NCBI RefSeq assembly: GCF_000685295.1
Contig: NZ_ARYL01000020.1
Span: 1 to 64,000, forward strand
Length of the DNA stretch: 64,000 nucleotides
From: Hyphomonas oceanitis SCH89
Lineage (GTDB): Bacteria; Pseudomonadota; Alphaproteobacteria; Caulobacterales; Hyphomonadaceae
Reading direction: 5' to 3'
This document shows, piece after piece, positions 1 through 64,000 of the stretch. Below the pieces are notes generated by a model, which worked only from the letters and a program-made list of their open reading frames with translations, did not search any database and was not told the DNA's origin. Numbering within the stretch: position 1 is the first letter of the stretch; each line of letters opens with the position of its first letter. A program made the translations under genes and the position numbers.

Positions 1-1707
1 GTCAGTTACACCACGCGCTGGGACACGATCGAGCTGATTGCGGATTGAAATGACATCCGGCGACGTAAACCACCTGACAAGATCAGGGTCGTTCGAATTT
101 CCCACAAAGTCGGGATTGGTTTGCCCAGTCAAAGCGCTTTGTTGAATTCCGGTCGAGAAGGGGTTGAGCCATTGGCAAGGGCCAGTGCCAGGCGTACTCG
201 TCGCCGGATCGCTGCCGCCCGGGGTGCAGTCTGCGCCGCCAAGGCCCCGCAGAGCATACTGCATACGGTTGACCAATTGGTCCTTGCCCGATGCTTCTGA
301 TAGGGTTTCACTATAGGTAAAATTGGTTTCCCAGCTGATTTCTTTGTCGGCAAGCGTGTCGCCACTGAGGCCGCCGGAAACCCGGTAGACATCGTAGTTC
401 CGGAAATCCCATGAGTCGCTATCGTTGAAGGCTGGATTTCCTCCAAGCGCAAACGGGCGCCAACCATAACGGGCATTCACGCCGACGAGCGGGATGCCGT
501 CGTAAGCTGCCTGCGACAGTCCAAGGTCTGCTGCATTGTACTGCGATAGCATATCCTGAAGACCAGGATTGTCGGCGGGGATAAAGTAGAATCCGTTGAA
601 GCGGTTGAACGCGGGACCGCCAGTCGCGGCGAATGTTGGTCCGGTTGCGAAGGTCGGTTGCGATGCGGAGATCTTCACCCGAGGAACGCGGGTTGTCGAG
701 TAAAGTGCATCCAGATGAAAGTCGATAGAGGGCGAAACAGCAAGATTGGTTTCGAAATAGAGCTGCGACCTATCTTGCTCGTCAACGATATTTAGGGATT
801 TCGCATAAGGGTATTGGCAAGCCGGAGCGCGCAATGAGAAAGAGGCGCTAAGTCTGTACTCTTCCGGGGTTAGCTCACCGCCAAGGGGTTCGCAGCCCGG
901 ATCAACAAAGCCGCTATAAGACAGTAGCGAAGAACCGGTCAGATAAACGCCTGGATTGCTATACGCAGACCATGCAGATGGGTTCTCAAGGTAGTCAGGT
1001 GAAGACCAATCCCGTTCGGACATGGCAAGTTCGGATCGGTGCTGGTGGGCTGCCGATACCAGAATATTGCCGTTGTCACCGACCCATCCCCAGTTGGCGT
1101 AGACTTGATAGTCTCCATCAGATCCGTCCACAAAGGAATAATCGCCGCCAACATCCAGGCCATCGATATCGCGTCGGATTGTGAAGTTAGCAACGCCGGC
1201 AATAGCGTCAGAACCGTAGGTGGCAGAACCGCCGTCCTTCAGAATCTCCACTTGACCAACTGCCGCTAAAGGGAAGGCGTTGATGTCGGTCAGGGTTTGC
1301 AACCCGGAGGATGTCGGTGCAATTCTGCGACCATTCAGCAGGACCAGGGTGCGGGCATTTCCGAGGCCCCTAAGGTTGAGACTGCTTGCGCCTTCGACGC
1401 GACTTGCAAGTAGGGGGTTGGCATCACCGGCAATTGTGGCGCCAACCATAGGCAGAGATTTTATGAATTCCACATTTCCGGGACTGCCGAGTTTGGCAAG
1501 ATCGTCTGCACTGTAGGATTCGATCGGAAGTGGTGACTGTTCAGGATCACCAAGTAGCAGTGAGCCGGTGATAACGACTGTCTCCAGTCTCTTATCTCCG
1601 TCGGCGCCCGAATCCATTGCAGATTCTTGGGCGTGGGCCATCGCGCCCGCCATGCTGAAGAGAAGCACCAGCGCGGTTGCTCCCGTGTTTCTAACTTGCA
1701 GTTTCAT
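1..1707 (-). CDS. TonB-dependent receptor, N-terminal part (runs off left edge)
   Basis: Outer-membrane receptor for energised import of a ligand. The frame is open from the ATG at 1707 to base 1, at least 569 residues. Residues 1-27 form a signal peptide ending AMAHAQ. A plug domain follows, with LETVVITGS as the segment after the TonB box region, then LNLRGLGNARTLVLLNGRR and ILKDGGSATYGSDAIAGVANF, which are typical plug motifs. The rest is beta-barrel. A purine-rich AAGGGAGGTC precedes the ATG. It is divergent from a catabolic operon and has a LacI-type operator at 1735-1748, so it probably imports the substrate or a precursor of that pathway (inference). The C-terminus lies outside the window. 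Confidence 0.93.
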   Translation of the reverse strand, partial: MKLQVRNTGATALVLLFSMAGAMAHAQESAMDSGADGDKRLETVVITGSLLLGDPEQSPLPIESYSADDLAKLGSPGNVEFIKSLPMVGATIAGDANPLLASRVEGASSLNLRGLGNARTLVLLNGRRIAPTSSGLQTLTDINAFPLAAVGQVEILKDGGSATYGSDAIAGVANFTIRRDIDGLDVGGDYSFVDGSDGDYQVYANWGWVGDNGNILVSAAHQHRSELAMSERDWSSPDYLENPSAWSAYSNPGVYLTGSSLLSYSGFVDPGCEPLGGELTPEEYRLSASFSLRAPACQYPYAKSLNIVDEQDRSQLYFETNLAVSPSIDFHLDALYSTTRVPRVKISASQPTFATGPTFAATGGPAFNRFNGFYFIPADNPGLQDMLSQYNAADLGLSQAAYDGIPLVGVNARYGWRPFALGGNPAFNDSDSWDFRNYDVYRVSGGLSGDTLADKEISWETNFTYSETLSEASGKDQLVNRMQYALRGLGGADCTPGGSDPATSTPGTGPCQWLNPFSTGIQQSALTGQTNPDFVGNSNDPDLVRWFTSPDVISIRNQLDRVPARGVTD

Positions 1708-1734
1708 TATTATGACCTCCCTTTTTTCTTAAAA

Positions 1735-1748
1735 TGTAATCGATTACT
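1735..1748. promoter_or_regulatory. LacI-type operator on receptor promoter
   Basis: TGTAATCGATTACT is a near-perfect palindrome with a central CG. It shares the pattern TGTAAnCGaTTAC with the site at 1860-1873. It lies just downstream of a minus-strand TTGACA at 1758-1753, where a repressor would block the receptor promoter. The LacI-type regulator encoded at 7535-8614 is the obvious candidate to bind it (inference). Confidence 0.7.
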
Positions 1749-1845
1749 ATTTTGTCAATCCCCACTCTAGAGAAAGCCAAAAATTGATACGAATCGGCTC
1801 AAAAACACGGAATATCGGGTAAAAAACCATAAAAATAAAAAGGCG

Positions 1846-1875
1846 TTGACATAAAAAAATGTAAGCGATTACATT
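1846..1875 (+). promoter_or_regulatory. Promoter with overlapping LacI-type operator
   Basis: TTGACA at 1846-1851 is a perfect -35 box. The -10 region (TACATT, 1870-1875, spacer 18) lies inside the palindrome TGTAAGCGATTACA at 1860-1873, so binding of a repressor would exclude RNA polymerase. The palindrome matches the one at 1735-1748. The downstream gene starts at 1906 behind GAGGAGG. Confidence 0.72.
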
Positions 1876-1905
1876 AAACGTGATTGATCAATTGAGGAGG
1901 AATTC

Positions 1906-2913
1906 ATGCGGGCGGTAAATTTGAATAATTATGGCGGGACGGAGAACTTCGAGGTCGTCGATGTGTCTCAGCCAACGCCGAGTGAGGGCGAGGTTCTAAT
2001 CCGTGTGGGTTATGCCGGCCTGCGGTGGGGCGATATCATGCAGCGCAATGGCTTTCCAACCCGTGAGCGGGTCACCCCTTTTATTGGCGGCCAGGAGGCG
2101 GCTGGCGTGATTGAGGCTACTGGCCCTGGTGTCAGCGCGGACTGGAAAGGTAGGCGGGTTGTAGCGATGGTGCCGAACGGAGCATTCGGGGAATACTGCG
2201 TCGCAGCCGAACAGACGCTGTTTGATGTACCCGACTCTGTAAGCCTCGACACGGCGCTGGCCTATCCGATCAATCTGCGTACCGCATATATGCTCGTGTA
2301 CGAATGGGCAAAGGTCCAGCCTGGAGAAACCGTGCTCGTTCATGCAGCTGCTGGTGGTGTGGGGCATCTGGCCGTGCAAATCATGAAGCGCAAGCTTTGG
2401 GATGTGCGCGTGATCGGCATTGTATCGAGCAAGGAAAAGGAAGATCTCTTACTTGCAGATGGGTGTGATTATACAATCAATCGCAAGACTCAAGACTATG
2501 TCGAAGAGGTGAACAAAATCTGCGGCCCCAAATTTACCGGCTTCAAATTAGGTGGGCAGCAAGGGGGTGGTGTGGACGTATCCATGAATGGCGTGTCCGG
2601 TGAGACGCTCCAGCGCGACCCGCGTGTGATCCGCAAGCGCGGACGATGGGTCATTTATGGATATGCCGGTGGTCGCGGAGAACTCGATACATCCGCCTAT
2701 GGCTACGACGGCATCACCATCATGCCATTTTCCTCGCTCGCGTGGCTCGGTACCGAGGCCGATGCGCGTGCCCGAACGTTTGTGCGCGACTGGCTGAAGA
2801 CGGAGCGCCTCGTTACGCCACAAGTTTATAAACTTGAGGATGTCGCTAAGGCGCAGGACGATATGGAAGCCGGCCGCACAACCGGAAAAGTCGTTTTCCA
2901 AATTTCACAATAA
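1906..2913 (+). CDS. NADPH:quinone oxidoreductase-like medium-chain dehydrogenase/reductase
   Basis: First gene of the catabolic operon, 335 residues, usual length for the quinone oxidoreductase branch of the MDR superfamily. The N-terminal GroES-like domain includes GGQEAAGVIEATG at about residues 62-74. The Rossmann domain carries the nucleotide-binding HAAAGGVGHLAVQ at about 147-159. No structural zinc cysteine cluster is seen, as expected for zinc-free quinone reductases. It probably reduces an enone or quinone intermediate with NADPH in the cytoplasm. The start is fixed by GAGGAGGAATTC before the ATG. Promoter and operator lie directly upstream. The precise substrate cannot be read from the sequence. 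Confidence 0.88.
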   Translation: MRAVNLNNYGGTENFEVVDVSQPTPSEGEVLIRVGYAGLRWGDIMQRNGFPTRERVTPFIGGQEAAGVIEATGPGVSADWKGRRVVAMVPNGAFGEYCVAAEQTLFDVPDSVSLDTALAYPINLRTAYMLVYEWAKVQPGETVLVHAAAGGVGHLAVQIMKRKLWDVRVIGIVSSKEKEDLLLADGCDYTINRKTQDYVEEVNKICGPKFTGFKLGGQQGGGVDVSMNGVSGETLQRDPRVIRKRGRWVIYGYAGGRGELDTSAYGYDGITIMPFSSLAWLGTEADARARTFVRDWLKTERLVTPQVYKLEDVAKAQDDMEAGRTTGKVVFQISQ

Positions 2914-2955
2914 GAAAAAAGGTCCGCTAAGAGATCTTTTTAAAGGGAGGAATTC

Positions 2956-3747
2956 ATGAGACTCATCGACATTACACGTCCGCTCGACCCTGAGGATATC
3001 AACAAGCTGCCAGAGGCGATGCGTGCAAGCGCGTCGACTTTTGTGCCTGAAATCATTTATCAGCGGCCGGCCCATGAAGGCGCTGATGTAATGTGCCAAT
3101 TGTTTGATTGTTGCCAAGGCGATTTACCTGGAGGAGAGGGTTGGGGGGCCGAGCGGCTCCACATCAATACTCATCTTGGTACTCACGTTGATGCGCCGCT
3201 ACATTACGGGTCGACATGTGAAGGAAAGCCTTCTCGAACAATTTCCGACATTGATATCAACGAACTTCATGCTGATGGTCACGTTCTTGACCTCAGGGGG
3301 AAGGTTGAGAAGCGGCAGGGAATTCCGGTCGAGTTGCTGCGGGCAGAAATTGAGGCACATCCTGTCAAGATCGGTCGGGGCGATGCCATTATGCTGCGGA
3401 CCGGTCAGGAAGACCATCCGATCGGAGACATGAACTTCTTCAACTATCCTGGCATGACACGCGAGGGGACGCTTTATCTGGCATCTCTTGGTGCCAAGAT
3501 TCTTGGTACAGATGCTCTCGGTTGGGATCGGCCGTTCGATGTCATGCGCAAGGCGTTCAAAGAAACGGGAGACAAATCCCAAATCTGGGACGGCCATTTT
3601 GCTGGACGTGATGCTGAAGTGTTCATCATTCAGCAGCTTCACAATCTGAAATCGTTGCCGCCGCATGGATTCAAGGTTGGATTCTTCCCGCTCCACCTTG
3701 CCAGGTGCAGCGCTTCTCCGGCCCGCGCTGTCGCGTTTGTGTCATGA
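2956..3747 (+). CDS. Cyclase-family (KynB-like) metal-dependent hydrolase 1
   Basis: 263 residues, cyclase family (PF04199; kynurenine formamidase and isatin hydrolase relatives). The metal-binding signature HINTHLGTHVDAPLHY lies at about residues 74-89. The family hydrolyses amide, lactone or ring bonds using Mn or Zn. The gene has its own AGGGAGGAATTC ribosome site, the same GGAGGAATTC-ATG block seen before the first operon gene, 42 bp after it. Its TGA overlaps the ATG of the transporter. A paralogue of similar length is at 6217-7005, so the pathway seems to use two such hydrolases, possibly on successive intermediates (inference). Confidence 0.87.
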   Translation: MRLIDITRPLDPEDINKLPEAMRASASTFVPEIIYQRPAHEGADVMCQLFDCCQGDLPGGEGWGAERLHINTHLGTHVDAPLHYGSTCEGKPSRTISDIDINELHADGHVLDLRGKVEKRQGIPVELLRAEIEAHPVKIGRGDAIMLRTGQEDHPIGDMNFFNYPGMTREGTLYLASLGAKILGTDALGWDRPFDVMRKAFKETGDKSQIWDGHFAGRDAEVFIIQQLHNLKSLPPHGFKVGFFPLHLARCSASPARAVAFVS

Positions 3748-5228
3748 GTGGCATCGAAAAGTCCGAATGGGGGCATAAGCGGCTACCACCGGTATCGACG
3801 CTGCTGTTCGGATTCGGATCGACAGCGGTTGGTATCAAGGACATGGGCTTCAGGACAATCCTGTTGCTTTACTACAATCAAGTCATCGGCCTGCCAGCGG
3901 GGCAGGTTGCGGCCACTATAATGATTGCACTTATTTGTGATGCGGTTCTGGATCCAATCATTGGCGAAATTTCAGATAACTTCCGCTCGCGTTGGGGGCG
4001 CCGACATCCATTCATGTATGCCGCCGCTTTGCCGGTTTCTATTGCATATGTTTTCCTTTGGTTGCCGCCGGAAGGCTGGGGTGTCGGCAATACGTTGATC
4101 TATATGTTCGTCCTGTCGGTTTTCATTCGATCGTTCATTACTTTCTATGAGATACCCAGTGCAGCGCTCACGCCCGAACTTACGAAGGACTATGATGAGC
4201 GCACTCGCTTAATAAGCATACGTTTTATATTCTATTTTGTCGGTGGATCTCTGCTGACTATCATTACTTTTCGCTACTTCCTTCAGCCGAGTGCGGAATA
4301 TCCCGTTGGTCAGCTCAATCCGGCGGGCTACCGAATCTATGCCTATCTTTCTGGCGCGCTGATGTTTGCGAGCATGATTGTCTCGGCGCTGGGAACGCAC
4401 AAGTACATCAAATATCTGGAGCAGCCAAAAACTGACCGGCGGCGTAGTATACTTCACGTGCTGCGTGAAATGAGGGAGACCGTCTCAGACCGATCCTTCA
4501 TTATGGTTGCTGCGGCAAGTTTTTGTAAGGCGGCCGCTCTTGGAATATCCGGAGCGCTCTCGGCTTACATGAGCACTTTCTTCTGGAAGCTCAGTGCCGG
4601 GCAGATCAGCCTGCTTATGATCGATTCATTTTTCGCGGTCGGATTTGCTTATGCTATGGCCACACGATTGAGCAAACGTTTCGGCAAACGAAATGTTGCT
4701 ATCGCGTGTTACGTCTTGTCGATCATATTTGCGTCCTGGCCAGCGATTTTGAAAGTCACTGGAATCGCGCTCCAGCCGGGTGACGCCAGTGTCGTTCCAG
4801 TCCTGTTCTTGAACGGTATCGTCTTCGGCGGGTTGGGTATCTCCTCAACGATTTTGGCGGGCTCGATGATCGCTGACTGTGTCGAAGAAGCTCAGAAAAA
4901 AACAGGGCGCCGGTCCGAAGGGCTGATGTTCGCGATCAATGGCTTGATTGGAAAGATCGTCTCCGGCTTTGGTGTGTTCGGAGCGGGCATGGTGCTGGCA
5001 TTTGTAGGGTTTCCGGAAAAGGCCAATCCCAATGATGTGTCCATCGAGGTAGTCAACAATATGTGGTATACGTACATGGTCGTTGTGGCCGTGCTCTATG
5101 CTGCGGGCACATGGTTGCTCACCCAGTATAATATTACCAAAGCTGACCATGAGCGAAACATAATGGAGCTCGAAGCAGAAGCGGGTAACGAAGCCCAGGT
5201 GGCGACTTTGGGGCGGAACGTGCAATGA
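3744..5228 (+). CDS. GPH-family MFS symporter
   Basis: 494 residues and about 12 hydrophobic segments. RSRWGRRHPFMYAAALP near residue 84 is the loop motif of the glycoside-pentoside-hexuronide:cation symporter family (MFS_2), and the charged DAVLDPIIGEISDN precedes it. It should carry the imported compound across the inner membrane with a cation. I place the start at the ATG overlapping the upstream TGA (ATGA at 3744); the frame is open further upstream from 3705 but that part overlaps the cyclase gene. The stop overlaps the next ATG in the same way, showing translational coupling. Many GPH members carry sugars, but relatives carry other organic compounds, so the substrate is open. Confidence 0.88.
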   Translation: MSGIEKSEWGHKRLPPVSTLLFGFGSTAVGIKDMGFRTILLLYYNQVIGLPAGQVAATIMIALICDAVLDPIIGEISDNFRSRWGRRHPFMYAAALPVSIAYVFLWLPPEGWGVGNTLIYMFVLSVFIRSFITFYEIPSAALTPELTKDYDERTRLISIRFIFYFVGGSLLTIITFRYFLQPSAEYPVGQLNPAGYRIYAYLSGALMFASMIVSALGTHKYIKYLEQPKTDRRRSILHVLREMRETVSDRSFIMVAAASFCKAAALGISGALSAYMSTFFWKLSAGQISLLMIDSFFAVGFAYAMATRLSKRFGKRNVAIACYVLSIIFASWPAILKVTGIALQPGDASVVPVLFLNGIVFGGLGISSTILAGSMIADCVEEAQKKTGRRSEGLMFAINGLIGKIVSGFGVFGAGMVLAFVGFPEKANPNDVSIEVVNNMWYTYMVVVAVLYAAGTWLLTQYNITKADHERNIMELEAEAGNEAQVATLGRNVQ

Positions 5229-6190
5229 AACTCGTTTCGTTCAGGAAAGTGCCCTATGGCGGTGTGCATGTCGGCGCAGTCCTCAACGAGCATAGCATAC
5301 TAGACCTGACAGACGCTGGGGGCTCTGCTGCGTTCGGATCCATGCAGGCGCTGATCCAGGCTGGCGCACCAGCACTCGATCATGCCCGCAAAATCGTGGC
5401 TTCGGCAGATAGCATATTCCTTCTTTCGCCAGAGGAGGTTGAACTCCTTGCCCCCATCCCTGTGCCTGTTCAGTTTCGTGATTTTATGTCCTTTCACAAA
5501 CATATTGAGCAGAGTCAGACCGCTGCTCTGCGGATGCGCCTTGGGCAAACGACAGATAGTGCTCAAAGGGCTGCGATAAAGCAGATGATATCCGATTATC
5601 GAATTCCGGACATCTATTCCCGGCAACCCGTGTATTATAAGGGCAACCGGTTCGGCGTCGGGCATCCGGGCTCAGATGTGAAGTGGCCAGCCTATTCGAA
5701 ACTGATGGATTTCGAGCTCGAACTTGCCTGTGTCATTGGCGTGACAGGATGCGACATTTCAAGAGAGGATGCCCGGAAACATATTTTTGGGTATATGATC
5801 TTCAACGATTTCTCTGCGCGCGATGCGCAGCTCCATGAAATGGAAGGGCGTCTCGGGCCAGCTAAGGGCAAGGATTTTAATGGGGCAAATGTTTTTGGTC
5901 CATATCTGGTGACCGCGGACGAAGTGCCTGATCCCTACAATCTAGAAATGCGAGCTTGGGTGAACGGGGAGCTTCTGTGTGATGCATCATCATCCACCAT
6001 GCACTGGAACTTTGAAGACAGTATCGCGCATGTCTCGCAGAGTGAGACGCTCCACGCGGGTGAAGTTCTGGCCTCCGGAACCGTCGGTGGTGGCTGTGGG
6101 CTTGAACATGGCCGGTTTCTGAAGGACGGGGATGTTGTTGAGCTCGAAATAGAGGGGCTTGGTCGGCTTCGAAATCGAGTTGTTGTGTAA
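5225..6190 (+). CDS. Fumarylacetoacetate-hydrolase-family protein
   Basis: 321 residues. The FAH fold signature MDFELELACVIG at about 160-171 supplies the acidic metal ligands, followed by FNDFSARDAQ at about 195-204 and GPAKGKDFNGANVFGPYLVT. The C-terminus has GTVGGGCGLE, matching the family glycine-rich turn. Members cleave carbon-carbon bonds of beta-diketo acids or act as decarboxylases or hydratases in ring-cleavage pathways. The start ATG overlaps the transporter stop. An AHxxxDH-type alternative assignment is not supported. Substrate unknown. Confidence 0.9.
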   Translation: MKLVSFRKVPYGGVHVGAVLNEHSILDLTDAGGSAAFGSMQALIQAGAPALDHARKIVASADSIFLLSPEEVELLAPIPVPVQFRDFMSFHKHIEQSQTAALRMRLGQTTDSAQRAAIKQMISDYRIPDIYSRQPVYYKGNRFGVGHPGSDVKWPAYSKLMDFELELACVIGVTGCDISREDARKHIFGYMIFNDFSARDAQLHEMEGRLGPAKGKDFNGANVFGPYLVTADEVPDPYNLEMRAWVNGELLCDASSSTMHWNFEDSIAHVSQSETLHAGEVLASGTVGGGCGLEHGRFLKDGDVVELEIEGLGRLRNRVVV

Positions 6191-6216
6191 GGCCGCGGGG
6201 GAAATAGGAGAATATT

Positions 6217-7005
6217 ATGAAGAGGCGTTTCGTAGACCTTTCAATGACGATCAGCTCGGACCCCAGGACAGATCCACCGGGTATGCATCCGGAAATCGAA
6301 TACACGCGGCACAGTGAATCGGCGTCGAGCATAGCCAGTTATTTTCCGGGGCTGACCAAGGCTGACTTGCCCGATGGGGAGGGCTGGGCGACCGAACGGA
6401 TCCGGCTCTCGACTCACAACGGCACACACATGGATGCGCCTTACCATTTTCACTCGACGACGGATTATGGGAAGACGCGTGCGCCGACGATCGATGAAGT
6501 GCCGCTCGACATCTGTTTCAGCGCAGGTGTGAAGGTCGATCTTCGTCATCTTCCTGACGGGCATGTCGCGACAGCGGACGACCTGAAAGAGGCGCTCGAC
6601 AAGATTGAATATGCGTTGACGCCCGGGGACATATTCCTTGCAAATACGCGGGCGGGGGATGTCTTTCCCGAAGAGGGGTTCATTCATGCCGGTTGCGGAT
6701 TCGGCCGGGAGGCGACGTTGTTTTTGACCGAGCAAGGCGTCAAGGTTGTCGGTACCGATGCTTGGAGTTGGGACGCTCCATTTAGCCACACGGCGAGGAA
6801 GTGGGCAGAAACGCGCGATTCTTCTATCATATGGGAAGGCCACAAAGCCGGTCGCGAGCAGCCTTATTGGCAGATGGAGAAACTGGTGAACTTGTCTTCT
6901 TTGCCGCCCTCGGGGTTTGAAGTCATTTGCTTTCCTGTAAAAATAAAAGCTGCTTCGGCGGGCTGGAGTCGTGTGGTTGCCATGTTTACGGAGGCTGGAC
7001 AATGA
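6217..7005 (+). CDS. Cyclase-family metal-dependent hydrolase 2
   Basis: 262 residues, paralogue of the protein at 2956-3747. It has the same metal signature, STHNGTHMDAPYHF, at about residues 68-81, and the same GWATERIRL / GWGAERLHI context before it and GTDAWSWDAPF / GTDALGWDRPF later. A ribosome site (AATAGGAGAA) lies before the ATG after a 26 bp gap. The TGA overlaps the next gene's ATG. The two paralogues differ enough that a recent tandem duplication is unlikely. Confidence 0.87.
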   Translation: MKRRFVDLSMTISSDPRTDPPGMHPEIEYTRHSESASSIASYFPGLTKADLPDGEGWATERIRLSTHNGTHMDAPYHFHSTTDYGKTRAPTIDEVPLDICFSAGVKVDLRHLPDGHVATADDLKEALDKIEYALTPGDIFLANTRAGDVFPEEGFIHAGCGFGREATLFLTEQGVKVVGTDAWSWDAPFSHTARKWAETRDSSIIWEGHKAGREQPYWQMEKLVNLSSLPPSGFEVICFPVKIKAASAGWSRVVAMFTEAGQ

Positions 7006-7538
7006 GGCTTGATTCGCCGCGCATCCGTCCGGTTGGTTCGGACCGCTGGAATGAGGAGCAGAAGAAATTGCTCGAACCCATGGTGTCGAATGGAAAGCTA
7101 CTCAACATTTACGGTACGCTGGGTGTGAAGCCGAAAGCGGCCCGCGCTTTCCTTGCTTGGGGGCACTATGTTCTGCGGGAATCTTCCTTGCCCGCAACCG
7201 ACCGGGAGATTGCTATCCTGCGTGTAGGCGAGCTCGCAAATGCCGGCTATGAGCTCTGGCAACATAGTCGGGTTGGGCGCGCCGTTGGGCTCAGTGATCA
7301 TGATATTGAAGCGGCTAAGGCAGGTCCGGACCACCCTCTCTGGGACGTCAAGCGGAGAACCTTGCTGACGGCTGTCGACGAATTATTCGGTGACCACTTC
7401 ATTTCCGACTCATCCTGGCAAGCGCTTGGCGTCGTCTACAGTCAGGAAGAGTGCATGGATCTTGTTTATGTCGTGGGTCATTACACGCAAGTCTGCATGA
7501 TCCTGAATACATTTGGCGTGCAAATAGAAAAAGAATGA
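7002..7538 (+). CDS. Carboxymuconolactone-decarboxylase-like protein
   Basis: 178 residues from the ATG that overlaps the cyclase TGA; an upstream in-frame codon at 6927 would lie within the cyclase gene and is not preferred. The AhpD/CMD-like helical fold is indicated by DREIAILRVGELANAGYELWQH at about 64-85 and the following GLSDHDIEA. The AhpD CxxC redox motif is absent, so it is more like the decarboxylase or a non-redox member than an alkylhydroperoxidase. Together with the FAH-like and cyclase-like enzymes it points to degradation of a ring or lactone compound (inference). Confidence 0.83.
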   Translation: MRLDSPRIRPVGSDRWNEEQKKLLEPMVSNGKLLNIYGTLGVKPKAARAFLAWGHYVLRESSLPATDREIAILRVGELANAGYELWQHSRVGRAVGLSDHDIEAAKAGPDHPLWDVKRRTLLTAVDELFGDHFISDSSWQALGVVYSQEECMDLVYVVGHYTQVCMILNTFGVQIEKE

Positions 7539-8614
7539 TTATGTCATTCGCCGTAAGTATTGTGCGGCACCAGCCTATCCTTACCGGGCAGCATTTAAAT
7601 CAGGATCAGCCATTGAAACAGGGACAGGTAACGCTTCAGGATGTTGCCAATCGTGCAGGTGTATCGATTGCGACAGCGTCTCGTGTCATTGGCGACGGTA
7701 AAGTTAAGGCGGCGACCCGAGAGAAGGTTGAGCAAGCCATCCGGGATCTCGGCTATTTTCCGAACGCAGCGGCGCGTACATTGCGGGGTGAAAAGTCCAT
7801 GACGGTTGGCGTCGTGTTCAACGAGCTGAATGGATCACTCGCGACAGAATTGCTCGATTCACTGGCTTCTCGACTCCATGCGGATGGCTACAGTCTGTTC
7901 GTCGCTACCGCCCAGGGCAGTGAACAGCAATATGACGAACTCGTGCAACGTTTCGCTGAGCGCCGAGTCGATGCCTTGCTTTGCGTGAATGCTATGGGGG
8001 AGGGGGCCGCGCTGACTCATATACGCGCGCTCGGAATTCCGGCTGCGGCAGTATTTGGACGTAGGGATGGATATCGAGAACTCCCTCTGATTATGCCAAC
8101 TATTCAGGCCGCAGCATTCGCGTGTGGGGAGCGTCTCAAAGCGCTGGGGCACGAGACGATCGGAATAGTGTATCAGGCGACATCCCGACCACTCACGGGC
8201 TTCAGATATTTCATGAAAGAGATGGGATTCTCTGTCAATTCGTATGACCTGGCCGAAACCGGAAGCGATGCAGTCGCTTTCATCAACCGTTACATGCTGG
8301 ACCCTAACCGCCCAACGGCTTTGATTGCACACCAAAAACTAGCCGCTGAGCTTTTCGACGCGGCTGATCAGATGGCGATCATGATACCGCAGGATATTTC
8401 TTTGATCGGCATTCGGGATCAGACCCAGAATCAGACAGCAACACGTCGTCCTCTTTCAACCATTCATCTTGATCCCGCAACTCTCGGCCTTGAGTCTGCC
8501 TCAAGACTTGTGCGGATACTTAAAAATGGAGAAGATCAGGGGATGCTTAGCGAGACGCATATTGAAATGGCGAAGTGGGTCGAACGCGATACGACGGGGT
8601 CCGCCAACAAGTAG
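7535..8614 (+). CDS. LacI/GalR-family transcriptional regulator
   Basis: 359 residues from the ATG that overlaps the upstream TGA. After a short N-terminal extension, the LacI helix-turn-helix VTLQDVANRAGVSIATASRV begins near residue 32 and is followed by the hinge helix region NAAARTLRG. A periplasmic-binding-like effector domain fills the rest (SMTVGVVFNELNG, PTALIAHQKLAAELFDAADQ, ISLIGIRD). It closes the catabolic operon, and the two TGTAAnCGaTTAC sites at 1735 and 1860 have the form LacI members bind. It is likely a repressor relieved by a pathway compound (inference). Confidence 0.9.
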   Translation: MIMSFAVSIVRHQPILTGQHLNQDQPLKQGQVTLQDVANRAGVSIATASRVIGDGKVKAATREKVEQAIRDLGYFPNAAARTLRGEKSMTVGVVFNELNGSLATELLDSLASRLHADGYSLFVATAQGSEQQYDELVQRFAERRVDALLCVNAMGEGAALTHIRALGIPAAAVFGRRDGYRELPLIMPTIQAAAFACGERLKALGHETIGIVYQATSRPLTGFRYFMKEMGFSVNSYDLAETGSDAVAFINRYMLDPNRPTALIAHQKLAAELFDAADQMAIMIPQDISLIGIRDQTQNQTATRRPLSTIHLDPATLGLESASRLVRILKNGEDQGMLSETHIEMAKWVERDTTGSANK

Positions 8615-8737
8615 GCTTTCAGATCGCCGAAAAGGTGTCGCTCAAATACGCTCAATATTATGTGTGTTCTATATTGTTTGCCGAGGTGGTGCCAGGCTAA
8701 TGCGAACCCGTCTCAATTATTCGAGAACTAGCAGGTG

Positions 8738-9037
8738 CTAGGCGACGAGAAGGTCGCCCCATTCGCGTAGGGCGGCGTCTCGTTTCTGTTTGAATCGAAC
8801 TCGAGAGTTAATGTGCCTTTCGAAGTTGAAGTGATTGTACACTGACGAATGAACTGAAACGAGTTTCTGCCAACTTCGCATCCGCCGAAATCCAGACATC
8901 GCCCGCTCTCGTCTTCGGAAGGGCAGGTGTGAATTCTCGGCACGATTGTTTAGATGGCGCCCGGTTTCCTGGCGCGCCTCATTAACGATGACCTTCATAG
9001 GGGCCCGATAGGAAGGACACTTGCCCGCAACGTCGGC
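8738..9037 (-). pseudogene. IS6-family transposase remnant (C-terminal end)
   Basis: The minus frame encodes the conserved C-terminal end of IS6/IS26-type DDE transposases: RQETGRHLNNRAENSHLPFR, then RRERAMSGFRRM and VYNHFNFERH. The frame upstream is cut by a stop near 9038 and the N-terminal two thirds, including the first catalytic aspartates, is missing. No clear terminal repeat was found. It is a dead fragment and marks an earlier insertion next to the later IS3 element. Confidence 0.78.
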
Positions 9038-9218
9038 CTATGCCGTGGCGGCGAGGTCAAAATCGCCGCTGGATTTTAACACCCAGGCTGGACCGCCATG
9101 GCCGGGCACCTCAAAGAAACCAGACTGGCAAAGTAGATGGGCTAACGTGTCCGTCGTCAGGTATTTTGAGGCAGATGGCTGCCTGACTTAAGGAGGGTCT
9201 GGCGCATCTGGGTTTGAG

Positions 9219-10199
9219 TTAAGCAGCGGATTGGGCGTGCTGCAAGCGCCGCAGTTTCATCGTCCTCTTTTTGATTTTCTCGCGTTCGAGCAGGATGGTC
9301 TGGCCGCGCCCGGTGTAGACATCTGCTGGGGTGAGGTTGTTCAGGCTCTCGTGATAGCGCTGATGGTTGTAGTATCCGACGAAGGCGTCGATCTGCGCTT
9401 CAAGGTCTCCAGGCAGGAAGTAGTTTTCCAGCAGGATGCGGTTCTTCAGGGTCTGATGCCAGCGCTCGATCTTTCCTTGCGTCTGGGGATGGTAAGGCGC
9501 CCCGCGTGTATGCGCCATGCCCTTGCTGGCAAGATACTCAGCCAGGTCGCCAGAGATGTAAGATGGTCCGTTGTCTGATAGTAGTCTCGGACGATGAACC
9601 ACATTCGCCTCATCGAGTCCTGAAGCCTCCAGTGCCAGGTTGAGCGTATCCTCAACATCGCTCGTCGCCATGCCGGTGCAGAGCTTCCAGGCGATGATGT
9701 AGCGGGAGAAATCATCAAGCACAGTGGACAGATAGAACCATCCCCAGCCGATCACTTTCAGATAGGTGAAGTCGGTCTGCCAGAGCTGGTTCGGCGCGGT
9801 GGTCTTCTCCCTGAACTCATCGGCCGCTTTCATTACGATGAAGGCCGGGCTCATAATAAGGTCATGGGCCTTCAGAAGCCGGTAGACACTGGCTTCCGAG
9901 ACGAAGTAGCGCTTCTCATCGGTGAACGTCACCGCCAGTTCGCGGGGAGAGAGTTCCGGCTGATCCAGGGCCATTTCCAGCACCTGCTGACGCACCTCAT
10001 TCGGGATGCGGTTCCACACGCGGCCAGAGCCACCACGCCGGTCTTCGAGAGCAGTTTCACCGAACCGGCGATACAGATCATACCATCTGTAAAAGGTCGG
10101 ACGCGACACGCCGATCTGCTCCAGCGTCTTCTTCACCGGCTGGTGCGATTGCTCGACTAGCCGGATGATCTCAAGCTTCTCGGATGCGGGATACCTCAT
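9219..10199 (-). CDS. IS3-family transposase OrfB
   Basis: 326 residues. An N-terminal helix-turn-helix (GVSRPTFYRWYDLYRRFG) is followed by the rve integrase core: first catalytic Asp in WQTDFTYLKV, second in RLLSDNGPSY, and Glu in QGKIERWHQTLK, so the DDE triad is complete. The ATG at 10199 overlaps the OrfA TGA as ATGA. Most IS3 elements join OrfA and OrfB by -1 frameshifting; here stop-start coupling is the simplest reading. The element looks intact. Confidence 0.92.
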   Translation of the reverse strand: MRYPASEKLEIIRLVEQSHQPVKKTLEQIGVSRPTFYRWYDLYRRFGETALEDRRGGSGRVWNRIPNEVRQQVLEMALDQPELSPRELAVTFTDEKRYFVSEASVYRLLKAHDLIMSPAFIVMKAADEFREKTTAPNQLWQTDFTYLKVIGWGWFYLSTVLDDFSRYIIAWKLCTGMATSDVEDTLNLALEASGLDEANVVHRPRLLSDNGPSYISGDLAEYLASKGMAHTRGAPYHPQTQGKIERWHQTLKNRILLENYFLPGDLEAQIDAFVGYYNHQRYHESLNNLTPADVYTGRGQTILLEREKIKKRTMKLRRLQHAQSAA

Positions 10200-10525
10200 T
10201 CGGTATCCTCCCCATCCCCGATCACGCTTTTTTTCAGAATGCGGTTTTCCAGCGTCAGGTCGGCCACTACGTCCTTCAGATCCCGCATCTCGCGCTTCAA
10301 GCCGCTCACCTCACCGGACGTCGCCTGGCGCTCGGTATCGCCGGAGAGCCGCCTCTTTCCCGCTTCGAGGAATTCCTTCGACCAGGTGTAATAAAGGCCC
10401 TGGGCGATCCCCTCACGCCGACACAACTCGGCAATCGAATACTCTCCGCGCAGGCCTTCCAGAACAATGCGGATCTTCTCTTCGGCAGAGAATTTGCGCC
10501 GGGTCTTACGGCGTATCTCTTTCAC
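10196..10525 (-). CDS. IS3-family transposase OrfA (HTH_Tnp_1)
   Basis: 109 residues starting at GTG (10525). The helix-turn-helix lies in FSAEEKIRIVLEGLRGE and IAELCRREGIAQGLYYTW. A leucine-zipper-like C-terminal helix, VSGLKREMRDLKDVV and LTLENRILKK, fits the dimerisation segment of IS3 OrfA proteins. It is located just before OrfB with a 4 bp overlap. Confidence 0.9.
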   Translation of the reverse strand: MKEIRRKTRRKFSAEEKIRIVLEGLRGEYSIAELCRREGIAQGLYYTWSKEFLEAGKRRLSGDTERQATSGEVSGLKREMRDLKDVVADLTLENRILKKSVIGDGEDTE

Positions 10526-10765
10526 ATGTTTTTCGGCCGATCCTTACGGCCCGGATTTCTGTCTCATCTTCGCTCCCTTGGCGGGCTACGATGTGCCAGA
10601 AATCCTCCTTAAGCAATTTGGCCGATCTGTCTCACAGTCGCTGACGGGGAACAGCAGAGTATATGACCACGGAGTATACTCTGAATTGAAAACTGAGATG
10701 GCTTCGTTCTTTGGGAAAAGCGACCACGTTCGAAATTCAGCTGTCGCTTGTTGGAAAAAAACCCC

Positions 10766-11425
10766 ATGCAGGACCGAAAACACATCCCCAACATCCAGCG
10801 CGCAGAACCGCCGCACTCCCCAAGCCGCGTCGGCATCGAGCGCCCCCCCGAACACGCGACCGTCATCGAACCTGCACAAACCTCCAACGCTAACCCCACC
10901 CCGCTCACCCAGCTCTTCCGCTTCCAGTACGACCAGCTCCTGCGCTTCTGTGATATCCGTGTCGGCAACCCGGCGGTTGCCGAGGACCTTGTCCAAGACG
11001 CGTTCGTGGCTGCCGGGCGCGCCTATCCCGACAAGGGGATAGACGAACTGCGCCCGCTCCTCTTCACCACCTTGCGCAATCTCACGGTCAACTACCTGAA
11101 GTCCGGCGACTTCAAGCGCCAGTGCGCCTCGACCGAGATTGGCGATGTGGGCGACAGGCTTGCCTGCCAACGCTCGGCAACTCCGGAGAGACAGGTCATG
11201 GATGCACAGATCCTGGAACTGGCAGAAGCGGTCATTGCGGCCATGCCACACCGCAAGCGTGAGGCGCTCCGGCTGCATCGGTTCGAGGGCCTGACCTATG
11301 ACGAGATCGCCGCGCACTTGTCAGTCTCGCGCAGTACGGTCAAAAAAGACATTGCGGACGCCGTTGCGGAGATTGCGGAGCGGCTCGACCGCGCAGGGCG
11401 CCGGGACCTGGACCCGGCCCGGTAA
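10766..11425 (+). CDS. FecI-like ECF RNA polymerase sigma factor
   Basis: 219 residues from the ATG at 10766 (an in-frame TTG at 10748 is the alternative). Region 2 includes YDQLLRFCDIRVGNPAVAED and LVQDAFVAAGRAYPD; region 4 includes the HTH LTYDEIAAHLSVSRSTVKK at about 176-194. The N-terminal 45 residues are low-complexity and proline-rich. With the FecR-like gene and the TonB receptor downstream it forms a cell-surface signalling unit: the sigma factor is released when the receptor binds ligand. The IS3 element ends 131 bp upstream. Confidence 0.88.
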   Translation: MQDRKHIPNIQRAEPPHSPSRVGIERPPEHATVIEPAQTSNANPTPLTQLFRFQYDQLLRFCDIRVGNPAVAEDLVQDAFVAAGRAYPDKGIDELRPLLFTTLRNLTVNYLKSGDFKRQCASTEIGDVGDRLACQRSATPERQVMDAQILELAEAVIAAMPHRKREALRLHRFEGLTYDEIAAHLSVSRSTVKKDIADAVAEIAERLDRAGRRDLDPAR

Positions 11426-11436
11426 CAGGCAGGGCA

Positions 11437-12459
11437 ATGACCAAGGACGAATCTGCGAGCCGCCTCAAGATAGCGGCGCACTGGTATGCCGAGCTGCGCG
11501 AGCCGGATGCGGATCACCGCACCTGGGACAAGTTTCGTGCGTGGGAAGGCAGTGATCCCGCCAATCGCGCCGCGTTCCAGCAGGTCGAAGCGAGCCTCAG
11601 CCTGCTGGAAGGCAGTTCACTCGCGGCGCCGGGCGCAGGCAACGGGTACGGCTCAAGCGCTACACAATCGGCCTCCCGCAAACCCGCCCGCGTGCGCCTC
11701 TACTGGCTCACGGGGATTGCGGCTGTGCTCGTGCTGGCAGTGGTGTCGGTCGTCACCTTCAGCCCGCCATCGGCGCCTGTGGCCCAGGTTTACGCGACCG
11801 CGATTGGTGACACGCGCGATGTTACCCTAGAGGATGGCTCGCGCGTCACGCTCAACACCGACACTGAACTCGCGGTGACGTATACCGATAGCGAGCGGCG
11901 GATCCAGCTTGCCCACGGGCAGGCGCTGTTTTCGGTCATGAAGGGGACACGGCCCTTCATCGTAGCGGCCGGCGGCAGCGAGACCCGCGCCCTCGGCACA
12001 AGATTCGAAGTCTATCGCGGGCCGGACGATGTGGCGGTCACGCTAGTTGAAGGCTCCGTCAGCGTACTGCCGGAGACGGCAGGGCAGGGGAGCGCAGCGC
12101 CTGACGTCGGCGAAGAGAGGGCCGCAACCGTGCTCGTCCCCGGTGACCGGCTTGTCCTGCGCGGCGGCGCCATTGCCTCGCTGACACAGGTGGACACAAG
12201 CGAGGCGCTGGCCTGGCAGAGCGGCATCCTGCAGTTCAGGGATGTCACGCTTGGCGAAGCGATTGCCGAGCTCAACCGCTATTCTGAAACCAAGATCCGC
12301 GTCGATGATCCCGCGTTGGCCCAAGAGCGCCTCAGCGGCGCCTTCGCAGCAGGTGACCAGGACACGTTTGCCGAGACGCTCAAGCTCTACCTGCCTGTCG
12401 CGGTTCACCGGAAAGACAAGATCATCCTGATTGCATCCGCTGGACGTGTCTCCCCCTAG
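11437..12459 (+). CDS. FecR-family anti-sigma/signal-transduction protein
   Basis: 340 residues. The N-terminal cytoplasmic part (AAHWYAELREPDADHRTWDKF, DPANRAAFQQVE) is the DUF4880-type sigma-binding domain. A single membrane segment lies at about 89-108 (YWLTGIAAVLVLAVVSVVTF). The periplasmic FecR domain follows (TLEDGSRVTLNTDTELAV, GTRFEVYRG, VPGDRLVLRGG) and a secretin/TonB-like C-terminal domain ends it. It transmits the receptor signal to the sigma factor encoded 11 bp upstream. Two broken copies of its C-terminal half occur at 30483-30830 and 32655-32840. Confidence 0.9.
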   Translation: MTKDESASRLKIAAHWYAELREPDADHRTWDKFRAWEGSDPANRAAFQQVEASLSLLEGSSLAAPGAGNGYGSSATQSASRKPARVRLYWLTGIAAVLVLAVVSVVTFSPPSAPVAQVYATAIGDTRDVTLEDGSRVTLNTDTELAVTYTDSERRIQLAHGQALFSVMKGTRPFIVAAGGSETRALGTRFEVYRGPDDVAVTLVEGSVSVLPETAGQGSAAPDVGEERAATVLVPGDRLVLRGGAIASLTQVDTSEALAWQSGILQFRDVTLGEAIAELNRYSETKIRVDDPALAQERLSGAFAAGDQDTFAETLKLYLPVAVHRKDKIILIASAGRVSP

Positions 12460-12646
12460 TTGGGAGATAGACTGAACAACGACCTGGCACGGGGAGGATC
12501 GATGTGACGGGCACCTGCCTGCCGACCGGCGTGCTCGAGAGAGCAGCCACGAGCAGGTGAGGGCGCAAGACATCCTTGACCTGGTGTGCACCCTTTTCGA
12601 GCGATAATTCGTATCTTGGGGTGTCAGCGCGCGAAGGATCTGTGGC
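12460..12646. other. Intergenic stretch between fecR and receptor
   Basis: 187 bp without a gene. It should hold the sigma-dependent promoter of the receptor, but I cannot point to a convincing consensus. GAAGGA lies shortly before the receptor's TTG start. Confidence 0.4.
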
Positions 12647-14737
12647 TTGAAACTTGAGAGTTCCCTGAAAGCTGGCGTCGCGTCGGTATTGTGCACGCTG
12701 ATTTTCAGCATAAAGGCAGAAGCTGAGCCGGACCAACAAACTTTGACCCCAGATGGGGCCGAAATCAAATCGAAGGACCGGCTCGATACCGTGATCGTTC
12801 ACGGCCGCGGTCTTGCGCTGATTGGCGAAGCCAGCGCCGCATCGGAAGGCGTTGTGGGCTATGCCGACTTCGAGGACAGGCCGCTGTTAAGGGTGGGTGA
12901 ACTTGTCGAGGTTATCCCGGGCGCCGTCGCGACCCAGCATTCCGGCGAGGGCAAGGCAAACCAGTATTTCCTGCGTGGGTTCAACCTCGATCATGGCACA
13001 GATTTTTCGGCGCGCATTGACGACGTGCCGATCAACCTGCGCACGCATGGTCACGGCCAAGGCTATCTCGACCTCAATTTCGTGATTCCCGAACTGGTCG
13101 AACGCGTCGACTATCGCAAGGGGCCATACGCTGCCTCGAATGGCGATTTCTCCGTGGCCGGTTCTGCCCACTACTCAACGTATGACAAGCTGCCTTACAA
13201 TTTCGCAGAAATTTCGACCGGCGAATTTGGCTATTTGCGCGGGGTCGTAGCAGGCGACATAAGCCTTGGCGGCGACACGCGACTGCTGCTGGCGTTGGAA
13301 AGCGAAGCCTATGATGGACCATGGGTCCTGAGTCAGGACCTTGAGAAAATCAACGGTTTTGCGAAGTTGACACATTCGGCAGGCCCCTGGACATTACAAC
13401 TCTCGGCGAGCGCCTATGACAGCTCGTGGGTATCGACCGATCAGATACCCCGACGTGCAGTCAAGAGCGGCCTGATCGACCGGTTCGGATTCATTGATGA
13501 CGATCTTGGGGGTGAGACGACCCGGTTCAGTCTGGCCACGTCGGGCGCATACGCTCATGCTGACGGCGCGATGACCGCTTTCTCCGCTTATGCCGTCAGC
13601 TACAAGTTTTCGTTATGGTCGGATTTCACTTATTTCGTTGAGGATCCCGTTGATGGAGACGAATTCGAGCAGCTTGACGCACGTACCTATTTTGGCGGCG
13701 CGATCCGTCATGAACGGTCGATCACCGACAGACTCAGACTTCGTGTCGGCGGCGAGACCCGCTTTGACGATATCTCGGACGTTGGCCTGTTCCGCACCGC
13801 CGATCGCGCGCGATTGTCGACTGTGCGGCGAGACCGTGTCGGGGAACTGAGCGTCGGCCTCTGGGGAGAAGCCGAATATGAGCTGTCCGACCGACTGCGC
13901 GCGACGCTGGGTATACGCGGCGATTATTACAACGCCGATGTGACGGCTCTCAGCAATCCGGTAAATGGAGGGTCGGCAAGCGACTCGCTGATCAGCCCCA
14001 GTGCAGCGATCGCATGGAGGGTGACTGACAGCCTTGAGCTTTATGCCAATTATGGTGAAGGCTTTCATTCAAACGATGTGCGCGGCGCGACAATCAGGGT
14101 CGAACCTGTGTCCGGTGATCCAGCCGACCGTGTGCCAATACTTGTGCGCGCCAAAGGCGGGGAGCTGGGCGCCCGGTTCGAGGCGGGCAATTTCAACGCA
14201 TCTGTCGCCGTGTTCACACTCGATCTCGATTCCGAATTGGTCTTTGTCGGCGATGCAGGCACGACGGAAGCCAATGACGGGTCGACCCGGACAGGTGTGG
14301 AGACCAGCCTGTTCTGGCGACCCAATGATTGGCTCTTTGCCGACCTTTCGGCGGCCTACACAGATGCCGAGTTCGACATCCCTGGCAACGAAACGGAGAT
14401 CCCGCAGGCGGTGGAAAGCGTGGTCGGCGGGGGCGTACTCGCCCGGTTTGATCCGTTTACACTGAGCGCGCGGCTTCGCCACTTTGGCAAGGCGCCCCTG
14501 TTAGAAGACGGATCGGTGGAGTCCGATCCCACAACAATCATCAACGCGTCGGGTTCATATGAATGGAAGCAAGTCACTTTCGGGGTCGAACTACTCAACG
14601 TGTTCAACGCCGAGGATGCCGACATTACGTATTATTTCGCCTCACAGCTGGCTGGCGAAACATCTCCGGTGGACGACGTCCATTTCCACCCGGTCGAGCC
14701 CCGACAGCCGCGTTTCAGCCTACGGTATCGCTTCTAG
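12647..14737 (+). CDS. TonB-dependent receptor (FecIR-linked)
   Basis: 696 residues with a TTG start at 12647 preceded by GAAGGAT; no in-frame ATG gives a better signal peptide. Signal peptide to about residue 26 (SIKAEA). Plug: RLAVGEL-like region, TQHSGEGKANQYFLRGFNLD at about 96-115, then VERVDYRKGPYAASNGDFSV. Barrel strands end with PRQPRFSLRYRF, whose terminal Phe is the outer-membrane assembly signal. There is no STN domain, so direct signalling through FecR, which normally needs one, is doubtful; it may simply be regulated by the unit. Ligand unknown. Confidence 0.9.
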   Translation: MKLESSLKAGVASVLCTLIFSIKAEAEPDQQTLTPDGAEIKSKDRLDTVIVHGRGLALIGEASAASEGVVGYADFEDRPLLRVGELVEVIPGAVATQHSGEGKANQYFLRGFNLDHGTDFSARIDDVPINLRTHGHGQGYLDLNFVIPELVERVDYRKGPYAASNGDFSVAGSAHYSTYDKLPYNFAEISTGEFGYLRGVVAGDISLGGDTRLLLALESEAYDGPWVLSQDLEKINGFAKLTHSAGPWTLQLSASAYDSSWVSTDQIPRRAVKSGLIDRFGFIDDDLGGETTRFSLATSGAYAHADGAMTAFSAYAVSYKFSLWSDFTYFVEDPVDGDEFEQLDARTYFGGAIRHERSITDRLRLRVGGETRFDDISDVGLFRTADRARLSTVRRDRVGELSVGLWGEAEYELSDRLRATLGIRGDYYNADVTALSNPVNGGSASDSLISPSAAIAWRVTDSLELYANYGEGFHSNDVRGATIRVEPVSGDPADRVPILVRAKGGELGARFEAGNFNASVAVFTLDLDSELVFVGDAGTTEANDGSTRTGVETSLFWRPNDWLFADLSAAYTDAEFDIPGNETEIPQAVESVVGGGVLARFDPFTLSARLRHFGKAPLLEDGSVESDPTTIINASGSYEWKQVTFGVELLNVFNAEDADITYYFASQLAGETSPVDDVHFHPVEPRQPRFSLRYRF

Positions 14738-14811
14738 CGCCGAACAATCCATACGGAAGGGCAAATGTGATCGGGGATTCCTGCAGATGGATCCGCGCCG
14801 GATTCGGACAA

Positions 14812-15390
14812 TCAGATTGCTGCGGCGATGGTCGCGTACGGCATCTCGTTGCGTAAGCGCACGAGGCCGCGGCGGATCCAGCTCTTGACCGTGTGGGGGG
14901 ATTGGTTAAGTCGGTCGCCGATTTCCCGGCACGTGTAGCCATGGACAACCTGGAGCATGATTGCCGTGCCCATATGGGTTGGCAAGTCGTTGATCTTCTC
15001 GGTCAGCAACCTGCCTGCCTGCTCGAACCGGGCCGCTGTTTCGGGCCGTGGACCATCATCCTCAACCGCTTCATCCAGTTCCTGAGTGTCGTGGCTGCGC
15101 GTCCGAGCTCGCAACGCATCAATAGCCCGGTTGCGCATGATCACGAGCATCCACGTGAAGGGATTGGCCCGCTCGGAATCGTATTTCGCCGCGTTTTGCC
15201 AGATCGAAAGATAGGCCCGCTGAAGAACGTCTCCGGTGGTTTCCTCGCATTTGACAATACCCATGACGATGAGGGTGAACCTTGGCGCGGTGAGCTCATG
15301 CACGGTGGAGAAAGCGCTTCTGTCGCCTGTCGCCGAATGCAAGAGCGCTTGCCGAAGGCACTCGTTTTCCCTGTCGCGCTCAAGAGACAT
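14812..15390 (-). CDS. ECF sigma factor (RpoE/SigK type), orphan
   Basis: 192 residues. Region 2 includes ETTGDVLQRAYLSIWQNAAKY and PFTWMLVIMRNRAIDALRAR; region 4 includes YTCREIGDRLNQSPHTVKSW. It is a group different from the FecI-like proteins in this window. No anti-sigma gene lies next to it: downstream is the convergent receptor gene and upstream is the type II secretion block. Whether it drives secretion genes is unknown. Confidence 0.87.
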   Translation of the reverse strand: MSLERDRENECLRQALLHSATGDRSAFSTVHELTAPRFTLIVMGIVKCEETTGDVLQRAYLSIWQNAAKYDSERANPFTWMLVIMRNRAIDALRARTRSHDTQELDEAVEDDGPRPETAARFEQAGRLLTEKINDLPTHMGTAIMLQVVHGYTCREIGDRLNQSPHTVKSWIRRGLVRLRNEMPYATIAAAI

Positions 15391-15508
15391 GTTCGATGCA
15401 TCCCCTATAAAATAGTGTGTTTGCTATACAATACGAGGAGGCGGGCATATTGGATGACTGCCGGGGCAGATTTTCTGGAAAATATTCGACCGGGATGTGG
15501 GCTCAGGT

Positions 15509-17554
15509 TCAGTAGATCCGGTCGACGCCGATAATCCGGGGCGTTTCTCCCTGGTCGATCAGCAGACTCTTGCGATTGTCCAGGGCGGCTGACGCGGCGG
15601 TCAAATCGTCCATTCTGCGGGTCGCAAGCTGCTCCTGTTCCTCGCGGCTCCGGATGATCGTCGGCCTGAGAAACACAAATAGCGTACGACGTGTTCCGCT
15701 TTCGGTGGTGTTCTTGAACAGGTTTCCCACAAGGGGCACATCTCCCAGCAAGGGGACCTTGCTTTCGGCCGAAATCCGGTCATCGGTAATCAGGCCGCCG
15801 AGAACCACTACGCTGCCATTGTCGGCAAGCACCGTTGTCTGGATACTCCGGCGATTGGTGATCAGGTCGGATGCGCCCGGCACGGCAGAATTTACGAGTG
15901 ACGACACTTCCTGGCTGACGTCCAGACGCACAACATCGCCATCATAGATGCGGGGTGCGACCCGCAGCGTGATGCCGACATCCTCCCGCTCGATGGTCGT
16001 GAAGGGGTTTGTCGAATTTCCGGTCGTGGTGAAGGAGCCTGTGCGAAACGGAACGTTCTGGCCAACGACAATCTCGGCAGGTTGGTTGTCGAGGGTTGTG
16101 ATGCTGGGCGTCGAAAGCAGGTTGGCCTTTGTCGACGAACCGAAGGCTTGCACGAGCAGGCCAAAATCATCATTCACGCCGATGCCGGCACTCAGTCCAT
16201 CCTCCGTCAACCCCGTGGCAACCGGCGCGCCAAGGATGGCGAGTATCCGGCGAAGGGACAGGCCCTGATCCGAAAACGACACCGCCGCCGCTCCGCCGGC
16301 CGGTGCCGCATCGCCTATTCCGAGCTGCACACCGAACTGTTCGGCAGCGTCACCGGTAATTTCAACAATGGCCGCCTCGATCACGACCTGCGGCCGCCGT
16401 ACGTCGAGATCACCGATCAGGTCTTCCACTTCCGCGATCTGGGCGGATGTACCCCGAACAACGATGGCATTGATATCGGTCGCAGCCTGGAGGCTGAGAT
16501 CACCGGCCTGGCCACCTGCTGCAAATCCGGCATCGGCATCCCTGTTACCGTCGGCCGGACGACCAGCCGCCGGAGACATCTGCCGGCCGCTGGCGGGATT
16601 GGACGCCAGGGTCGCGTATGAAGGGCCAAATGCCGCCCCATCTTGCTCCACCAGGCTTCTTGCGACGGGATTCGTCGCTGGAGCTGTTGCGCCGATGGCA
16701 CCGCGCAGGACATCGACAACTGTTTCGGCATCGCTGTTGCTCAATCGGAACACGCGCGTGCTGATCGCCGCGCCGCCGCCCCGGTCCAGGTCCGCGACCA
16801 GTTGACGTGCCTCATCAATTTCCTTCTGATTGCCCCGGATGAACAGCTGATTGCTGCGCACATCGGCGGCGATACTCGGTCCCTGACCGGCCCCCCCCAG
16901 AAGGCGCTCCAGCATGGCGGCCGTATCGGGCGCACTGGCATTGGTCAGGGGAAGCACCGCCATCGCATCACTGGCGCCGCCGTCGAGCTGACGCACCAGC
17001 GCTTCCATACGGGAAATGTCGTCTGCATATCCTGTCACAATCAGCGCATTTGGCCGCCCGAAGGGTTCAACCGAACCGGACGCAGACAGGAACGGCTTGA
17101 GGGCAGCAGCGGCATCGGTCGCAGCCAGATTATCGAGCCGGATGAGTCGCGTGACCAGATCGGCGTCCCGCGCACCTGACGTGCCAGCCACAGGGCCGCC
17201 CTGGCGCGCCTCAGCCTGCGGAATAATCCGCCAGGAATCGCCACTACGAAGGGCCGCGAATCCCTGCACACGCAACACAGACTGGAATAGCGCCCATACA
17301 CCGTCTGCATCGAGAGGTTCCTGCGAAATCACGGTGACTTTCCCGCGGACCGCCGGATCAAGGATCAACGTCCGGCCGGTTACGGTCGCGACGTCATCGG
17401 CAAAAACGGCAATCTCCACATCCCGCGCGTTCAGGAGAAACGTGGAGCCGGGGCCGGTCTTGACCTCGCCCGGACGTCTCCCGTCCTGCGCCTGGCCAGC
17501 CGCAACAGGGGCGAACAGGAACGTGATCAGCAGCAGAGACAAGCGGAAATTCAT
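15509..17554 (-). CDS. gspD: Type II secretion secretin GspD
   Basis: 681 residues. Signal peptide ending AAGQAQ. Three N-domain repeats (LTRLIRLDNLAATDAAAALK; MAVLPLTNASAPDTAAMLERL; ISTRVFRLSNSDAETVVDVL) precede the secretin core, with VVIEAAIVEITGDAAEQFGVQ, the gate segment NLLSTPSITTLDNQPAEIVVGQNVPF and VVVLGGLITDDR. It forms the outer-membrane exit channel. It is the last gene of the minus D-C-I-G block. Length is normal. Confidence 0.95.
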   Translation of the reverse strand: MNFRLSLLLITFLFAPVAAGQAQDGRRPGEVKTGPGSTFLLNARDVEIAVFADDVATVTGRTLILDPAVRGKVTVISQEPLDADGVWALFQSVLRVQGFAALRSGDSWRIIPQAEARQGGPVAGTSGARDADLVTRLIRLDNLAATDAAAALKPFLSASGSVEPFGRPNALIVTGYADDISRMEALVRQLDGGASDAMAVLPLTNASAPDTAAMLERLLGGAGQGPSIAADVRSNQLFIRGNQKEIDEARQLVADLDRGGGAAISTRVFRLSNSDAETVVDVLRGAIGATAPATNPVARSLVEQDGAAFGPSYATLASNPASGRQMSPAAGRPADGNRDADAGFAAGGQAGDLSLQAATDINAIVVRGTSAQIAEVEDLIGDLDVRRPQVVIEAAIVEITGDAAEQFGVQLGIGDAAPAGGAAAVSFSDQGLSLRRILAILGAPVATGLTEDGLSAGIGVNDDFGLLVQAFGSSTKANLLSTPSITTLDNQPAEIVVGQNVPFRTGSFTTTGNSTNPFTTIEREDVGITLRVAPRIYDGDVVRLDVSQEVSSLVNSAVPGASDLITNRRSIQTTVLADNGSVVVLGGLITDDRISAESKVPLLGDVPLVGNLFKNTTESGTRRTLFVFLRPTIIRSREEQEQLATRRMDDLTAASAALDNRKSLLIDQGETPRIIGVDRIY

Positions 17555-17564
17555 TGGATAATTC

Positions 17565-18407
17565 CTAGTGCAGCGGAAACGTCAGAATGATGGCACGTCC
17601 ATCGCGGTCGATTTCAACGCGCGCCCGCCCGGACGCTATGACCGTTTCAAATAGGCGGCTATCGGATGAAATATTGCCAACCGATGCACCATTGACCCGT
17701 GTCACCCGGTCGCCCGGCTTAAGTCCTGCAGCGAGCAGGGCCGCCGGCGGGTTGCTGCCGACAACATAGCCTTGCGCCGATGGCTCAAGGCTAAACTGCC
17801 GGACAAGTCCTTCAGGATCGCTCATCACCCTTTGGCGGTAAGCATCGATTATCTCGGCGGCGGCGGGAGCGGGGGTAATCGTCTCCTGGCGAGGCGCTTG
17901 TGCAGCGCTCTCCCCGGCGGTCTGTATGCTTGCACCGCCCGATGGGCTTGTAGATGCGAAGCCGAGTTCCGCAAACCGTCCCCCGACTCCCAGCACCACG
18001 CCGCGCTGGGCGACATGTTCAAGGCGCATGCCTTGACTGACGAGATCGCCTACCTGAAATATGGTGGCTGGTCCCCCGTCGACGGAAATCGTGGCCGTCG
18101 ACGGCGCCGCGCCTTGTGCGACGCGGACGGCCAGTAGTTTCAAGGACTTGAGATCGAGGGTTGCCTGCACTGCGGAAGGTCCCGCCGCCTCAACGCGATG
18201 ACCAAATGGCGCCCAGGCAAGTAGCGGCGCGATTGTGTCCCGGTTCTGAGGTGCCGCAAGCGGGGTAAAATTCCTCGTAGTTTCGCTATTAGGAAGCGCC
18301 ACGTAGCCAAGCGCATGCCACGTAAGCCCGGCCAGATTGTGCAAAACGAAGACGCTGCCCACGCCGCCAGCAATCCAGATGGCCCATAGGGACGGATTGC
18401 GTCTCAT
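17565..18407 (-). CDS. gspC: Type II secretion inner-membrane protein GspC
   Basis: 280 residues. One membrane segment near residues 8-27, a homology region with LLAVRVAQGAAPSTATISVDG and IFQVGDLV, and a C-terminal PDZ-like domain: PAALLAAGLKPGDRVTRVNG at about 222-241. It links the inner-membrane platform to the secretin N0 domain. It lies 10 bp upstream of gspD and overlaps gspI by ATGA. Confidence 0.93.
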   Translation of the reverse strand: MRRNPSLWAIWIAGGVGSVFVLHNLAGLTWHALGYVALPNSETTRNFTPLAAPQNRDTIAPLLAWAPFGHRVEAAGPSAVQATLDLKSLKLLAVRVAQGAAPSTATISVDGGPATIFQVGDLVSQGMRLEHVAQRGVVLGVGGRFAELGFASTSPSGGASIQTAGESAAQAPRQETITPAPAAAEIIDAYRQRVMSDPEGLVRQFSLEPSAQGYVVGSNPPAALLAAGLKPGDRVTRVNGASVGNISSDSRLFETVIASGRARVEIDRDGRAIILTFPLH

Positions 18408-18802
18408 GAGGGGCCGGCCGTATCGACGAAAGCGTGCAGGGTTGTCGCCGGGCGTTTCGCATCTGCTTCGGAAACCGAGATGTTCAGGTCTGCCAGATCA
18501 GGATCGCTCGACGCCCTGGACTCGACCGAAACGCGCCATTCGCGGCCTGCCATCTCCACCCGCTCGGGGGCTGAACGGATCCGCGACGGTGCAAGGCGAA
18601 GTTCCACCAGTGTGTTCTGAGCCACGATGTCGGCAAGCACGCGGACTTCAAGTCGGTCGAGACGGTCAATATGGCTTTGCGCGACGCGGATGAAGGCGAC
18701 GCCGGCAATTGACAGGACCGTGAGAGCGACAAGCACCTCGATCAGGCTGAAACCGCGGTCTGCAAGCATCGGGTCAGGCGTGTGTCTCTGCGGGCGGGTC
18801 AA
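18404..18802 (-). CDS. gspI: Type II secretion minor pseudopilin GspI
   Basis: 132 residues from a TTG at 18802 that overlaps the gspG stop; the ATG at 18769 would give the six-residue leader MLADRG usual for GspI and may be the true start. The prepilin site is G/FSLIEVLVALTVLSI, with Glu at +5. The conserved NTLVELRL segment and GREWRVSVES support GspI over GspH. Part of the pseudopilus tip. Confidence 0.9.
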   Translation of the reverse strand: MTRPQRHTPDPMLADRGFSLIEVLVALTVLSIAGVAFIRVAQSHIDRLDRLEVRVLADIVAQNTLVELRLAPSRIRSAPERVEMAGREWRVSVESRASSDPDLADLNISVSEADAKRPATTLHAFVDTAGPS

Positions 18803-19284
18803 TTTGATCGGATCCCGTCCCGGATCGTGATGTCGGCGTCCTGACCTTCGCCGCCGATTTTCCCATCGGCGCCGAGAGAGACAAGGTCAAATCCGCCATT
18901 TTCGCCGGGCGATCTGTATTCGTAGGGGTGCGCCCATGGGTCATTGGGCACTGCGTCAAGGTAGCCTTCGGGGTGCCAGTTGGCAGGTTCAGGCGAGCCG
19001 GAAGGGCGTGCCACCAGGGCCGGCAGACCCTGCGCCGTCGAGGGGTAGGTGCGATTGTCGAGGCGATACATTTTAAGGGCCGATGCGATCGCGGCGATGT
19101 CATTGCGTGCGACCGTGACGCGGGCTTCGTCGGGGCGTCCGATAACCTTTGGTACAATCATCGCGGAGACGAGCCCGATGATCACCAGAACGATCAGGGT
19201 CTCGATCAGCGACAGGCCCGCATCCTTGGGGAGCGCCGGGTCCTCAGGCGGCGAGGGCGATCGCATCGTTCCGTTCATTTCCAT
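18799..19284 (-). CDS. gspG: Type II secretion major pseudopilin GspG
   Basis: 161 residues from the ATG at 19284; the frame is open to a TTG at 19314 but that codon lies in the regulatory palindrome. The prepilin site is AG/LSLIETLIVLVIIGL, with Leu instead of the usual Phe at +1 but Glu at +5 intact. The major-pseudopilin signature YRLDNRTYPSTAQGLPALV and GYLDAVPNDPWAHPYEYRSPG follows, and GADGKIGGEGQDADI includes the calcium-binding loop. Forms the shaft of the pseudopilus. Confidence 0.95.
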   Translation of the reverse strand: MEMNGTMRSPSPPEDPALPKDAGLSLIETLIVLVIIGLVSAMIVPKVIGRPDEARVTVARNDIAAIASALKMYRLDNRTYPSTAQGLPALVARPSGSPEPANWHPEGYLDAVPNDPWAHPYEYRSPGENGGFDLVSLGADGKIGGEGQDADITIRDGIRSN

Positions 19285-19302
19285 CGTATCTGACCTGAGA
19301 AA

Positions 19303-19317
19303 CTGTTGACGCAACAG
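19303..19317. promoter_or_regulatory. Palindrome in gspG/gspL divergent control region
   Basis: CTGTTG-ACG-CAACAG is a perfect inverted repeat with a 3 bp centre. It lies in the 56 bp between the gspG (19284) and gspL (19341) starts. TTGACG at 19306-19311 on the plus strand could be a -35 box. A regulator bound here would control both halves of the secretion locus at once (inference). Confidence 0.5.
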
Positions 19318-19340
19318 ATACGGTGGAAAGGCTATTCAGG

Positions 19341-20441
19341 ATGCAACCTGCTCGCGGCGTGGCGGAACCGACGGATGGCGAGATGGAGCCGCCTGGCCTG
19401 CGTTCATGCGGGGGGAACCTGCCGATCTTGCTGGACCCGAATATCATGCTTGTCCCGAGCGAGCGGGTGCGTCTTGCGGCTGTCGCCTTGCCGCTGAAAC
19501 GCGCCGACCAACGCAGGGCCAGCCTCCCGTTCGCCATGGAGCCCTTTCTCGGGGAGCCGATCGAGCAGTGTCACTTTGCAACAGGGGGACAGCTGGAGGA
19601 TGGCCGCTATCTGGCTTGCGCTGTGAATGCCGACCAAATGGCCTTGTGGGCAAAAGCAGTCGAGACCAGTGCCGGCACGGCGCTGATCGTTCCGGATGTA
19701 CTGGTCCTTCCCATACCCCCCTTTGGCGTCTGGCACGTTGCCCGCCTTGGCGAGCGGGTGCTGGTGCGCCTTCCCGACGGATCGGGATTTGCCACCCGGA
19801 TCCCTCTCCTGCCAATCTTTGCCAAGGCAGACGGGTCTCCCGAATGTCGCATCATCCTGGACCAGAATGGTCCATCCAGCGAGGCCGTCTCTCTTTCATG
19901 GCCCGCGCGCGCAGACCTGCTGAATCTAAGGCAAGGGCTCTTTGCTGCTCGTGTCAGCAGCGCAGCTCGCAGTCTGAACCTGGCGGCGATAACGGGTCTT
20001 GTCCTTGTCATGCTGACGAGCCTCATCGCTTCCGGTGATCTCCTCGCGCTTCAACACATAGCTCACAATCGGGAAGCGCGACTGATCGCCGACTTTCGCG
20101 AACGTTTTCCCGAGACGCCGGTCGGCACCGGCTTGATTGCGGCGATTGACGCCATGAACAGTCGCACGCTTGCGCGACCGCCCGATCTGTTCCTGTCGAC
20201 ATTATCTGCAACGAGTCTTGCGCTGCAAGACGAACCATCGGTGTCAGTCCAGACCATGGCCTTCACGCAGGCAGCCAGGCGCCTGGATCTGAGCATCGAA
20301 ACCGATAGCCTGGACACCTTCCAGTCGCTCGAGTCACGCCTTGATCAGTCTGGCATTGCCGCTGACCTTGGCGCAGCCACATCCGTTCCGGGCGGCGCCG
20401 AAGGCCGCCTGTCAGTGATCGTGAAGGATGTGCCGCAATGA
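19341..20441 (+). CDS. gspL: Type II secretion inner-membrane protein GspL
   Basis: 366 residues from the ATG at 19341, which has GGAAAGG nine bases upstream; a GTG at 19323 lacks a ribosome site. A cytoplasmic actin-like domain (MALWAKAVETSAGTALIVPD, LPIPPFGVWHVARLGERVLVR) is followed by one membrane segment at about 212-232 and a periplasmic ferredoxin-like domain. It recruits the GspE ATPase. It is first in L-M-E-F, all joined by ATGA overlaps. Confidence 0.88.
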   Translation: MQPARGVAEPTDGEMEPPGLRSCGGNLPILLDPNIMLVPSERVRLAAVALPLKRADQRRASLPFAMEPFLGEPIEQCHFATGGQLEDGRYLACAVNADQMALWAKAVETSAGTALIVPDVLVLPIPPFGVWHVARLGERVLVRLPDGSGFATRIPLLPIFAKADGSPECRIILDQNGPSSEAVSLSWPARADLLNLRQGLFAARVSSAARSLNLAAITGLVLVMLTSLIASGDLLALQHIAHNREARLIADFRERFPETPVGTGLIAAIDAMNSRTLARPPDLFLSTLSATSLALQDEPSVSVQTMAFTQAARRLDLSIETDSLDTFQSLESRLDQSGIAADLGAATSVPGGAEGRLSVIVKDVPQ

Positions 20442-20923
20442 ATTTCAGGGCGCGGCTTCCGCAGCTGAAGGGTTGGTGGGAAACAAAAAACCTCAGGGAC
20501 AAGTGGCTGCTCGGTGGAACGGCTGGTGTATTTGTCGCCGTCGCGTGGTGGAGCCTTGTCTGGGCGCCGCTCCAGGACGCGCGGAGCGGTGTAGTCTCAC
20601 GAATTGCGCGTATCGAGATGGCGCGTATCACGCTGGCCGGTCTGCCACAGGATGCGCGGTTGACAGGAGACGAGGATGGCTCGCCGACCGGCCTGCGCGA
20701 GACAGTGTCGGCAACAGCCTCGGCTCTGAAGCTGCCCGTCCAACGGATCGAGCAGTCGTCAGGCCGGATCGTCGTCACCTTCGACACGGCTGAGTTCGAG
20801 CAGATCATGCGCTGGCTCGACATATTGTCCCGCGACCACGCCATCACTGTCGTCCAAGCGGACATCCTGCGGCGGACCGCACCGGGAATGGTCTCTGCCG
20901 AATTGACGCTGGAGCGCATATGA
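20438..20923 (+). CDS. gspM: Type II secretion protein GspM
   Basis: 161 residues. One N-terminal membrane segment at about 24-43 (LLGGTAGVFVAVAWWSLVW) and a periplasmic domain ending in the MRWLDILSRDHAITVVQADI pattern of GspM. It pairs with GspL in the inner-membrane platform. Start and stop overlap its neighbours by ATGA. Confidence 0.87.
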   Translation: MNFRARLPQLKGWWETKNLRDKWLLGGTAGVFVAVAWWSLVWAPLQDARSGVVSRIARIEMARITLAGLPQDARLTGDEDGSPTGLRETVSATASALKLPVQRIEQSSGRIVVTFDTAEFEQIMRWLDILSRDHAITVVQADILRRTAPGMVSAELTLERI

Positions 20924-22401
20924 GCACGGAGGCACAGCGTTTTCCCTACGCCTTCGCGTTGCGATCCGGCACTCTGCTGTCGGGCGACGAAGATTCCGGT
21001 ATTGTTCTGCTCCACCGCGAGTCCATCAGCCTGCCAGTCCTCCTTGAATGCCAGAGGTTGTCAGGCAGGATTGATGGATTCAGGCAGGTAGGCGCATCCG
21101 AGTTTGAAGCTCTTCTTGCCGAAACCTACAAATCGAGCGCCAGCCGGGCTGCCGATCTTGCCGCAGAGTCCAGTTCCGACCTTGCAACGCTCGCAGATGA
21201 TGCGGCCGCTTCCGAGGATATTCTCGACGAGCGGGCAAATGCACCGGTCGTGCAGCTGATCAACGCCCTCCTGTCGGAAGCCATCCGAGAAAAGGCGTCG
21301 GACGTTCATATCGAACCGCATGAGACCCGACTGGTTATCCGCTTCCGCATTGATGGTGTGCTGCGTGACCGAATTGAGCCCAAGCGGAGCCTGGCGCCGA
21401 TGCTGGTGAGCCGCATCAAGGTCATGGCCGGTTTGGATATCGCGGAGAAGCGCAAACCGCATGATGGCCGGGTCACTCTGAACGTGGGTGGCCATGACGT
21501 CGACGTGCGGGTCTCGACCATTCCGTCGCAGTATGGCGAACGCGTGGTCCTGCGATTGCTCGACAGGACCACGGCTCAGTTCAGGCTGACCCAACTCGGG
21601 ATGACTGTCCGTGATCTGGCGGTGACTGAGCGGCTTCTGGCCAAGCCGGGCGGCATGATCCTGGTCACAGGTCCGACAGGGTCGGGCAAGACAACGACAC
21701 TCTATTCGGCCATCACCTATCTCAATGATCGCTCGCGAAACATCATGACCGTGGAAGATCCGATCGAATACGCCTTTGACGGGATCGGACAGATGCAAGT
21801 GAACCCTCAAAAAGGCGTCACCTTTGCCGAGGGTGTCCGCGTCCTGATGCGTCAGGACCCCAATGTGATCCTGATCGGCGAAATCCGTGACGCGGAAACG
21901 GCCTCTGCAGCCGTGCGGGCAACCACGTCCGGCCACCTCGTGCTGTCAACGCTCCACACCACCAGCGCCATCGCAAGCGTCACGCGCCTGATCGACATGG
22001 GCGTCGACCGCTACTTGCTGGCGACAATTCTCTCAGGGCTGATCGCCCAGAGGCTTGTGAGGCGACTTTGTGATGACTGCAAGGTTGCCGATACGTTGAC
22101 GCAAGCCGAAGCGGCCCGCCTTGGGACCGGCGCTCATACAGGCATGCCGGTCCATCGCGCCGCAGGCTGTGCCGCCTGCGCAGGCCAGGGTTATCGCGGC
22201 CGGACGGCGATCTACGAAGTCGTCGAAATCGACGGTGAGATGGAAAAGCGCATACATGCGGGCGTATCCGAACAGGAGCTGGTTGCGCGCGCGCGTGAAC
22301 GCGGACCCAGTCTGTCAATGGACGGTGCAACCCGTATCCGGGATGGCATAACGACAGTTGAAGAAGTGCTCGCTGCAGCCGACACAGGTGCGGCGACATG
22401 A
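20920..22401 (+). CDS. gspE: Type II secretion ATPase GspE
   Basis: 493 residues. The Walker A motif GPTGSGKTTT lies at about 251-260, the Asp box and Walker B in LMRQDPNVILIGEIRDAETA, and the His box in TSGHLVLSTLHTTSA. The tetracysteine zinc site is CDDCKVADT and CAACAGQG near residues 385-430. The N-terminal domain that binds GspL precedes VVQLINALLSEAIREKASDV. All catalytic motifs are present. Confidence 0.96.
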   Translation: MSTEAQRFPYAFALRSGTLLSGDEDSGIVLLHRESISLPVLLECQRLSGRIDGFRQVGASEFEALLAETYKSSASRAADLAAESSSDLATLADDAAASEDILDERANAPVVQLINALLSEAIREKASDVHIEPHETRLVIRFRIDGVLRDRIEPKRSLAPMLVSRIKVMAGLDIAEKRKPHDGRVTLNVGGHDVDVRVSTIPSQYGERVVLRLLDRTTAQFRLTQLGMTVRDLAVTERLLAKPGGMILVTGPTGSGKTTTLYSAITYLNDRSRNIMTVEDPIEYAFDGIGQMQVNPQKGVTFAEGVRVLMRQDPNVILIGEIRDAETASAAVRATTSGHLVLSTLHTTSAIASVTRLIDMGVDRYLLATILSGLIAQRLVRRLCDDCKVADTLTQAEAARLGTGAHTGMPVHRAAGCAACAGQGYRGRTAIYEVVEIDGEMEKRIHAGVSEQELVARARERGPSLSMDGATRIRDGITTVEEVLAAADTGAAT

Positions 22402-23624
22402 CGGAATTCCGCTACAATGCCGTGGATGAAGCGGGGAAGGCTCGCAGCGGCATCCTCACGGCACCCTCCCTCGTGGAAGCCCGGCATGCGCTGAGGCGTC
22501 AGGCCCTGTTGCCTGTACGGATTGTTCCGACGTCTGCCGGATCGCGTGGCTTGCAAGGCGCCGCGACAGGCAGGCGCGGCAGACGAGCGATCGGCGCCAA
22601 GACCCTGACCCTGATCACGCGGCAGCTCGCGTCACTCGTTTCCAACGCCATCCGGCTCGAGGAAGCCCTCGCTGCTGTTGCCCGCCAGGACCTGCCGGGC
22701 CGGGTCAGGGCCGTTCTGGGTGAAGTCCGCAACCAGATTATCGACGGACGCAGCCTGGCGGATGCGCTATCGGCCCAGGGCAGCGCCTTTCCGAGACAGT
22801 ACATTTCGTCCGTCGCCGCCGGCGAGGCCTCCGGGCGCCTGGACATCGTACTGGAGCATCTGGCCGATTACACCGAAACGCGTCAGGAGAACCGCCAGAC
22901 CTTGCAGCTGGCCCTAATCTATCCGGCCTTTCTTGCCCTCGTTTCCGGCGCGGTGATCATCCTTCTCCTGACGAAGGTCGTGCCCGATGTCGTTGCCGTG
23001 TACCAGCGCCGGGGGACGGACCTGCCAATTTCAACCGAGCTGTTGATCGGCATGTCTGGATTTCTCCGGCACTTTGGTGGTGTCATGCTGCTGTCTTTTG
23101 CACTGATTTACGCAGGCATGATCTGGGCGCTGAGACGTCCGGCCGGTGGCCGTTTGTGGGGACGGTGGTCGCTGAAGGCACCCTTGCTCGGCCCGTTCAC
23201 ACGGCGGCGACAAGCCGCCGAAGTGTCCTCGACCCTTGCCATTCTAATTCAATCCGGCGTACCGCTTGTGCACGCACTCAGGACAGCGGCGGGGGTGGCC
23301 AGCAATGATCATGTTGCTGACCGGATCCGGATGGCAGCCAGCGAGGTTGCTGAAGGCATGGCACTGGACCAAGCGCTCGCGCGCACCGGTGTCGTGCCGC
23401 CCATGATGCTGGCCATTGTGACCAGCGCCGTGCGATCGGGCGAGCTTGGTCCGGCACTGGCCCGGACAGCAAGGGATCAACAGAAGGAACTTGCGGCCCA
23501 GACCAAGGCACTGGTGGCCCTGATGGAACCGATGGTCCTGCTGGTCATGGGCAGCATCGTGCTCTTTATCGTCATGGCGATCCTGACCCCGATTGTCAGC
23601 CTCAACACGCTGTCAGGAGTCTGA
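22398..23624 (+). CDS. gspF: Type II secretion inner-membrane protein GspF
   Basis: 408 residues, usual size. Two T2SSF domains: LITRQLASLVSNAIRLEEAL and the second copy EVSSTLAILIQSGVPLVHAL. Three membrane segments are near 170-195, 215-240 and 375-398. Its 3' end overlaps the convergent gspN gene by 12 bp. Confidence 0.95.
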   Translation: MTEFRYNAVDEAGKARSGILTAPSLVEARHALRRQALLPVRIVPTSAGSRGLQGAATGRRGRRAIGAKTLTLITRQLASLVSNAIRLEEALAAVARQDLPGRVRAVLGEVRNQIIDGRSLADALSAQGSAFPRQYISSVAAGEASGRLDIVLEHLADYTETRQENRQTLQLALIYPAFLALVSGAVIILLLTKVVPDVVAVYQRRGTDLPISTELLIGMSGFLRHFGGVMLLSFALIYAGMIWALRRPAGGRLWGRWSLKAPLLGPFTRRRQAAEVSSTLAILIQSGVPLVHALRTAAGVASNDHVADRIRMAASEVAEGMALDQALARTGVVPPMMLAIVTSAVRSGELGPALARTARDQQKELAAQTKALVALMEPMVLLVMGSIVLFIVMAILTPIVSLNTLSGV

Positions 23625-24356
23625 TTGAGTGCCACGCAATCCTATCTCAAGAATGGTTTCAGAGGCCGTGTCGCGTCCCAGAAAAAGGCGGGACCCGGCG
23701 GGGGTGACGGTTATAACAGCGTTGCCCCGCTTCCCCAAGGCGACCGTGGACAAGACCGTTCCTGCGGCGCGCACACTGATTTTGCTCGATCCGTCAGTTG
23801 CAGCGGAGACCACATCCAGAGCTGGCACATCCCGCTCTGCGCATCGACCGGCACGGGTTGTGGCTACGCCATCCAGCATTATCCGATCGTCGACCAATAT
23901 CAGCTGCGCATTATCGATGCGGGCTGAGAGGCCGCAGGTGCCAGGATCGGCATCTGCCATATGGCTGAGGTCTGCAATCGCGACGACCCCCGTGATATCC
24001 GTCAGTGACAGGCTCCTGCCAAGTTTCATCCGGCCGATCAGCCGTGAGTCTGCGTCCTCAAATGACCATCTGCCTGAAGGAGATCCCGTCTGGATGGTCT
24101 CCAGGGGTGACACCGCCCATCCGACTGCGCTGCCCTGCGGCATGCGGGCGCTACCGTGCCAGAAAGATCCGGAAAAGGAAGCTTCACTTAATGGCGGACC
24201 AAACGTGCCGACAAGCTCTGCGGGGGCAGATGCAGCCAGTGCTGCGATGAACGTGATCAATCCGCAGCCTGCAGCAGCGCCCCATATGTGCCAATCAGGG
24301 GAGGGGGAAGATGACCGATAGGACGGGTCGTCGTGGCCTTGAGAGGGTGGCGACAT
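23613..24356 (-). CDS. gspN: Type II secretion protein GspN
   Basis: About 247 residues from the ATG at 24356. A short cytoplasmic tail is followed by one membrane segment (WGAAAGCGLITFIAALAASAP) and a periplasmic domain with the GspN pattern: EASFSGSFWHGSA, WSFEDADSRLIGRMKLGRSL and GTCGLSARIDNAQLIL. GspN is an accessory component. It is reversed between gspF and gspJ, overlapping gspF by 12 bp at its end and the predicted gspJ start by about 46 bp, which is unusual. Confidence 0.85.
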   Translation of the reverse strand: MSPPSQGHDDPSYRSSSPSPDWHIWGAAAGCGLITFIAALAASAPAELVGTFGPPLSEASFSGSFWHGSARMPQGSAVGWAVSPLETIQTGSPSGRWSFEDADSRLIGRMKLGRSLSLTDITGVVAIADLSHMADADPGTCGLSARIDNAQLILVDDRIMLDGVATTRAGRCAERDVPALDVVSAATDGSSKISVRAAGTVLSTVALGKRGNAVITVTPAGSRLFLGRDTASETILEIGLRGTQSDS

Positions 24357-24946
24357 GCCTTTGGCTCCGCATTGCGGCTTCAGATACGACAGGCGGGCAG
24401 GATCTGGATGCAGGCAACAGGCGCCTTGGTGCAGACCAGGGTTTTTCATTGATTGAAGTGATCGTGTCGCTCGCCATCGTGAGCCTGGTGAGCCTTGCCG
24501 GCTTTACGCTCGTCGATACGCTGGCAGGCCTTCAGTCCCGCATCGGTTCCCGCTACGACAGGCTGCAGGACTTGCAAGTGATCCTGTCGGACCTGACGGA
24601 TGATTTTGCACAGGCCGACCCGGCATCCCTCACGCTCGACACGGGCGCGCTGACGATCCTGACGCAGGTGTGTGGGGCGAGGAAGCCGCTCACGCTGGCC
24701 ATGGAAGACGGCGCGCTCCGGCGTAAACCGGACGACTGCCTGAACGGCGCAACCAGCTTTTTTCCCGTTAGCGATGTGAGGTTCACCGTCATTGATTCAG
24801 GCATGACCGAGTGGACGCGCTGGCCATCTGATGACGCGCTTCAACCGAGGGCGGTGCGTATCGAGATGCGCATGCCCGATCAACCCGGAGCCCTCACCGG
24901 AACAGTCCAGGGACTGTTCGAGTTGCCGGATGCGTTCGCGCCATGA
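24311..24946 (+). CDS. gspJ: Type II secretion minor pseudopilin GspJ
   Basis: 211 residues. The prepilin site G/FSLIEVIVSLAIVSLVSLAG begins only near residue 44, a long leader for GspJ. No later in-frame ATG precedes the site, so either the leader is really long or a non-ATG start nearer the site is used, which would remove the overlap with gspN. VRFTVIDSGMTEWTRWP and AVRIEMRM are typical of GspJ. It overlaps gspK by ATGA. Confidence 0.88.
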   Translation: MTDRTGRRGLERVATCLWLRIAASDTTGGQDLDAGNRRLGADQGFSLIEVIVSLAIVSLVSLAGFTLVDTLAGLQSRIGSRYDRLQDLQVILSDLTDDFAQADPASLTLDTGALTILTQVCGARKPLTLAMEDGALRRKPDDCLNGATSFFPVSDVRFTVIDSGMTEWTRWPSDDALQPRAVRIEMRMPDQPGALTGTVQGLFELPDAFAP

Positions 24947-25770
24947 AACAAACCGAATCCGGTATCGTCCTCGTTCAGGTTCTGGTGATTGTCGCCTTCG
25001 CAAGCGCAATGGCGTTAACGCTGATGACTGTGCAGGATCAGGCCACCAGTTTCACGGAAAGGTCGGCCGATCGGATTCAGGCGCAGGCCCTGTTGCGCGG
25101 TGCGGAGGCTTCTGTCGTTTCCGCCTTCAGACAGGATGGTGAGGCCGGATCGGATGTCGACCATTATGGTGAAGCCTGGTATCTGGCATCGCAATCACCA
25201 ATCACGACATCTAGAGGGTCCCTGTCGGTGACCATCCGTGACGAGCAGTCGCTTTTCAACCTCAATAATCTCGCCGATGGCAATCTCGCGGCAAGGGCCA
25301 TGCTAGGTCGGATCGTCGCGGCATCAGGCGAGGATAGCGGACTTGAGGTTCGCGTCGCAGCTGCGCTGGCACTGCATGGTCCCGTGAATGACTTGCAAGA
25401 CCTGGCGGCCCTGGGCTTTCCGGAAACCGACATTGCCATACTCAAGGACTTTTCCTGTGCCTTGCCAGAACCGACACCGGTTAATCTCAACACCGCAAGT
25501 AACAGCCTGATCGCCGCCCTTTTTGACAACCCGCTTGCGGCCGGCAGGCTTATGGCCCTTCGCAGCCGCGAGACATACATTAGCCGCGAAAACATGAGCA
25601 AGACCGGCTTGATCGCGCCGGCCGGCACCGCTCTTACAAGCCTGTTTATTTCTGTAGATGTCTCTGTCAGCTGGGGCAGCGCCCAGGTCCATTCACTCAG
25701 CCTGCTCGAGCGGCGGGGGAGCGGCGCCCGGGTCGAGGTCCGGGTCATCCGGCGAGATACCGGAATATAG
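24943..25770 (+). CDS. gspK: Type II secretion minor pseudopilin GspK
   Basis: 275 residues. The N-terminal helix SGIVLVQVLVIVAFASAMAL replaces the standard prepilin motif with no Glu at +5, as is known for GspK. NLNNLADGNLAARAMLGRIV and VNLNTASNSLIAALFDNPLA belong to its large helical domain. It caps the pseudopilus tip with I and J. A strong hairpin terminator follows. Confidence 0.9.
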   Translation: MKQTESGIVLVQVLVIVAFASAMALTLMTVQDQATSFTERSADRIQAQALLRGAEASVVSAFRQDGEAGSDVDHYGEAWYLASQSPITTSRGSLSVTIRDEQSLFNLNNLADGNLAARAMLGRIVAASGEDSGLEVRVAAALALHGPVNDLQDLAALGFPETDIAILKDFSCALPEPTPVNLNTASNSLIAALFDNPLAAGRLMALRSRETYISRENMSKTGLIAPAGTALTSLFISVDVSVSWGSAQVHSLSLLERRGSGARVEVRVIRRDTGI

Positions 25771-25772
25771 AA

Positions 25773-25801
25773 ACGGCGGCGAACATGGTGTCCGCCGCCG
25801 T
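25773..25801. terminator. Bidirectional hairpin terminator
   Basis: ACGGCGGCG and CGCCGCCGT form a perfect 9 bp stem around an 11-base loop between the convergent gspK and lipoprotein genes. The T-run is poor, so efficiency is uncertain. Confidence 0.6.
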
Positions 25802-25824
25802 CATTTGGAATGATGTCGTCAGTG

Positions 25825-26106
25825 CTAGGACGGATCGGGCACGTCAACCGGGTCGGCTGTCTTGTCTATGGCGTTAACGTCACCTGCAGTGACCGGATTG
25901 GGATCATCCGTCGCCATATTCCCGAAAGCCGCTGCAAACCCGGCACCGAACTGGGCCTCGAAATTGGCTGGCGGCGGTGGGGGTGGAGGTGGCGAGGGCG
26001 GCATGAAGACATCATTCCCGCCGCCATTCCCGCAGGCAGCGAGCGTGAGGCTGGCGGCTCCGGCCAGCATTGCCAGCCTCAAAGGTTTCCAAATGTTCGC
26101 AGTCAT
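25825..26106 (-). CDS. Small proline-tract lipoprotein
   Basis: 93 residues. Signal sequence with lipobox LAAC at about 22-25, so the mature protein is lipidated at that Cys. A run of eight prolines follows, then a short acidic domain containing FEAQFGAGFAAAFG. The last residues are rich in Asp, Pro and Val. It lies 11 bp after the DUF4331 gene in the same direction, so it is probably its partner. Function unknown. Confidence 0.75.
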   Translation of the reverse strand: MTANIWKPLRLAMLAGAASLTLAACGNGGGNDVFMPPSPPPPPPPPANFEAQFGAGFAAAFGNMATDDPNPVTAGDVNAIDKTADPVDVPDPS

Positions 26107-26117
26107 AGGATCTGTCC

Positions 26118-27701
26118 TTAATTGTTGGGCGACCCTGCGATCGGATCGTTCAGGTAGGGGAATGCATTCTTCAACTCTGTCGCGCTGATCGGCGCACCGT
26201 CGGTGAAGGGGACATTGCCGACCGGGGCATCATCGGATGTACAGAAACCGAGGTCGGTCGGTGTTCCGTTGATTGGCACCGGATAGCAGAGCGCACCCAT
26301 TACGACCCTGAGGGCGATATCCACTGTATCGTCACCGGGGCGGCGGCCGTTCGGGAAGCCGGCCAGATCATCACCTGCCACACCGAACGTGCTCTGCTGA
26401 GCGCGCGGGGTCGGGGCAATGCCGGTATTCAGCCGCATCATTTCCGAAGGCGTGATGGTGGCCTGCTGGTTGAGGGTTGGAATGCCTGTCAGGAAGGCCG
26501 CGACGAGATCGTCCCGCGGGATGTTGGTTGGGGCAAGATTATCGATGCTGGTTCCAAGGGTCTGATTGACTGCGTCCCTGAACAGAAGATCGAGGATGGC
26601 AGGCAGGGTCGGATTTGTCACATAGTCGGCCAGCGCGCTGTCCTGTGTCGGTTCGGCTGCATTGAAGAGATCCTTTTGCGGCAGACCGATTACAACTTCA
26701 TTGACCAGTGGCGCCGAAAGGCGTGACTGCTGGACATAAGCGCCGCCATAGAGCGAAGTCTGCGCATAAGTTGGCAGCGGGTCCTCGATATTGGCCTGCG
26801 GAAGGCTGGCAGTTGTCCAGGCGCCGATGACGCCATTGCCCGAGCCTACAAGGCAATCCACCGGAACCTCGATCGCCAGCGACGTGACATTTGCCTTGCC
26901 GACAAGATCGTCATTGGCGCGATCCTGCGTGATGCCGCCGGGAAATCCGCCGCCGTCACCTGCGCCAGGAGCGCTGTCACCTTCGATCGGCACAAGGTTC
27001 ACGAGATCGAAGATTTCGCCCAGATTGACGGCAAAGGCTTCTGCCCGCTGACCGACGAAGACGCGTCCGTTGACGGCGCAGTTCGGGATTGTGACATCAT
27101 ACACAAACTGACTTGCATAAGCCGGATAGTCGGCGATTGTCTTGTTACCGACATTGTCGAGTGGCTTGACGAACTCTGTTGAACCGTCACTGGCATTCTT
27201 GATCGCATCGCGTGTGCCCGACCGGCGGTCGCCAGACACCAGGGTGAGTGAGTAGTATTCGTTTTCGCCGAGCGTGCCGTCTTCTGGCGCCCCCACAGGG
27301 CCTGCTGCACGAAGGGCAATGGGAATATCCTTGCCGGCAATATTCAGGGTGACGCCGGTGTCGTTGACGAGACGGTTGTCAAAGTCGAACTGGAAAGTCA
27401 GGTCCTCGACGGCATCGCCGTCACTGTCGATATGGATCTCGTAAAGCGCGTCCGGATCCATGGTGAAATAGTTCGGGCCCCCATATGGATCCTGAAGCGG
27501 CTGGTAGTTCGCGATGAAGGTAACGAACTGGTCGCGGCCTGGTTCGTAACTCTTGAACATGTAAAAATCGGTCCCGTCGATCTTGGGCTGTTCGGTCGTG
27601 CCGGGCGCTTCGCGGTGGCTGGATGCCCAGCTTGGGATGGCCACAGCGCAAAGGGCTCCGATGGCCGCGCCAGATATCAATAGAGAGCGCTTCAGTAGCA
27701 T
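26118..27701 (-). CDS. DUF4331 family exported protein
   Basis: 527 residues from the ATG at 27701 behind GGAGACTACC; the longer open frame lacks a signal peptide at its start. Signal peptide ends PSWAS, followed at once by the DUF4331 signature SSHREAPGTTEQPKIDGTDF and YMFKSYEPGRDQFVTFIANY. The family occurs widely in Gram-negative bacteria with TPR proteins but has no known activity. It is followed by the small lipoprotein and preceded, across 169 bp, by two membrane proteins and a TPR protein in the same direction. Confidence 0.88.
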   Translation of the reverse strand: MLLKRSLLISGAAIGALCAVAIPSWASSHREAPGTTEQPKIDGTDFYMFKSYEPGRDQFVTFIANYQPLQDPYGGPNYFTMDPDALYEIHIDSDGDAVEDLTFQFDFDNRLVNDTGVTLNIAGKDIPIALRAAGPVGAPEDGTLGENEYYSLTLVSGDRRSGTRDAIKNASDGSTEFVKPLDNVGNKTIADYPAYASQFVYDVTIPNCAVNGRVFVGQRAEAFAVNLGEIFDLVNLVPIEGDSAPGAGDGGGFPGGITQDRANDDLVGKANVTSLAIEVPVDCLVGSGNGVIGAWTTASLPQANIEDPLPTYAQTSLYGGAYVQQSRLSAPLVNEVVIGLPQKDLFNAAEPTQDSALADYVTNPTLPAILDLLFRDAVNQTLGTSIDNLAPTNIPRDDLVAAFLTGIPTLNQQATITPSEMMRLNTGIAPTPRAQQSTFGVAGDDLAGFPNGRRPGDDTVDIALRVVMGALCYPVPINGTPTDLGFCTSDDAPVGNVPFTDGAPISATELKNAFPYLNDPIAGSPNN

Positions 27702-27870
27702 TGGTAGTCTCCAGGTTGGCCTATCGCTCGAAGCTCCCCGTCCAAAACTCGAGGATGCCGATGGCGTGGGAAGGCGGGTTGTAAACACGCCCTTGAGGAG
27801 CAGGCGCATGGAAGATACGTGTCCCGCTCTTCCACTGGTGCACCCACGGACAAACAATCTGTCGTTCAGT

Positions 27871-28449
27871 TCATAAAATGGTCGCCTGCCAGCTGACGGC
27901 GATGAGCAGGACGGCTATTGCGACGATCCATGACCCGGCGATCCTGAGGGCGATGGCGCGCCATGCGGGCGCCGCTTCAGCGACGAGACCTGACACCAGA
28001 AACGTGAGGCAAATCATGGCGCCTGCGCCGGCTATCAGGTTTGTCGCTGTGAGACCAAGCGCTGCTGGAAAGCGGGCGTTGAACGGAATGCAGGCAAGTC
28101 CGAAGGCAATGCCAATCAAAAGAATGATCAAGGAGGAAAGGGTTCCTGAAGTTCTGAAGCGCATCGCCACGCCTATACCGAGCAGGGCTGAAATTAAAAT
28201 CAGCAGTGCGGGTAGAACGCGCGGCGCGCCTAGCCAGACAGCAAGCAGGAGGCCTGCGCCTGCGCCTGCCACAAGCGCAGCACCGGCAGGCCTCAGGCCC
28301 GACCCTGCCAGGCCCGGAATGAACATGCCGGCAGCGAGCACCAGCATGATCTGCGCGACTTTCAGGTCGTCAGACACATACCCTGCCTGCACATCACCTG
28401 CACCAGACAAGAGAAATGCGACGAGGCTTGCATGGGTCACGCCTGGCAT
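27871..28449 (-). CDS. Multi-pass membrane protein, HupE-linked
   Basis: 192 residues from the ATG at 28449; an upstream codon at 28497 would overlap hupE. Five or six hydrophobic segments with glycine- and alanine-rich helices (LRPAGAALVAGAGAGLLLAV, LIAGAGAMICLTFLVSGLVA). It lies 8 bp after the HupE-like gene and may be a HupE-related partner, but the metal-binding histidines are not seen. Function unknown. Confidence 0.72.
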   Translation of the reverse strand: MPGVTHASLVAFLLSGAGDVQAGYVSDDLKVAQIMLVLAAGMFIPGLAGSGLRPAGAALVAGAGAGLLLAVWLGAPRVLPALLILISALLGIGVAMRFRTSGTLSSLIILLIGIAFGLACIPFNARFPAALGLTATNLIAGAGAMICLTFLVSGLVAEAAPAWRAIALRIAGSWIVAIAVLLIAVSWQATIL

Positions 28450-28456
28450 ACATTCA

Positions 28457-29056
28457 TCAGAATACGCCCAGCAGGAATCCGGTGCCGGTCGCAGCAATCA
28501 ACGCTCCGGCCGCTTGCACGAGGATGGCGCCGCGCGGCAGGGCCGTCACCCGGCCCAAACCGATGCCGGCAAGATGGAGCAAGCCTGTTGCAAAAACGAA
28601 CCCAATCGCAAACGACACCGGGTTCGCGGCAGTGGGCAGCTCAATTCCGTGGGCATAACCATGGAAGATCGCAAATATCCCGACAAGAATGACGGCACTC
28701 CACAATGGTAGCTGCGCCTTGCCGAGGATCAGCGCGCCGAGGACGACGGACGAAAGTGCAATACCTGTTTCGACGCCCGGCAGCGGAAGTCCCATCACCC
28801 CGATGGCGCCGCCCAGAGCCATGACCAGCGGAAACACGACGGGAAGCATCCAGATTGCCGGCCGACCGAGGAACGTCCCCCATAGGCCCACAGCCACCAT
28901 CGCGGCAACATGGTCCCATCCGCGGATAGGGTGGACAAACCCGCTCAGGAACCCGCCCGTCAGGCCTTCTCCCGTATGGGCCATTGCGGCTGGGGGTAAT
29001 AGTAACAGAACGAGGAACGCAACGAGCAGCGCGCGGGGATTATTGAAAGTGTTCAA
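28457..29056 (-). CDS. HupE/UreJ-family membrane protein
   Basis: 199 residues. After a cleavable-looking N-terminal segment ending AMA, the HupE signature HPIRGWDHVAAMVAVGLWG lies at about 42-60, and a second motif FHGYAHGIELP at about 130-140. These His/Asp-rich motifs are thought to bind nickel or cobalt. No hydrogenase or urease genes are nearby, so the metal role here is unknown. Its ATG overlaps the TPR gene stop. Confidence 0.87.
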   Translation of the reverse strand: MNTFNNPRALLVAFLVLLLLPPAAMAHTGEGLTGGFLSGFVHPIRGWDHVAAMVAVGLWGTFLGRPAIWMLPVVFPLVMALGGAIGVMGLPLPGVETGIALSSVVLGALILGKAQLPLWSAVILVGIFAIFHGYAHGIELPTAANPVSFAIGFVFATGLLHLAGIGLGRVTALPRGAILVQAAGALIAATGTGFLLGVF

Positions 29057-30249
29057 GGCTGAGATCCAGTTCTGGGCATTGAAACAAATCGTGTCGCTGC
29101 GGCTGGAGCAGCCTGCGCCCCGAGAGCGGGAATCGAGAGATTGTTGTCAGACAGCCACGTCGTGACAATCGCTGCAGCAGTGTTGTCATCAGCCTGCCGC
29201 GCCGCGCGCAGAAGGACATCGGCATCTTCGAACTCCTTCTGAAGGGTCCAGTTGAGCCGGGCCCGCTCCAGCGCTTCGTCAGGCCTTTCCTCGACATCGA
29301 GCAGGAACCGCGCTTCCTCGCGCGCATGGGCAAAGCTTCCCAGTTTGCGTTCGGCAGCGAGATGGGCGCGAAGCTGTCTGCGCGCCTTGAGAAGGCAGGT
29401 CGGCTTTTCAAGCTGTTTGCAGGCGATCGCCCGACGCACAAGTATTGCGTCTGTCGGCGGCTTGCCTTCAAGGGCGTGCAGGGCACGGGCAGGGTCGCCC
29501 TGGCGAAGGCGAAAATCGGCCATCAGTGCGGCGGACCGTATATTGTCCGGATCGGCGGCGATGGCACGGGTGAACTGGCGCTCTGCTGTCTCGGGCTGAT
29601 CCGTGTACCAGGCAATCTCTCCAAGGACACTATAGGCGTAACCGCGCATCGGCGGTTCCATTATGGGCTTTAGCGCCATGTATCCCGCGAGCCTGTCATA
29701 TGCGGCCGGGGCGCCCGGCGAAAGCATCTCCGTCGTTGCAGCGCAGATCAACGCCAGATCGAATGCGCCGGACCGCGCGAGCCCGCGGCAATCGGTTCGT
29801 GCATTTCCAAAGCGGCCTTGAACGACAAGAATGTTGGCACGTGTAAGCAGCAAGCCGGGATTGGCAGGTTGCAGATGAGCGGCGCTGTCGAGCAGGGTGA
29901 GCGCACCGTCGAAATCATGCAGATATTGTCGTCCAATCGCCGCAAGGACCTGCACCTGCGCATCGGCCTGCGTGTCAAGAAACGGGGCCAGCGTATCAAG
30001 GCCGATCTGCACCAAGCGTGCATCCCCACGCTCGCGACCGCTATTGATGAAGAGACGGGCAGCCTGGGTTGCTTCGCCGGCGTTGAGGCGCCTTGTGCCC
30101 GTCTGCAAGGCAGCGGCCTGCACCGCTGGCGGATAGTGCATTGCCTTCGGGCCAAGCGGCCCGGGATTTCCGGCAGCCATGGGGGAGGCGAGCACAGCCA
30201 GGAAGAGCCCCAGACCCAATCCCGCGCATGATGTTGAAAAGCGATTCAT
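29053..30249 (-). CDS. Exported tetratricopeptide-repeat protein
   Basis: 398 residues from the ATG at 30249 (signal peptide ending SPMAAG); a longer frame reaches 30279. Several TPR-like helix pairs occur: QYLHDFDGALTLLDSAAHLQ, QPETAERQFTRAIAADPDNI and RLRQGDPARALHALEG. It overlaps hupE by 4 bp. Co-occurrence with DUF4331 suggests they act together in the periplasm (inference). Confidence 0.82.
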   Translation of the reverse strand: MNRFSTSCAGLGLGLFLAVLASPMAAGNPGPLGPKAMHYPPAVQAAALQTGTRRLNAGEATQAARLFINSGRERGDARLVQIGLDTLAPFLDTQADAQVQVLAAIGRQYLHDFDGALTLLDSAAHLQPANPGLLLTRANILVVQGRFGNARTDCRGLARSGAFDLALICAATTEMLSPGAPAAYDRLAGYMALKPIMEPPMRGYAYSVLGEIAWYTDQPETAERQFTRAIAADPDNIRSAALMADFRLRQGDPARALHALEGKPPTDAILVRRAIACKQLEKPTCLLKARRQLRAHLAAERKLGSFAHAREEARFLLDVEERPDEALERARLNWTLQKEFEDADVLLRAARQADDNTAAAIVTTWLSDNNLSIPALGAQAAPAAATRFVSMPRTGSQP

Positions 30250-30482
30250 CTCGTTCCAGCAGCGCCTGTTTGAACACATCAGGTACGCTGGGCGGCGTTG
30301 CCGGGATGCGGCGCCGCTGGAATATGATTCTGGAGGCTTGATCTAAGGCCGTAGATTGCTGCTTTCCCCTCATCATGCTCAATGCAAATGAAGTGTGTCT
30401 TCTGGCCCGCCGTTGCCACCGTCAGTAACCGTGCGTCCTCATTTCATATCAATAATGAGGCCAGACGTAAAAATCGTTATCA
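30250..30482. other. Intergenic stretch upstream of the TPR gene
   Basis: About 230 bp with no gene. It should contain the promoter of the minus-strand TPR-HupE operon. No clear -35/-10 pair was recognised. Confidence 0.35.
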
Positions 30483-30830
30483 ATGGGCCTTATTCTAAGC
30501 GGCGGCGCCATCGCAGCCCTCATGCAAGTCGACACAAGCGAGACCCTCACCTGGCAGAGGCGTATCCTGCAGTTCACGGACGTCACGCTCGCTGAAGCGA
30601 TTGCCGCGCTCAACCACTATTCCGAAATCCAGCTCCGCGTGGGCGATCCTGCATTGGCTGCAGCATCTCATGGGCGCCTTCTCGGCAGGCGACCAGGACA
30701 TGTTGCCGAGATACTCAAACTCTACCCCTGGCTAGAACTCAGTCGCTCGGGGGACGAGAGTCTGGTCACCTGCGGCGCAAGCGTTGCCGTACCTATGCTG
30801 GTAGAGTCAGCGCCTCCGATAGCACTCTAG
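30483..30830 (+). pseudogene. fecR remnant, C-terminal piece
   Basis: The frame encodes GGAIAALMQVDTSETLTWQ, ILQFTDVTLAEAIAALNHYS and LRVGDPALAA, matching the C-terminal domain of the FecR at 11437-12459 from about its residue 244 on. Just after AAASHG the frame departs from the family sequence, showing decay. The missing middle piece is found at 32655-32840, on the far side of the hipBA genes. Confidence 0.82.
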
Positions 30831-30888
30831 ACAACACGCGCTATATAAAGCGGCATATTTGATGCAATACAAGATATTATTGGCCACT

Positions 30889-30996
30889 ATGCGTCAAAAA
30901 AGACGTATACAGGATTTATTAATTCGAGTGATATAGTGTCCTATATCTGACGCATTGTCGGCAAATAAAGAGTATTGTGCAGGATAAATGACGCAT
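30889..30996 (+). promoter_or_regulatory. hipBA-1 promoter/operator region
   Basis: ATGCGTC-AAAAAA-GACGTAT (30889-30908) is an inverted repeat. The half-site TGACGCAT recurs at 30948-30955 and at 30989-30996, the last overlapping the hipB start codon. The region is AT-rich. This is the pattern expected for autoregulation by the HipB-like protein. Confidence 0.6.
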
Positions 30997-31347
30997 AAAG
31001 TTGACTTCGCAACCTCCTCCAGCCAGGCGCTCATTGAGGCGCTTTGCAAGCGGCTCGACGAGATTCGCCTGAGCCGCAATATCAGCCAGGCCGACCTTGC
31101 CGACGAAGCGGGCGTCTCCAGAAGCACGCTTACACGGCTTGCCGACGGCCAATCCATATCGCTCGATTCCTTTATCCGGATCATGCAGGCCTTGAGGCTG
31201 ACCGATCACCTGGCCGCGCTATTGCCCGATCCCGCTGTCCGGCCTGTCGACCGCGTCCGTCTCGACGGCGGCGAACGCCAGCGCGCCAGTAGCAAGCGAT
31301 CCGCCACCGCCCCGTGGGCCTGGGGCGACACGGAACCTGACGCATGA
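30988..31347 (+). CDS. HipB-like HTH antitoxin (module 1)
   Basis: 119 residues. A Cro/C1-type helix-turn-helix spans about 20-70 (RLSRNISQADLADEAGVSRS, TLTRLADGQS). The C-terminal tail is basic and likely flexible. It overlaps hipA by ATGA, the usual antitoxin-toxin order, and repeats TGACGCAT in its promoter suggest self-regulation. Upstream is AT-rich spacer after the fecR remnant. Confidence 0.85.
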   Translation: MTHKVDFATSSSQALIEALCKRLDEIRLSRNISQADLADEAGVSRSTLTRLADGQSISLDSFIRIMQALRLTDHLAALLPDPAVRPVDRVRLDGGERQRASSKRSATAPWAWGDTEPDA

Positions 31348-32651
31348 CCGATACGGCCCGTGTCATCTTGTGGGGCAGTGACATCGGCGCGGTGACCTGG
31401 CTGCCGGACCGCGAAATCGGCGTGTTCCAGTATACACCGGAGTTTGCCGCGTCCGATATCCAGGTCGCCCCAATGATGATGCCGCTGACAGACGCGCCCT
31501 ATGAGTTTCCATCGCTGTCGCGCGAAACGTTCAAGGGCCTGCCTGGCCTTCTGGCCGACAGCCTTCCAGACAAGTTTGGCAATGCGCTCATCAATGCGTG
31601 GCTATCGCGCCGGGGACGTGAACCGGGAAGCTTCACGCCGGTTGAGCGTCTTTGCTATACAGGCACGCGCGGCATGGGCGCGCTCGAATTCAGGCCTTTA
31701 ATGAGCGATGCACCCAACACGTCACGGCAGGTCGACATTGAAGCGCTGGTCGCGCTCGCCAATCGTGTGCTCGATGACAGGATTGCGCTGGAAGGCAAGT
31801 TTACCGGCGTCGACGACCAACACGCGATTGAAGACATTCTCCGGGTCGGTACCTCGGCAGGCGGTGCGCGCGCCAAGGCTGTCCTCGCCTGGAATCCGGA
31901 TACGGGCGAATTCCGCTCGGGCCAGGCGCCGTCGGGCGAGGGGTTCAGCCAGTGGCTGATGAAATTTGACGGCGTGGACGCCAACCGCGACAAGGAGCTG
32001 GCTGACCCGCAAGGCTTTGGCCGGATCGAATATGCCTATTCCCTGATGGCCCGTGCGGCAGGCATCGACATGGAAGACTGCAACCTCCACCTGGAGGGGG
32101 GCCGCGCGCATTTCATGACCCAGCGGTTTGACAGAACGCAGACCGGGGCGAAGCTGCACATGCAGTCGCTCGGCGCGCTCATGCATTATGATTTCAATTC
32201 CGCCGGCGCCTATGCCTATGAACAGGTGCTACAGGCGATCCGGCGGCTCGGCTTGCCGACGCGCGATGTCGAGCGGCAGGTACGACGGACCTTCTTCAAT
32301 CTCGTCGCCCGCAACCAGGACGACCACGTCAAGAACATCGCCTTCCTGATGGACCGGCAAGGCGTCTGGCGCCTGTCGCCCGCTTTTGATATCGCCTATT
32401 CCTACAATCCGTCCGGTGCGTGGACGCGCCAGCATCAGATGAGCGTCAACGGCAAGCGTGACAGATTCGAGATCGACGACCTGATCGCCTTCGCGGGCGT
32501 CGGCGGCATCAAGCCAGCCAGGGCCAAAACCATCCTGGCGGAGGTCTCTCAGGCCGTCGCCAAATGGCATGAGCATGCGCAAGCGGCCCAGATACCGGAC
32601 AGCGAGATGGCACGGATCGCGCGGGCGCACCGCCGCAACCTGTTCGCCTGA
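31344..32651 (+). CDS. HipA-family Ser/Thr kinase (module 1)
   Basis: 435 residues. The N-terminal subdomain contains LPGLLADSLPDKFGNALINAW, typical of HipA. The kinase core has the nucleotide loop GTSAGGARAK at about 170-179, FSQWLMKFDG, and the catalytic/metal segment NLVARNQDDHVKNIAFLMD near 318-336, followed by SPAFDIAYSY. Catalytic residues are present, so it is probably active. HipA relatives phosphorylate tRNA synthetases and cause growth arrest (established for HipA; target here unknown). Confidence 0.88.
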   Translation: MTDTARVILWGSDIGAVTWLPDREIGVFQYTPEFAASDIQVAPMMMPLTDAPYEFPSLSRETFKGLPGLLADSLPDKFGNALINAWLSRRGREPGSFTPVERLCYTGTRGMGALEFRPLMSDAPNTSRQVDIEALVALANRVLDDRIALEGKFTGVDDQHAIEDILRVGTSAGGARAKAVLAWNPDTGEFRSGQAPSGEGFSQWLMKFDGVDANRDKELADPQGFGRIEYAYSLMARAAGIDMEDCNLHLEGGRAHFMTQRFDRTQTGAKLHMQSLGALMHYDFNSAGAYAYEQVLQAIRRLGLPTRDVERQVRRTFFNLVARNQDDHVKNIAFLMDRQGVWRLSPAFDIAYSYNPSGAWTRQHQMSVNGKRDRFEIDDLIAFAGVGGIKPARAKTILAEVSQAVAKWHEHAQAAQIPDSEMARIARAHRRNLFA

Positions 32652-32654
32652 TTT

Positions 32655-32840
32655 ACCGTGCGCCGCCCAAGAGGTTCGACGTCTACCGCGCGTGACCGTG
32701 TGTCGGTCACGCGCGTTCAAGGCTCGGTCAGCGTCATGCCGGAGACGGCAGGGCAGGGCAGGGGAGCGCAGTGCCCCGCGCTGGTAGGGAGCGTGCCGCA
32801 ACCGTACTGGTCCCCGGCGATCGCCTCATGCAGTAAGATC
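32655..32840 (+). pseudogene. fecR remnant, middle piece
   Basis: Encodes VSVTRVQGSVSVMPETAGQG, matching VAVTLVEGSVSVLPETAGQG of the FecR at 11437-12459, and at DNA level continues to the equivalent of VPGDRL. A GGGCA duplication relative to the intact gene shifts the frame. It stops where the fragment at 30483 begins, so the two pieces are adjacent in an intact gene but lie here in swapped order around hipBA. Confidence 0.78.
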
Positions 32841-32867
32841 CGGCGGAACATATTGGATACCATCTGC

Positions 32868-34781
32868 CTAGTCGCCGACTGACCGCCCAGCCACTTGCCT
32901 GATCGCGACAATCGATGGGCGCGGCGGGCGCGTCGGATCGAAGTCCGGCCACCGCGTCGGTGTCAGGTCTAGCGACGCGGCGCCTTCGCCCGGATGCTGG
33001 ATCCCGAGGAGCAGGGTTGCGCCATTGTCGATGAAGGTAGGGCTGCAGCACTCGGCGCCGGCAGGCGGGGCATAAAACAATTTCGGCAGGGCGCGCCCAT
33101 AGCCTTCCAGGTCCATTGCATAAAGCCCGTCATGGCCGCTCGGTTGTACACCATCAGTGCAAATCCAGAGACGTCCTGTGGGATCAAATCCGATATTGTC
33201 CGGATCGGTAAACCAGCCATTCGAGGAGGTGGCCGGATGGAACCTGGTCGCGTGGTCCGGGGTCGCGGGATCGCCGCAAAGCGCGAGCACTTCCCATGCG
33301 AACGTATCCGCAGCATGGTCACGGCCATTGACGGTCTGAGGTGGCCGCAGTTCCAGCAAGTGCCCGTACCGGTTATTGGCGCGGGGATTGGCGGGGTCTG
33401 GATCGCTGCGGTCGTCATTGCTGGTGAGCGCGATGATCACGGTTCCAGTTACCGGATTGGGCGCAAAGCCTTCGGGCGAATCCATCGGCGTTGCGCCGAC
33501 AAGGTCAGCGGCGCCGCGTGTATTGATCAGCACGTCGCCCTGGGAGTGGAATCCGTTTTCGGGAATCAAGGGTCCCTGGCCAAACACAAGCGGAATCCAT
33601 TTCAGCTGCCCGTTCGCTTCAAACTGCGCGACGAACAGCACGCCCTCATCAAGCAGGTCGCGGTTGGCTGCCGCGCCGCCGGGCCGCACCGGATGCGTGC
33701 TGACAAACCGGTAGCAATATTCAAATTCCCAATCGTCGCCGAGATAGACCACGACGCGGCCGTCGGGTGCCAAGATTGTGCTTGCGCCCTCGTGCGCAAA
33801 CCGCCCCAGGGCCGTGCGTTTCACTGGTGTTGATGTCGGATCGGCGGGGTCGATCTCGACGACCCATTCATACCGGTTCGGTTCATTGGGTTCATTCTCA
33901 AGCGAGAAGCGCGGAGCGACGCGGGTCCAGCCCCAGCGGTCATTGTCGGTGTCGTCATAGTAATAGCGTTTGAGAAGCGCGTGGTCCGGCGCCGATTGCC
34001 AGTCGCCCCCGAATATCTCGCCGGCGCCTTCTTCGCATGTCAGGATCGTGCCCCAGGGCGTCACGCCGCCATTGCAATTGGACAACGTTCCGAGCACGCG
34101 CGTACCGGTCGGATCGGCTTGGGTCTGGAGTCTCGGATGACCTGCGGCCGGTCCGGAGATACGCATTGGCGTGGTGGCCGTGATGCGGCGATTGTACTGA
34201 CTGTCGCGCACGGGCTGCCAGGCACCGTCGGCCTTGCGCAACTCCACAACCGAACCACCTACGCTCGCCATGGTGACGGCGACCTGATTGTCCGTCATCT
34301 CGCGGGCGGCGCTATGCTCGGACAGGCCCGTCCACATAAGGTGCGGGTTCGGATATTCGTGATTGGCATATAGCAGGCCGCGTGAGGGATCATCGCCGAG
34401 CGGCAGGAAGGCGAGAAAGTCATTATTGACGCCAAACTGCCGGGCAGCGATGTCCGGGGTCAGCGTTGCAGGATCGAAGTCCGGGACGTCTTCAAAGAGG
34501 GCGTCGCCCCATCGGATGATGACGCGTGAGCGATACCCTTCCGGCAGGACTTCGCCTGGTGTCTTCATGAGGGATATTTCCCGGAATGCCAGGGTGGAGC
34601 CTTCACGCGCGACAGGGGTCTTGCAGGCAGCCAGGCTGGCGGCGCTGGCACCCATCCCGATCAGGACGGTCCTGCGGGAAATGAGGCTGCCCAAGGGGGC
34701 AGCCTCTGTTCGCTTGGCGTAGGGCCTCGTTCGGCCGCGATCATTCGAGATACGCATGTCTTCAAGGCCCTCTGCCGGCAT
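32868..34781 (-). CDS. phoX: PhoX-family (DUF839) Tat-exported phosphatase
   Basis: 637 residues. The Tat motif SRRTVLIGMGASAASLAAC lies at about 35-53 and ends in a Cys that could be lipidated. The PhoX core includes LSNCNGGVTPWGTILTCEEG at about 232-251, YANHEYPNP, RFAHEGAST and the C-terminal GLYAMDLEGYGRA. PhoX enzymes are calcium-iron phosphomonoesterases. It follows the receptor gene with a TGATG overlap, so receptor and phosphatase are co-translated, suggesting paired phosphate-ester use. No clear Pho box was seen upstream of the receptor. Confidence 0.9.
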   Translation of the reverse strand: MPAEGLEDMRISNDRGRTRPYAKRTEAAPLGSLISRRTVLIGMGASAASLAACKTPVAREGSTLAFREISLMKTPGEVLPEGYRSRVIIRWGDALFEDVPDFDPATLTPDIAARQFGVNNDFLAFLPLGDDPSRGLLYANHEYPNPHLMWTGLSEHSAAREMTDNQVAVTMASVGGSVVELRKADGAWQPVRDSQYNRRITATTPMRISGPAAGHPRLQTQADPTGTRVLGTLSNCNGGVTPWGTILTCEEGAGEIFGGDWQSAPDHALLKRYYYDDTDNDRWGWTRVAPRFSLENEPNEPNRYEWVVEIDPADPTSTPVKRTALGRFAHEGASTILAPDGRVVVYLGDDWEFEYCYRFVSTHPVRPGGAAANRDLLDEGVLFVAQFEANGQLKWIPLVFGQGPLIPENGFHSQGDVLINTRGAADLVGATPMDSPEGFAPNPVTGTVIIALTSNDDRSDPDPANPRANNRYGHLLELRPPQTVNGRDHAADTFAWEVLALCGDPATPDHATRFHPATSSNGWFTDPDNIGFDPTGRLWICTDGVQPSGHDGLYAMDLEGYGRALPKLFYAPPAGAECCSPTFIDNGATLLLGIQHPGEGAASLDLTPTRWPDFDPTRPPRPSIVAIRQVAGRSVGD

Positions 34782-37702
34782 CAGAATTCGACCGTGACGC
34801 CGAAGGTGACCGTCCGGCCGTTAAACGTCACATCTTCGGGATAGCGCCCTTCCTTGCCAAGCGTCTTGTTGACCACGGGATCGAGCCCATCGTCCAGGAT
34901 ATCGATGGCGTTGATATAGACACTGGCCTTCTCGGTGACCGCGTAGCGCAGCTGCCCGTCGAGCGTGTTGTAAGCCTGCTGGTACTTGTCGATCAGGTAG
35001 GGGCCCAGCTCTTCAAGGGAATCGCCCCGGAACGTATAGGCAAGGTTCGCCTCGATTCCGTACTTCTGATAGGTCAGCGCGGCGGTGCCGACATAATCCG
35101 GCGCGTTGAAGAAGGGAACGCCGTCGCGTCCGTCCAGCCCGATATCTGCCGAGGTTTCCTGAAGGGTCACGTTGGCATACACACCGAACCCGCCCCATAG
35201 CCCTTTAAGGCTCGTGAACTGGTTCATGTAGGCGAGTTCGATGCCGTAGACTTCGGCCCGGTTCCCGTTGAAGACCGTCTCGACGTCGATCGTGTAGCCC
35301 GGGAAACGGGCATTGAGTGCAGGGATCGTGACCTCGCCCTCAGGCGCCGCATCGACGAAAATGAAGTCGTCGATGGATTTGTAGAACGCGTTCGCCGAGA
35401 CCATGCCGATACTGCTCAGATAGTATTCCGCGCCAAGATCGAAGTTCCAGGCATAGGCCGGTTTCAGGTTGGGGTTGCCGACGAAAGCATCGATACTGTT
35501 ATCATCGACAATCTCGATTTCGGTCGCGGCGTTGAGGAAGGCAAATTCAGGCCGTGCGAGCGAGGTGAATGCCGCGCCGCGAACGACCAGTTTTTCGGTT
35601 GGCCGATAGTTGACCTGGATCCGCGGCAGGACCTGCGTATTGTTCGACGTGGATGTGCGGGGCGCAACATTTTCGCCGTCGTCCGTTTCGATCACTTCGA
35701 AACCGTCCGATGTAAAATCGAGATACTCGACCCTTACGCCGCCGATGAATTCAAAATCGCCCTGTACGGCTTCGGCCATCAGGTAACCGGCATAGATGTC
35801 CTCGGTCCCGGTATAGCTGTCTTCGTCACGCGGTTCGCCATCATAGTCGTTTTCCAGGACGCCATCGGCCACAAGCTGCCCGGCGATTGAGCGCCAGTTG
35901 CGGATCGATCCCGGATTGAGCTTGAGGATCGTGCCATAGGGCGATCCAATGTCGGACGTGTCCAGGAAACCGCCTTCAAATCCTGAGCCGACAAGCGCAA
36001 GGTCGCCTTGGGCGTCAAGGACGTTCTCCTCGTAGAGGGCGCGCCTGGACCGCTGGAACTTCACGCCGCCCTTGATATAGGAGAGCCAGGTCGAGCCAGG
36101 ATCATAGGTCGTGTCGAACTGCGCGATGTATTTCTCGTCCTTGGAATCATCAAGGTCGATATCATTGCTTCCCAGCACGAAGTTTGAGGGATCGCGAATG
36201 GCGGCGGCATCCGCGTCGCTCAGCTGGGGCTGCGGGAAATACTTGTCTGAATAGTCGTAGAGCACAGGGCCTGTGAGTTCGTATTCGAACGCGACTTCGT
36301 AATCGTTCGGCTCCTCGAAAATGCCGCGCGCATAGCCAGCCGAGTAGTCGAACACGAACTGGTCGAGCGCGGTCGAGCCGCCGACTGTCAGGGTGCTGTT
36401 GGTCAAGACCGATTCTTCGTATTCGCTGCGCACCTGGTAGGTGGTTCCGCCTTCTGGATTGAAGACGCCATCCTGGTAGAGTTCGTCATCATCGGCGATG
36501 ATGAAAAATCCGCTGCTCAGTTCCACGTCTTCAAGGCGGTTATAGCTGCCTTTCGCATAGAGGCTCGTATTGGCATCGAGGCGGTAGTCGAGCGCGATCG
36601 AGGCGCCGATATTCTCCCGCTCATTATCGAAATTACCGAGGCCGAACCACCAAGGGATCAGCGTATTGCCGTCGCTCATGTCGATCGGCTCGCCTTCATC
36701 CTGCTCGAAATAGGGGACGTATTCCTCATCCTGGAGGTTGTTGTAACCGAGCGTATGGCGCTTGTTGTACGTGCCGGACACCAGCACGCCCAATTGGTCT
36801 TCGGCGCCGAACGTGTCGCCATAGGTCGCCGACACCTTGCCGCCGAGCTTGTTGGCAAAGTCGTTGTAATTGCCTTCCAGGTTGAAGCGGATGAGGCGCT
36901 CTTTCAGGTCGAAGGCCGAACCGGTCTCCAGCTCGACGGATCCACCGATCCCGTCGCCGTCCATGTCGGGAAGCAGGGTCTTGTTGACGACAATCTTTGC
37001 CAGGGCGTCAGCCTGCACGACATCCAGAGGCACGCGGCGCGTTTCCTTGTCTGTCTGGGCGACGTTGATACCGTTGATCTTGAAATTGTTGAGCCCGGAA
37101 TCGAGGCCGCGGATCGAGATATAGCGGCCCTCGCCGCCCTTCTCCTCGCGATTGATGGCAACACCTGGAACGCGCTGCAGGGCTTCTGCAGCGTTCGAGT
37201 CCGGGAAGCGGCCCGCCTGGTCGGAAGAGATCACGTTTGAGAGGTTCGATGCGACGCGTTGCTGGTTCAGGGCAGAGGCTTGCGCCGCGCGCTGACCGAC
37301 AACAACAATCCGGTCCATCGTCATCCGGTCCGGCATGGCAACGGCGACCTCGGCAATGGCGTTGCCAGGCACCGTTACCGGCACCGTGTAGTCTGCAAGG
37401 CCGATATAGGACACTTTGAGCGTATACGTACCCGCCGGCACGTTCCTGAAAGTGAAACGCCCGCCTTCCTGGCTTGCCGTCACAGCGCCGGTTTCGACCA
37501 GCGTGATTTGGGCCCCCGACAGTGGGGATTGCGTTCCGGCGTCAGTCAGTTGCCCGCGGACCTGTCCGGTCTGGAGTTCCTGGGCGCTGGCGCCAATTGG
37601 CACCGCCATGGCGGCGACGGCCATCAGGGAGAAGGTTGAAAAAGCGCATGCGGTCGCCCGCAATGCGTGTCGAAAAGAAGTCCCCGTAAATTCATAAACC
37701 AT
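34781..37702 (-). CDS. TonB-dependent receptor with carboxypeptidase-regulatory-like domain
   Basis: 973 residues from the ATG at 37702 behind GGGAGACG; the longer frame to 37801 lacks a signal peptide. Signal peptide ends GASAQ. An Ig-like CarboxypepD_reg domain follows (VRGQLTDAGTQSPLSGAQIT, GTYTLKVSYIGL). The plug carries ISSDQAGRFPDSNAAEALQR and a long barrel ends GVTVEF. This architecture is common for uptake of organic ligands in Caulobacterales and sphingomonads. Coupling to PhoX suggests an organophosphate ligand (inference). Confidence 0.92.
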   Translation of the reverse strand: MVYEFTGTSFRHALRATACAFSTFSLMAVAAMAVPIGASAQELQTGQVRGQLTDAGTQSPLSGAQITLVETGAVTASQEGGRFTFRNVPAGTYTLKVSYIGLADYTVPVTVPGNAIAEVAVAMPDRMTMDRIVVVGQRAAQASALNQQRVASNLSNVISSDQAGRFPDSNAAEALQRVPGVAINREEKGGEGRYISIRGLDSGLNNFKINGINVAQTDKETRRVPLDVVQADALAKIVVNKTLLPDMDGDGIGGSVELETGSAFDLKERLIRFNLEGNYNDFANKLGGKVSATYGDTFGAEDQLGVLVSGTYNKRHTLGYNNLQDEEYVPYFEQDEGEPIDMSDGNTLIPWWFGLGNFDNERENIGASIALDYRLDANTSLYAKGSYNRLEDVELSSGFFIIADDDELYQDGVFNPEGGTTYQVRSEYEESVLTNSTLTVGGSTALDQFVFDYSAGYARGIFEEPNDYEVAFEYELTGPVLYDYSDKYFPQPQLSDADAAAIRDPSNFVLGSNDIDLDDSKDEKYIAQFDTTYDPGSTWLSYIKGGVKFQRSRRALYEENVLDAQGDLALVGSGFEGGFLDTSDIGSPYGTILKLNPGSIRNWRSIAGQLVADGVLENDYDGEPRDEDSYTGTEDIYAGYLMAEAVQGDFEFIGGVRVEYLDFTSDGFEVIETDDGENVAPRTSTSNNTQVLPRIQVNYRPTEKLVVRGAAFTSLARPEFAFLNAATEIEIVDDNSIDAFVGNPNLKPAYAWNFDLGAEYYLSSIGMVSANAFYKSIDDFIFVDAAPEGEVTIPALNARFPGYTIDVETVFNGNRAEVYGIELAYMNQFTSLKGLWGGFGVYANVTLQETSADIGLDGRDGVPFFNAPDYVGTAALTYQKYGIEANLAYTFRGDSLEELGPYLIDKYQQAYNTLDGQLRYAVTEKASVYINAIDILDDGLDPVVNKTLGKEGRYPEDVTFNGRTVTFGVTVEF

Positions 37703-37956
37703 CGTTCGTCTCCCGCTTGGCGTTTGGCAAAAAGTCTGGAGAGTCCCGAAGGCAAAGGGCGCGCAATAGAAGACCTTCGGGCATCGTCCAGAACTGGACA
37801 CTGCCTCGAACTTCTAAGCCCTGGTCCCACGCAGACAGAAAATCGGGGGTGGTGAAAAGGTGTCTGCGTCAAGAAGTTGCCGGTAAGCCGAGCGCCGTCT
37901 GCTTACGAAACGTGGTTGTTTCGTTCAACGTCATTTCTGTGAAGTTTTTTTGTTAT
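37703..37956. other. Intergenic region upstream of the TonB receptor
   Basis: About 250 bp between two minus-strand genes. It should contain the promoter of the receptor-phoX operon and the end of the MFS transcript. I see no confident promoter or terminator. Confidence 0.35.
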
Positions 37957-39258
37957 CTATGCGACGTTCACCAGCGGGACAGCGGGGCGTTTTCGCGTCA
38001 GTTCCCAAATGGCAACCAGGAGGAGATAGGCCCCGGCAACCTGGTAGGTCTTCAGGACTGTCAGGTGACTGAACAAGAGCGCGATGGCAATGTTGTAGAC
38101 CACTGAGAGCCCTTCAATGAGTGCGCTCATCACCGATGTCGTTGTCGCTCGGTTGGCGCCATCCAGCGCCTTCTGGAACCGGCTCATGGTCAGGACCATG
38201 AGCGGCGCGACAAGAATGTAGGCAATGGCAAGCGCGCACAGGGCAAAAACGGGCGCAAGGAAGCCGGACACGAGCAGGGCGCCCCCGCAGATCATTGGCG
38301 CGAGCCAGTTGAGCGCGGCAAAATGCTCGAACTTGCCGGCATGATAGCCGAGGGCGAGGCGCGCCAGTCCCATCAACGCCATCGTGATGCCGATCGACCA
38401 GACCGGCATCTTGATCGCCAGCAGGAACAGCTGGTTGAAGTCCTCGAGCGTGCTGAGAAAGGTCACGCAGATCGCTACATAGAGGGTGACATGGCGCACG
38501 TCCGCCTTGGCAAAATACTCGCCCCAGGTTGATCGCAGCAGGGCAGGGGCCTGTTTCAGCGACACATGGGCGCTCTGGCGCGGTGTGACGCGCATATCAG
38601 TCAGGAAGCACGCTGCCAGGGCGCAAATGCCAAGGGGGGCCAGAGAGGCCCAGAAGGCAAGTTCGAGATTCTGGCTGGCGATAAGCCCGCCGAGCGCAGC
38701 GCCGGCCAGGGTGGCGCCATCCTGGAAGGCCCGCTCCTTCCCCAGGATTGCTGTATACCTGGCCTCCTGCGCATGGACAGCCACATGTTCGTAAAGCAGC
38801 GCCTCCTTGGTGCCCGAGCGCAGGGCCGAAGCGAGCGACCAGAACGCGATGCCGAGAAAGTAAAGGGAGACGTGCCCGTCCGCGAAAATCCAGATGACGA
38901 AGCAGGCGCCCTTCACGAGCGGCGATAGGACCAGCAATCGGCGTCGGTCTATCATGTCACCGAGCAAGCCGGCCGGAATCTCGAAAAGGATGATGCAGCC
39001 GGCCCAGAAGGCAAGGAGCGCGCCGATGACTTCAGGCGAGACGCCCTTCAGCTGGAAATAGGCTGGGAAGATCGCATAGCCGAAGATGAAATCATAAGAG
39101 ATGACATGGAGGTAGTAGAAGAAGAGCGTTCGGGTGAATGAGGATTGGGCCATCCGGTTTCTCTCTGCCACCTTGCGGTCTCGGTGACCAATCGCCTGAA
39201 ACTGCGCGTGAAAATAGTCATTCGCCTGCTTGAGAGCAGCTTGGGGGTGGCGCGTCAT
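37957..39258 (-). CDS. MFS transporter
   Basis: 433 residues with about 12 membrane segments. The A-loop-like motif GLLGDMIDRRRLLVLSPLVK lies near 97-116. The 35 residues before MAQSSFTRTLFFYY are hydrophilic; the ATG at 39153 is an equally possible start. Neither start has a good ribosome site. No partner gene indicates its substrate. It does not look like the GPH transporter at 3744. Confidence 0.85.
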   Translation of the reverse strand: MTRHPQAALKQANDYFHAQFQAIGHRDRKVAERNRMAQSSFTRTLFFYYLHVISYDFIFGYAIFPAYFQLKGVSPEVIGALLAFWAGCIILFEIPAGLLGDMIDRRRLLVLSPLVKGACFVIWIFADGHVSLYFLGIAFWSLASALRSGTKEALLYEHVAVHAQEARYTAILGKERAFQDGATLAGAALGGLIASQNLELAFWASLAPLGICALAACFLTDMRVTPRQSAHVSLKQAPALLRSTWGEYFAKADVRHVTLYVAICVTFLSTLEDFNQLFLLAIKMPVWSIGITMALMGLARLALGYHAGKFEHFAALNWLAPMICGGALLVSGFLAPVFALCALAIAYILVAPLMVLTMSRFQKALDGANRATTTSVMSALIEGLSVVYNIAIALLFSHLTVLKTYQVAGAYLLLVAIWELTRKRPAVPLVNVA

Positions 39259-39326
39259 GTGAGCGAAAACGCCTCAGCCAAAAAAGTGCTAGATATTTAT
39301 CAGTGATTGGATTGTCGCTGACCTGC

Positions 39327-39355
39327 CATCTTCATGAAATGGAAGATGCTTTTTT
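39327..39355 (+). terminator. Rho-independent terminator-like hairpin
   Basis: CATCTTC and GAAGATG pair around an 8-base loop and are followed by CTTTTTT on the plus strand. No plus-strand gene obviously ends here, so it may be left from a lost gene. Confidence 0.5.
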
Positions 39356-39683
39356 AGCGAGCGTGCAGATCCTCAACGCTGAGATTGAATGATTGTCGAT
39401 ATTTTTTCAGGATCGCGCTCAATTCTTCATCAGATAGGGCAAGACGATGGGCCGGAACGGGGGCGGGAGTGCCGGGCTTGGCTGGTGGTTCATGTTGACG
39501 AAACGGATATGACCAGCCCGTCAACCGATTAAGAATCATTGTGACCAGGGCAAGAGTAAGGCGGCCGATCAGGACCGGCGCCAAGGCGATGCGGAATCCG
39601 AGATTAAGTATTGCCGGCTTCCTTATCGCGGCCCTTATGGCCACAGCACCTGCAATAGTTGAGTGGACACGTCCAATAGCCAC
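39354..39683 (-). CDS. Hypothetical protein with one membrane segment
   Basis: 109 residues, not recognised. A hydrophobic stretch (LGFRIALAPVLIGRLTLALV) is followed by a proline-rich linker and a regular acidic/basic helix, LSDEELSAILKKYRQSFNLS. The composition of the last 35 residues looks like real protein. A plus-strand frame overlaps it, and its ribosome site is weak, so the call is tentative. Confidence 0.4.
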   Translation of the reverse strand: MAIGRVHSTIAGAVAIRAAIRKPAILNLGFRIALAPVLIGRLTLALVTMILNRLTGWSYPFRQHEPPAKPGTPAPVPAHRLALSDEELSAILKKYRQSFNLSVEDLHAR

Positions 39684-39780
39684 CTCTCCCGTACATGATC
39701 GATGTGACGTGCTCCGGCTTATCGAACAGACCCGCGATAGCGGGCAGGGGAGGGGGATGCCTAAATGTGCATTCGATTCA

Positions 39781-39848
39781 TACGCATTCGCGTATTAACT
39801 TGATTTATACGAGTTCGCGTATATATAGGTTTCATGCGCGAACGCGTA
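39781..39848 (+). promoter_or_regulatory. Three phased operators of hipBA-2
   Basis: TACGCATTCGCGTA (39781), TACGAGTTCGCGTA (39808) and TGCGCGAACGCGTA (39835) are related inverted repeats starting exactly 27 bp apart. They cover the AT-rich promoter directly upstream of the HTH gene. The array is most simply explained by cooperative binding of the HipB-like protein to its own promoter. Confidence 0.68.
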
Positions 39849-39863
39849 TAAGGAGATATGCCG

Positions 39864-40109
39864 ATGTCAGACCTCGTACGGAGCCCGCGAATGGCAGGGG
39901 ATATGGTGCGCAAGGCGCGCATGGAGGCTGGCTGGACGCAAGCTGAACTCGGGGCACGCATGCGGGTGCGCCAAGCCACCGTGTCCAAACTGGAAGCCGG
40001 CGAACCGGCGACGCGCATGGAGGTCTTTTTCGATGCATTGACTGCCCTTGGCCTCGAACTCGTGGTCGCTAAGCGCGGCAGCAAAGCGGATTTCGGAGAT
40101 CTGTTCTGA
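39864..40109 (+). CDS. HipB-like HTH antitoxin (module 2)
   Basis: 81 residues from the ATG at 39864. The ATG at 39858 is only two bases from AGGAG, while the one at 39864 is spaced eight bases from it. Helix-turn-helix: KARMEAGWTQAELGARMRVR, QATVSKLEAGEPATRMEVFF, the pattern of HipB/HigA regulators, then LTALGLELVV. Overlaps hipA as TGATG. Confidence 0.88.
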   Translation: MSDLVRSPRMAGDMVRKARMEAGWTQAELGARMRVRQATVSKLEAGEPATRMEVFFDALTALGLELVVAKRGSKADFGDLF

Positions 40110-41422
40110 TGGCGCGCCGGACCCAGACACAGCGGCTGAACATCTATCTGAATGCCCGCTCCGTCGGCCGGATCGAAAAAGCTGGCTCCGGCGCCGTCTC
40201 CTTTGTCTATGATACCGACTGGGTGGCTTGGGAGGGAGCTATGCCAGTGTCGATTTCGCTGCCTCTCTCGGAGGAGGTCTTCCGGGGTCAGCAGGTCGTC
40301 AATGTCTTCGAAAACCTCTTGCCCGATGCCGACCGGGTCCGGCGCAACGTGGCCGAGAGGCTTGGCGCAGAGGGGGTCGATGCGTTTTCGCTTCTGGCCG
40401 TGACCGGACGCGACTGCGTGGGGGCCCTGCAATTCCTGTCTCCGGACGACACGCCGGGGGCGGCAGGTGAGGTGACCGGAACGGTGATGAGCGAGGCGGG
40501 CATCGCAGCGCTCATCCGCGGTCTGCACGTCAATCCTCTGGGGCTCGATCCGGAAGATGATGCCTTTCGCATTTCGATTGCCGGGGCCCAGGACAAGACC
40601 GCCCTGTTGAAAAAGGACGGTGTTTGGTGCCGCCCGACCGGCACGACGGCAACGACCCATATTCTGAAGCCGGCGATCGGCGTCATTCAGAACGAGATCG
40701 ATCTCACCGACAGTGTGCAGAACGAATACGTCTGCCTGAAGCTTTGCGCCTTGCTCGGCCTTGACGTTGCCGAAGCTGAGATCGCGGAGTTCGAAGACCA
40801 GCTTGCGCTCAGCATCACGCGATTCGATAGACTGTGGACGCAGGACGGCCGCCTGCTGCGACTGCCGCAGGAAGATTTCTGTCAGGCCTTGTCTGTGCCG
40901 TCGACCCGAAAATATCAGAATGAGGGTGGACCAGGCGTTCTGGACATCCTTGACCGGTTGAAGGAGAGCGACCGGGCGAATGAGGACCGGTACGCGTTCT
41001 TTAAGGCGCAGGTCGTCTTCTGGCTACTTGGCGCCACCGACGGGCATGCCAAGAATTTCTCGATCGCGCTTCAGCCCGGCGGAGGCTTTTGGCTGACGAA
41101 ACTCTATGATGTCCTGACCACACAGCCGGTTGTGGATGCGGGACGGATTTCCCAGAACCAGTTTAAGCTGGCCATGTCCCTCGGGGATCGCAATCGCTAT
41201 CAGGTCAACCAGATTGCCCGCCGCCATTTCGAGCAGACTGCCGGTGCCGCTGGCTTGCCCAAGGGCACGGTTGAAAATATCTGTGCGGAGCTGGACGAAG
41301 CCGTTCCGATCGCGCTGGAGGCGCTCGGCGCGCTCGTCGACAATACCGTTCCCGAGGCCATCGTTGAGAGTATCGGCTGCGGTATGCGCACCCGGCTCGC
41401 CGCGCTGAATATTCATGAATAG
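40109..41422 (+). CDS. HipA-family Ser/Thr kinase (module 2)
   Basis: 437 residues with the full HipA layout: N-terminal FENLLPDADRVRRNVAERLG, phosphate/Ser loop FRISIAGAQDKTALL at about 150-164, THILKP (ATP-binding Lys), and catalytic segment WLLGATDGHAKNFSIAL near 307-323, then LYDVLTT. It is closer to classical HipA than the module 1 kinase. The loop Ser that is autophosphorylated in HipA is present. Confidence 0.92.
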   Translation: MARRTQTQRLNIYLNARSVGRIEKAGSGAVSFVYDTDWVAWEGAMPVSISLPLSEEVFRGQQVVNVFENLLPDADRVRRNVAERLGAEGVDAFSLLAVTGRDCVGALQFLSPDDTPGAAGEVTGTVMSEAGIAALIRGLHVNPLGLDPEDDAFRISIAGAQDKTALLKKDGVWCRPTGTTATTHILKPAIGVIQNEIDLTDSVQNEYVCLKLCALLGLDVAEAEIAEFEDQLALSITRFDRLWTQDGRLLRLPQEDFCQALSVPSTRKYQNEGGPGVLDILDRLKESDRANEDRYAFFKAQVVFWLLGATDGHAKNFSIALQPGGGFWLTKLYDVLTTQPVVDAGRISQNQFKLAMSLGDRNRYQVNQIARRHFEQTAGAAGLPKGTVENICAELDEAVPIALEALGALVDNTVPEAIVESIGCGMRTRLAALNIHE

Positions 41423-42084
41423 CATTCCTCGGATCGGTCGACCTGTGAGCCGTCGCCCTAAACGTCCGGCAACGCTGAAGGCGGAGCCGTGCCCAGCGTG
41501 ACGAGGGTACACATGGTGGCATCTGCGACGGAATAGCCATGTTGAATCACGCTGCGGGCTTCCAGCCGTTTCAGAGATTCCAAGCGTACATCCTGATTGT
41601 GCCCTCAAGCAACATCAGCCTGGCCGAGGCCGATCGAATTACTGAGCCCGAAATCGCCGTGACGTCCACGCGTAAGGATACAGGGTTCAGCTTAGCGAGC
41701 ATGAAAGGGGAAACTCTGCCCGCCTATACAGCCTCGAGCCGCTGAGCACAGACCCGCGATCCCTAAGCAGAACAAGCGCCGCTCCCAGGATATTTTCGCC
41801 CTCCTTTCCAAGCCGCTTGTTCTTGGTTCGCACACTGCAGGAACGCGCCCGCAGTTGCTGATCACTGAATCAACCGGAGGGGCTGATGGGACAAACAAGA
41901 AATTACCGATCGCGTAAGCGTGGTGTGATATCAGGCTTGAGCCTCTCGGACTTTCGACCTGGCTGCGCAATTGGATATGCGTGATCCGGATAGGGCCGAC
42001 CGTTTGGGTGGTGGATCATTGGTATTATGGATTGGTCGCGTGTGGGTGTTGTGCCGGCAGGTCCGAGCGCCGCCCGGACGCCAT
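41423..42084. other. Non-coding or degraded stretch
   Basis: About 660 bp in which I see no convincing gene. Open frames are short, lack ribosome sites and show no family motifs. No tRNA-like or repeat structure was found. It may be decayed accessory DNA. Confidence 0.4.
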
Positions 42085-42306
42085 TCAGAAACTGTCGAGA
42101 AAGAACGCAAGGTCAAGCAGGCGGTCTGCCGCGAGGATCTCGATTCGCTTTCGCAATTCGCCGGCCTCACCTCTGACCTGTTTCTCGCCCAACCTGAACG
42201 CGACTGTAATATCGGTGCCGTTGAGCGCGTGAACGGCCTTCACCGACACGTCTCGGTCCTCCAGGTCAATCAGAACTTTGTCGAAACTCCACATTTTGAT
42301 TCGCAT
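42085..42306 (-). CDS. Small hypothetical protein (73 residues)
   Basis: Not recognised. The ATG at 42306 has GGGAGG six bases upstream, a strong ribosome site. The sequence has alternating strands and helices with balanced charge (WSFDKVLIDLEDRDVSVKAV, GEAGELRKRIEILAADRL), which looks like a small folded domain. It stands alone among accessory genes. Confidence 0.55.
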   Translation of the reverse strand: MRIKMWSFDKVLIDLEDRDVSVKAVHALNGTDITVAFRLGEKQVRGEAGELRKRIEILAADRLLDLAFFLDSF

Positions 42307-42572
42307 GTCTGCCTCCCTCGCCGTAGCTTATGAGAGGCACAGCAGGGCACTTCGCGTCCTTTGTCTCGGTTGGGTTGAAGAGGCCTGTTGCTGATGTGAC
42401 TGGCGCGAACACTTTATCCCGTTCGTCCGCGTTTTACTCGCCAGCGTCCACGGATGGCGACTGACGCATCCGACTAATAAAAATTACCTGCCGGATACGC
42501 GCGCTATGTCGTTGAGTGAGCGGAGGCTGTCCTTGCGGATAGCCTATCCGTGACACGAGAGAGCGCGCCGAG
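42307..42572. other. Intergenic stretch between two divergent small genes
   Basis: About 265 bp. It is divergent spacer for the small gene at 42306 and the HTH gene at 42573. No operator-like palindrome was recognised. Confidence 0.35.
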
Positions 42573-42935
42573 ATGACCGATGATAAACCAAAAGCGCACC
42601 GAGCTCCCAGCGAGATGGATCTCAGGGTCAGCGCGCGGCTAAAGGTTGCACGCCGGGCAGCGGGGCTGACACTTGTCGAACTCGCCGGACGGCTTGGCTT
42701 GTCCCATCAGCAGCTTCAGAAATACGAGCAGGGAAAGAACAGGATCTCGGCGGGCTTGCTGTATTCGATCGCTTCTGAGCTCGGGGTGTCGCTTGCTGTA
42801 TTCTTTGAGAGCGCTCAGGCACCGTTGGAAACCCCGGCGTCGCGCGCGCGCAGGCAAGCGGTCCATATCATCTCCCGAATACCTGACGCTGAAATGGACC
42901 GGGTCGTCAGGGTGCTCAAGGCCTTGTGCGATTAG
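42573..42935 (+). CDS. Cro/C1-type HTH regulator
   Basis: 120 residues. The helix-turn-helix lies at about 20-75 (RLKVARRAAGLTLVELAGRL, GLSHQQLQKYEQGKNRIS). It shares the HQQLQKYE(Q/T)G(K/S)NR(I/L)SAG block with the regulator at 59968-60360, so the two are paralogues. Its 3' end overlaps the convergent DUF2285 gene by 20 bp. Targets unknown. Confidence 0.85.
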   Translation: MTDDKPKAHRAPSEMDLRVSARLKVARRAAGLTLVELAGRLGLSHQQLQKYEQGKNRISAGLLYSIASELGVSLAVFFESAQAPLETPASRARRQAVHIISRIPDAEMDRVVRVLKALCD

Positions 42936-43881
42936 TCAAATCCCCGATGCCGGCAGCCGGTTCTCCGGTCGCAGCAACGCGAACTGAACGTGCAGGTGGG
43001 AAAGTCCGATTAGCAGATGACCCGTCAACATGCCCTGCCGTGTGAGCGGGAGAAAAGCCGGGCCGACGAGCGCGGCCAGAAGACAGAAGTTCGAAATATC
43101 CGCCATCGCGCAAGTGCCGGCCTTTGGCAAGGCGCCGCGCCATTTCTGCTTTCATCGCGGTGGAACCGCTATTCCAAGCCTCGGAGACGCGCGCTTCACT
43201 GTAAAAAATCATGGCGGTCTGGCGGTAGCAGAGGCCACTTTCGTGCGCCTCGAGTGCCACGAGCGCATTGCGAAGCAAGACATGGCGGCGTGTCCAGACA
43301 GGAGCACTGGCTTCGCCGAGCAGTCGTCTGGCCTGGGCGAGCGCGCGCGTCTCGGCCCCGGCGCGGTGGACGGAGGAAAGCGACACGTCAAACTTGGTCT
43401 CCGTCGCTCCGGAGCGGAAAGACAGGCCGCGATAGCGTACCTGCAAAACGCATCCGCTCCCCCGCAGAAGGAGATGAGCCTGACCAGATCCATCGGTAAG
43501 GTGGGTCACCTTGCACTGTTGAACCGCAAGGTCGAACAATCCATCTGGCTCGTCAGTCGCGCGCTCGCGGCCGAAGAGGGCAACCTTTCCGGGACAGGCG
43601 CGATCCGACCAGAAGACATTTGTCCGGCTTGCCGGAAGATTGACGTCAGGAAATGTGAGAAGTCCCCAGGTCTCGGCCAGCCGGTTTCGCCGGGCGAGTC
43701 TGACGTGCTGAGCATCGCCTGTTAAATCTCCGGATATCGCGGATGTATCGCTCCGAGCATTGGACTGGAATCGATGGTTGCGTCTCAGGAATTCCCAGGC
43801 CCAGTCGCTCGTTGATAGGTTTATTGTATCGTCGTAGCGCTGCAGGATATCGCTGAAGGATTTGATGTGACGTATTTGCAT
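42916..43881 (-). CDS. DUF6499/DUF2285-type protein
   Basis: About 321 residues from the ATG at 43881. The N-terminal SDWAWEFLRRNHRF segment matches the DUF6499 domain seen at the start of DUF2285 proteins; DGSGQAHLLLRGSGCVLQVR and the C-terminal MAARRLA-type segment (AEMARRLAKGRHLRDGGYFE) match DUF2285. Such genes are frequent on alphaproteobacterial integrative and conjugative elements. After RDGGYFELL the frame continues about 60 residues with unusual composition, suggesting a frameshift or lost stop. No conjugation genes are nearby. Confidence 0.7.
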   Translation of the reverse strand: MQIRHIKSFSDILQRYDDTINLSTSDWAWEFLRRNHRFQSNARSDTSAISGDLTGDAQHVRLARRNRLAETWGLLTFPDVNLPASRTNVFWSDRACPGKVALFGRERATDEPDGLFDLAVQQCKVTHLTDGSGQAHLLLRGSGCVLQVRYRGLSFRSGATETKFDVSLSSVHRAGAETRALAQARRLLGEASAPVWTRRHVLLRNALVALEAHESGLCYRQTAMIFYSEARVSEAWNSGSTAMKAEMARRLAKGRHLRDGGYFELLSSGRARRPGFSPAHTAGHVDGSSANRTFPPARSVRVAATGEPAAGIGDLTNRTRP

Positions 43882-44256
43882 GATCCCGCTTCCCCACCAG
43901 GCTCTGTGGCAGCGCCGGAAATACAACCAAAAGAAGAAATAAAATGCAACCGAAATGCTTGGCCATTTTCCATTTGAATAGACCGTCCGGGGGCGCGATG
44001 GGCACCGCCTAAGGGCTCGTCAAAGCGTCGAGGTGGGCAGCCTATTGTCGCGCGCATCGGTATGCTGTGGAATCAGGCTGCTATTGAGAAGCGGACTAAA
44101 ACCCGAACGCATCTCCGTCATTGTCCGCTCACGGGTTTCATCGTGGCGCATAACCGGCACGTCGCGCATTTTTCTTGCGATAATGGCCTGACTATAGGGG
44201 TGGCTGAAGAGTGCAGGGGCGCTCGAATAGCATTGCCCGCCACCGCCTAATTGTAG
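43882..44256. other. Spacer between accessory genes
   Basis: About 375 bp upstream of the DUF2285 gene and downstream of a small HTH gene. No supported gene or RNA seen. Confidence 0.35.
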
Positions 44257-44496
44257 TTATTTTGTGGAAGTAACTTTCTCCAGTATTTTTCCCCACGATC
44301 CACTTATTGCTTCGACAAGTTTCAAGAACTCTATCACATCAAGGCGACGTTCACCCAACTCGACTTTGGCCACATAAGACTGTGGCACATCGAGGATGTC
44401 AGCCACAGCCTGTTGGGAAAGACCAGCGCTATGTCGCGCGGCCTTCAGTTCTTCGAGCAGAACCCGGTGCGCTCTTGTTCTCAGGGATTTGGTCAC
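44257..44496 (-). CDS. Small Cro/C1-type HTH regulator
   Basis: 79 residues, almost entirely a helix-turn-helix: LKAARHSAGLSQQAVADILD and VPQSYVAKVELGERRLDVIE. The pattern is that of phage- or ICE-type repressors or HigA-like antitoxins. No toxin gene is adjacent, so it is probably a lone regulator. Confidence 0.82.
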   Translation of the reverse strand: MTKSLRTRAHRVLLEELKAARHSAGLSQQAVADILDVPQSYVAKVELGERRLDVIEFLKLVEAISGSWGKILEKVTSTK

Positions 44497-44870
44497 GTCA
44501 GCCTCAAGTAAAAACTTGTTGCATTCGTAATCCCAATGTCGGATAAACCCATTTTAGGATTACAAAGAATTGCGGCAGGCAGGGGATCAAAGCCTATGAG
44601 AACTGAGGTGACCGTTCGTAATGCACCAAGTGCAGCGGCACCGATTAATTCGGTCTGGAGCGAAAACGAAAGAAAACCAGAGATTTCGGGTCCAACGAGT
44701 GCCGGGCTTCACTCAAATTCAGATCTGCGACCAACATTCACGCGTCAGATTTTTCTTCCTTTCCGGTCCCAGATCGTTGGTCGTTTGAGAGTGTTAACCT
44801 CGGCAAATCTCCTTCCGGGACGGGCAGAAGAACATCATGTAACCGACCGATTTCTGAGAAGTTCTGATCG
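44497..44870. other. Spacer between two HTH genes
   Basis: About 374 bp. A plus-strand open frame crosses it but shows no family signature and is antisense to the next gene; not accepted. Nothing else seen. Confidence 0.35.
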
Positions 44871-45215
44871 TCACTTCTTCATTGAGCCGAGTGCCTCGAT
44901 CTGTATGCGAGCGATCCTGAGGTGTTCTGATGAAAGGGATCGAATGCGGTCGATTACCTCATTTTCTTCCCGGATCCTTGACCGCGACTTCCGGCCCGGC
45001 GCCGGGGCTTGCACAAGCGCGTCTATCGGAACGTCCAGCGCTTCGGCTATTAGGATCAGGGTATCAAGCGAGGGGAGGGCGTGGGCGCGTTCGAGATTGC
45101 TCAGGCTCGCAGACGTTCGATTGATACGCTCAGCCAAATCTTCCTGGGTTAAGCCCCTGGCGCGCCGCGCCGCTCGGATGGCGGCGGCAATCTGCTCTCT
45201 TCGGGCATTGTCCAT
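44871..45215 (-). CDS. Cro/C1-type HTH regulator divergent from the lasso fecI
   Basis: 114 residues from the ATG at 45215; a longer frame to 45281 would place the operator palindrome inside the gene. The helix-turn-helix lies at about 12-66 (RAARRARGLTQEDLAERINR, TSASLSNLERAHALPSLDTL). A basic C-terminal tail (GRKSRSRIREE) follows. It is transcribed away from the lasso uptake genes, with a palindrome at 45247 between them. Confidence 0.82.
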   Translation of the reverse strand: MDNARREQIAAAIRAARRARGLTQEDLAERINRTSASLSNLERAHALPSLDTLILIAEALDVPIDALVQAPAPGRKSRSRIREENEVIDRIRSLSSEHLRIARIQIEALGSMKK

Positions 45216-45246
45216 GCCCCAAGTTGGCTTGTGGAAAGGAGAATGC

Positions 45247-45264
45247 CATAAAGTCAACTTTATG
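45247..45264. promoter_or_regulatory. Palindromic operator in divergent xre/fecI region
   Basis: CATAAAGT-CA-ACTTTATG has perfect 8 bp arms. It lies 32 bp upstream of the HTH gene start and 89 bp upstream of the fecI-like start, so the HTH protein probably binds it to control itself and perhaps the lasso uptake operon. Confidence 0.6.
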
Positions 45265-45352
45265 TTTTCGCTGGAAAACAAACTGAACTTAAACTATACG
45301 TTGAAGTTATCGAAAAACTTATAGTCCACGTTTGGCTGGAGGTTCGGAATCA

Positions 45353-45958
45353 GTGGAGAAAATTGAAACCCACTCTTTGTCGATGGCGCTACAGGCTCCC
45401 GAATTGTCGATCGGAACAGCCCCAGGTGGGTCTCCCGGGCTCGCGCAAATGTACCGGTCGCTCCATACCGAACTCCTTCGTTTCGCCCGCTTGCGCATTG
45501 GCGCGGCCGATGCTGAAGATCTTGTCCAGGAAGCCTTCATCTCTGCCAAACGCGCCTATGCAGACAAGCCGACGGAAGAGTTGCGCCCTCTTCTCTACAC
45601 GATCCTGCGCAACCTGACCCGCGACTATCTAAAATCAGGTTATGTCAGACACCGCCGCCAAAGTACCGATATCGGCGATGAGGAAGATCGGCTCGCCTGT
45701 CGCAGAACCCTGAACCCGGAGCAGCAGCTGATGGATAGTCAAATCCTGGTCGTCGCGCAGGCTGCCCTTGGCAAGCTGAAACCGCGCCAGAGAGAGGCGC
45801 TCGAACTCCACCGGCTCGAGGGCCTGACACACAATGCCATTGCCGAGCGCCTCGGCGTATCGCCACGCACTGTAAGGAGTGATATAGCCAATGCTCTGGG
45901 AGCTGTTTCGAAAGCCCTTTTGAAATCCGGCCTCCCGCGCAATGACAGGGCTAAGTGA
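45353..45958 (+). CDS. FecI-like ECF sigma factor of the lasso uptake unit
   Basis: 201 residues from the GTG at 45353, ten bases after GGAGG; an ATG at 45383 is possible. Region 2: YRSLHTELLRFARLRIGAAD, AEDLVQEAFISAKRAYAD; region 4: LTHNAIAERLGVSPRTVRSD. Paralogue of the protein at 10766-11425. With FecR and the STN receptor it should switch on receptor and isopeptidase when the lasso peptide is bound outside (established for FecI systems; inferred here). Confidence 0.88.
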   Translation: MEKIETHSLSMALQAPELSIGTAPGGSPGLAQMYRSLHTELLRFARLRIGAADAEDLVQEAFISAKRAYADKPTEELRPLLYTILRNLTRDYLKSGYVRHRRQSTDIGDEEDRLACRRTLNPEQQLMDSQILVVAQAALGKLKPRQREALELHRLEGLTHNAIAERLGVSPRTVRSDIANALGAVSKALLKSGLPRNDRAK

Positions 45959-45968
45959 ACCCCGCGTG

Positions 45969-46985
45969 ATGAACGACAATGACGAGGAAACCGGCCGGCT
46001 TGAAGCCGCTGCGCTTTGGTATGGCGATCTCCAGGCACCCGATGTGGACCTTGCTACCTGGGATGCTTTTCGCGTCTGGGAGCGCGATCCCCGCAATGCG
46101 GCGGCCTTCCGGCAAATCGAGGCAAGCGTGCCGATCATCGATCGTTCGCTCAGGCTGCGCACGGCCGCGGCCGATGTCACCACTGTGCCCGCCAAGCCGC
46201 GCCGCTCGCGACGGACAGTCGGTGCTGCGCTGGCCACGGCCGCAGCGGTTCTCGCACTGGGCGCAGCTCTCCTGCTGAACCTCCGGGCGCCTGAATTGCC
46301 AAGTCCTTTGACATATGCCAGCGACGTTGGCGAACAGCGCAGCGTCATGCTCATCGACGGATCAGTGGTCACCCTCAATACAGACACCGCGATTGCAATT
46401 CTCTACACTTCGCGCGAACGCCATGTCAGCCTGGAGCGGGGGCAGGCTATATTCGAGGTGGCCAGGACGGGCGTACCGTTCGTGGTGGAGGCGGGCGCCA
46501 GCCGGACGCGCGCTATCGGAACCGCGTTTGAGGTATATCTCAAGCCATCCGGTGTCGCCATCACACTCCTCGAAGGATCGGTTCACGTTACAGCCTCTGA
46601 AGAAGACTCCCTGCCAAACAGTGAGCGCTTGGACCCCGACGAGCGGCGCGGCAGACGCCTCGCGCCCGGCGACCGGCTGAGCATTGCCGCAGATGGCACC
46701 CAGGTCCTTTCGCAAGTTGACATCACGACAGGCCCGACGTGGCGCCAGGGCATCGTTCAGTTCGACAATGTGACACTGGAGGAAGCTGCGGCTGAACTGA
46801 ACCGGTATTCCGATACGAAAATTATCGTGCCCGACGCGCGCTTGGCATCTGAACGCATCAGCGGGACGTTCCAGGCCGATGCGCCTGCGGATTTCGCTGC
46901 AAATCTGGTTCTCATGTTGCCCGTAACCATCGAAGAGATCGACAGTCAGATCCTGCTGGTGCCATCCGGTCCGACACAGCCCTGA
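45969..46985 (+). CDS. FecR-family anti-sigma protein of the lasso uptake unit
   Basis: 338 residues from the ATG at 45969, which aligns with the start of the FecR at 11437; an ATG at 45942 would overlap fecI. N-terminal sigma-binding domain (AAALWYGDLQAPDVDLATWD), one membrane segment at about 80-100 (VGAALATAAAVLALGAALLL), FecR domain (MLIDGSVVTLNTDTAIAILY, GTAFEVYL, LAPGDRLSI) and C-terminal domain (VQFDNVTLEEAAAELNRYSD). Relays receptor occupancy to FecI. Confidence 0.88.
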   Translation: MNDNDEETGRLEAAALWYGDLQAPDVDLATWDAFRVWERDPRNAAAFRQIEASVPIIDRSLRLRTAAADVTTVPAKPRRSRRTVGAALATAAAVLALGAALLLNLRAPELPSPLTYASDVGEQRSVMLIDGSVVTLNTDTAIAILYTSRERHVSLERGQAIFEVARTGVPFVVEAGASRTRAIGTAFEVYLKPSGVAITLLEGSVHVTASEEDSLPNSERLDPDERRGRRLAPGDRLSIAADGTQVLSQVDITTGPTWRQGIVQFDNVTLEEAAAELNRYSDTKIIVPDARLASERISGTFQADAPADFAANLVLMLPVTIEEIDSQILLVPSGPTQP

Positions 46986-47422
46986 TTACCCCGGCGGACG
47001 CTGAAGAATCTGACGGTAGGGCGTCCCTCAGTGTCAGCACGGATCAAGCTCGCAATACGCAAGCGGCATGTCATAGGTCGCACATGACCCTTGCCTGCAA
47101 GGTGTCTGGTTGCAGTTGATGAAAACCGTCGCGCCAGAGGCGGCGTCCGTCAGCGCGGCGGAATACGGACCCGGTCTTTGAGTGGATGCCGGATGCTCCG
47201 ATCTCCCAGGAAACCAAGCGAGTGCAATGCGATCGCTCACATTGGGGCGTTTATCCGCAATCGGTAGTTCTGGAGAGGCGGGCTGAAAAGCGCCGTTCCG
47301 GGCAGAGGACATCCGTTCACAATCCAAATATTTTCCTGCCGCTTCTTCGGGCTCGCCTCGTTGAGGGTGTTGACTGCCGGGATGGAATGCCTGGCCGGGG
47401 TCAAGCAAATCCGGAGGGGACC
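46986..47422. other. Intergenic region upstream of the lasso receptor
   Basis: 437 bp. It should hold the FecI-dependent promoter of the receptor-isopeptidase operon. A minus-strand open frame here ends in a Cys-rich tail but has no ribosome site and overlaps the promoter region; I do not call it. No clear -35/-10 identified. Confidence 0.4.
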
Positions 47423-50194
47423 ATGATCACAGCATCATCATTCAAGCGATATTTTGTCAGCATTGCAGCGGTTGCGCTGGCTGCAGGTTCCCCCGAGGGA
47501 CGTGCTTGGGCCGACCCATTCAATGCGAGCGAGTCAGTCCACCTCATGATCGATGAAGACACACTCGGAGCGTCGCTTCATGCCTTCGGCAAACAGTCAG
47601 GCGCCCAGATCCTCTTCTCCGAAACCTCTGTCTCGGGTCGTGCCGGTGTGCGCCTGGACGGCACTTATACGGCTGCCGCGGCGCTTGAGGCGCTTCTGAA
47701 CGGGACGGATCTCGAAGCCGTGCGAGGGCAGGGCAACACCTTTATTGTTCGGCATCGGAGCAATCAAAAAAAAGAGACATTGAAAGACCCGGATTTGCCT
47801 CGACGCGTCTCCGACACGCCCGCGGTCGCTTCTGATGCTGAGGCAGATGCCTCAAGTCCTGAGCCTTTGATGGTGGACAAAATTATTGTGACGGGCACCA
47901 GCTTGCGCGGCATCACGCCTGAAAGTTCGCCGCTCCAGATTTACTCCCGCGATGATATACTCGGTTCAGGCGTGACAACGACTGAGCAGTTCATCAGGAC
48001 GCTGCCGCAGAATTTTGGCGGTGGGTCGACTGAGCTCGCACCATCTGGACTGCCAGGCGACAGTAATTCACAGTTCAACAATATTTTCGGATCTGGCGCC
48101 AATCTGAGGGGGCTCGGGTCCGGCGGCACATTGACATTGCTTAATGGTAATCGGCTCGCGCCAACTTCAGAAATTGGCGACTTTGTGGATCTCTCTCTGA
48201 TCCCAATCTCGGCACTCGAGCGCGTGGACGTTATGACCGATGGTGCGTCGTCCATTTATGGCGGTGACGCGGTTGCGGGCGTCATGAACTTTATCTTGCG
48301 GGATGATTTCGAGGGCGCCGAAACGGCCGTGCGTTATGGGGCTGTGACGCAGGGCAATCTCGAGGAATACCGGCTCAGCCAGACACTGGGTACGGCCTGG
48401 CAAAGCGGTAACGTGATCGCAACGTACGAGTATTTTGATCGTGACAATCTCTCGCTGGCTGACCGTCCGGATATCCCGGTCCCGACTCAGACGGACGGAG
48501 CGCCGATTTCGAATGTCGGGCTCTTCGATCTTTTGCCGCAACAGACACGCCAAAGCGGACTTCTTTCGCTCAGGCAGTCGGTCAATGCCGATCTGGATGT
48601 TTCAGTGTCGGGACTTTATTCGAAGCGCGAGGCCGACAGTCTCTCTGTCTATGCGAGCAATACAAGCTCGGTTCTGGGTTTCGAAGCCTCGTCAGAATTG
48701 CAGTCGTTCAGTGCCAGCGCAACATATACAATCTCGCCTCGCTGGGCAGTGACGCTCGATTCAACCTATAGCAATATCCACAATATCGAGACGGCGCAGA
48801 CCCTTTTACCAGAACCTTTCGAACCTAGCGTCAAGGTCACGCATTCTGATCTCTATTCGGCTGATCTCAGGCTGAATGGTGATTTGTGGCGCATTGGTGG
48901 AGGGACCGTAAAGAGCGCATTGGGCGTCCATGTACGCCGTGAAACATTCGTCAATGAGCAGCGAGGCGAAGGCGCCGAGCGCGATGGCGAGCGTGATGTA
49001 AGCGCTGTCTATGGTGAATTGCTTGTCCCTTTTTTTGGATCTGGGAACGCTGTCCCGGGTATTCAGCGGCTTGAACTGAACGTGTCGGGTCGACTTGACG
49101 ATTACAGCGATTTTGGCTCCACAGTGAACCCGAAAATCGGGGCTTTATGGTCGCCGATTAGCGGGTTGATTGCGCGTGGCAGTTATAGTGAGTCCTTTGC
49201 GCCGCCTCCGCTTGGACGTACAGGTGACCTCAACAGAGTCGCGGCGGTGGTTCCATATTCGTATATTCTGGGACTGCTAGGCGGTATCCCTGCGCCGGAT
49301 CCTTCACTGGAAGGCGTGGATTATCTTCAGACGTCCGGAACGGTTGCTGATCTCGAGCCAGAGACGTCTCGGACGTATACGGCGGGTATTGATTTTACCC
49401 GCCACACGGGTCGTCACGACTGGTCAGTTCGAACCAATTACTATGACATCGCCTTCGAGGGCCGTCTCGGGTCAACGCCGATACCCCAGAACCTGCCCGC
49501 CGTACTGGCCCCCAGTATTGCCTTCAATGATCCGGATGCCTTTCCGAATGGCACCATCATTTTCTTTCCGAGCGCAGCCGAACTTGATGCCCTTGAGGCT
49601 TCGCTGAGCCAGCCAGTGATCTTCTTGGGCGGGGGCAATAGCCTGGACAATGTCGGTATCATCAATAACAGCGCAGTCGTCCGAAACCTTGCTTCCACCC
49701 GGACAAGTGGAGTCGATATTCAAGTCGATTATGCAACAGAAACCGACTGGGGAAATATATCGGCGGGGATCAATGCCAATCATATACTCGACTTCACCCA
49801 GCAGGCGTCTCCGACAACGCCCGAGGTAGTAGTTCTCGATACATATCTGAACCCAGTCGATCTTCAGCTCCGAGCCCATGTTAGCGTATCGGTAGGGGGC
49901 TTAGCCGGCAACGTGTTCGTCAACTATGCTGATAGCTACAAGACTGATGAGACCGACACTGCTGCGCCGATCGCTGCGTGGACAACGATCGATACGTCCT
50001 TGAGCTATGCGTTAGGTCAGCGCCAGAACCCTTGGCTCGACGGGACCACGTTCAACCTCTCCGTGACGAACCTGCTCGATCAATCACCACCTCATACGCC
50101 TTCGGTTGGCACCAGTCGCATTGCTGGGTTCGACCCGGCGAATGCATCCCCACTTGGTCGCTTCGTCGCCATTGAAATTCGGAAGGCGTTTTAG
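47423..50194 (+). CDS. STN-containing TonB-dependent receptor, probable lasso peptide importer
   Basis: 923 residues from the ATG at 47423 behind GGAGGGGACC. Signal peptide to about residue 30 (GRAWA). An STN signalling domain follows at about 40-95 (LGASLHAFGKQSGAQILFSE, YTAAAALEALLNGTDLEAV), the part that contacts FecR. Plug: DKIIVTGTSLRGITPESSPL, NLRGLGSGGTLTLLNGNRLA, VDVMTDGASSIYGGDAVAGV. Barrel ends FVAIEIRKAF. It is three bases upstream of the isopeptidase start codon spacer and forms one operon with it. This is the receptor-isopeptidase pair known from astexin clusters. Confidence 0.92.
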   Translation: MITASSFKRYFVSIAAVALAAGSPEGRAWADPFNASESVHLMIDEDTLGASLHAFGKQSGAQILFSETSVSGRAGVRLDGTYTAAAALEALLNGTDLEAVRGQGNTFIVRHRSNQKKETLKDPDLPRRVSDTPAVASDAEADASSPEPLMVDKIIVTGTSLRGITPESSPLQIYSRDDILGSGVTTTEQFIRTLPQNFGGGSTELAPSGLPGDSNSQFNNIFGSGANLRGLGSGGTLTLLNGNRLAPTSEIGDFVDLSLIPISALERVDVMTDGASSIYGGDAVAGVMNFILRDDFEGAETAVRYGAVTQGNLEEYRLSQTLGTAWQSGNVIATYEYFDRDNLSLADRPDIPVPTQTDGAPISNVGLFDLLPQQTRQSGLLSLRQSVNADLDVSVSGLYSKREADSLSVYASNTSSVLGFEASSELQSFSASATYTISPRWAVTLDSTYSNIHNIETAQTLLPEPFEPSVKVTHSDLYSADLRLNGDLWRIGGGTVKSALGVHVRRETFVNEQRGEGAERDGERDVSAVYGELLVPFFGSGNAVPGIQRLELNVSGRLDDYSDFGSTVNPKIGALWSPISGLIARGSYSESFAPPPLGRTGDLNRVAAVVPYSYILGLLGGIPAPDPSLEGVDYLQTSGTVADLEPETSRTYTAGIDFTRHTGRHDWSVRTNYYDIAFEGRLGSTPIPQNLPAVLAPSIAFNDPDAFPNGTIIFFPSAAELDALEASLSQPVIFLGGGNSLDNVGIINNSAVVRNLASTRTSGVDIQVDYATETDWGNISAGINANHILDFTQQASPTTPEVVVLDTYLNPVDLQLRAHVSVSVGGLAGNVFVNYADSYKTDETDTAAPIAAWTTIDTSLSYALGQRQNPWLDGTTFNLSVTNLLDQSPPHTPSVGTSRIAGFDPANASPLGRFVAIEIRKAF

Positions 50195-50197
50195 ACA

Positions 50198-52795
50198 GTG
50201 GCAACGACAGGTAATGTGTCTACCGCGCACCGCTACGCGTTTCCCATCCTTAGAAATGCGATACTCGCTGCTGTCCTGCTTTTGACGCAGCTTTTTGCTG
50301 CGGCTATGGCTGACTCCAGGTCTCTTTCCCTGGATGACATGCTGAAAGTTGAAGGCTTAGGGACGGCCACAATTGACCCGACAGGCCGTTGGCTCATTTA
50401 TGAGCAGCTGCGGCCCTATGACGAAATTCCCGATTATAGTTTTCGAACCTATGCATTCGGCAAATCCGGTCACCAGTTATGGCGCTATGACCTGGCGTCT
50501 GGCGCTCCCCCGGTTTTGTTGCCGGGGCTCGATCCCGTTCCGCATGCGTGGCTTGACGGGTTTTCCCCATCAGGTCGCTTTCTTAGCCTTATGCAGTATC
50601 GGTTCGGGGATCTCACTATCAGCGCATATGACATGGTACGCGAGCGCAGCGTGTCCTTTGCCCACACACCTGCATTCAGCAGAACGGGCGATTTCAACCC
50701 CGTCTGGATTTCAGAAACTGACCTTGTCTTTTCTGCGCTACCTCAAGGTGACCAACCCGCCACAACCAGCGTGCGTGCTTTAACCGGCAAGCGACTAAGC
50801 GAGGCTTGGCAGGACGCATGGACAGGTACCACATCGACGGCGGATGAAGTGCGATCAAGGCCTCCCGGGGCGGCTGACAGCCATGCGGCAGGCCAACTTG
50901 TGCGTGCTAATGCGCTTTCTGGCAGAACCGAGATCCTTGCAGAGGGGCTTTATGCAGATATTCGCGTTTCGCCAGACCATTCTCAGTTGGCAGCATTAGC
51001 TGTTTCACCTCCGGATCAGGTTGACCCCGAGGTGCTTGTCGAGAACGACCCACGTCATTTTACGCTTACGCTGTTTGACCTGGAAAAAAATGCGTCCCGC
51101 GTGTTGGCGGGGAGCTTAGAATTTATGCCCTATACGATCAGCTGGGATCCAGCCGGACGGCGCTTGGCAGCCTTTGCCTGGGAGCGCGGTGGATATCCTC
51201 GGGATGGGAGATTTGTCGTGATCGACACATCGACCGGGCAAGTCACCCGTTATGACCATGATGGTCTCGACCTCGTGTCCGAGCGCGAAAGAGGGGGCAT
51301 TCAGAGACCAGAACGCGTGTCTTTTCTTGACGATAGGCTGGCGATTTTCGCGCGTAAGATACCAAAAGGCGAGGATCCGACGCCGCGGTTTTCCTATCAG
51401 GACTTGCGGCCGGAAGCTCCTCCAAGAGCAGACTGGTATGCGGTGTCGCCACAAGGCCGCCATGTCAATCTGACTGCGAAAGTCGGAGCCACATCGCCAA
51501 TTCCTGTCCATGCTGGCCCGAACGAGCTCACTGTGTGGGGCAGTGAGGGGATATATCGGCTTGATCGATACGGGATCCGGGACCGACTAATGCCGGGCAG
51601 GGCAGACAAGTTCCGCTATCTGCCGCATGGGACGTTTTCCACCCGCGCAAGCTTGGTTCGCCCGGATTTTGTCGACGAAGCAATGTTTACGTTTCAGCTG
51701 GGAGGAAAGGCGCAGATCGCCCTTGTGGACCTACGCGCCAAACAACTTGGTCAGAGTACGATTATTGACGCACCAGACGCCGACGCGCTTCCGATCGCAG
51801 CCTCCATCCCTGCGGAGAAGGTGGTGTTTCGATCCCAAACAGGTTCTGTCACACGTGTCTTTGCGACCGGCACAAAATCCAAGGGGGCGACCACGCAAAT
51901 CGCTAATCTCAACACTCACCTTCAAGATATTGATTTCGGAAAGTGGAGCAGTGTTCAGTATGTTGCAACGGATCCGGAGGGCCTTTTGCCAGACAGGACG
52001 TTGGAGACATGTCTCCTTTTGCCTCCGGATGCCGAACCCGGCGATCGGTTCCCACTTATTGTGGATATCTATCCGGGTGTCGCAGGCCGCTGCTCAGCTA
52101 TGGTCCCTGCGTTCGACTATCCCGATCCCCACTCGCCCTACCTATGGGCAGGAAAAGGATACGCTTATGCCAGAGTCGCAACGCCAAGCGACTTCATCCG
52201 CACGGTCGAGGGGCCGATTGCGGGCATGCCAACGCTCATAGACGCTGGCGTCGATGCACTTATTGATACGGGTCAGGTGGATCCGTATCGGATCGCATTG
52301 CACGGCTTTAGTCAGGGCGGAATCTCGGCACTTTATGTCGCGGCCCACACATCTCGGTATCGTGCAGTGATCGCGAAAAATAGCTGGGCAGACCTTTTCA
52401 GTCACTACTTTGGCGCCGTCGGCATTTATGGACTTCTATATGACGAATTCGGCGCATATACGGGCTACGACTCCGTGCGAGGCAGCGACTTTGGAATTGG
52501 CCACACGCCATTTGTTGATCCCGGCATATACTACCGTAATAGCCCTGTGTTCTTAGCAAACCAGATCGACATGCCTGTTCTCCTGATGCATTCGGACCTG
52601 GACAGTTTCGATATGGCGCAATTTGACGAGATGTTTGGTGCGCTCAAGCGGGAAGGAAAGGATGTGCGCTATATACGCTACTGGGGCGAGGGCCATGGTC
52701 CATCGTCACCTGCGAATATTCGGGACATGTGGAAACGTATGCTGACATTTCTCAATGAGTATGGAGTTGCACCGGGTATTAGGAGCGACGATTGA
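50198..52795 (+). CDS. S9-family lasso peptide isopeptidase (AtxE2-like)
   Basis: 865 residues from a GTG at 50198, eleven bases after GGAAGG. Signal peptide ending AAAMADS. The middle is a beta-propeller; the C-terminal alpha/beta-hydrolase domain carries the nucleophile Ser in HGFSQGGIS (about residue 705), Asp in HSDLDSFDM (800 or 802) and His in WGEGHGPSSP (833). Lasso isopeptidases of this type hydrolyse the Gly-Asp/Glu macrolactam bond. Pairing with the receptor and convergence with the lasso biosynthesis genes make this function very likely. The 3' end overlaps the cyclase gene by 17 bp. Confidence 0.9.
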   Translation: MATTGNVSTAHRYAFPILRNAILAAVLLLTQLFAAAMADSRSLSLDDMLKVEGLGTATIDPTGRWLIYEQLRPYDEIPDYSFRTYAFGKSGHQLWRYDLASGAPPVLLPGLDPVPHAWLDGFSPSGRFLSLMQYRFGDLTISAYDMVRERSVSFAHTPAFSRTGDFNPVWISETDLVFSALPQGDQPATTSVRALTGKRLSEAWQDAWTGTTSTADEVRSRPPGAADSHAAGQLVRANALSGRTEILAEGLYADIRVSPDHSQLAALAVSPPDQVDPEVLVENDPRHFTLTLFDLEKNASRVLAGSLEFMPYTISWDPAGRRLAAFAWERGGYPRDGRFVVIDTSTGQVTRYDHDGLDLVSERERGGIQRPERVSFLDDRLAIFARKIPKGEDPTPRFSYQDLRPEAPPRADWYAVSPQGRHVNLTAKVGATSPIPVHAGPNELTVWGSEGIYRLDRYGIRDRLMPGRADKFRYLPHGTFSTRASLVRPDFVDEAMFTFQLGGKAQIALVDLRAKQLGQSTIIDAPDADALPIAASIPAEKVVFRSQTGSVTRVFATGTKSKGATTQIANLNTHLQDIDFGKWSSVQYVATDPEGLLPDRTLETCLLLPPDAEPGDRFPLIVDIYPGVAGRCSAMVPAFDYPDPHSPYLWAGKGYAYARVATPSDFIRTVEGPIAGMPTLIDAGVDALIDTGQVDPYRIALHGFSQGGISALYVAAHTSRYRAVIAKNSWADLFSHYFGAVGIYGLLYDEFGAYTGYDSVRGSDFGIGHTPFVDPGIYYRNSPVFLANQIDMPVLLMHSDLDSFDMAQFDEMFGALKREGKDVRYIRYWGEGHGPSSPANIRDMWKRMLTFLNEYGVAPGIRSDD

Positions 52796-54617
52796 TTCCA
52801 TGCCGACCCACACGAATAGCTTTCCAGGTCTGAAGCCAGGATTCGATGGAATAGTAAGCCAGCAACAGGCTGCCAGAGCTCGCCATACGATAGTCATCGC
52901 CGGAAAAAAACGATGCGACATCTCGCGGCTCGATCAACCCCCTCCCCGCCAGCTCGCCGTACGTGAGCGCCTCGACGATTTCGCGGCGGTAGGCCGTTAC
53001 TCGATCTGTAAAGTATCGGGATGCATGTCCTTTGTTCATCCGATGACGGATCTCGTCAGGGATGGAGCCTTTGAAGGCGCGCCTGGCAAGGCCGCGGCTC
53101 GTCGCGTCAGACGTGAGCAGGTAGCAGGGCAGGCGAAGGCATAAATCGATAAGGGGCTGGGCTATGAGGGGATGAGTGGTCTGGACTGCACCGGGTTTGA
53201 AGTATGGCTCCCGCATTTGAAACATATGTAAGAGCGTGCTGACCTGATCAAATTTTGCTGGTGGCAATCCGCCCGACACACGTATCCAGTCGGGGAGCAC
53301 ACTCTGACGATCCAGATTGGCCTGAACGTGGCGATTGATGTGTGTCCAGCGTCCGGCGATGGCTGCTTCCATCGCGCTGGTTCCACGGCATCCGACTAGC
53401 GGTGGCAAGGTCTTCCGGAGAACCTGCCAAATTGACTTGCCTGAGAGTCTGGCGGCGTCAACCAGGCCCTGGGCCGTCTCCAGACATATGCCGTGATTGC
53501 GGACATGATCTGCAAAGCTGAGCGGACTTCGGGACGCCAGGAACAGATGGTCTCCACCCTGTCCCGTCATCAGGGTCGTTCCAGGTGTTCGAAACGATTC
53601 CGGAAGGAGCCCGGCCGGATCTGGCGAAAGGAACTGGCGATGAGGACGCACGCTAGCCGGATGCCGACCGAGTGAATCGAGACCGGACTGAGGTTCGGCT
53701 AGGATTTCTATCAGCTCGCATCCGCTTGCCTCTGCCGCCAAGCGAGCATAATGCGCCTCAGAAGCATCATCAGAATCCATTATGTAATGTACCGCGCGAA
53801 CCTGTCCTCTGGGGCGGGCGGCGCAAAGGCAATGGAGAACAATTGTCGAATCTAAGCCTCCGGAGAGACTGACAACAATATCGGATCGATCCCTGGCGGA
53901 GGCTTCGACAACGTATTGGACCGTGGCCCTCAGTTCCTCGGCTGCTGTGTCTCGATGCGGTTCGTAAACATCCCGAGCAATCGCGCGAGGATCCCATAAA
54001 CGGGTTCGAAATGAACCGCTTTTACTGATCGTCAGCTGCTCGCCGCCGAGGAGCTCTGATACCTCTTTCAATCCCGTAGAGCCGTTTATGATCTTATCAT
54101 ATGAGAGTAGCGTACGAACGTGTTCTTCATTGATGGAAAAGTTGGTCAGGTCCAGAAACGTGCAATTCTCCAGGTGGGAAAATACCAGCGTCACACCGTT
54201 TTGGTTGGCGAAGTAGCAGGGAATGGACGCGGTTGGATCGAGAATCACAGTGGAAGCGTCGGCCGAGGCCAGAAAAGCAACATAGTTGCCCCAATACCTA
54301 TCAATCAGCGCTTGGCCCGTCGTGCGATAAAGTATCCCTTGCTCGTCTGGCGGCAAACGCGAGAGCGCGTCACTGCTTCTTCCTTTTTGATACAGTCGAC
54401 CGAACACGGCGCCGTTGCAGTTTGGATCAATTCCCTGAAGCGGAAGAAGATTGTTTCGGCTGCCAGCGCCACTCAAGTCATAGATCGCAAATCCGGGATG
54501 GCGAACAGACGGAGCTTCAGGGCGAAAATTGGAGCTTATATCATTGTGAATTCCGTCGGCCGCTGAGCAGGCCGGCACTTCATGCTGGTCCCAAATCATT
54601 GCGAAGAATGATAGCAT
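52779..54617 (-). CDS. Lasso peptide macrolactam synthetase (C protein, asparagine-synthetase-like)
   Basis: 612 residues; ATG at 54617 seven bases after AGGAGG. An N-terminal glutaminase-like fold without the catalytic Cys2 is followed by the ATP pyrophosphatase motif SLSGGLDSTIV at about 250-260 and GTTLMTGQGGDHLFL. It adenylates the ring acidic side chain and joins it to the N-terminal amine of the core. It is last in the A-B-C order, 11 bp after the B gene. Length fits known lasso C proteins. Confidence 0.92.
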   Translation of the reverse strand: MLSFFAMIWDQHEVPACSAADGIHNDISSNFRPEAPSVRHPGFAIYDLSGAGSRNNLLPLQGIDPNCNGAVFGRLYQKGRSSDALSRLPPDEQGILYRTTGQALIDRYWGNYVAFLASADASTVILDPTASIPCYFANQNGVTLVFSHLENCTFLDLTNFSINEEHVRTLLSYDKIINGSTGLKEVSELLGGEQLTISKSGSFRTRLWDPRAIARDVYEPHRDTAAEELRATVQYVVEASARDRSDIVVSLSGGLDSTIVLHCLCAARPRGQVRAVHYIMDSDDASEAHYARLAAEASGCELIEILAEPQSGLDSLGRHPASVRPHRQFLSPDPAGLLPESFRTPGTTLMTGQGGDHLFLASRSPLSFADHVRNHGICLETAQGLVDAARLSGKSIWQVLRKTLPPLVGCRGTSAMEAAIAGRWTHINRHVQANLDRQSVLPDWIRVSGGLPPAKFDQVSTLLHMFQMREPYFKPGAVQTTHPLIAQPLIDLCLRLPCYLLTSDATSRGLARRAFKGSIPDEIRHRMNKGHASRYFTDRVTAYRREIVEALTYGELAGRGLIEPRDVASFFSGDDYRMASSGSLLLAYYSIESWLQTWKAIRVGRHGINRRS

Positions 54618-54628
54618 GACACAGCCTC

Positions 54629-55324
54629 CTAAACGGTCATTATTCGGCGGTACTCTTTGGTGTTGTCGGCGTGGTCATTCAAAATCAGACCGTCCTGTTC
54701 TACCCAACAGTGCGCGCCAAAGGGGGATAGGCGAACGCCGAATACCCAATCTGTGGGAATATTGAACAAGGCGAGAAACTTTATCAGGACGAGGCTGCGA
54801 AAGCGGCACGCGTCGTCTGTTGTTAGCAGAAATGGTGACAAGGCATGGAAGTCAGCTACCAGCGTATGAACCTGAGCGCTCGGTGGGTGCGGTCGGCGTA
54901 ACGCGTTCTTCTTCCATTTCCGAACTGCCCGCACAACGCGCGCGAACGAGCCTGTTCGCTCAAGCGTCCAGCAGGAAATGAGAGCATAAGCTAGGGGAAC
55001 CAGGTGGCTAAACGCAGTGTGAAAAGGCTCTTCAGAGTAGAGATCCAGAATACTATCCCGCGCTTCTGTGATCGGCAAAAGAGTCGTCGTCGATTGGTCG
55101 TGCGCAGCTGGCGCTATCACAGCTCGATCTACAAGACGGTTGGCAAAGCGACGTGCACCGTCGCTTAATTGAGCGGGAGCGGATGCTGCGCATATCTCAT
55201 GCAACCAGTCAGTCTGTTCGGATGTTAGCCTGAAGTAACGGTCCGCATTGACATCAAGAAGGATGATCGCGGCCTCAAACTGACAAGCATAAACATCCGG
55301 AGAAAGAGCAAAAAAATGTGTCAT
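54629..55324 (-). CDS. Lasso peptide B protein (leader recognition plus cysteine protease)
   Basis: 231 residues from the ATG at 55324. The N-terminal part (YACQFEAAIILLDVNADRYF, LTSEQTDWLHEI) is a PqqD-like leader-binding element; the C-terminal part is a transglutaminase-like protease with Cys in TTDDACRFRS (about 172), His in PFGAHCWVEQDG (about 206) and Asp in LNDHADN (about 216). It removes the leader. Both functions are fused, as in proteobacterial lasso systems. Confidence 0.9.
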   Translation of the reverse strand: MTHFFALSPDVYACQFEAAIILLDVNADRYFRLTSEQTDWLHEICAASAPAQLSDGARRFANRLVDRAVIAPAAHDQSTTTLLPITEARDSILDLYSEEPFHTAFSHLVPLAYALISCWTLERTGSFARVVRAVRKWKKNALRRPHPPSAQVHTLVADFHALSPFLLTTDDACRFRSLVLIKFLALFNIPTDWVFGVRLSPFGAHCWVEQDGLILNDHADNTKEYRRIMTV

Positions 55325-55478
55325 ACTTTCACGGCGATGGCCGGCCCGTACTTGATCCTGGACTGCTATATGCAGTCGAAAATTGCGACAATTAGTGGTT
55401 GGCCGGAGCATCTGGGTTGCCCGAAAGAAGCTCCGGCCGATTGGATGCCGTTCCCAGTCAAAGTGGGATTGCGGCTAT

Positions 55479-55607
55479 CTAGTCGCGTGAGCTCTGGCCG
55501 AAGAACTCAATGAGCCCGTTGGGTTGCCCACGGGTCTCTTCGGAGACTGAGCCAAGTTCGATCAAATCAAGGAATTCTTCCTGATGGTCATCTGAATTCG
55601 TATACAT
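55479..55607 (-). CDS. Lasso peptide precursor
   Basis: 42 residues from the ATG at 55607, with AGGAG seven bases upstream. A leader of 26 residues contains the FLDLIELGSVSEET pattern of alphaproteobacterial lasso leaders, with the essential Thr at -2 (ends ETR). The predicted core is GQPNGLIEFFGQSSRD, 16 residues: Gly1 and Glu8 would form an 8-membered-residue macrolactam ring and FFGQSSRD the loop and tail. Phe9, Phe10 or Arg15 could be steric locks (inference). It is followed by B and C. Only one precursor was found. Confidence 0.88.
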   Translation of the reverse strand: MYTNSDDHQEEFLDLIELGSVSEETRGQPNGLIEFFGQSSRD

Positions 55608-55656
55608 ACCGATTCTCCTATTCGCATAATCGTCGCCGAGATTGACGACAGGTAGA

Positions 55657-55684
55657 ATAATGATCCTATCTAAAGTAGAGTCAA
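55657..55684 (-). promoter_or_regulatory. Promoter of the lasso A-B-C operon
   Basis: On the minus strand TTGACT (55684-55679) and CATTAT (55662-55657) are separated by 16 bases and would start a transcript about 40 bases before the precursor ATG. The surroundings are AT-rich, unlike the flanking genes. Confidence 0.55.
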
Positions 55685-55805
55685 TAATCGACAAAATTAA
55701 AATCCAGAAAGAAATACAAGCAGTTTTTGCTCGGGCATGGTTGGCTTCACGAAGGTTTTGTGCAGTCGCATCTGAAGTGCGGGCAGGCTCCGCCCCGAGG
55801 CGATA

Positions 55806-57161
55806 CTAAGCCGTGTCTTCGTTGATCTGGGGAAGAAGAACCGGCAACGGCGATTGCTGCAACAGGCGTCGCGCCTTTTCCACATCACCGATTCGACGCG
55901 ATGTCTCGGCACGGATCAACGCATAATAGGCACGAGCGTAGGGATCTGTTGAAAAAAGAGCCGGAGAACTCAGCACTGAGGCAAACGCTCTGTCGGGCGT
56001 TCGCCAACCTGGCCCGTAAGTTTCAGCAAGGTAGCGATCCGGATTGTCAGGCACGGTCCATGTCCTGCCGCCATAGACGGCTTTCTTCAACCCGAATGCG
56101 CTGAAACGCCATGCGATATCACCCGGCAAGGATCCGAGGCCGCAATGCAGCTTATCTTCGCGCTGCTCGTAGATGAAAACATCGACGCCGGTCCCGTCAA
56201 CATTAAGAGCGAAGTACTGGTCATTTGGCCGGGCGCGGCGGGCTAGCATGAGCCCGGGATCCTCGCGGAGGATACGGTATATGTCTGGCGCTGTGCCGGG
56301 GCTGGAAAGCACGCCAATATCCACATCCCGGTCATAAACAAGCGGACCGCCATTGCGGTGAAAGCCGAGCAGCGTTCCTGCGGCCAGAAACGGCGTGACG
56401 CCACTTGCCTGAAATATGGCGAAGACTTTCAACAGGGCGGCTATTGCCGCATCTGGCTTGAATTGAGGTCTTGGCGAAATCTTCGCCGCACCGGGCGCGC
56501 TAAAGACAAGCGAGTTTTGTCTATGTTCCAGGGCAGCCCGATAGTCCCCTGTCTCATAGCAGGCCCGCGCGAGGCAGGCATAAGCGGTCGATTGATCCTC
56601 AAACCGTGCAAAATTCTGCCTGACAAAGCCGACCGCATTCTCGTCACGTCCTGCATCGAGAAGCGCATTCATGCATCTGACAAATAGGATGGGCTGGACG
56701 GCCGGGTCTTCGCAGAGGTGACAAAGTAGTCTGGCCGCTCGGGCGATGGCGTCTAGGCGCTCTTCCTCGCGAGGCGTGATATCTGCGATCGATTGCAGCG
56801 ATCGCCATGCATGAGGCTGGGCCGTGACCGCATAGCGAAAAGCGTTCAGGGCATTCTCACGGTCTTCAAGCAGATGCAGGGCAAGCCCCTTTCCGTGCAA
56901 AGCCTGTGCATCGCGGGGATTGGTCGCAAGGATATTCGCGAACACGGTTAGCGCGTCAGAGGCGTGTCCCGCACGCAGGTGAGCGGCAGCCAGAGACTGG
57001 AGAATGGGGAGATGGTCCGGCCATAGAGAACTTGCTTCGTCCAGCACGCTAATCGCTTCGTCCGGAAGGCCCGCCGCGAGGCAACGCAGCCCGGAGCGAA
57101 GCGCGTCCTGCCAGCGGCGCTCACCCCGCGCCGGTTGGTCTGCCTGAGCATCTGTCGCCAC
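55806..57161 (-). CDS. TPR plus LicD-like nucleotidyl/phosphotransferase protein
   Basis: About 451 residues from a GTG at 57161 with GGAGG five bases upstream; the frame is open four codons further to a TTG without a ribosome site. N-terminal half: TPR-like repeats (AAGLPDEAISVLDEASSLWP, LAAAHLRAGHASDALTVFAN, ALHLLEDRENALNAFRYAVT). C-terminal half: the LicD-type signature FLAAGTLLGFHRNGGPLVYD with RDVDIGV, whose acidic pair would bind metal. LicD-like enzymes transfer phosphocholine or related groups. It lies about 200 bp upstream of the lasso precursor in the same direction and could modify the peptide, but its ordinary targets are glycans. Confidence 0.8.
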   Translation of the reverse strand: MATDAQADQPARGERRWQDALRSGLRCLAAGLPDEAISVLDEASSLWPDHLPILQSLAAAHLRAGHASDALTVFANILATNPRDAQALHGKGLALHLLEDRENALNAFRYAVTAQPHAWRSLQSIADITPREEERLDAIARAARLLCHLCEDPAVQPILFVRCMNALLDAGRDENAVGFVRQNFARFEDQSTAYACLARACYETGDYRAALEHRQNSLVFSAPGAAKISPRPQFKPDAAIAALLKVFAIFQASGVTPFLAAGTLLGFHRNGGPLVYDRDVDIGVLSSPGTAPDIYRILREDPGLMLARRARPNDQYFALNVDGTGVDVFIYEQREDKLHCGLGSLPGDIAWRFSAFGLKKAVYGGRTWTVPDNPDRYLAETYGPGWRTPDRAFASVLSSPALFSTDPYARAYYALIRAETSRRIGDVEKARRLLQQSPLPVLLPQINEDTA

Positions 57162-57321
57162 CTTGGCCTCCAAATGAGAAATCGAGCAGTTGAAAATCGT
57201 AATGTTAAACCTTAAGTGGGAATATAATACAACGTGAAGATTGGTATTTGGCTAAAGTGGCCTTGCCGCCGGCCTTGTGGACCGGGCGGCGGGGAGCGTT
57301 CGAAGACTTTTTGAAACCGGG

Positions 57322-58059
57322 ATGACACCCATGCGAAACTATGACGGTAGCGCAGTTCTCGAAGCCATCAGGCTCATTCTCGCAACACATAGCGATAGCG
57401 CCGCACTGATCGCTTTGGCCGGCTTCATCGAAGCCTACGGATTTGAAAAGATTTTCCTGGGCCATCTCGTCAATCCCTACAGCGTGCCGCTGAAGGATAT
57501 TCTCTATCTTTCCAACTGGCCGGAGGAACTCAAGGCTGCCCGAAAGAAGCAGGCGGCTATCCTGCATGACCCGGTGGCGATCTGCGCCATACGGTCCAAA
57601 CGGCCATTCACCTGGGCTGAAGCGCGTGCTCATGCCACGCGCTCTGGCCGCAGGATTGTCGACCTCGTCCATGGGTTTGGTCTGACACATGGCATGATGT
57701 TTCCCATGCATGCGCTCGACAGCGTGTCGGGTGGCGTATCACTTGGAGGCCCCCTCAAAACCGACCTGTCACCGATCCAGATCAGAGAATTGGAGATCGT
57801 TTGCCAGGCCGCCTATTATCATCTCGAGAGTATGCATGGTCCATTTCCCTATCAGAAGGTGGCCGAGCTTACCGGACGTGAAGCTGAATGCGTGACATTT
57901 GCCGCCTCGGGCAAATCCAACTGGGAGATCGCTCACATACTTGGCATTCAAGAGGACACGGTCAAGAAGACCCTGCGCCGGGCGAGCAACAAGCTGGACG
58001 CCGTCAATCGGACCCATCTGGTCGCGAGCGCGATTGCGCGTCATCAGATATTTCCCTGA
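57322..58059 (+). CDS. luxR: LuxR-family autoinducer-responsive regulator
   Basis: About 245 residues from the ATG at 57322; a GTG at 57277 and an ATG at 57331 are alternatives. An N-terminal autoinducer-binding domain (ARKKQAAILHDPVAICAIRS, RPFTWAE, GRRIVDLVHGFGLTHGMMFP) is followed by the LuxR helix-turn-helix at about 185-240: LTGREAECVTFAASGKSNWE, IAHILGIQEDTVKKTLRRAS. It sits 27 bp before luxI. It probably senses the acyl-homoserine lactone made by its neighbour. Confidence 0.88.
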   Translation: MTPMRNYDGSAVLEAIRLILATHSDSAALIALAGFIEAYGFEKIFLGHLVNPYSVPLKDILYLSNWPEELKAARKKQAAILHDPVAICAIRSKRPFTWAEARAHATRSGRRIVDLVHGFGLTHGMMFPMHALDSVSGGVSLGGPLKTDLSPIQIRELEIVCQAAYYHLESMHGPFPYQKVAELTGREAECVTFAASGKSNWEIAHILGIQEDTVKKTLRRASNKLDAVNRTHLVASAIARHQIFP

Positions 58060-58062
58060 CAA

Positions 58063-58078
58063 GTCCCCGAAAGGGGAC
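58063..58078 (+). promoter_or_regulatory. Hairpin/palindrome over the luxI ribosome site
   Basis: GTCCCC-GAAA-GGGGAC is a perfect 6 bp stem capped by a GNRA tetraloop. The 3' arm (GGGGA) is the only purine-rich sequence at a suitable distance (nine bases) before the luxI ATG, so folding would hide it. As DNA the same palindrome could instead be a LuxR-type operator. Confidence 0.55.
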
Positions 58079-58086
58079 ATTACCAG

Positions 58087-58785
58087 ATGACGTCCCTGGA
58101 ACATGATCCTTCTGCCACACAAGGAGAAGAAGCCGTGTTCAAAATCATCACGCCTGACAACCGGGCCCAGAACAGTGCCCTCATCGATGCCATGCATGAG
58201 ATGCGTTACCGTATCGTCGTCGGCGAGTGGGGATGGGATATTCCCGACATCGCGAAGGGCTATGACAAGGATCAGTTCGACACCGATGACACCGTCTATG
58301 TCATCGTACGAAGCAGGGCCGGCGATGTGGTCGGCTCGTCGCGGCTCAATCCAACCATCCACCCGCATATGATGAGCGAACTCTTTGCCGATTATTGCGA
58401 TCTCCAGCCCTATCCAGTGGGCAGGGACGTCTGGGAATGTTCGCGCTTTGTCACAGACCGTGCTTTGATGGAGGATGCCGTTGACGATTTCAGAGTTCGG
58501 TGTCGTCTCGGCCTCGGCCTGACGGCCTGGAGCCTCGATAACAAGGTTTCGCGGTTAAGCTGGCTCACACATCAGAAGTTTTTCAATTTGGTGCAGAAGG
58601 TTTGGGATACCGAGCCGCTTGGCTTGCCGAAGCGCGAAGGGGACGGTTGGGCCTGGATCCCGGCTGTTTCCCGCATGGATGAGGCGACATTTGATCGCCA
58701 ACTGGATCGCTACAGAAACGCCGACGCGATCGTCGCCCAGTATATGGGCGCTAGGCCAGCCCTAAGCCAGGCGCAAGTCGTATGA
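58087..58785 (+). CDS. luxI: LuxI-family acyl-homoserine-lactone synthase
   Basis: 232 residues. The invariant positions of LuxI are present: Arg in EMRYRIVVGEWGWD (about 40-53), the acidic pair in KDQFDTDDTVYVI, and GSSRLNPT, WECSRFV. The N-terminus is about 15 residues longer than in short LuxI proteins. Produces a diffusible acyl-homoserine lactone from SAM and an acyl donor; chain length not predictable. Overlaps the next gene by ATGA. Confidence 0.93.
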   Translation: MTSLEHDPSATQGEEAVFKIITPDNRAQNSALIDAMHEMRYRIVVGEWGWDIPDIAKGYDKDQFDTDDTVYVIVRSRAGDVVGSSRLNPTIHPHMMSELFADYCDLQPYPVGRDVWECSRFVTDRALMEDAVDDFRVRCRLGLGLTAWSLDNKVSRLSWLTHQKFFNLVQKVWDTEPLGLPKREGDGWAWIPAVSRMDEATFDRQLDRYRNADAIVAQYMGARPALSQAQVV

Positions 58786-59810
58786 CGGGCCGCAATGCGG
58801 TTTGTCTGACTGTCGCAGATCGTCATGCCTTTGCCGAGGATGGCGTTCTTTGCCTGCGCAATGCGCTGTCAGCAAACGAGGTTGATCTTTTGCGCGCGGC
58901 TGTTGACCGCCAAATAGCCAGCCTCGGATCCTCTTCCACGGGTTACGATTTCGAGGCAATCGCGCATCAGGTTTGGGGTGGGGACAGTATGGTCGAGACC
59001 GGTTCTGCAGACCGGTTCGATATGGAGCGGCTCAAGGACATGATCCGCGCAGATCCTTTCTCCCGTCCCCTGCAGGAGACGGTCGGCACAGGACAGACCG
59101 GCCTCTTCTTCTACGACGTTGCGGCCTGGCGTCACGACAGAGGTGTCAGGCAGGTCGCCTTTGATTCGGCACTACCACAGATCGTAAGCCAACTGCTTGA
59201 GGCTCGCTATCTCAATTTCTGGGAGGATACGACCTTCGTTAAGGCTCCGCAAACGCGGCAAAGAACAGCGTTTCATCAGGACCTTTCCTACTTTCAGATC
59301 GAGGGGGACCAGTGCGTCGTCGTCTGGATGCCGCTCGATCCAGCTGACCTTGCCAATGGTGTTACGCAATATGTCCGAGGGTCCCACCGATGGGATGAAA
59401 TCTTTGCGCCCAATGTCTTTGTTTCACAGACTCCGATCGCCACTTCTGCTGACAGCCGGTGTCCCGACATCGAAGCAGCTCAGGAACGCTACGACGTGAT
59501 CAGCTTTGATGTCATGCCGGGCGATGTGATTATCCACCATGTGCGCACCGTGCATGGTGCGGGGGGCAATCCGTCTGATCGGTGGCGGCGCGCAATGTCC
59601 TTTCGGTATTGCGGTGATAAAGTTCGGTATTTCGACCGGCCGGGTGCGATCAGCCAGGTTGGCGTCGCTCATGACCTGAAGAATGGTGACCGGCTCTTTT
59701 CGGCTGACTACCCTGTCGTCTGGCCAAGGCCTTGGCCGGGATTCCGCATGGCGGATGCTTTTGACGCGCAGATCTGTCTACAGAAGGGGTCCCAGGCGTC
59801 GACGGCCTGA
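58782..59810 (+). CDS. Phytanoyl-CoA dioxygenase (PhyH)-like protein
   Basis: 342 residues. Fe(II)/2-oxoglutarate oxygenase with the metal triad HxD in TAFHQDLSYFQ (about 163-165) and the distal His in DVIIHHVRTVHGAGGNPSDR (about 247-253), plus a likely 2-oxoglutarate-binding Arg in RWRRAMSFRY. It is translationally coupled to luxI. PhyH genes beside luxI/luxR are known in sphingomonads, so it may modify the signal's acyl chain by hydroxylation (inference). Confidence 0.88.
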   Translation: MTGRNAVCLTVADRHAFAEDGVLCLRNALSANEVDLLRAAVDRQIASLGSSSTGYDFEAIAHQVWGGDSMVETGSADRFDMERLKDMIRADPFSRPLQETVGTGQTGLFFYDVAAWRHDRGVRQVAFDSALPQIVSQLLEARYLNFWEDTTFVKAPQTRQRTAFHQDLSYFQIEGDQCVVVWMPLDPADLANGVTQYVRGSHRWDEIFAPNVFVSQTPIATSADSRCPDIEAAQERYDVISFDVMPGDVIIHHVRTVHGAGGNPSDRWRRAMSFRYCGDKVRYFDRPGAISQVGVAHDLKNGDRLFSADYPVVWPRPWPGFRMADAFDAQICLQKGSQASTA

Positions 59811-59846
59811 CACAGGCGGCAGTATGTTCTTCTGAGCAGGAGAATC

Positions 59847-59930
59847 ATGGCCGGCATCGCCCGTCGGATCGACAGGGCGCCCGATGCGGTGCTGGACGCT
59901 CGACGCCAGCTCATGAGCCGTCTATTGTAG
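59847..59930 (+). CDS. Possible small ORF (27 residues)
   Basis: The ATG is preceded by AGGAGA four bases upstream, which is a good site. The peptide is rich in Arg, Ala and Leu and ends QLMSRLL. It could be a leader peptide, a remnant or chance. Confidence 0.25.
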   Translation: MAGIARRIDRAPDAVLDARRQLMSRLL

Positions 59931-59967
59931 CGGACAGAATAAAGAAGCCGCAGGGAGGGAGATTCGG

Positions 59968-60360
59968 TTGAAGAAACCGCGACCAGGCGCCAATGCAGCC
60001 CGTACAGCGACAGAAGTCGATCGCCAGGTCGGGCACAATGTCCGCAGGATCAGAAACGCCCTTGGCCTGACCCTCATGGAATTGAGCGAACAGCTGGGAA
60101 TCAGTCATCAGCAGCTCCAGAAATATGAGACCGGCAGCAACCGGCTCAGCGCCGGAACCCTTATGGCGATGTCGGAGCGCCTTGGTGTACCCATCAGTGA
60201 GCTGTTCGACGCTGGCGGCACGACAAAAAAAACATCGGAATCGGAGAGCGACAGACTGAAGGTCGTCTGTCGCCGGGTCATTGAACGGACGCGCTCCCGG
60301 AAAACGCTGGATCTCATGGCGCGTGTACTGAAAGCCATAGACGAGAATGGCAGTCTGTAG
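59968..60360 (+). CDS. Cro/C1-type HTH regulator with TTG start
   Basis: 130 residues from a TTG at 59968, nine bases after AGGGAGG; no better start exists. Helix-turn-helix: RRIRNALGLTLMELSEQLGI, SHQQLQKYETGSNRLSAGTL. It is a paralogue of the regulator at 42573-42935 and of a type common in Rhizobiales and Caulobacterales. It follows the quorum-sensing operon and may be controlled with it. Confidence 0.83.
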   Translation: MKKPRPGANAARTATEVDRQVGHNVRRIRNALGLTLMELSEQLGISHQQLQKYETGSNRLSAGTLMAMSERLGVPISELFDAGGTTKKTSESESDRLKVVCRRVIERTRSRKTLDLMARVLKAIDENGSL

Positions 60361-60512
60361 GTGGACAGAGATATTTGAACCGGGAACTTTTATCGTCTTA
60401 CTTTGCGATCGGCCGTGTCCCGACCTGGCATGACCGAAATCGTATTAAAGAGGCCAGTCAGAGCAGCGGTCTGGTCCGCGTTCCCGGCCGGGAGCCAATT
60501 CGGACATGCAGG

Positions 60513-61523
60513 TCACGCCTCAACGCCCTCTGCCTTATTGGGGCGCATGAGCAAGGTCATGATTGCATCATCCACGCTGATCTCGCCCGTTATGATCGCT
60601 GCCACGGAAGCGCAGATCGGCATGTCGACATCATGCTCGCTGGCAAGCCGGCGCAAGACCGGCGCTGTAGCGACGCCTTCGGTGACTGCATTGCGCGCGC
60701 CCAATATGCTGTCGAGGCTTTCGCCCCGCCCAAGGGCCAGGCCGCAGCTCATGTTGCGGCTGGTTTCGGAACTGCAGGTCAGCACGAGATCGCCAAGGCC
60801 CGAGAGGCCGGACATGGTTTCGCGGTCAGCGCCCATCGCGAGGGCGAGCCGGGTCATCTCGGCGCTGCCGCGGGCGATGAGAGCAGCATGGGCGGACCGT
60901 CCTAGGCCCTTCCCGAGAGCAATACCGCAGGCAATGGCGAGCACGTTCTTTACTGCGCCGCCAATTTCGGCGCCGAGCAGGTCGCTGGCAAGGTAGGGCC
61001 GGAAGGTCGGGGTCGAGATGGCCTGAATGAGTTCGCTGCCGATGGACTCATCTTCCACGGCGAGCGTCACGGCGGTTGGCAGGCCCTTGGCAACGTCGAT
61101 GGCGAAACTGGGGCCGGACATGACGGCGGGGCTGGCTTCCGGCAATGCGTCAGCGAGCACTTCGGTCATGAACTTTCCCGTGGATAGCTCGATGCCTTTC
61201 GAACAGAGGACGACGGGTGTTCCGGACGCGATGTGGCCCTTCAGGGCGGCAAGCGTGCTGCGCGTATGCTGCGCCGGGGCGACGGCGAAGAGAGCGTCCA
61301 GATTATAGAGGTCAGCCAGCGACGTTGTTGCGCGCAGGGCAGGTTTCAGCGGTACGCCGGGCAGGAAAACCGTGTTCTCGTGCGCACTGTTGATCGCGTC
61401 AGCGACTTCCGCCTCGAGGCACCAAAGGGTCACGTCCTGCCCGTCGCGGCAGAGCATCTGCGCGATCGCCGTGCCCCATGCGCCGCCGCCGATTACACCG
61501 AATGTCTTGAGAGCTTGAGTCAT
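60513..61523 (-). CDS. gpsA: Glycerol-3-phosphate dehydrogenase [NAD(P)+]
   Basis: 336 residues from the ATG at 61523. The Rossmann motif [14 protein letters not shown] lies at about 9-22, then [16 protein letters not shown] and the catalytic Lys in [28 protein letters not shown] is highly typical. Makes glycerol 3-phosphate for phospholipid synthesis. A housekeeping gene; marks the end of the accessory region. Confidence 0.96.
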
Positions 61524-61560
61524 GGGCGGAGATTTATCGAAGTTGGGGGCAGGGGCAAGC

Positions 61561-62271
61561 TCAAGACTGCGGCTGCGCGCTGGTTGTACGGGCTTCATAG
61601 GCTGCTGCGACGAGGCGTTCGAAGATCCGGCGGAACCTGCCGCGATAGGTCATGAATTCCGGATGGAACTGGACGCCGAGATAGAAGGTCTTGCTGGGGT
61701 CTTCGATGGCCTGAACGACGCCATTGGCCTCTTGCGCGGTGATCACGAGGTTCTTGCCGATCTTTGCGATGGCCTGCTTGTGGATTGAATTGACCCTGAC
61801 ACTGGCCTTGCCGAGAATATCGCGGATGAGGCTGCCGTCGGTCGTCTCGATTGTCTTGCGGTAGAGGATATGGCCGGGAAGGGTGGAGGGATAATCCACG
61901 TCTTCGAACACGCCTTCAAGTTCCTGATGCAGACTGCCGCCGCCGGCTACGTTCATGACCTGCGCGCCGCGGCATATGGCGAGTGTCGGCAGGTCGGTGT
62001 TTCGCGCGGTGCGGGCCCAGTACATTTCCATTTCGTCGCGGCTGCGGTCGTAATGGGCGTCTTCGATGGCTTCCTGATCATAGTGCGCCGGGAAGACATC
62101 CGACCCACCACCGATGATTAGGGCGTCGATCGGCGCCTCGCGCCATGACATGCCTGTCGTCAGCGTTTCGGGCCTGCCGCCCGCCATCAGCACAGCCAGC
62201 GCAATGGCGGCGTAAGCGAGATTGTCGCCGCCTTCAGGCTTGGTGATGCCGATGATGGGCTTGTCTGCCAT
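61561..62271 (-). CDS. Class I glutamine amidotransferase-like (gamma-glutamyl-GABA hydrolase family)
   Basis: 236 residues from the ATG at 62271; the longer open frame runs into the ATP-grasp gene. Nucleophile Cys in [20 protein letters not shown], His and Glu in GVQFHPEF, and [12 protein letters not shown] are family motifs. It lies 5 bp after the ATP-grasp gene and most likely forms a two-gene unit with it. Substrate unknown; a small gamma-glutamyl peptide is plausible. Confidence 0.88.
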
Positions 62272-62276
62272 GCCGT

Positions 62277-63590
62277 TTAGTCCGTCACTTCCGGTGGCAG
62301 CTTGCCGTGCCGGGCGAGGGAACTGAGGATGAAGAAGATGCCGAGCGAGGTCATCGGGTCTTCCGAAAGCATCAGTTCGGATTTGGCATTCTTTGCATTG
62401 CGCGACTGTACCCGAAGCAGGGCGATGGCCTCGTCGAGATTTGTGGCTTTGCCGAATGCTGTCTTCAGGGAGGCAAACGCGCTCTTGAGTTCGCCTTTTT
62501 CGACATGGTCGATCATCTGGCGAACAGATTGTTTCGCGCCTTCTGTGTCTACCTCTGCCGACAAGGCCTGCTTGATGGCGCCAGCAGCCCAGGCGACGGG
62601 AATCCGTGTCTTGGTGCCGACCACGGCTTCGGACGCTTCCGGGACGGTGCCATAGGCGAAGAGGTGATAGAGCAGCCATGGGAAGTCGACGCCGGATTCG
62701 ACACTCTGGAAGAGGCCTGCCCAGAAGCGCGGATTGACTTCGATGATAACAGGTTCGTCGTCAGGATTACCGCTCCACATGAAGTCGATTTCGGCGATGC
62801 CGTTCCAGCCGACAGCTTTCATCAATGTGTTGGCCGCACGGATAAAGGGGGCGTCGTCGATGGTTTCGCGCATGGCGCCTGCGCCGCCTTCGGACGGCAT
62901 GTTCTGCAGGTTGTGATAGGCCATGTGTGCGCGCAGTTCGCCGTTCTCGTACAGCACGCCGAGGCAGTAGTCCTCGCCGGTCGCTGCTTGCTGCAGCAGG
63001 GGCGGCGGGTTCTCCTTGGCGACGCGTTCGATGGCGCGTTTGAGGAGCTTGTCCTTGTCCTGGAAGAACTCGATGCCGCGGCCGCCGACTTCATCGACTG
63101 CCTTGATAAGCGCGGGCATGGTGAGTTCTGCGACGGCGGCTTTCACTTCTTCAGCATTGGTGGGAGTGAAGGTTTTCGGGGCGGCGATGTCGAGCGGCTT
63201 CAGTGTTTCAACGAGATGCTGCTTGGGGTCGACCTGGTCGATGGACGTGAAGTCGGCGGCGGCGAGCGTGATCAGGCCCTCGAATTTTGCGCGGTGTTCG
63301 GAGAGAAATTTGCCGTCCCGGAATGTCGGGATGAGGATATAGGGGCGGTCGTCATCGGGCTTCAGCTCACGGACATGGGCCACCATGTCGGCAAGGTAGC
63401 GACGGGGATCGTCGGCCTGATCGGCATGCACGAAATTGCCTTCGGTGAAGCGGGAGAACGAGGCCGCCGTCATACCGACGCTGTCACAGGTAATGACCTC
63501 AATGCCCTGTTTTGAAAGCGAATGTGCGATCACAACAGCCATAAGGCTGCGGCCATACGTGACGATCGCGCGCCCTTTGAACTCAGTCAT
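62277..63590 (-). CDS. ATP-grasp family ligase
   Basis: 437 residues from the ATG at 63590 behind GGGAGATTCC. The ATP-grasp core includes ALIKAVDEVGGRGIEFF (Lys and Gly loop), QAATGEDYCLGVLYENGEL, and the metal-binding IAEIDFMWSG...VIIEVNPRFW. Such enzymes form peptide bonds from carboxyl-phosphate intermediates. Its partner may hydrolyse or transfer gamma-glutamyl groups. Product unknown. Confidence 0.87.
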   Translation of the reverse strand: MTEFKGRAIVTYGRSLMAVVIAHSLSKQGIEVITCDSVGMTAASFSRFTEGNFVHADQADDPRRYLADMVAHVRELKPDDDRPYILIPTFRDGKFLSEHRAKFEGLITLAAADFTSIDQVDPKQHLVETLKPLDIAAPKTFTPTNAEEVKAAVAELTMPALIKAVDEVGGRGIEFFQDKDKLLKRAIERVAKENPPPLLQQAATGEDYCLGVLYENGELRAHMAYHNLQNMPSEGGAGAMRETIDDAPFIRAANTLMKAVGWNGIAEIDFMWSGNPDDEPVIIEVNPRFWAGLFQSVESGVDFPWLLYHLFAYGTVPEASEAVVGTKTRIPVAWAAGAIKQALSAEVDTEGAKQSVRQMIDHVEKGELKSAFASLKTAFGKATNLDEAIALLRVQSRNAKNAKSELMLSEDPMTSLGIFFILSSLARHGKLPPEVTD

Positions 63591-63876
63591 GGAATCTCCC
63601 CCAAACCTTCTCGACTTGCTTGAACGCCTCCGGACAGACTTCGTTCCTGTCAGGTGACGGATGACCAAAAATGCACGGAAGAACCCGTCCCAGGCCCAGT
63701 CGAGGCCCCGTCTCCGAATTCTATGATTACCATCTCCGGGGGCGGAAATCATTGATGAACTGCCAAGGGCAAATACGTTGACAGAATGATCTTGAAAATC
63801 ATTCGCAATATTGTTGCGAGCTATTCTCAAAACTGCTAGGGCGCCTCAAACATCCAAACACAGAGAGAATTCGATC
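63591..63876. other. Divergent intergenic region with Fur-like sites
   Basis: 286 bp between the ATP-grasp gene and an exported-protein gene. Apart from the iron-box-like sequences listed separately, no gene is seen. Confidence 0.5.
63792..63830 (+). promoter_or_regulatory. Fur-box-like sites
   Basis: TTGAAAATCATTCGCAATA (63792-63810) resembles a Fur box (GAnAATnATT core), and TTGCGAGCTATTCTCAA (63814-63830) is a second inverted repeat. They lie 47-85 bp before an exported-protein start, suggesting iron control. Confidence 0.55.
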
Positions 63877-64000
63877 ATGCGCAACCGCAATGCTGTCTAC
63901 AAAATCAGCCTTCTCATGGTGAGCACGGCCCTTTCAGCACTCATTGCGCAAGCCCAGGCATCCGACGAACGTGATTCCGATGAGTTGCGGCAGGAAACGG
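63877..64000 (+). CDS. Exported protein, 5' end only (possible TonB-dependent receptor)
   Basis: 41 residues are visible before the window ends. ATG at 63877 behind AGAGAGAATTCG. A signal peptide runs to AQAQA at about residue 28, followed by an acidic segment (SDERDSDELRQET) like the region before the TonB box of receptors. With the Fur-like sites upstream, a siderophore receptor is the best guess but cannot be shown here. Confidence 0.55.
   Translation, partial: MRNRNAVYKISLLMVSTALSALIAQAQASDERDSDELRQET

Follow-up and report, generated by a model that had tools for sequence, protein, structure and literature searches.

A subterisin/astexin-type lasso peptide locus in Hyphomonas oceanitis with adjoining TPR-LicD and LuxR-LuxI-PhyH genes and a candidate modification site in the peptide tail

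The 64,000-nucleotide stretch of Hyphomonas oceanitis SCH89 DNA analyzed here (the window) contains a subterisin/astexin-type lasso peptide locus. Its forward strand carries genes for a FecI-type ECF sigma factor (45332..45958; Pfam Sigma70_r2 and r4_2), a FecR anti-sigma regulator (45942..46985; FecR, DUF4880, and FecR_C), a TonB-dependent receptor with an STN signaling domain (47186..50194; STN, Plug, and TonB_dep_Rec_b-barrel), the real start of which is probably downstream of the first ATG, and an S9 peptidase, a divergent isopeptidase-like enzyme (50198..52795; Peptidase_S9). On the reverse strand lie the asparagine-synthetase-like lasso cyclase C (52779..54617; Asn_synthase), the leader peptidase B, which has an N-terminal stretch preceding its B2 domain (54629..55411; NF033537), and the precursor A (55479..55607; PF24178). 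Upstream of A on the same strand are a candidate 5'-UTR hairpin from the predicted fold (55632..55649), a promoter-like block TTGACTC...TTCTAC conserved in aligned loci (55650..55684), and, adjoining the precursor gene, a gene encoding TPR repeats and a LicD-type transferase domain (55806..57173; TPR and LicD). The next genes, on the forward strand, encode a LuxR-type regulator (57277..58059; Autoind_bind and GerE) with a likely start at 57334, a LuxI-type acyl-homoserine-lactone (AHL) synthase (58087..58785; Autoind_synth), and a dioxygenase of the PhyH family whose gene overlaps the luxI end (58782..59810; PhyH). An earlier note on this DNA had placed A, B, C, FecI, FecR, the STN receptor, and the S9 enzyme correctly, in agreement with the profile matches, and its view of a lasso locus with an isopeptidase/TonB-receptor/FecIR arm is supported by the gene content. 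Although these genes are all present, the locus described there as complete was not: the interval given, 45353-57161, stops inside the TPR-LicD gene, and both this gene and the LuxR-LuxI-PhyH genes beyond it (57277-59810) were missed.

Translation of the precursor yields the leader MYTNSDDHQEEFLDLIELGSVSEETR, ending in LGSVSEETR, followed by the core GQPNGLIEFFGQSSRD, which confirms the Thr at -2, Gly1, and Glu8 noted previously. A lasso peptide gene cluster was defined by a precursor with Thr-2, Gly1, and Glu/Asp at positions 7-9 together with a B2 peptidase and an asparagine-synthetase-like cyclase, all of which are present here. The precursor scored 31.2 bits against the Pfam Subterisin family PF24178 (cut-off 27) and 26.5 bits against the benenodin model NF033522, below its cut-off of 33; a second, paralogous precursor of the same genome, on C59, reached 23.4 bits against PF24178 and stayed under the cut-off. 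The label "astexin-type" fits the gene order, but the precursor is a member of the Subterisin family. Because 31 loci, comprising 25 distinct cores, share this type of leader together with Gly1 and Glu8, and the identical core occurs on a public contig of a sister metagenome-assembled genome (MAG; L061), the precursor is not a chance reading frame. A third genome encodes the related core GQPNGLIELFGQNSRN. The core had been regarded as new-looking; it has no occurrence in the literature that could be searched, yet it is not unique, being unchanged in the sister MAG. A Gly1-Glu8 ring of eight residues, with an eight-residue tail threaded through it, is predicted, and the core minus water has a computed neutral mass of 1732.817 Da.

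B matched the lasso_biosyn_B2 model NF033537 with 66.5 bits (cut-off 33), its C202 and H234 being invariant in 26/26 sequences compared, and the SGGLDS motif of C is kept in at least 26 of 27. Biosynthesis of a lasso peptide at this locus is strongly supported. The S9 enzyme had been called an isopeptidase; its Peptidase_S9 family membership and its S705, D800/D802, and H833, conserved in 22/22 sequences compared, agree with this, but it fell far short of the Atxe2-family model NF033523 (48.3 bits against a cut-off of 400). Given its position, family, and conserved Ser/Asp/His, the enzyme may nevertheless work like an isopeptidase; re-import and linearization of the peptide are likewise predicted.

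The TPR-LicD protein passed the LicD cut-off (PF04991, 22.6 bits) narrowly, with 23.0 bits for the whole protein and 25.7 for the domain alone, and the match is short, aligning 33 of 227 profile positions. The LicD profile was matched at E 0.05 by 14 of 15 family members, the LicD motif residues are invariant in 24/24 sequences, and the protein also has a profile match to fukutin-related protein. Close homologs (E 1e-25) were found at 27 places in 105 genomes of the host's family, 25 adjoining lasso B and two at contig edges; in 78 other lasso genomes, six of seven places adjoin B2. At one locus (L078), the contig terminates within LicD. Distant matches on plasmids occurred in five records, the Octadecabacter one sitting among flagellar genes, and a plasmid megablast with positions 53000-58000 returned no match. 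An AlphaFold model built from the single sequence (mean pLDDT 45) was too poor for use. No kinase family, and so no PadeK-type kinase, was among the matches listed for the cluster proteins scanned, and the literature searched for LicD together with lasso peptides gave only an apparently incidental match.

The tail of the core had been described as unusual; in fact, its Ser14-Arg15 belongs to a pair that is conserved across the clade. A [Ser/Thr]-[Arg/Lys] pair lies six to eight residues past Glu8 in 25/25 distinct clade cores and in 0/24 comparison cores, the latter being a convenience sample. The L106 precursor, for example, has Thr-Arg seven residues past Glu8, and L081, which contributes one of the 25 cores, is on a contig that stops before any LicD. 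Two loci were left out of the count because their LicD is less closely related (28% identity): L116 has Thr-Lys just four residues past Glu8, and L117 has no such pair. Also left out were regex-matched open reading frames without the leader-like LG..S/T..T (e.g., L063, L064, L065, L071, L072, L082, L097, L101, and L116), spurious-looking frames at L089-L091, which sit opposite FecR although they too carry Thr-Arg or Ser-Arg at the end, and doubtful frames at L118 and L124, in which the pair is absent. No precursor was found at L062 or L119. Separately, some of the frames without the leader-like motif contain Ser-Arg or Thr-Arg.

LuxI scored 69.7 bits against PF00765 Autoind_synth (cut-off 24), and the PhyH protein 103 bits against its Pfam model (cut-off 22). 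Arg24, Phe28, and Trp34 of LuxI have been called absolutely conserved (PMC3704786); in our alignment, with positions matched by eye, R40 and W50 are invariant, and the Phe28 position is Val44 in 16/16 sequences. Across 398 genomes of the host's order, LuxI lies 2.6-5.3 kb from lasso B2 at 46 of 149 B2 loci, against a chance expectation of about 0.7; these counts, like those for LicD and the tail pair, are not phylogenetically independent. B and LuxI, with strands judged by eye, share an orientation in 25 f3 pairs and are opposed in 17 f1 and 4 f5 pairs, and named sphingomonad plasmids have a lasso-lux neighborhood in further gene orders; this variation argues for coupling over one frozen arrangement. 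At eleven close-LicD loci (L068, L071, L082, L086-L088, L106, and L112-L115), no LuxRI was found in the DNA read, and L104 has a close LuxRI-PhyH copy with lasso genes absent from the 20 kb read. Neither the lasso-LuxRI nor the lasso-LicD link was found in the literature searched.

The DNA upstream of A was also compared. The GACTC of the promoter-like block is invariant in 22/22 aligned loci, and the hairpin, counted by eye, appears in the predicted fold of 20/22, with fold energies slightly lower than those of shuffles (z -0.1 to -3.5); its arms vary in sequence between loci while pairing is preserved, and the window and L066, its closest relative, have a predicted fold that differs from that of other loci. 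A LuxR operator in this hairpin was considered and is unlikely, because it is also found in loci without LuxRI (L068, L071, L082, and L086-L088) and its arm sequence changes. Scans for inverted repeats and lux-box-like sequences in 20 licD-luxR or luxR-adjacent stretches gave nothing consistent.

These observations admit several explanations. The tail pair could be a steric plug or a contact for the receptor or isopeptidase, with LicD acting elsewhere, for example, on a surface glycan or in the AHL pathway. Arginine is bulky enough to lock a lasso tail, and the substrates of LicD and its FKRP relatives are glycans, which makes this a credible explanation, short of a probable one; however, the 24 comparison cores need plugs too and lack the pair, and the close LicD homologs of the host's family occur only at lasso loci or contig edges. 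Somewhat unlikely, in our judgment, is that lasso and lux genes are neighbors without regulatory coupling, one accessory region moving as a piece. The sphingomonad lasso-lux blocks inspected are indeed plasmid-borne, 87 of the 133 LuxI loci in the same genomes of the host's order have no B2 within 10 kb, and the accessible part of PMC4288048 describes sphingomonad luxRI-phyH with lasso genes unmentioned, but the tight spacing at 46 loci, which do not all share one gene order, together with a separate LuxRI at each of this genome's two lasso loci, speaks against it.

An ordinary subterisin/benenodin-type cluster with incidental neighbors would share its core gene set and order with known clusters, such as that of Caulobacter rhizosphaerae, as this locus does; the recurrence of both LicD and LuxRI linkage makes that account unlikely. 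A silent or decayed locus from which no peptide is made appears highly improbable: some relatives are eroded, with C missing from the DNA read at L093 and the isopeptidase-like gene and receptor missing from that read at L072 (with L111), whereas the reading frames in the window are open and twelve proteins of the locus and its neighborhood are 93-97% identical over the aligned length in the sister MAG.

We therefore favor, with moderate confidence, a quorum-linked lasso peptide whose tail Ser/Thr is probably modified by LicD and which would be exported, re-imported, sensed, and opened. This reading builds on what the sequences show: the genes present, the anatomy of the precursor, the recurring linkage, and the conserved tail motif. 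B would cut off the leader, and C would join Gly1 to Glu8 to form the threaded ring. LuxI would make an AHL read by LuxR, probably timing production, and TPR-LicD would probably place a phosphate-linked group on the tail Ser/Thr before Arg/Lys, here Ser14. Once secreted, the peptide would be taken back up via the STN receptor, which would pass the signal to FecR and on to the ECF sigma factor, and the S9 enzyme would open the ring in the periplasm. More tentatively, and by analogy with phosphocholine and ribitol-phosphate transferases, TPR-LicD may represent a new lasso tailoring that attaches a phosphodiester-linked group to this residue, joined in many hosts to AHL-controlled production and FecIR-sensed uptake, so that a shared density signal would gate a strain-specific peptide signal.

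To our knowledge, the role of alphaproteobacterial lasso peptides with isopeptidases is an open question. That the LuxRI linkage recurs across what seem to be two orders points to quorum timing for many such peptides, making hosts and inducing signals directly testable; with lux and LicD both recurring as neighbors, the control and the chemistry of these peptides can be tested alike. If true, LicD-type tailoring with a clear predicted site would be new chemistry for lasso biosynthesis, absent from the accessible part of the review PMC9266682.

Among known systems, subterisin of Sphingomonas subterranea (PF24178) is linked to the window by the precursor, which clears the family cut-off, but the window core is 16 residues long and has Ser-Arg close to its C-terminus, and TPR-LicD and LuxRI adjoin its locus. 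Astexin/benenodin-type clusters with an Atxe2-family isopeptidase, such as that on a Caulobacter rhizosphaerae plasmid, place A-B-C opposite the isopeptidase, TonB receptor, FecR, and sigma factor, as here; unlike in the window, a GntR gene is present in the C. rhizosphaerae stretch and neither LicD nor LuxRI is annotated there, and the window precursor remains under the benenodin cut-off. Plasmids of Sphingomonas paeninsulae YZ-8 and Novosphingobium sp. PP1Y resemble the window in having luxR-luxI-phyH near a benenodin-type lasso cluster, but differ in the presence of GntR, the lack of an annotated LicD, and their gene order; the PP1Y luxI was reported in PMC3704786, the main text of which does not contain the word "lasso". 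According to the accessible part of PMC9266682, the C-terminal Ser of paeninodin (PadeK kinase) and pseudomycoidin (PsmK kinase and PsmN nucleotidyltransferase) is tailored by a cluster-encoded enzyme, as we propose for the window. The tailoring enzymes of those systems, which come from Paenibacillus and Bacillus, are a kinase and a nucleotidyltransferase annotated as such, whereas the window encodes TPR-LicD and its candidate site is an internal tail Ser/Thr before Arg/Lys.

The precursor gene (A) proposed at 55479-55607 on the minus strand proved to be a real gene, and its product scores above the Pfam Subterisin cut-off (31.2 vs 27 bits) and below the NCBIfam benenodin cut-off (26.5 vs 33 bits). 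The layout described in the earlier note was likewise borne out, with the leader peptidase (B) and cyclase (C) sharing the strand of A, and an ECF sigma factor, FecR, an STN-bearing TonB receptor and an S9 peptidase on the opposite strand. The peptidase claimed as an isopeptidase is present but fails the NCBIfam Atxe2-family cut-off; as its score lies far below (48 vs 400), we name it isopeptidase-like. Its Ser705, Asp800/802 and His833 are kept in 22/22 sequences compared. The locus had also been called complete; although all the genes then named are present, this overlooked a protein of 455 residues that combines TPR repeats with a LicD domain (TPR-LicD, 55806-57173) and is encoded next to A, and, beyond it, LuxR, LuxI and a PhyH dioxygenase (57277-59810). 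Among public records, the closest one found belongs to an alphaproteobacterial MAG (JAHJYW010000015.1), whose C protein is 95% identical. Positions 10748-14737 encode another such set (ECF sigma factor, FecR, TonB receptor), whose sigma factor looks by eye like that of the lasso locus. A 9.9 kb contig from the same genome bears another lasso locus, with neighbours as in the window, in the order PhyH (cut), LuxI, LuxR, TPR-LicD, A, B, C, isopeptidase-like enzyme and receptor (cut); its core is GGFNQGAEFAVGPNSRLIPIG. Across 22 aligned loci, the sequence upstream of A keeps a block TTGACTC...TTCTAC; in 20 of the 22 predicted folds a short hairpin comes next, with arms that vary in sequence yet pair, and the window's own predicted fold differs from this common form. 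A scan of 20 stretches lying between licD and luxR, or next to luxR, found no consistent lux box.

The association with quorum sensing genes extends across the order. At E 1e-8 for both, 398 genomes yielded 149 lasso B2 matches (102 genomes) and 133 LuxI matches (101 genomes). LuxI lies within 10 kb of B2 at 46 of the 149 B2 loci, always at 2.6-5.3 kb, vs about 0.7 neighbours expected by chance under uniform placement in 3.6 Mb genomes; because loci share descent, the independent linkage events number fewer than 46. By family, the proportions are 17/32, 0/59, 25/39, 0/3 and 4/16 in f1 to f5, respectively. B and LuxI are co-oriented in the 25 f3 pairs and opposed in the 17 f1 and 4 f5 pairs (strands by eye). 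Within the window's own family (105 genomes), 18 of 20 LuxI copies at ≥60% identity have B2 nearby and one at a contig edge (L105) adjoins LicD; the copy at L104 stands with LuxR and PhyH and has no lasso gene in 20 kb.

Phe28 of LuxI is termed absolutely conserved in PMC3704786, and Val occupies this position in 16/16 aligned members of the clade of the window's LuxI (58087-58785); therefore, judging from sequence, the AHL signal at these loci may be unusual. PhyH (58782-59810) overlaps the end of luxI and adjoins LuxI at 17/17 other same-family LuxRI-bearing lasso loci read, leaving out the sister MAG locus L061, which repeats the window's closest relative, L066. PhyH may tailor either the AHL or the peptide. 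A small HTH regulator at 59968-60360 recurs near these lasso loci, and it occupies the place of LuxRI in six LicD loci lacking LuxRI (L086-L088, L106, L113 and L115).

The loci akin to that of the window form a clade of 31 with 25 distinct cores; 29/31 show LicD at full length, the gene being cut by the contig end in L078, while the L081 contig stops before it. All 25 distinct cores have Gly1, Glu8 and a [ST][RK] pair six to eight residues past Glu8, mostly within Asn-Ser-Arg. The pair follows the ring in none of 24 distinct comparison cores (Fisher p 6e-14 for 24 vs 24 cores, relatedness ignored). The L106 core and the three distinct cores from f5 (L112-L115) act as a check, since the motif had been noticed before they were read. 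That the pair is a structural plug is a live alternative to its pairing with LicD as a tailoring enzyme. At two loci with distant LicD copies, Thr-Lys stands only four residues past Glu8 (L116) or the core lacks the pair (L117); the lasso-like precursor adjoining the L117 copy (8206-8355) has a 33-residue core containing Cys.

The proposed tailoring enzyme itself keeps close company with lasso genes. Searches covered 105 own-family genomes and 78 lasso-bearing genomes of other families. At E 1e-25, 20 of the 105 carry TPR-LicD, at 27 places in total, 25 of these places adjoining a B2 match; the contig-edge copies G349:C186 (L106) and G349:C488 (L105) adjoin a precursor and LuxRI, respectively. 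At E 1e-5, four of the 78 hold seven places, six adjoining B2. The eroded relative L093 (G269:C5) has LuxRI, LicD, precursor and B, and its C gene is absent from the ~9 kb read past B. LicD is a phosphocholine transferase and fukutin-related protein (FKRP) a ribitol-phosphate transferase. The TPR-LicD domain lies weakly above the Pfam LicD cut-off (25.7 vs 22.6), 14/15 members match Pfam LicD at E 0.05, a PDB search with the profile hits fukutin-related protein (E 5e-6), and the motif GT.LG..R, then DRD.D.G, is invariant (24/24). Lasso Ser phosphorylation and PsmN are covered in PMC9266682.

Among titles and abstract starts, with subscription journals mostly outside reach, we found neither a match to the window core nor a description linking a lasso peptide to LuxI, LuxR, AHL quorum sensing or LicD. 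By itself, the core is an ordinary new member; what is new about the locus is its quorum linkage and the pairing of LicD with the tail motif, both open to direct tests.

The luxRI-phyH arrangement is already known in sphingomonads from PMC3704786 and PMC4288048, whose main texts do not contain the word "lasso". Counter-examples to the linkage exist: the lasso stretches read in Caulobacter rhizosphaerae and Sphingobium sp. RAC03 have no annotated LuxI. Of the 25 plasmid records found to carry lasso C, at least six have LuxI within 10 kb among the matches listed (60/103 LuxI records), and Sphingobium indicum UT26S is, among these matches, a seventh at ~12 kb. In Novosphingobium sp. PP1Y plasmid Lpl, luxR-luxI-phyH-gntR lies beyond the sigma factor, separated from it by a single HEPN gene; in Novosphingobium rosa (L065), LuxR, LuxI, PhyH and a GntR-like gene stand ahead of A (PhyH and GntR by eye from ORFs); and in Sphingomonas paeninsulae YZ-8, luxR-luxI-phyH-gntR-A-B2-C are consecutive.
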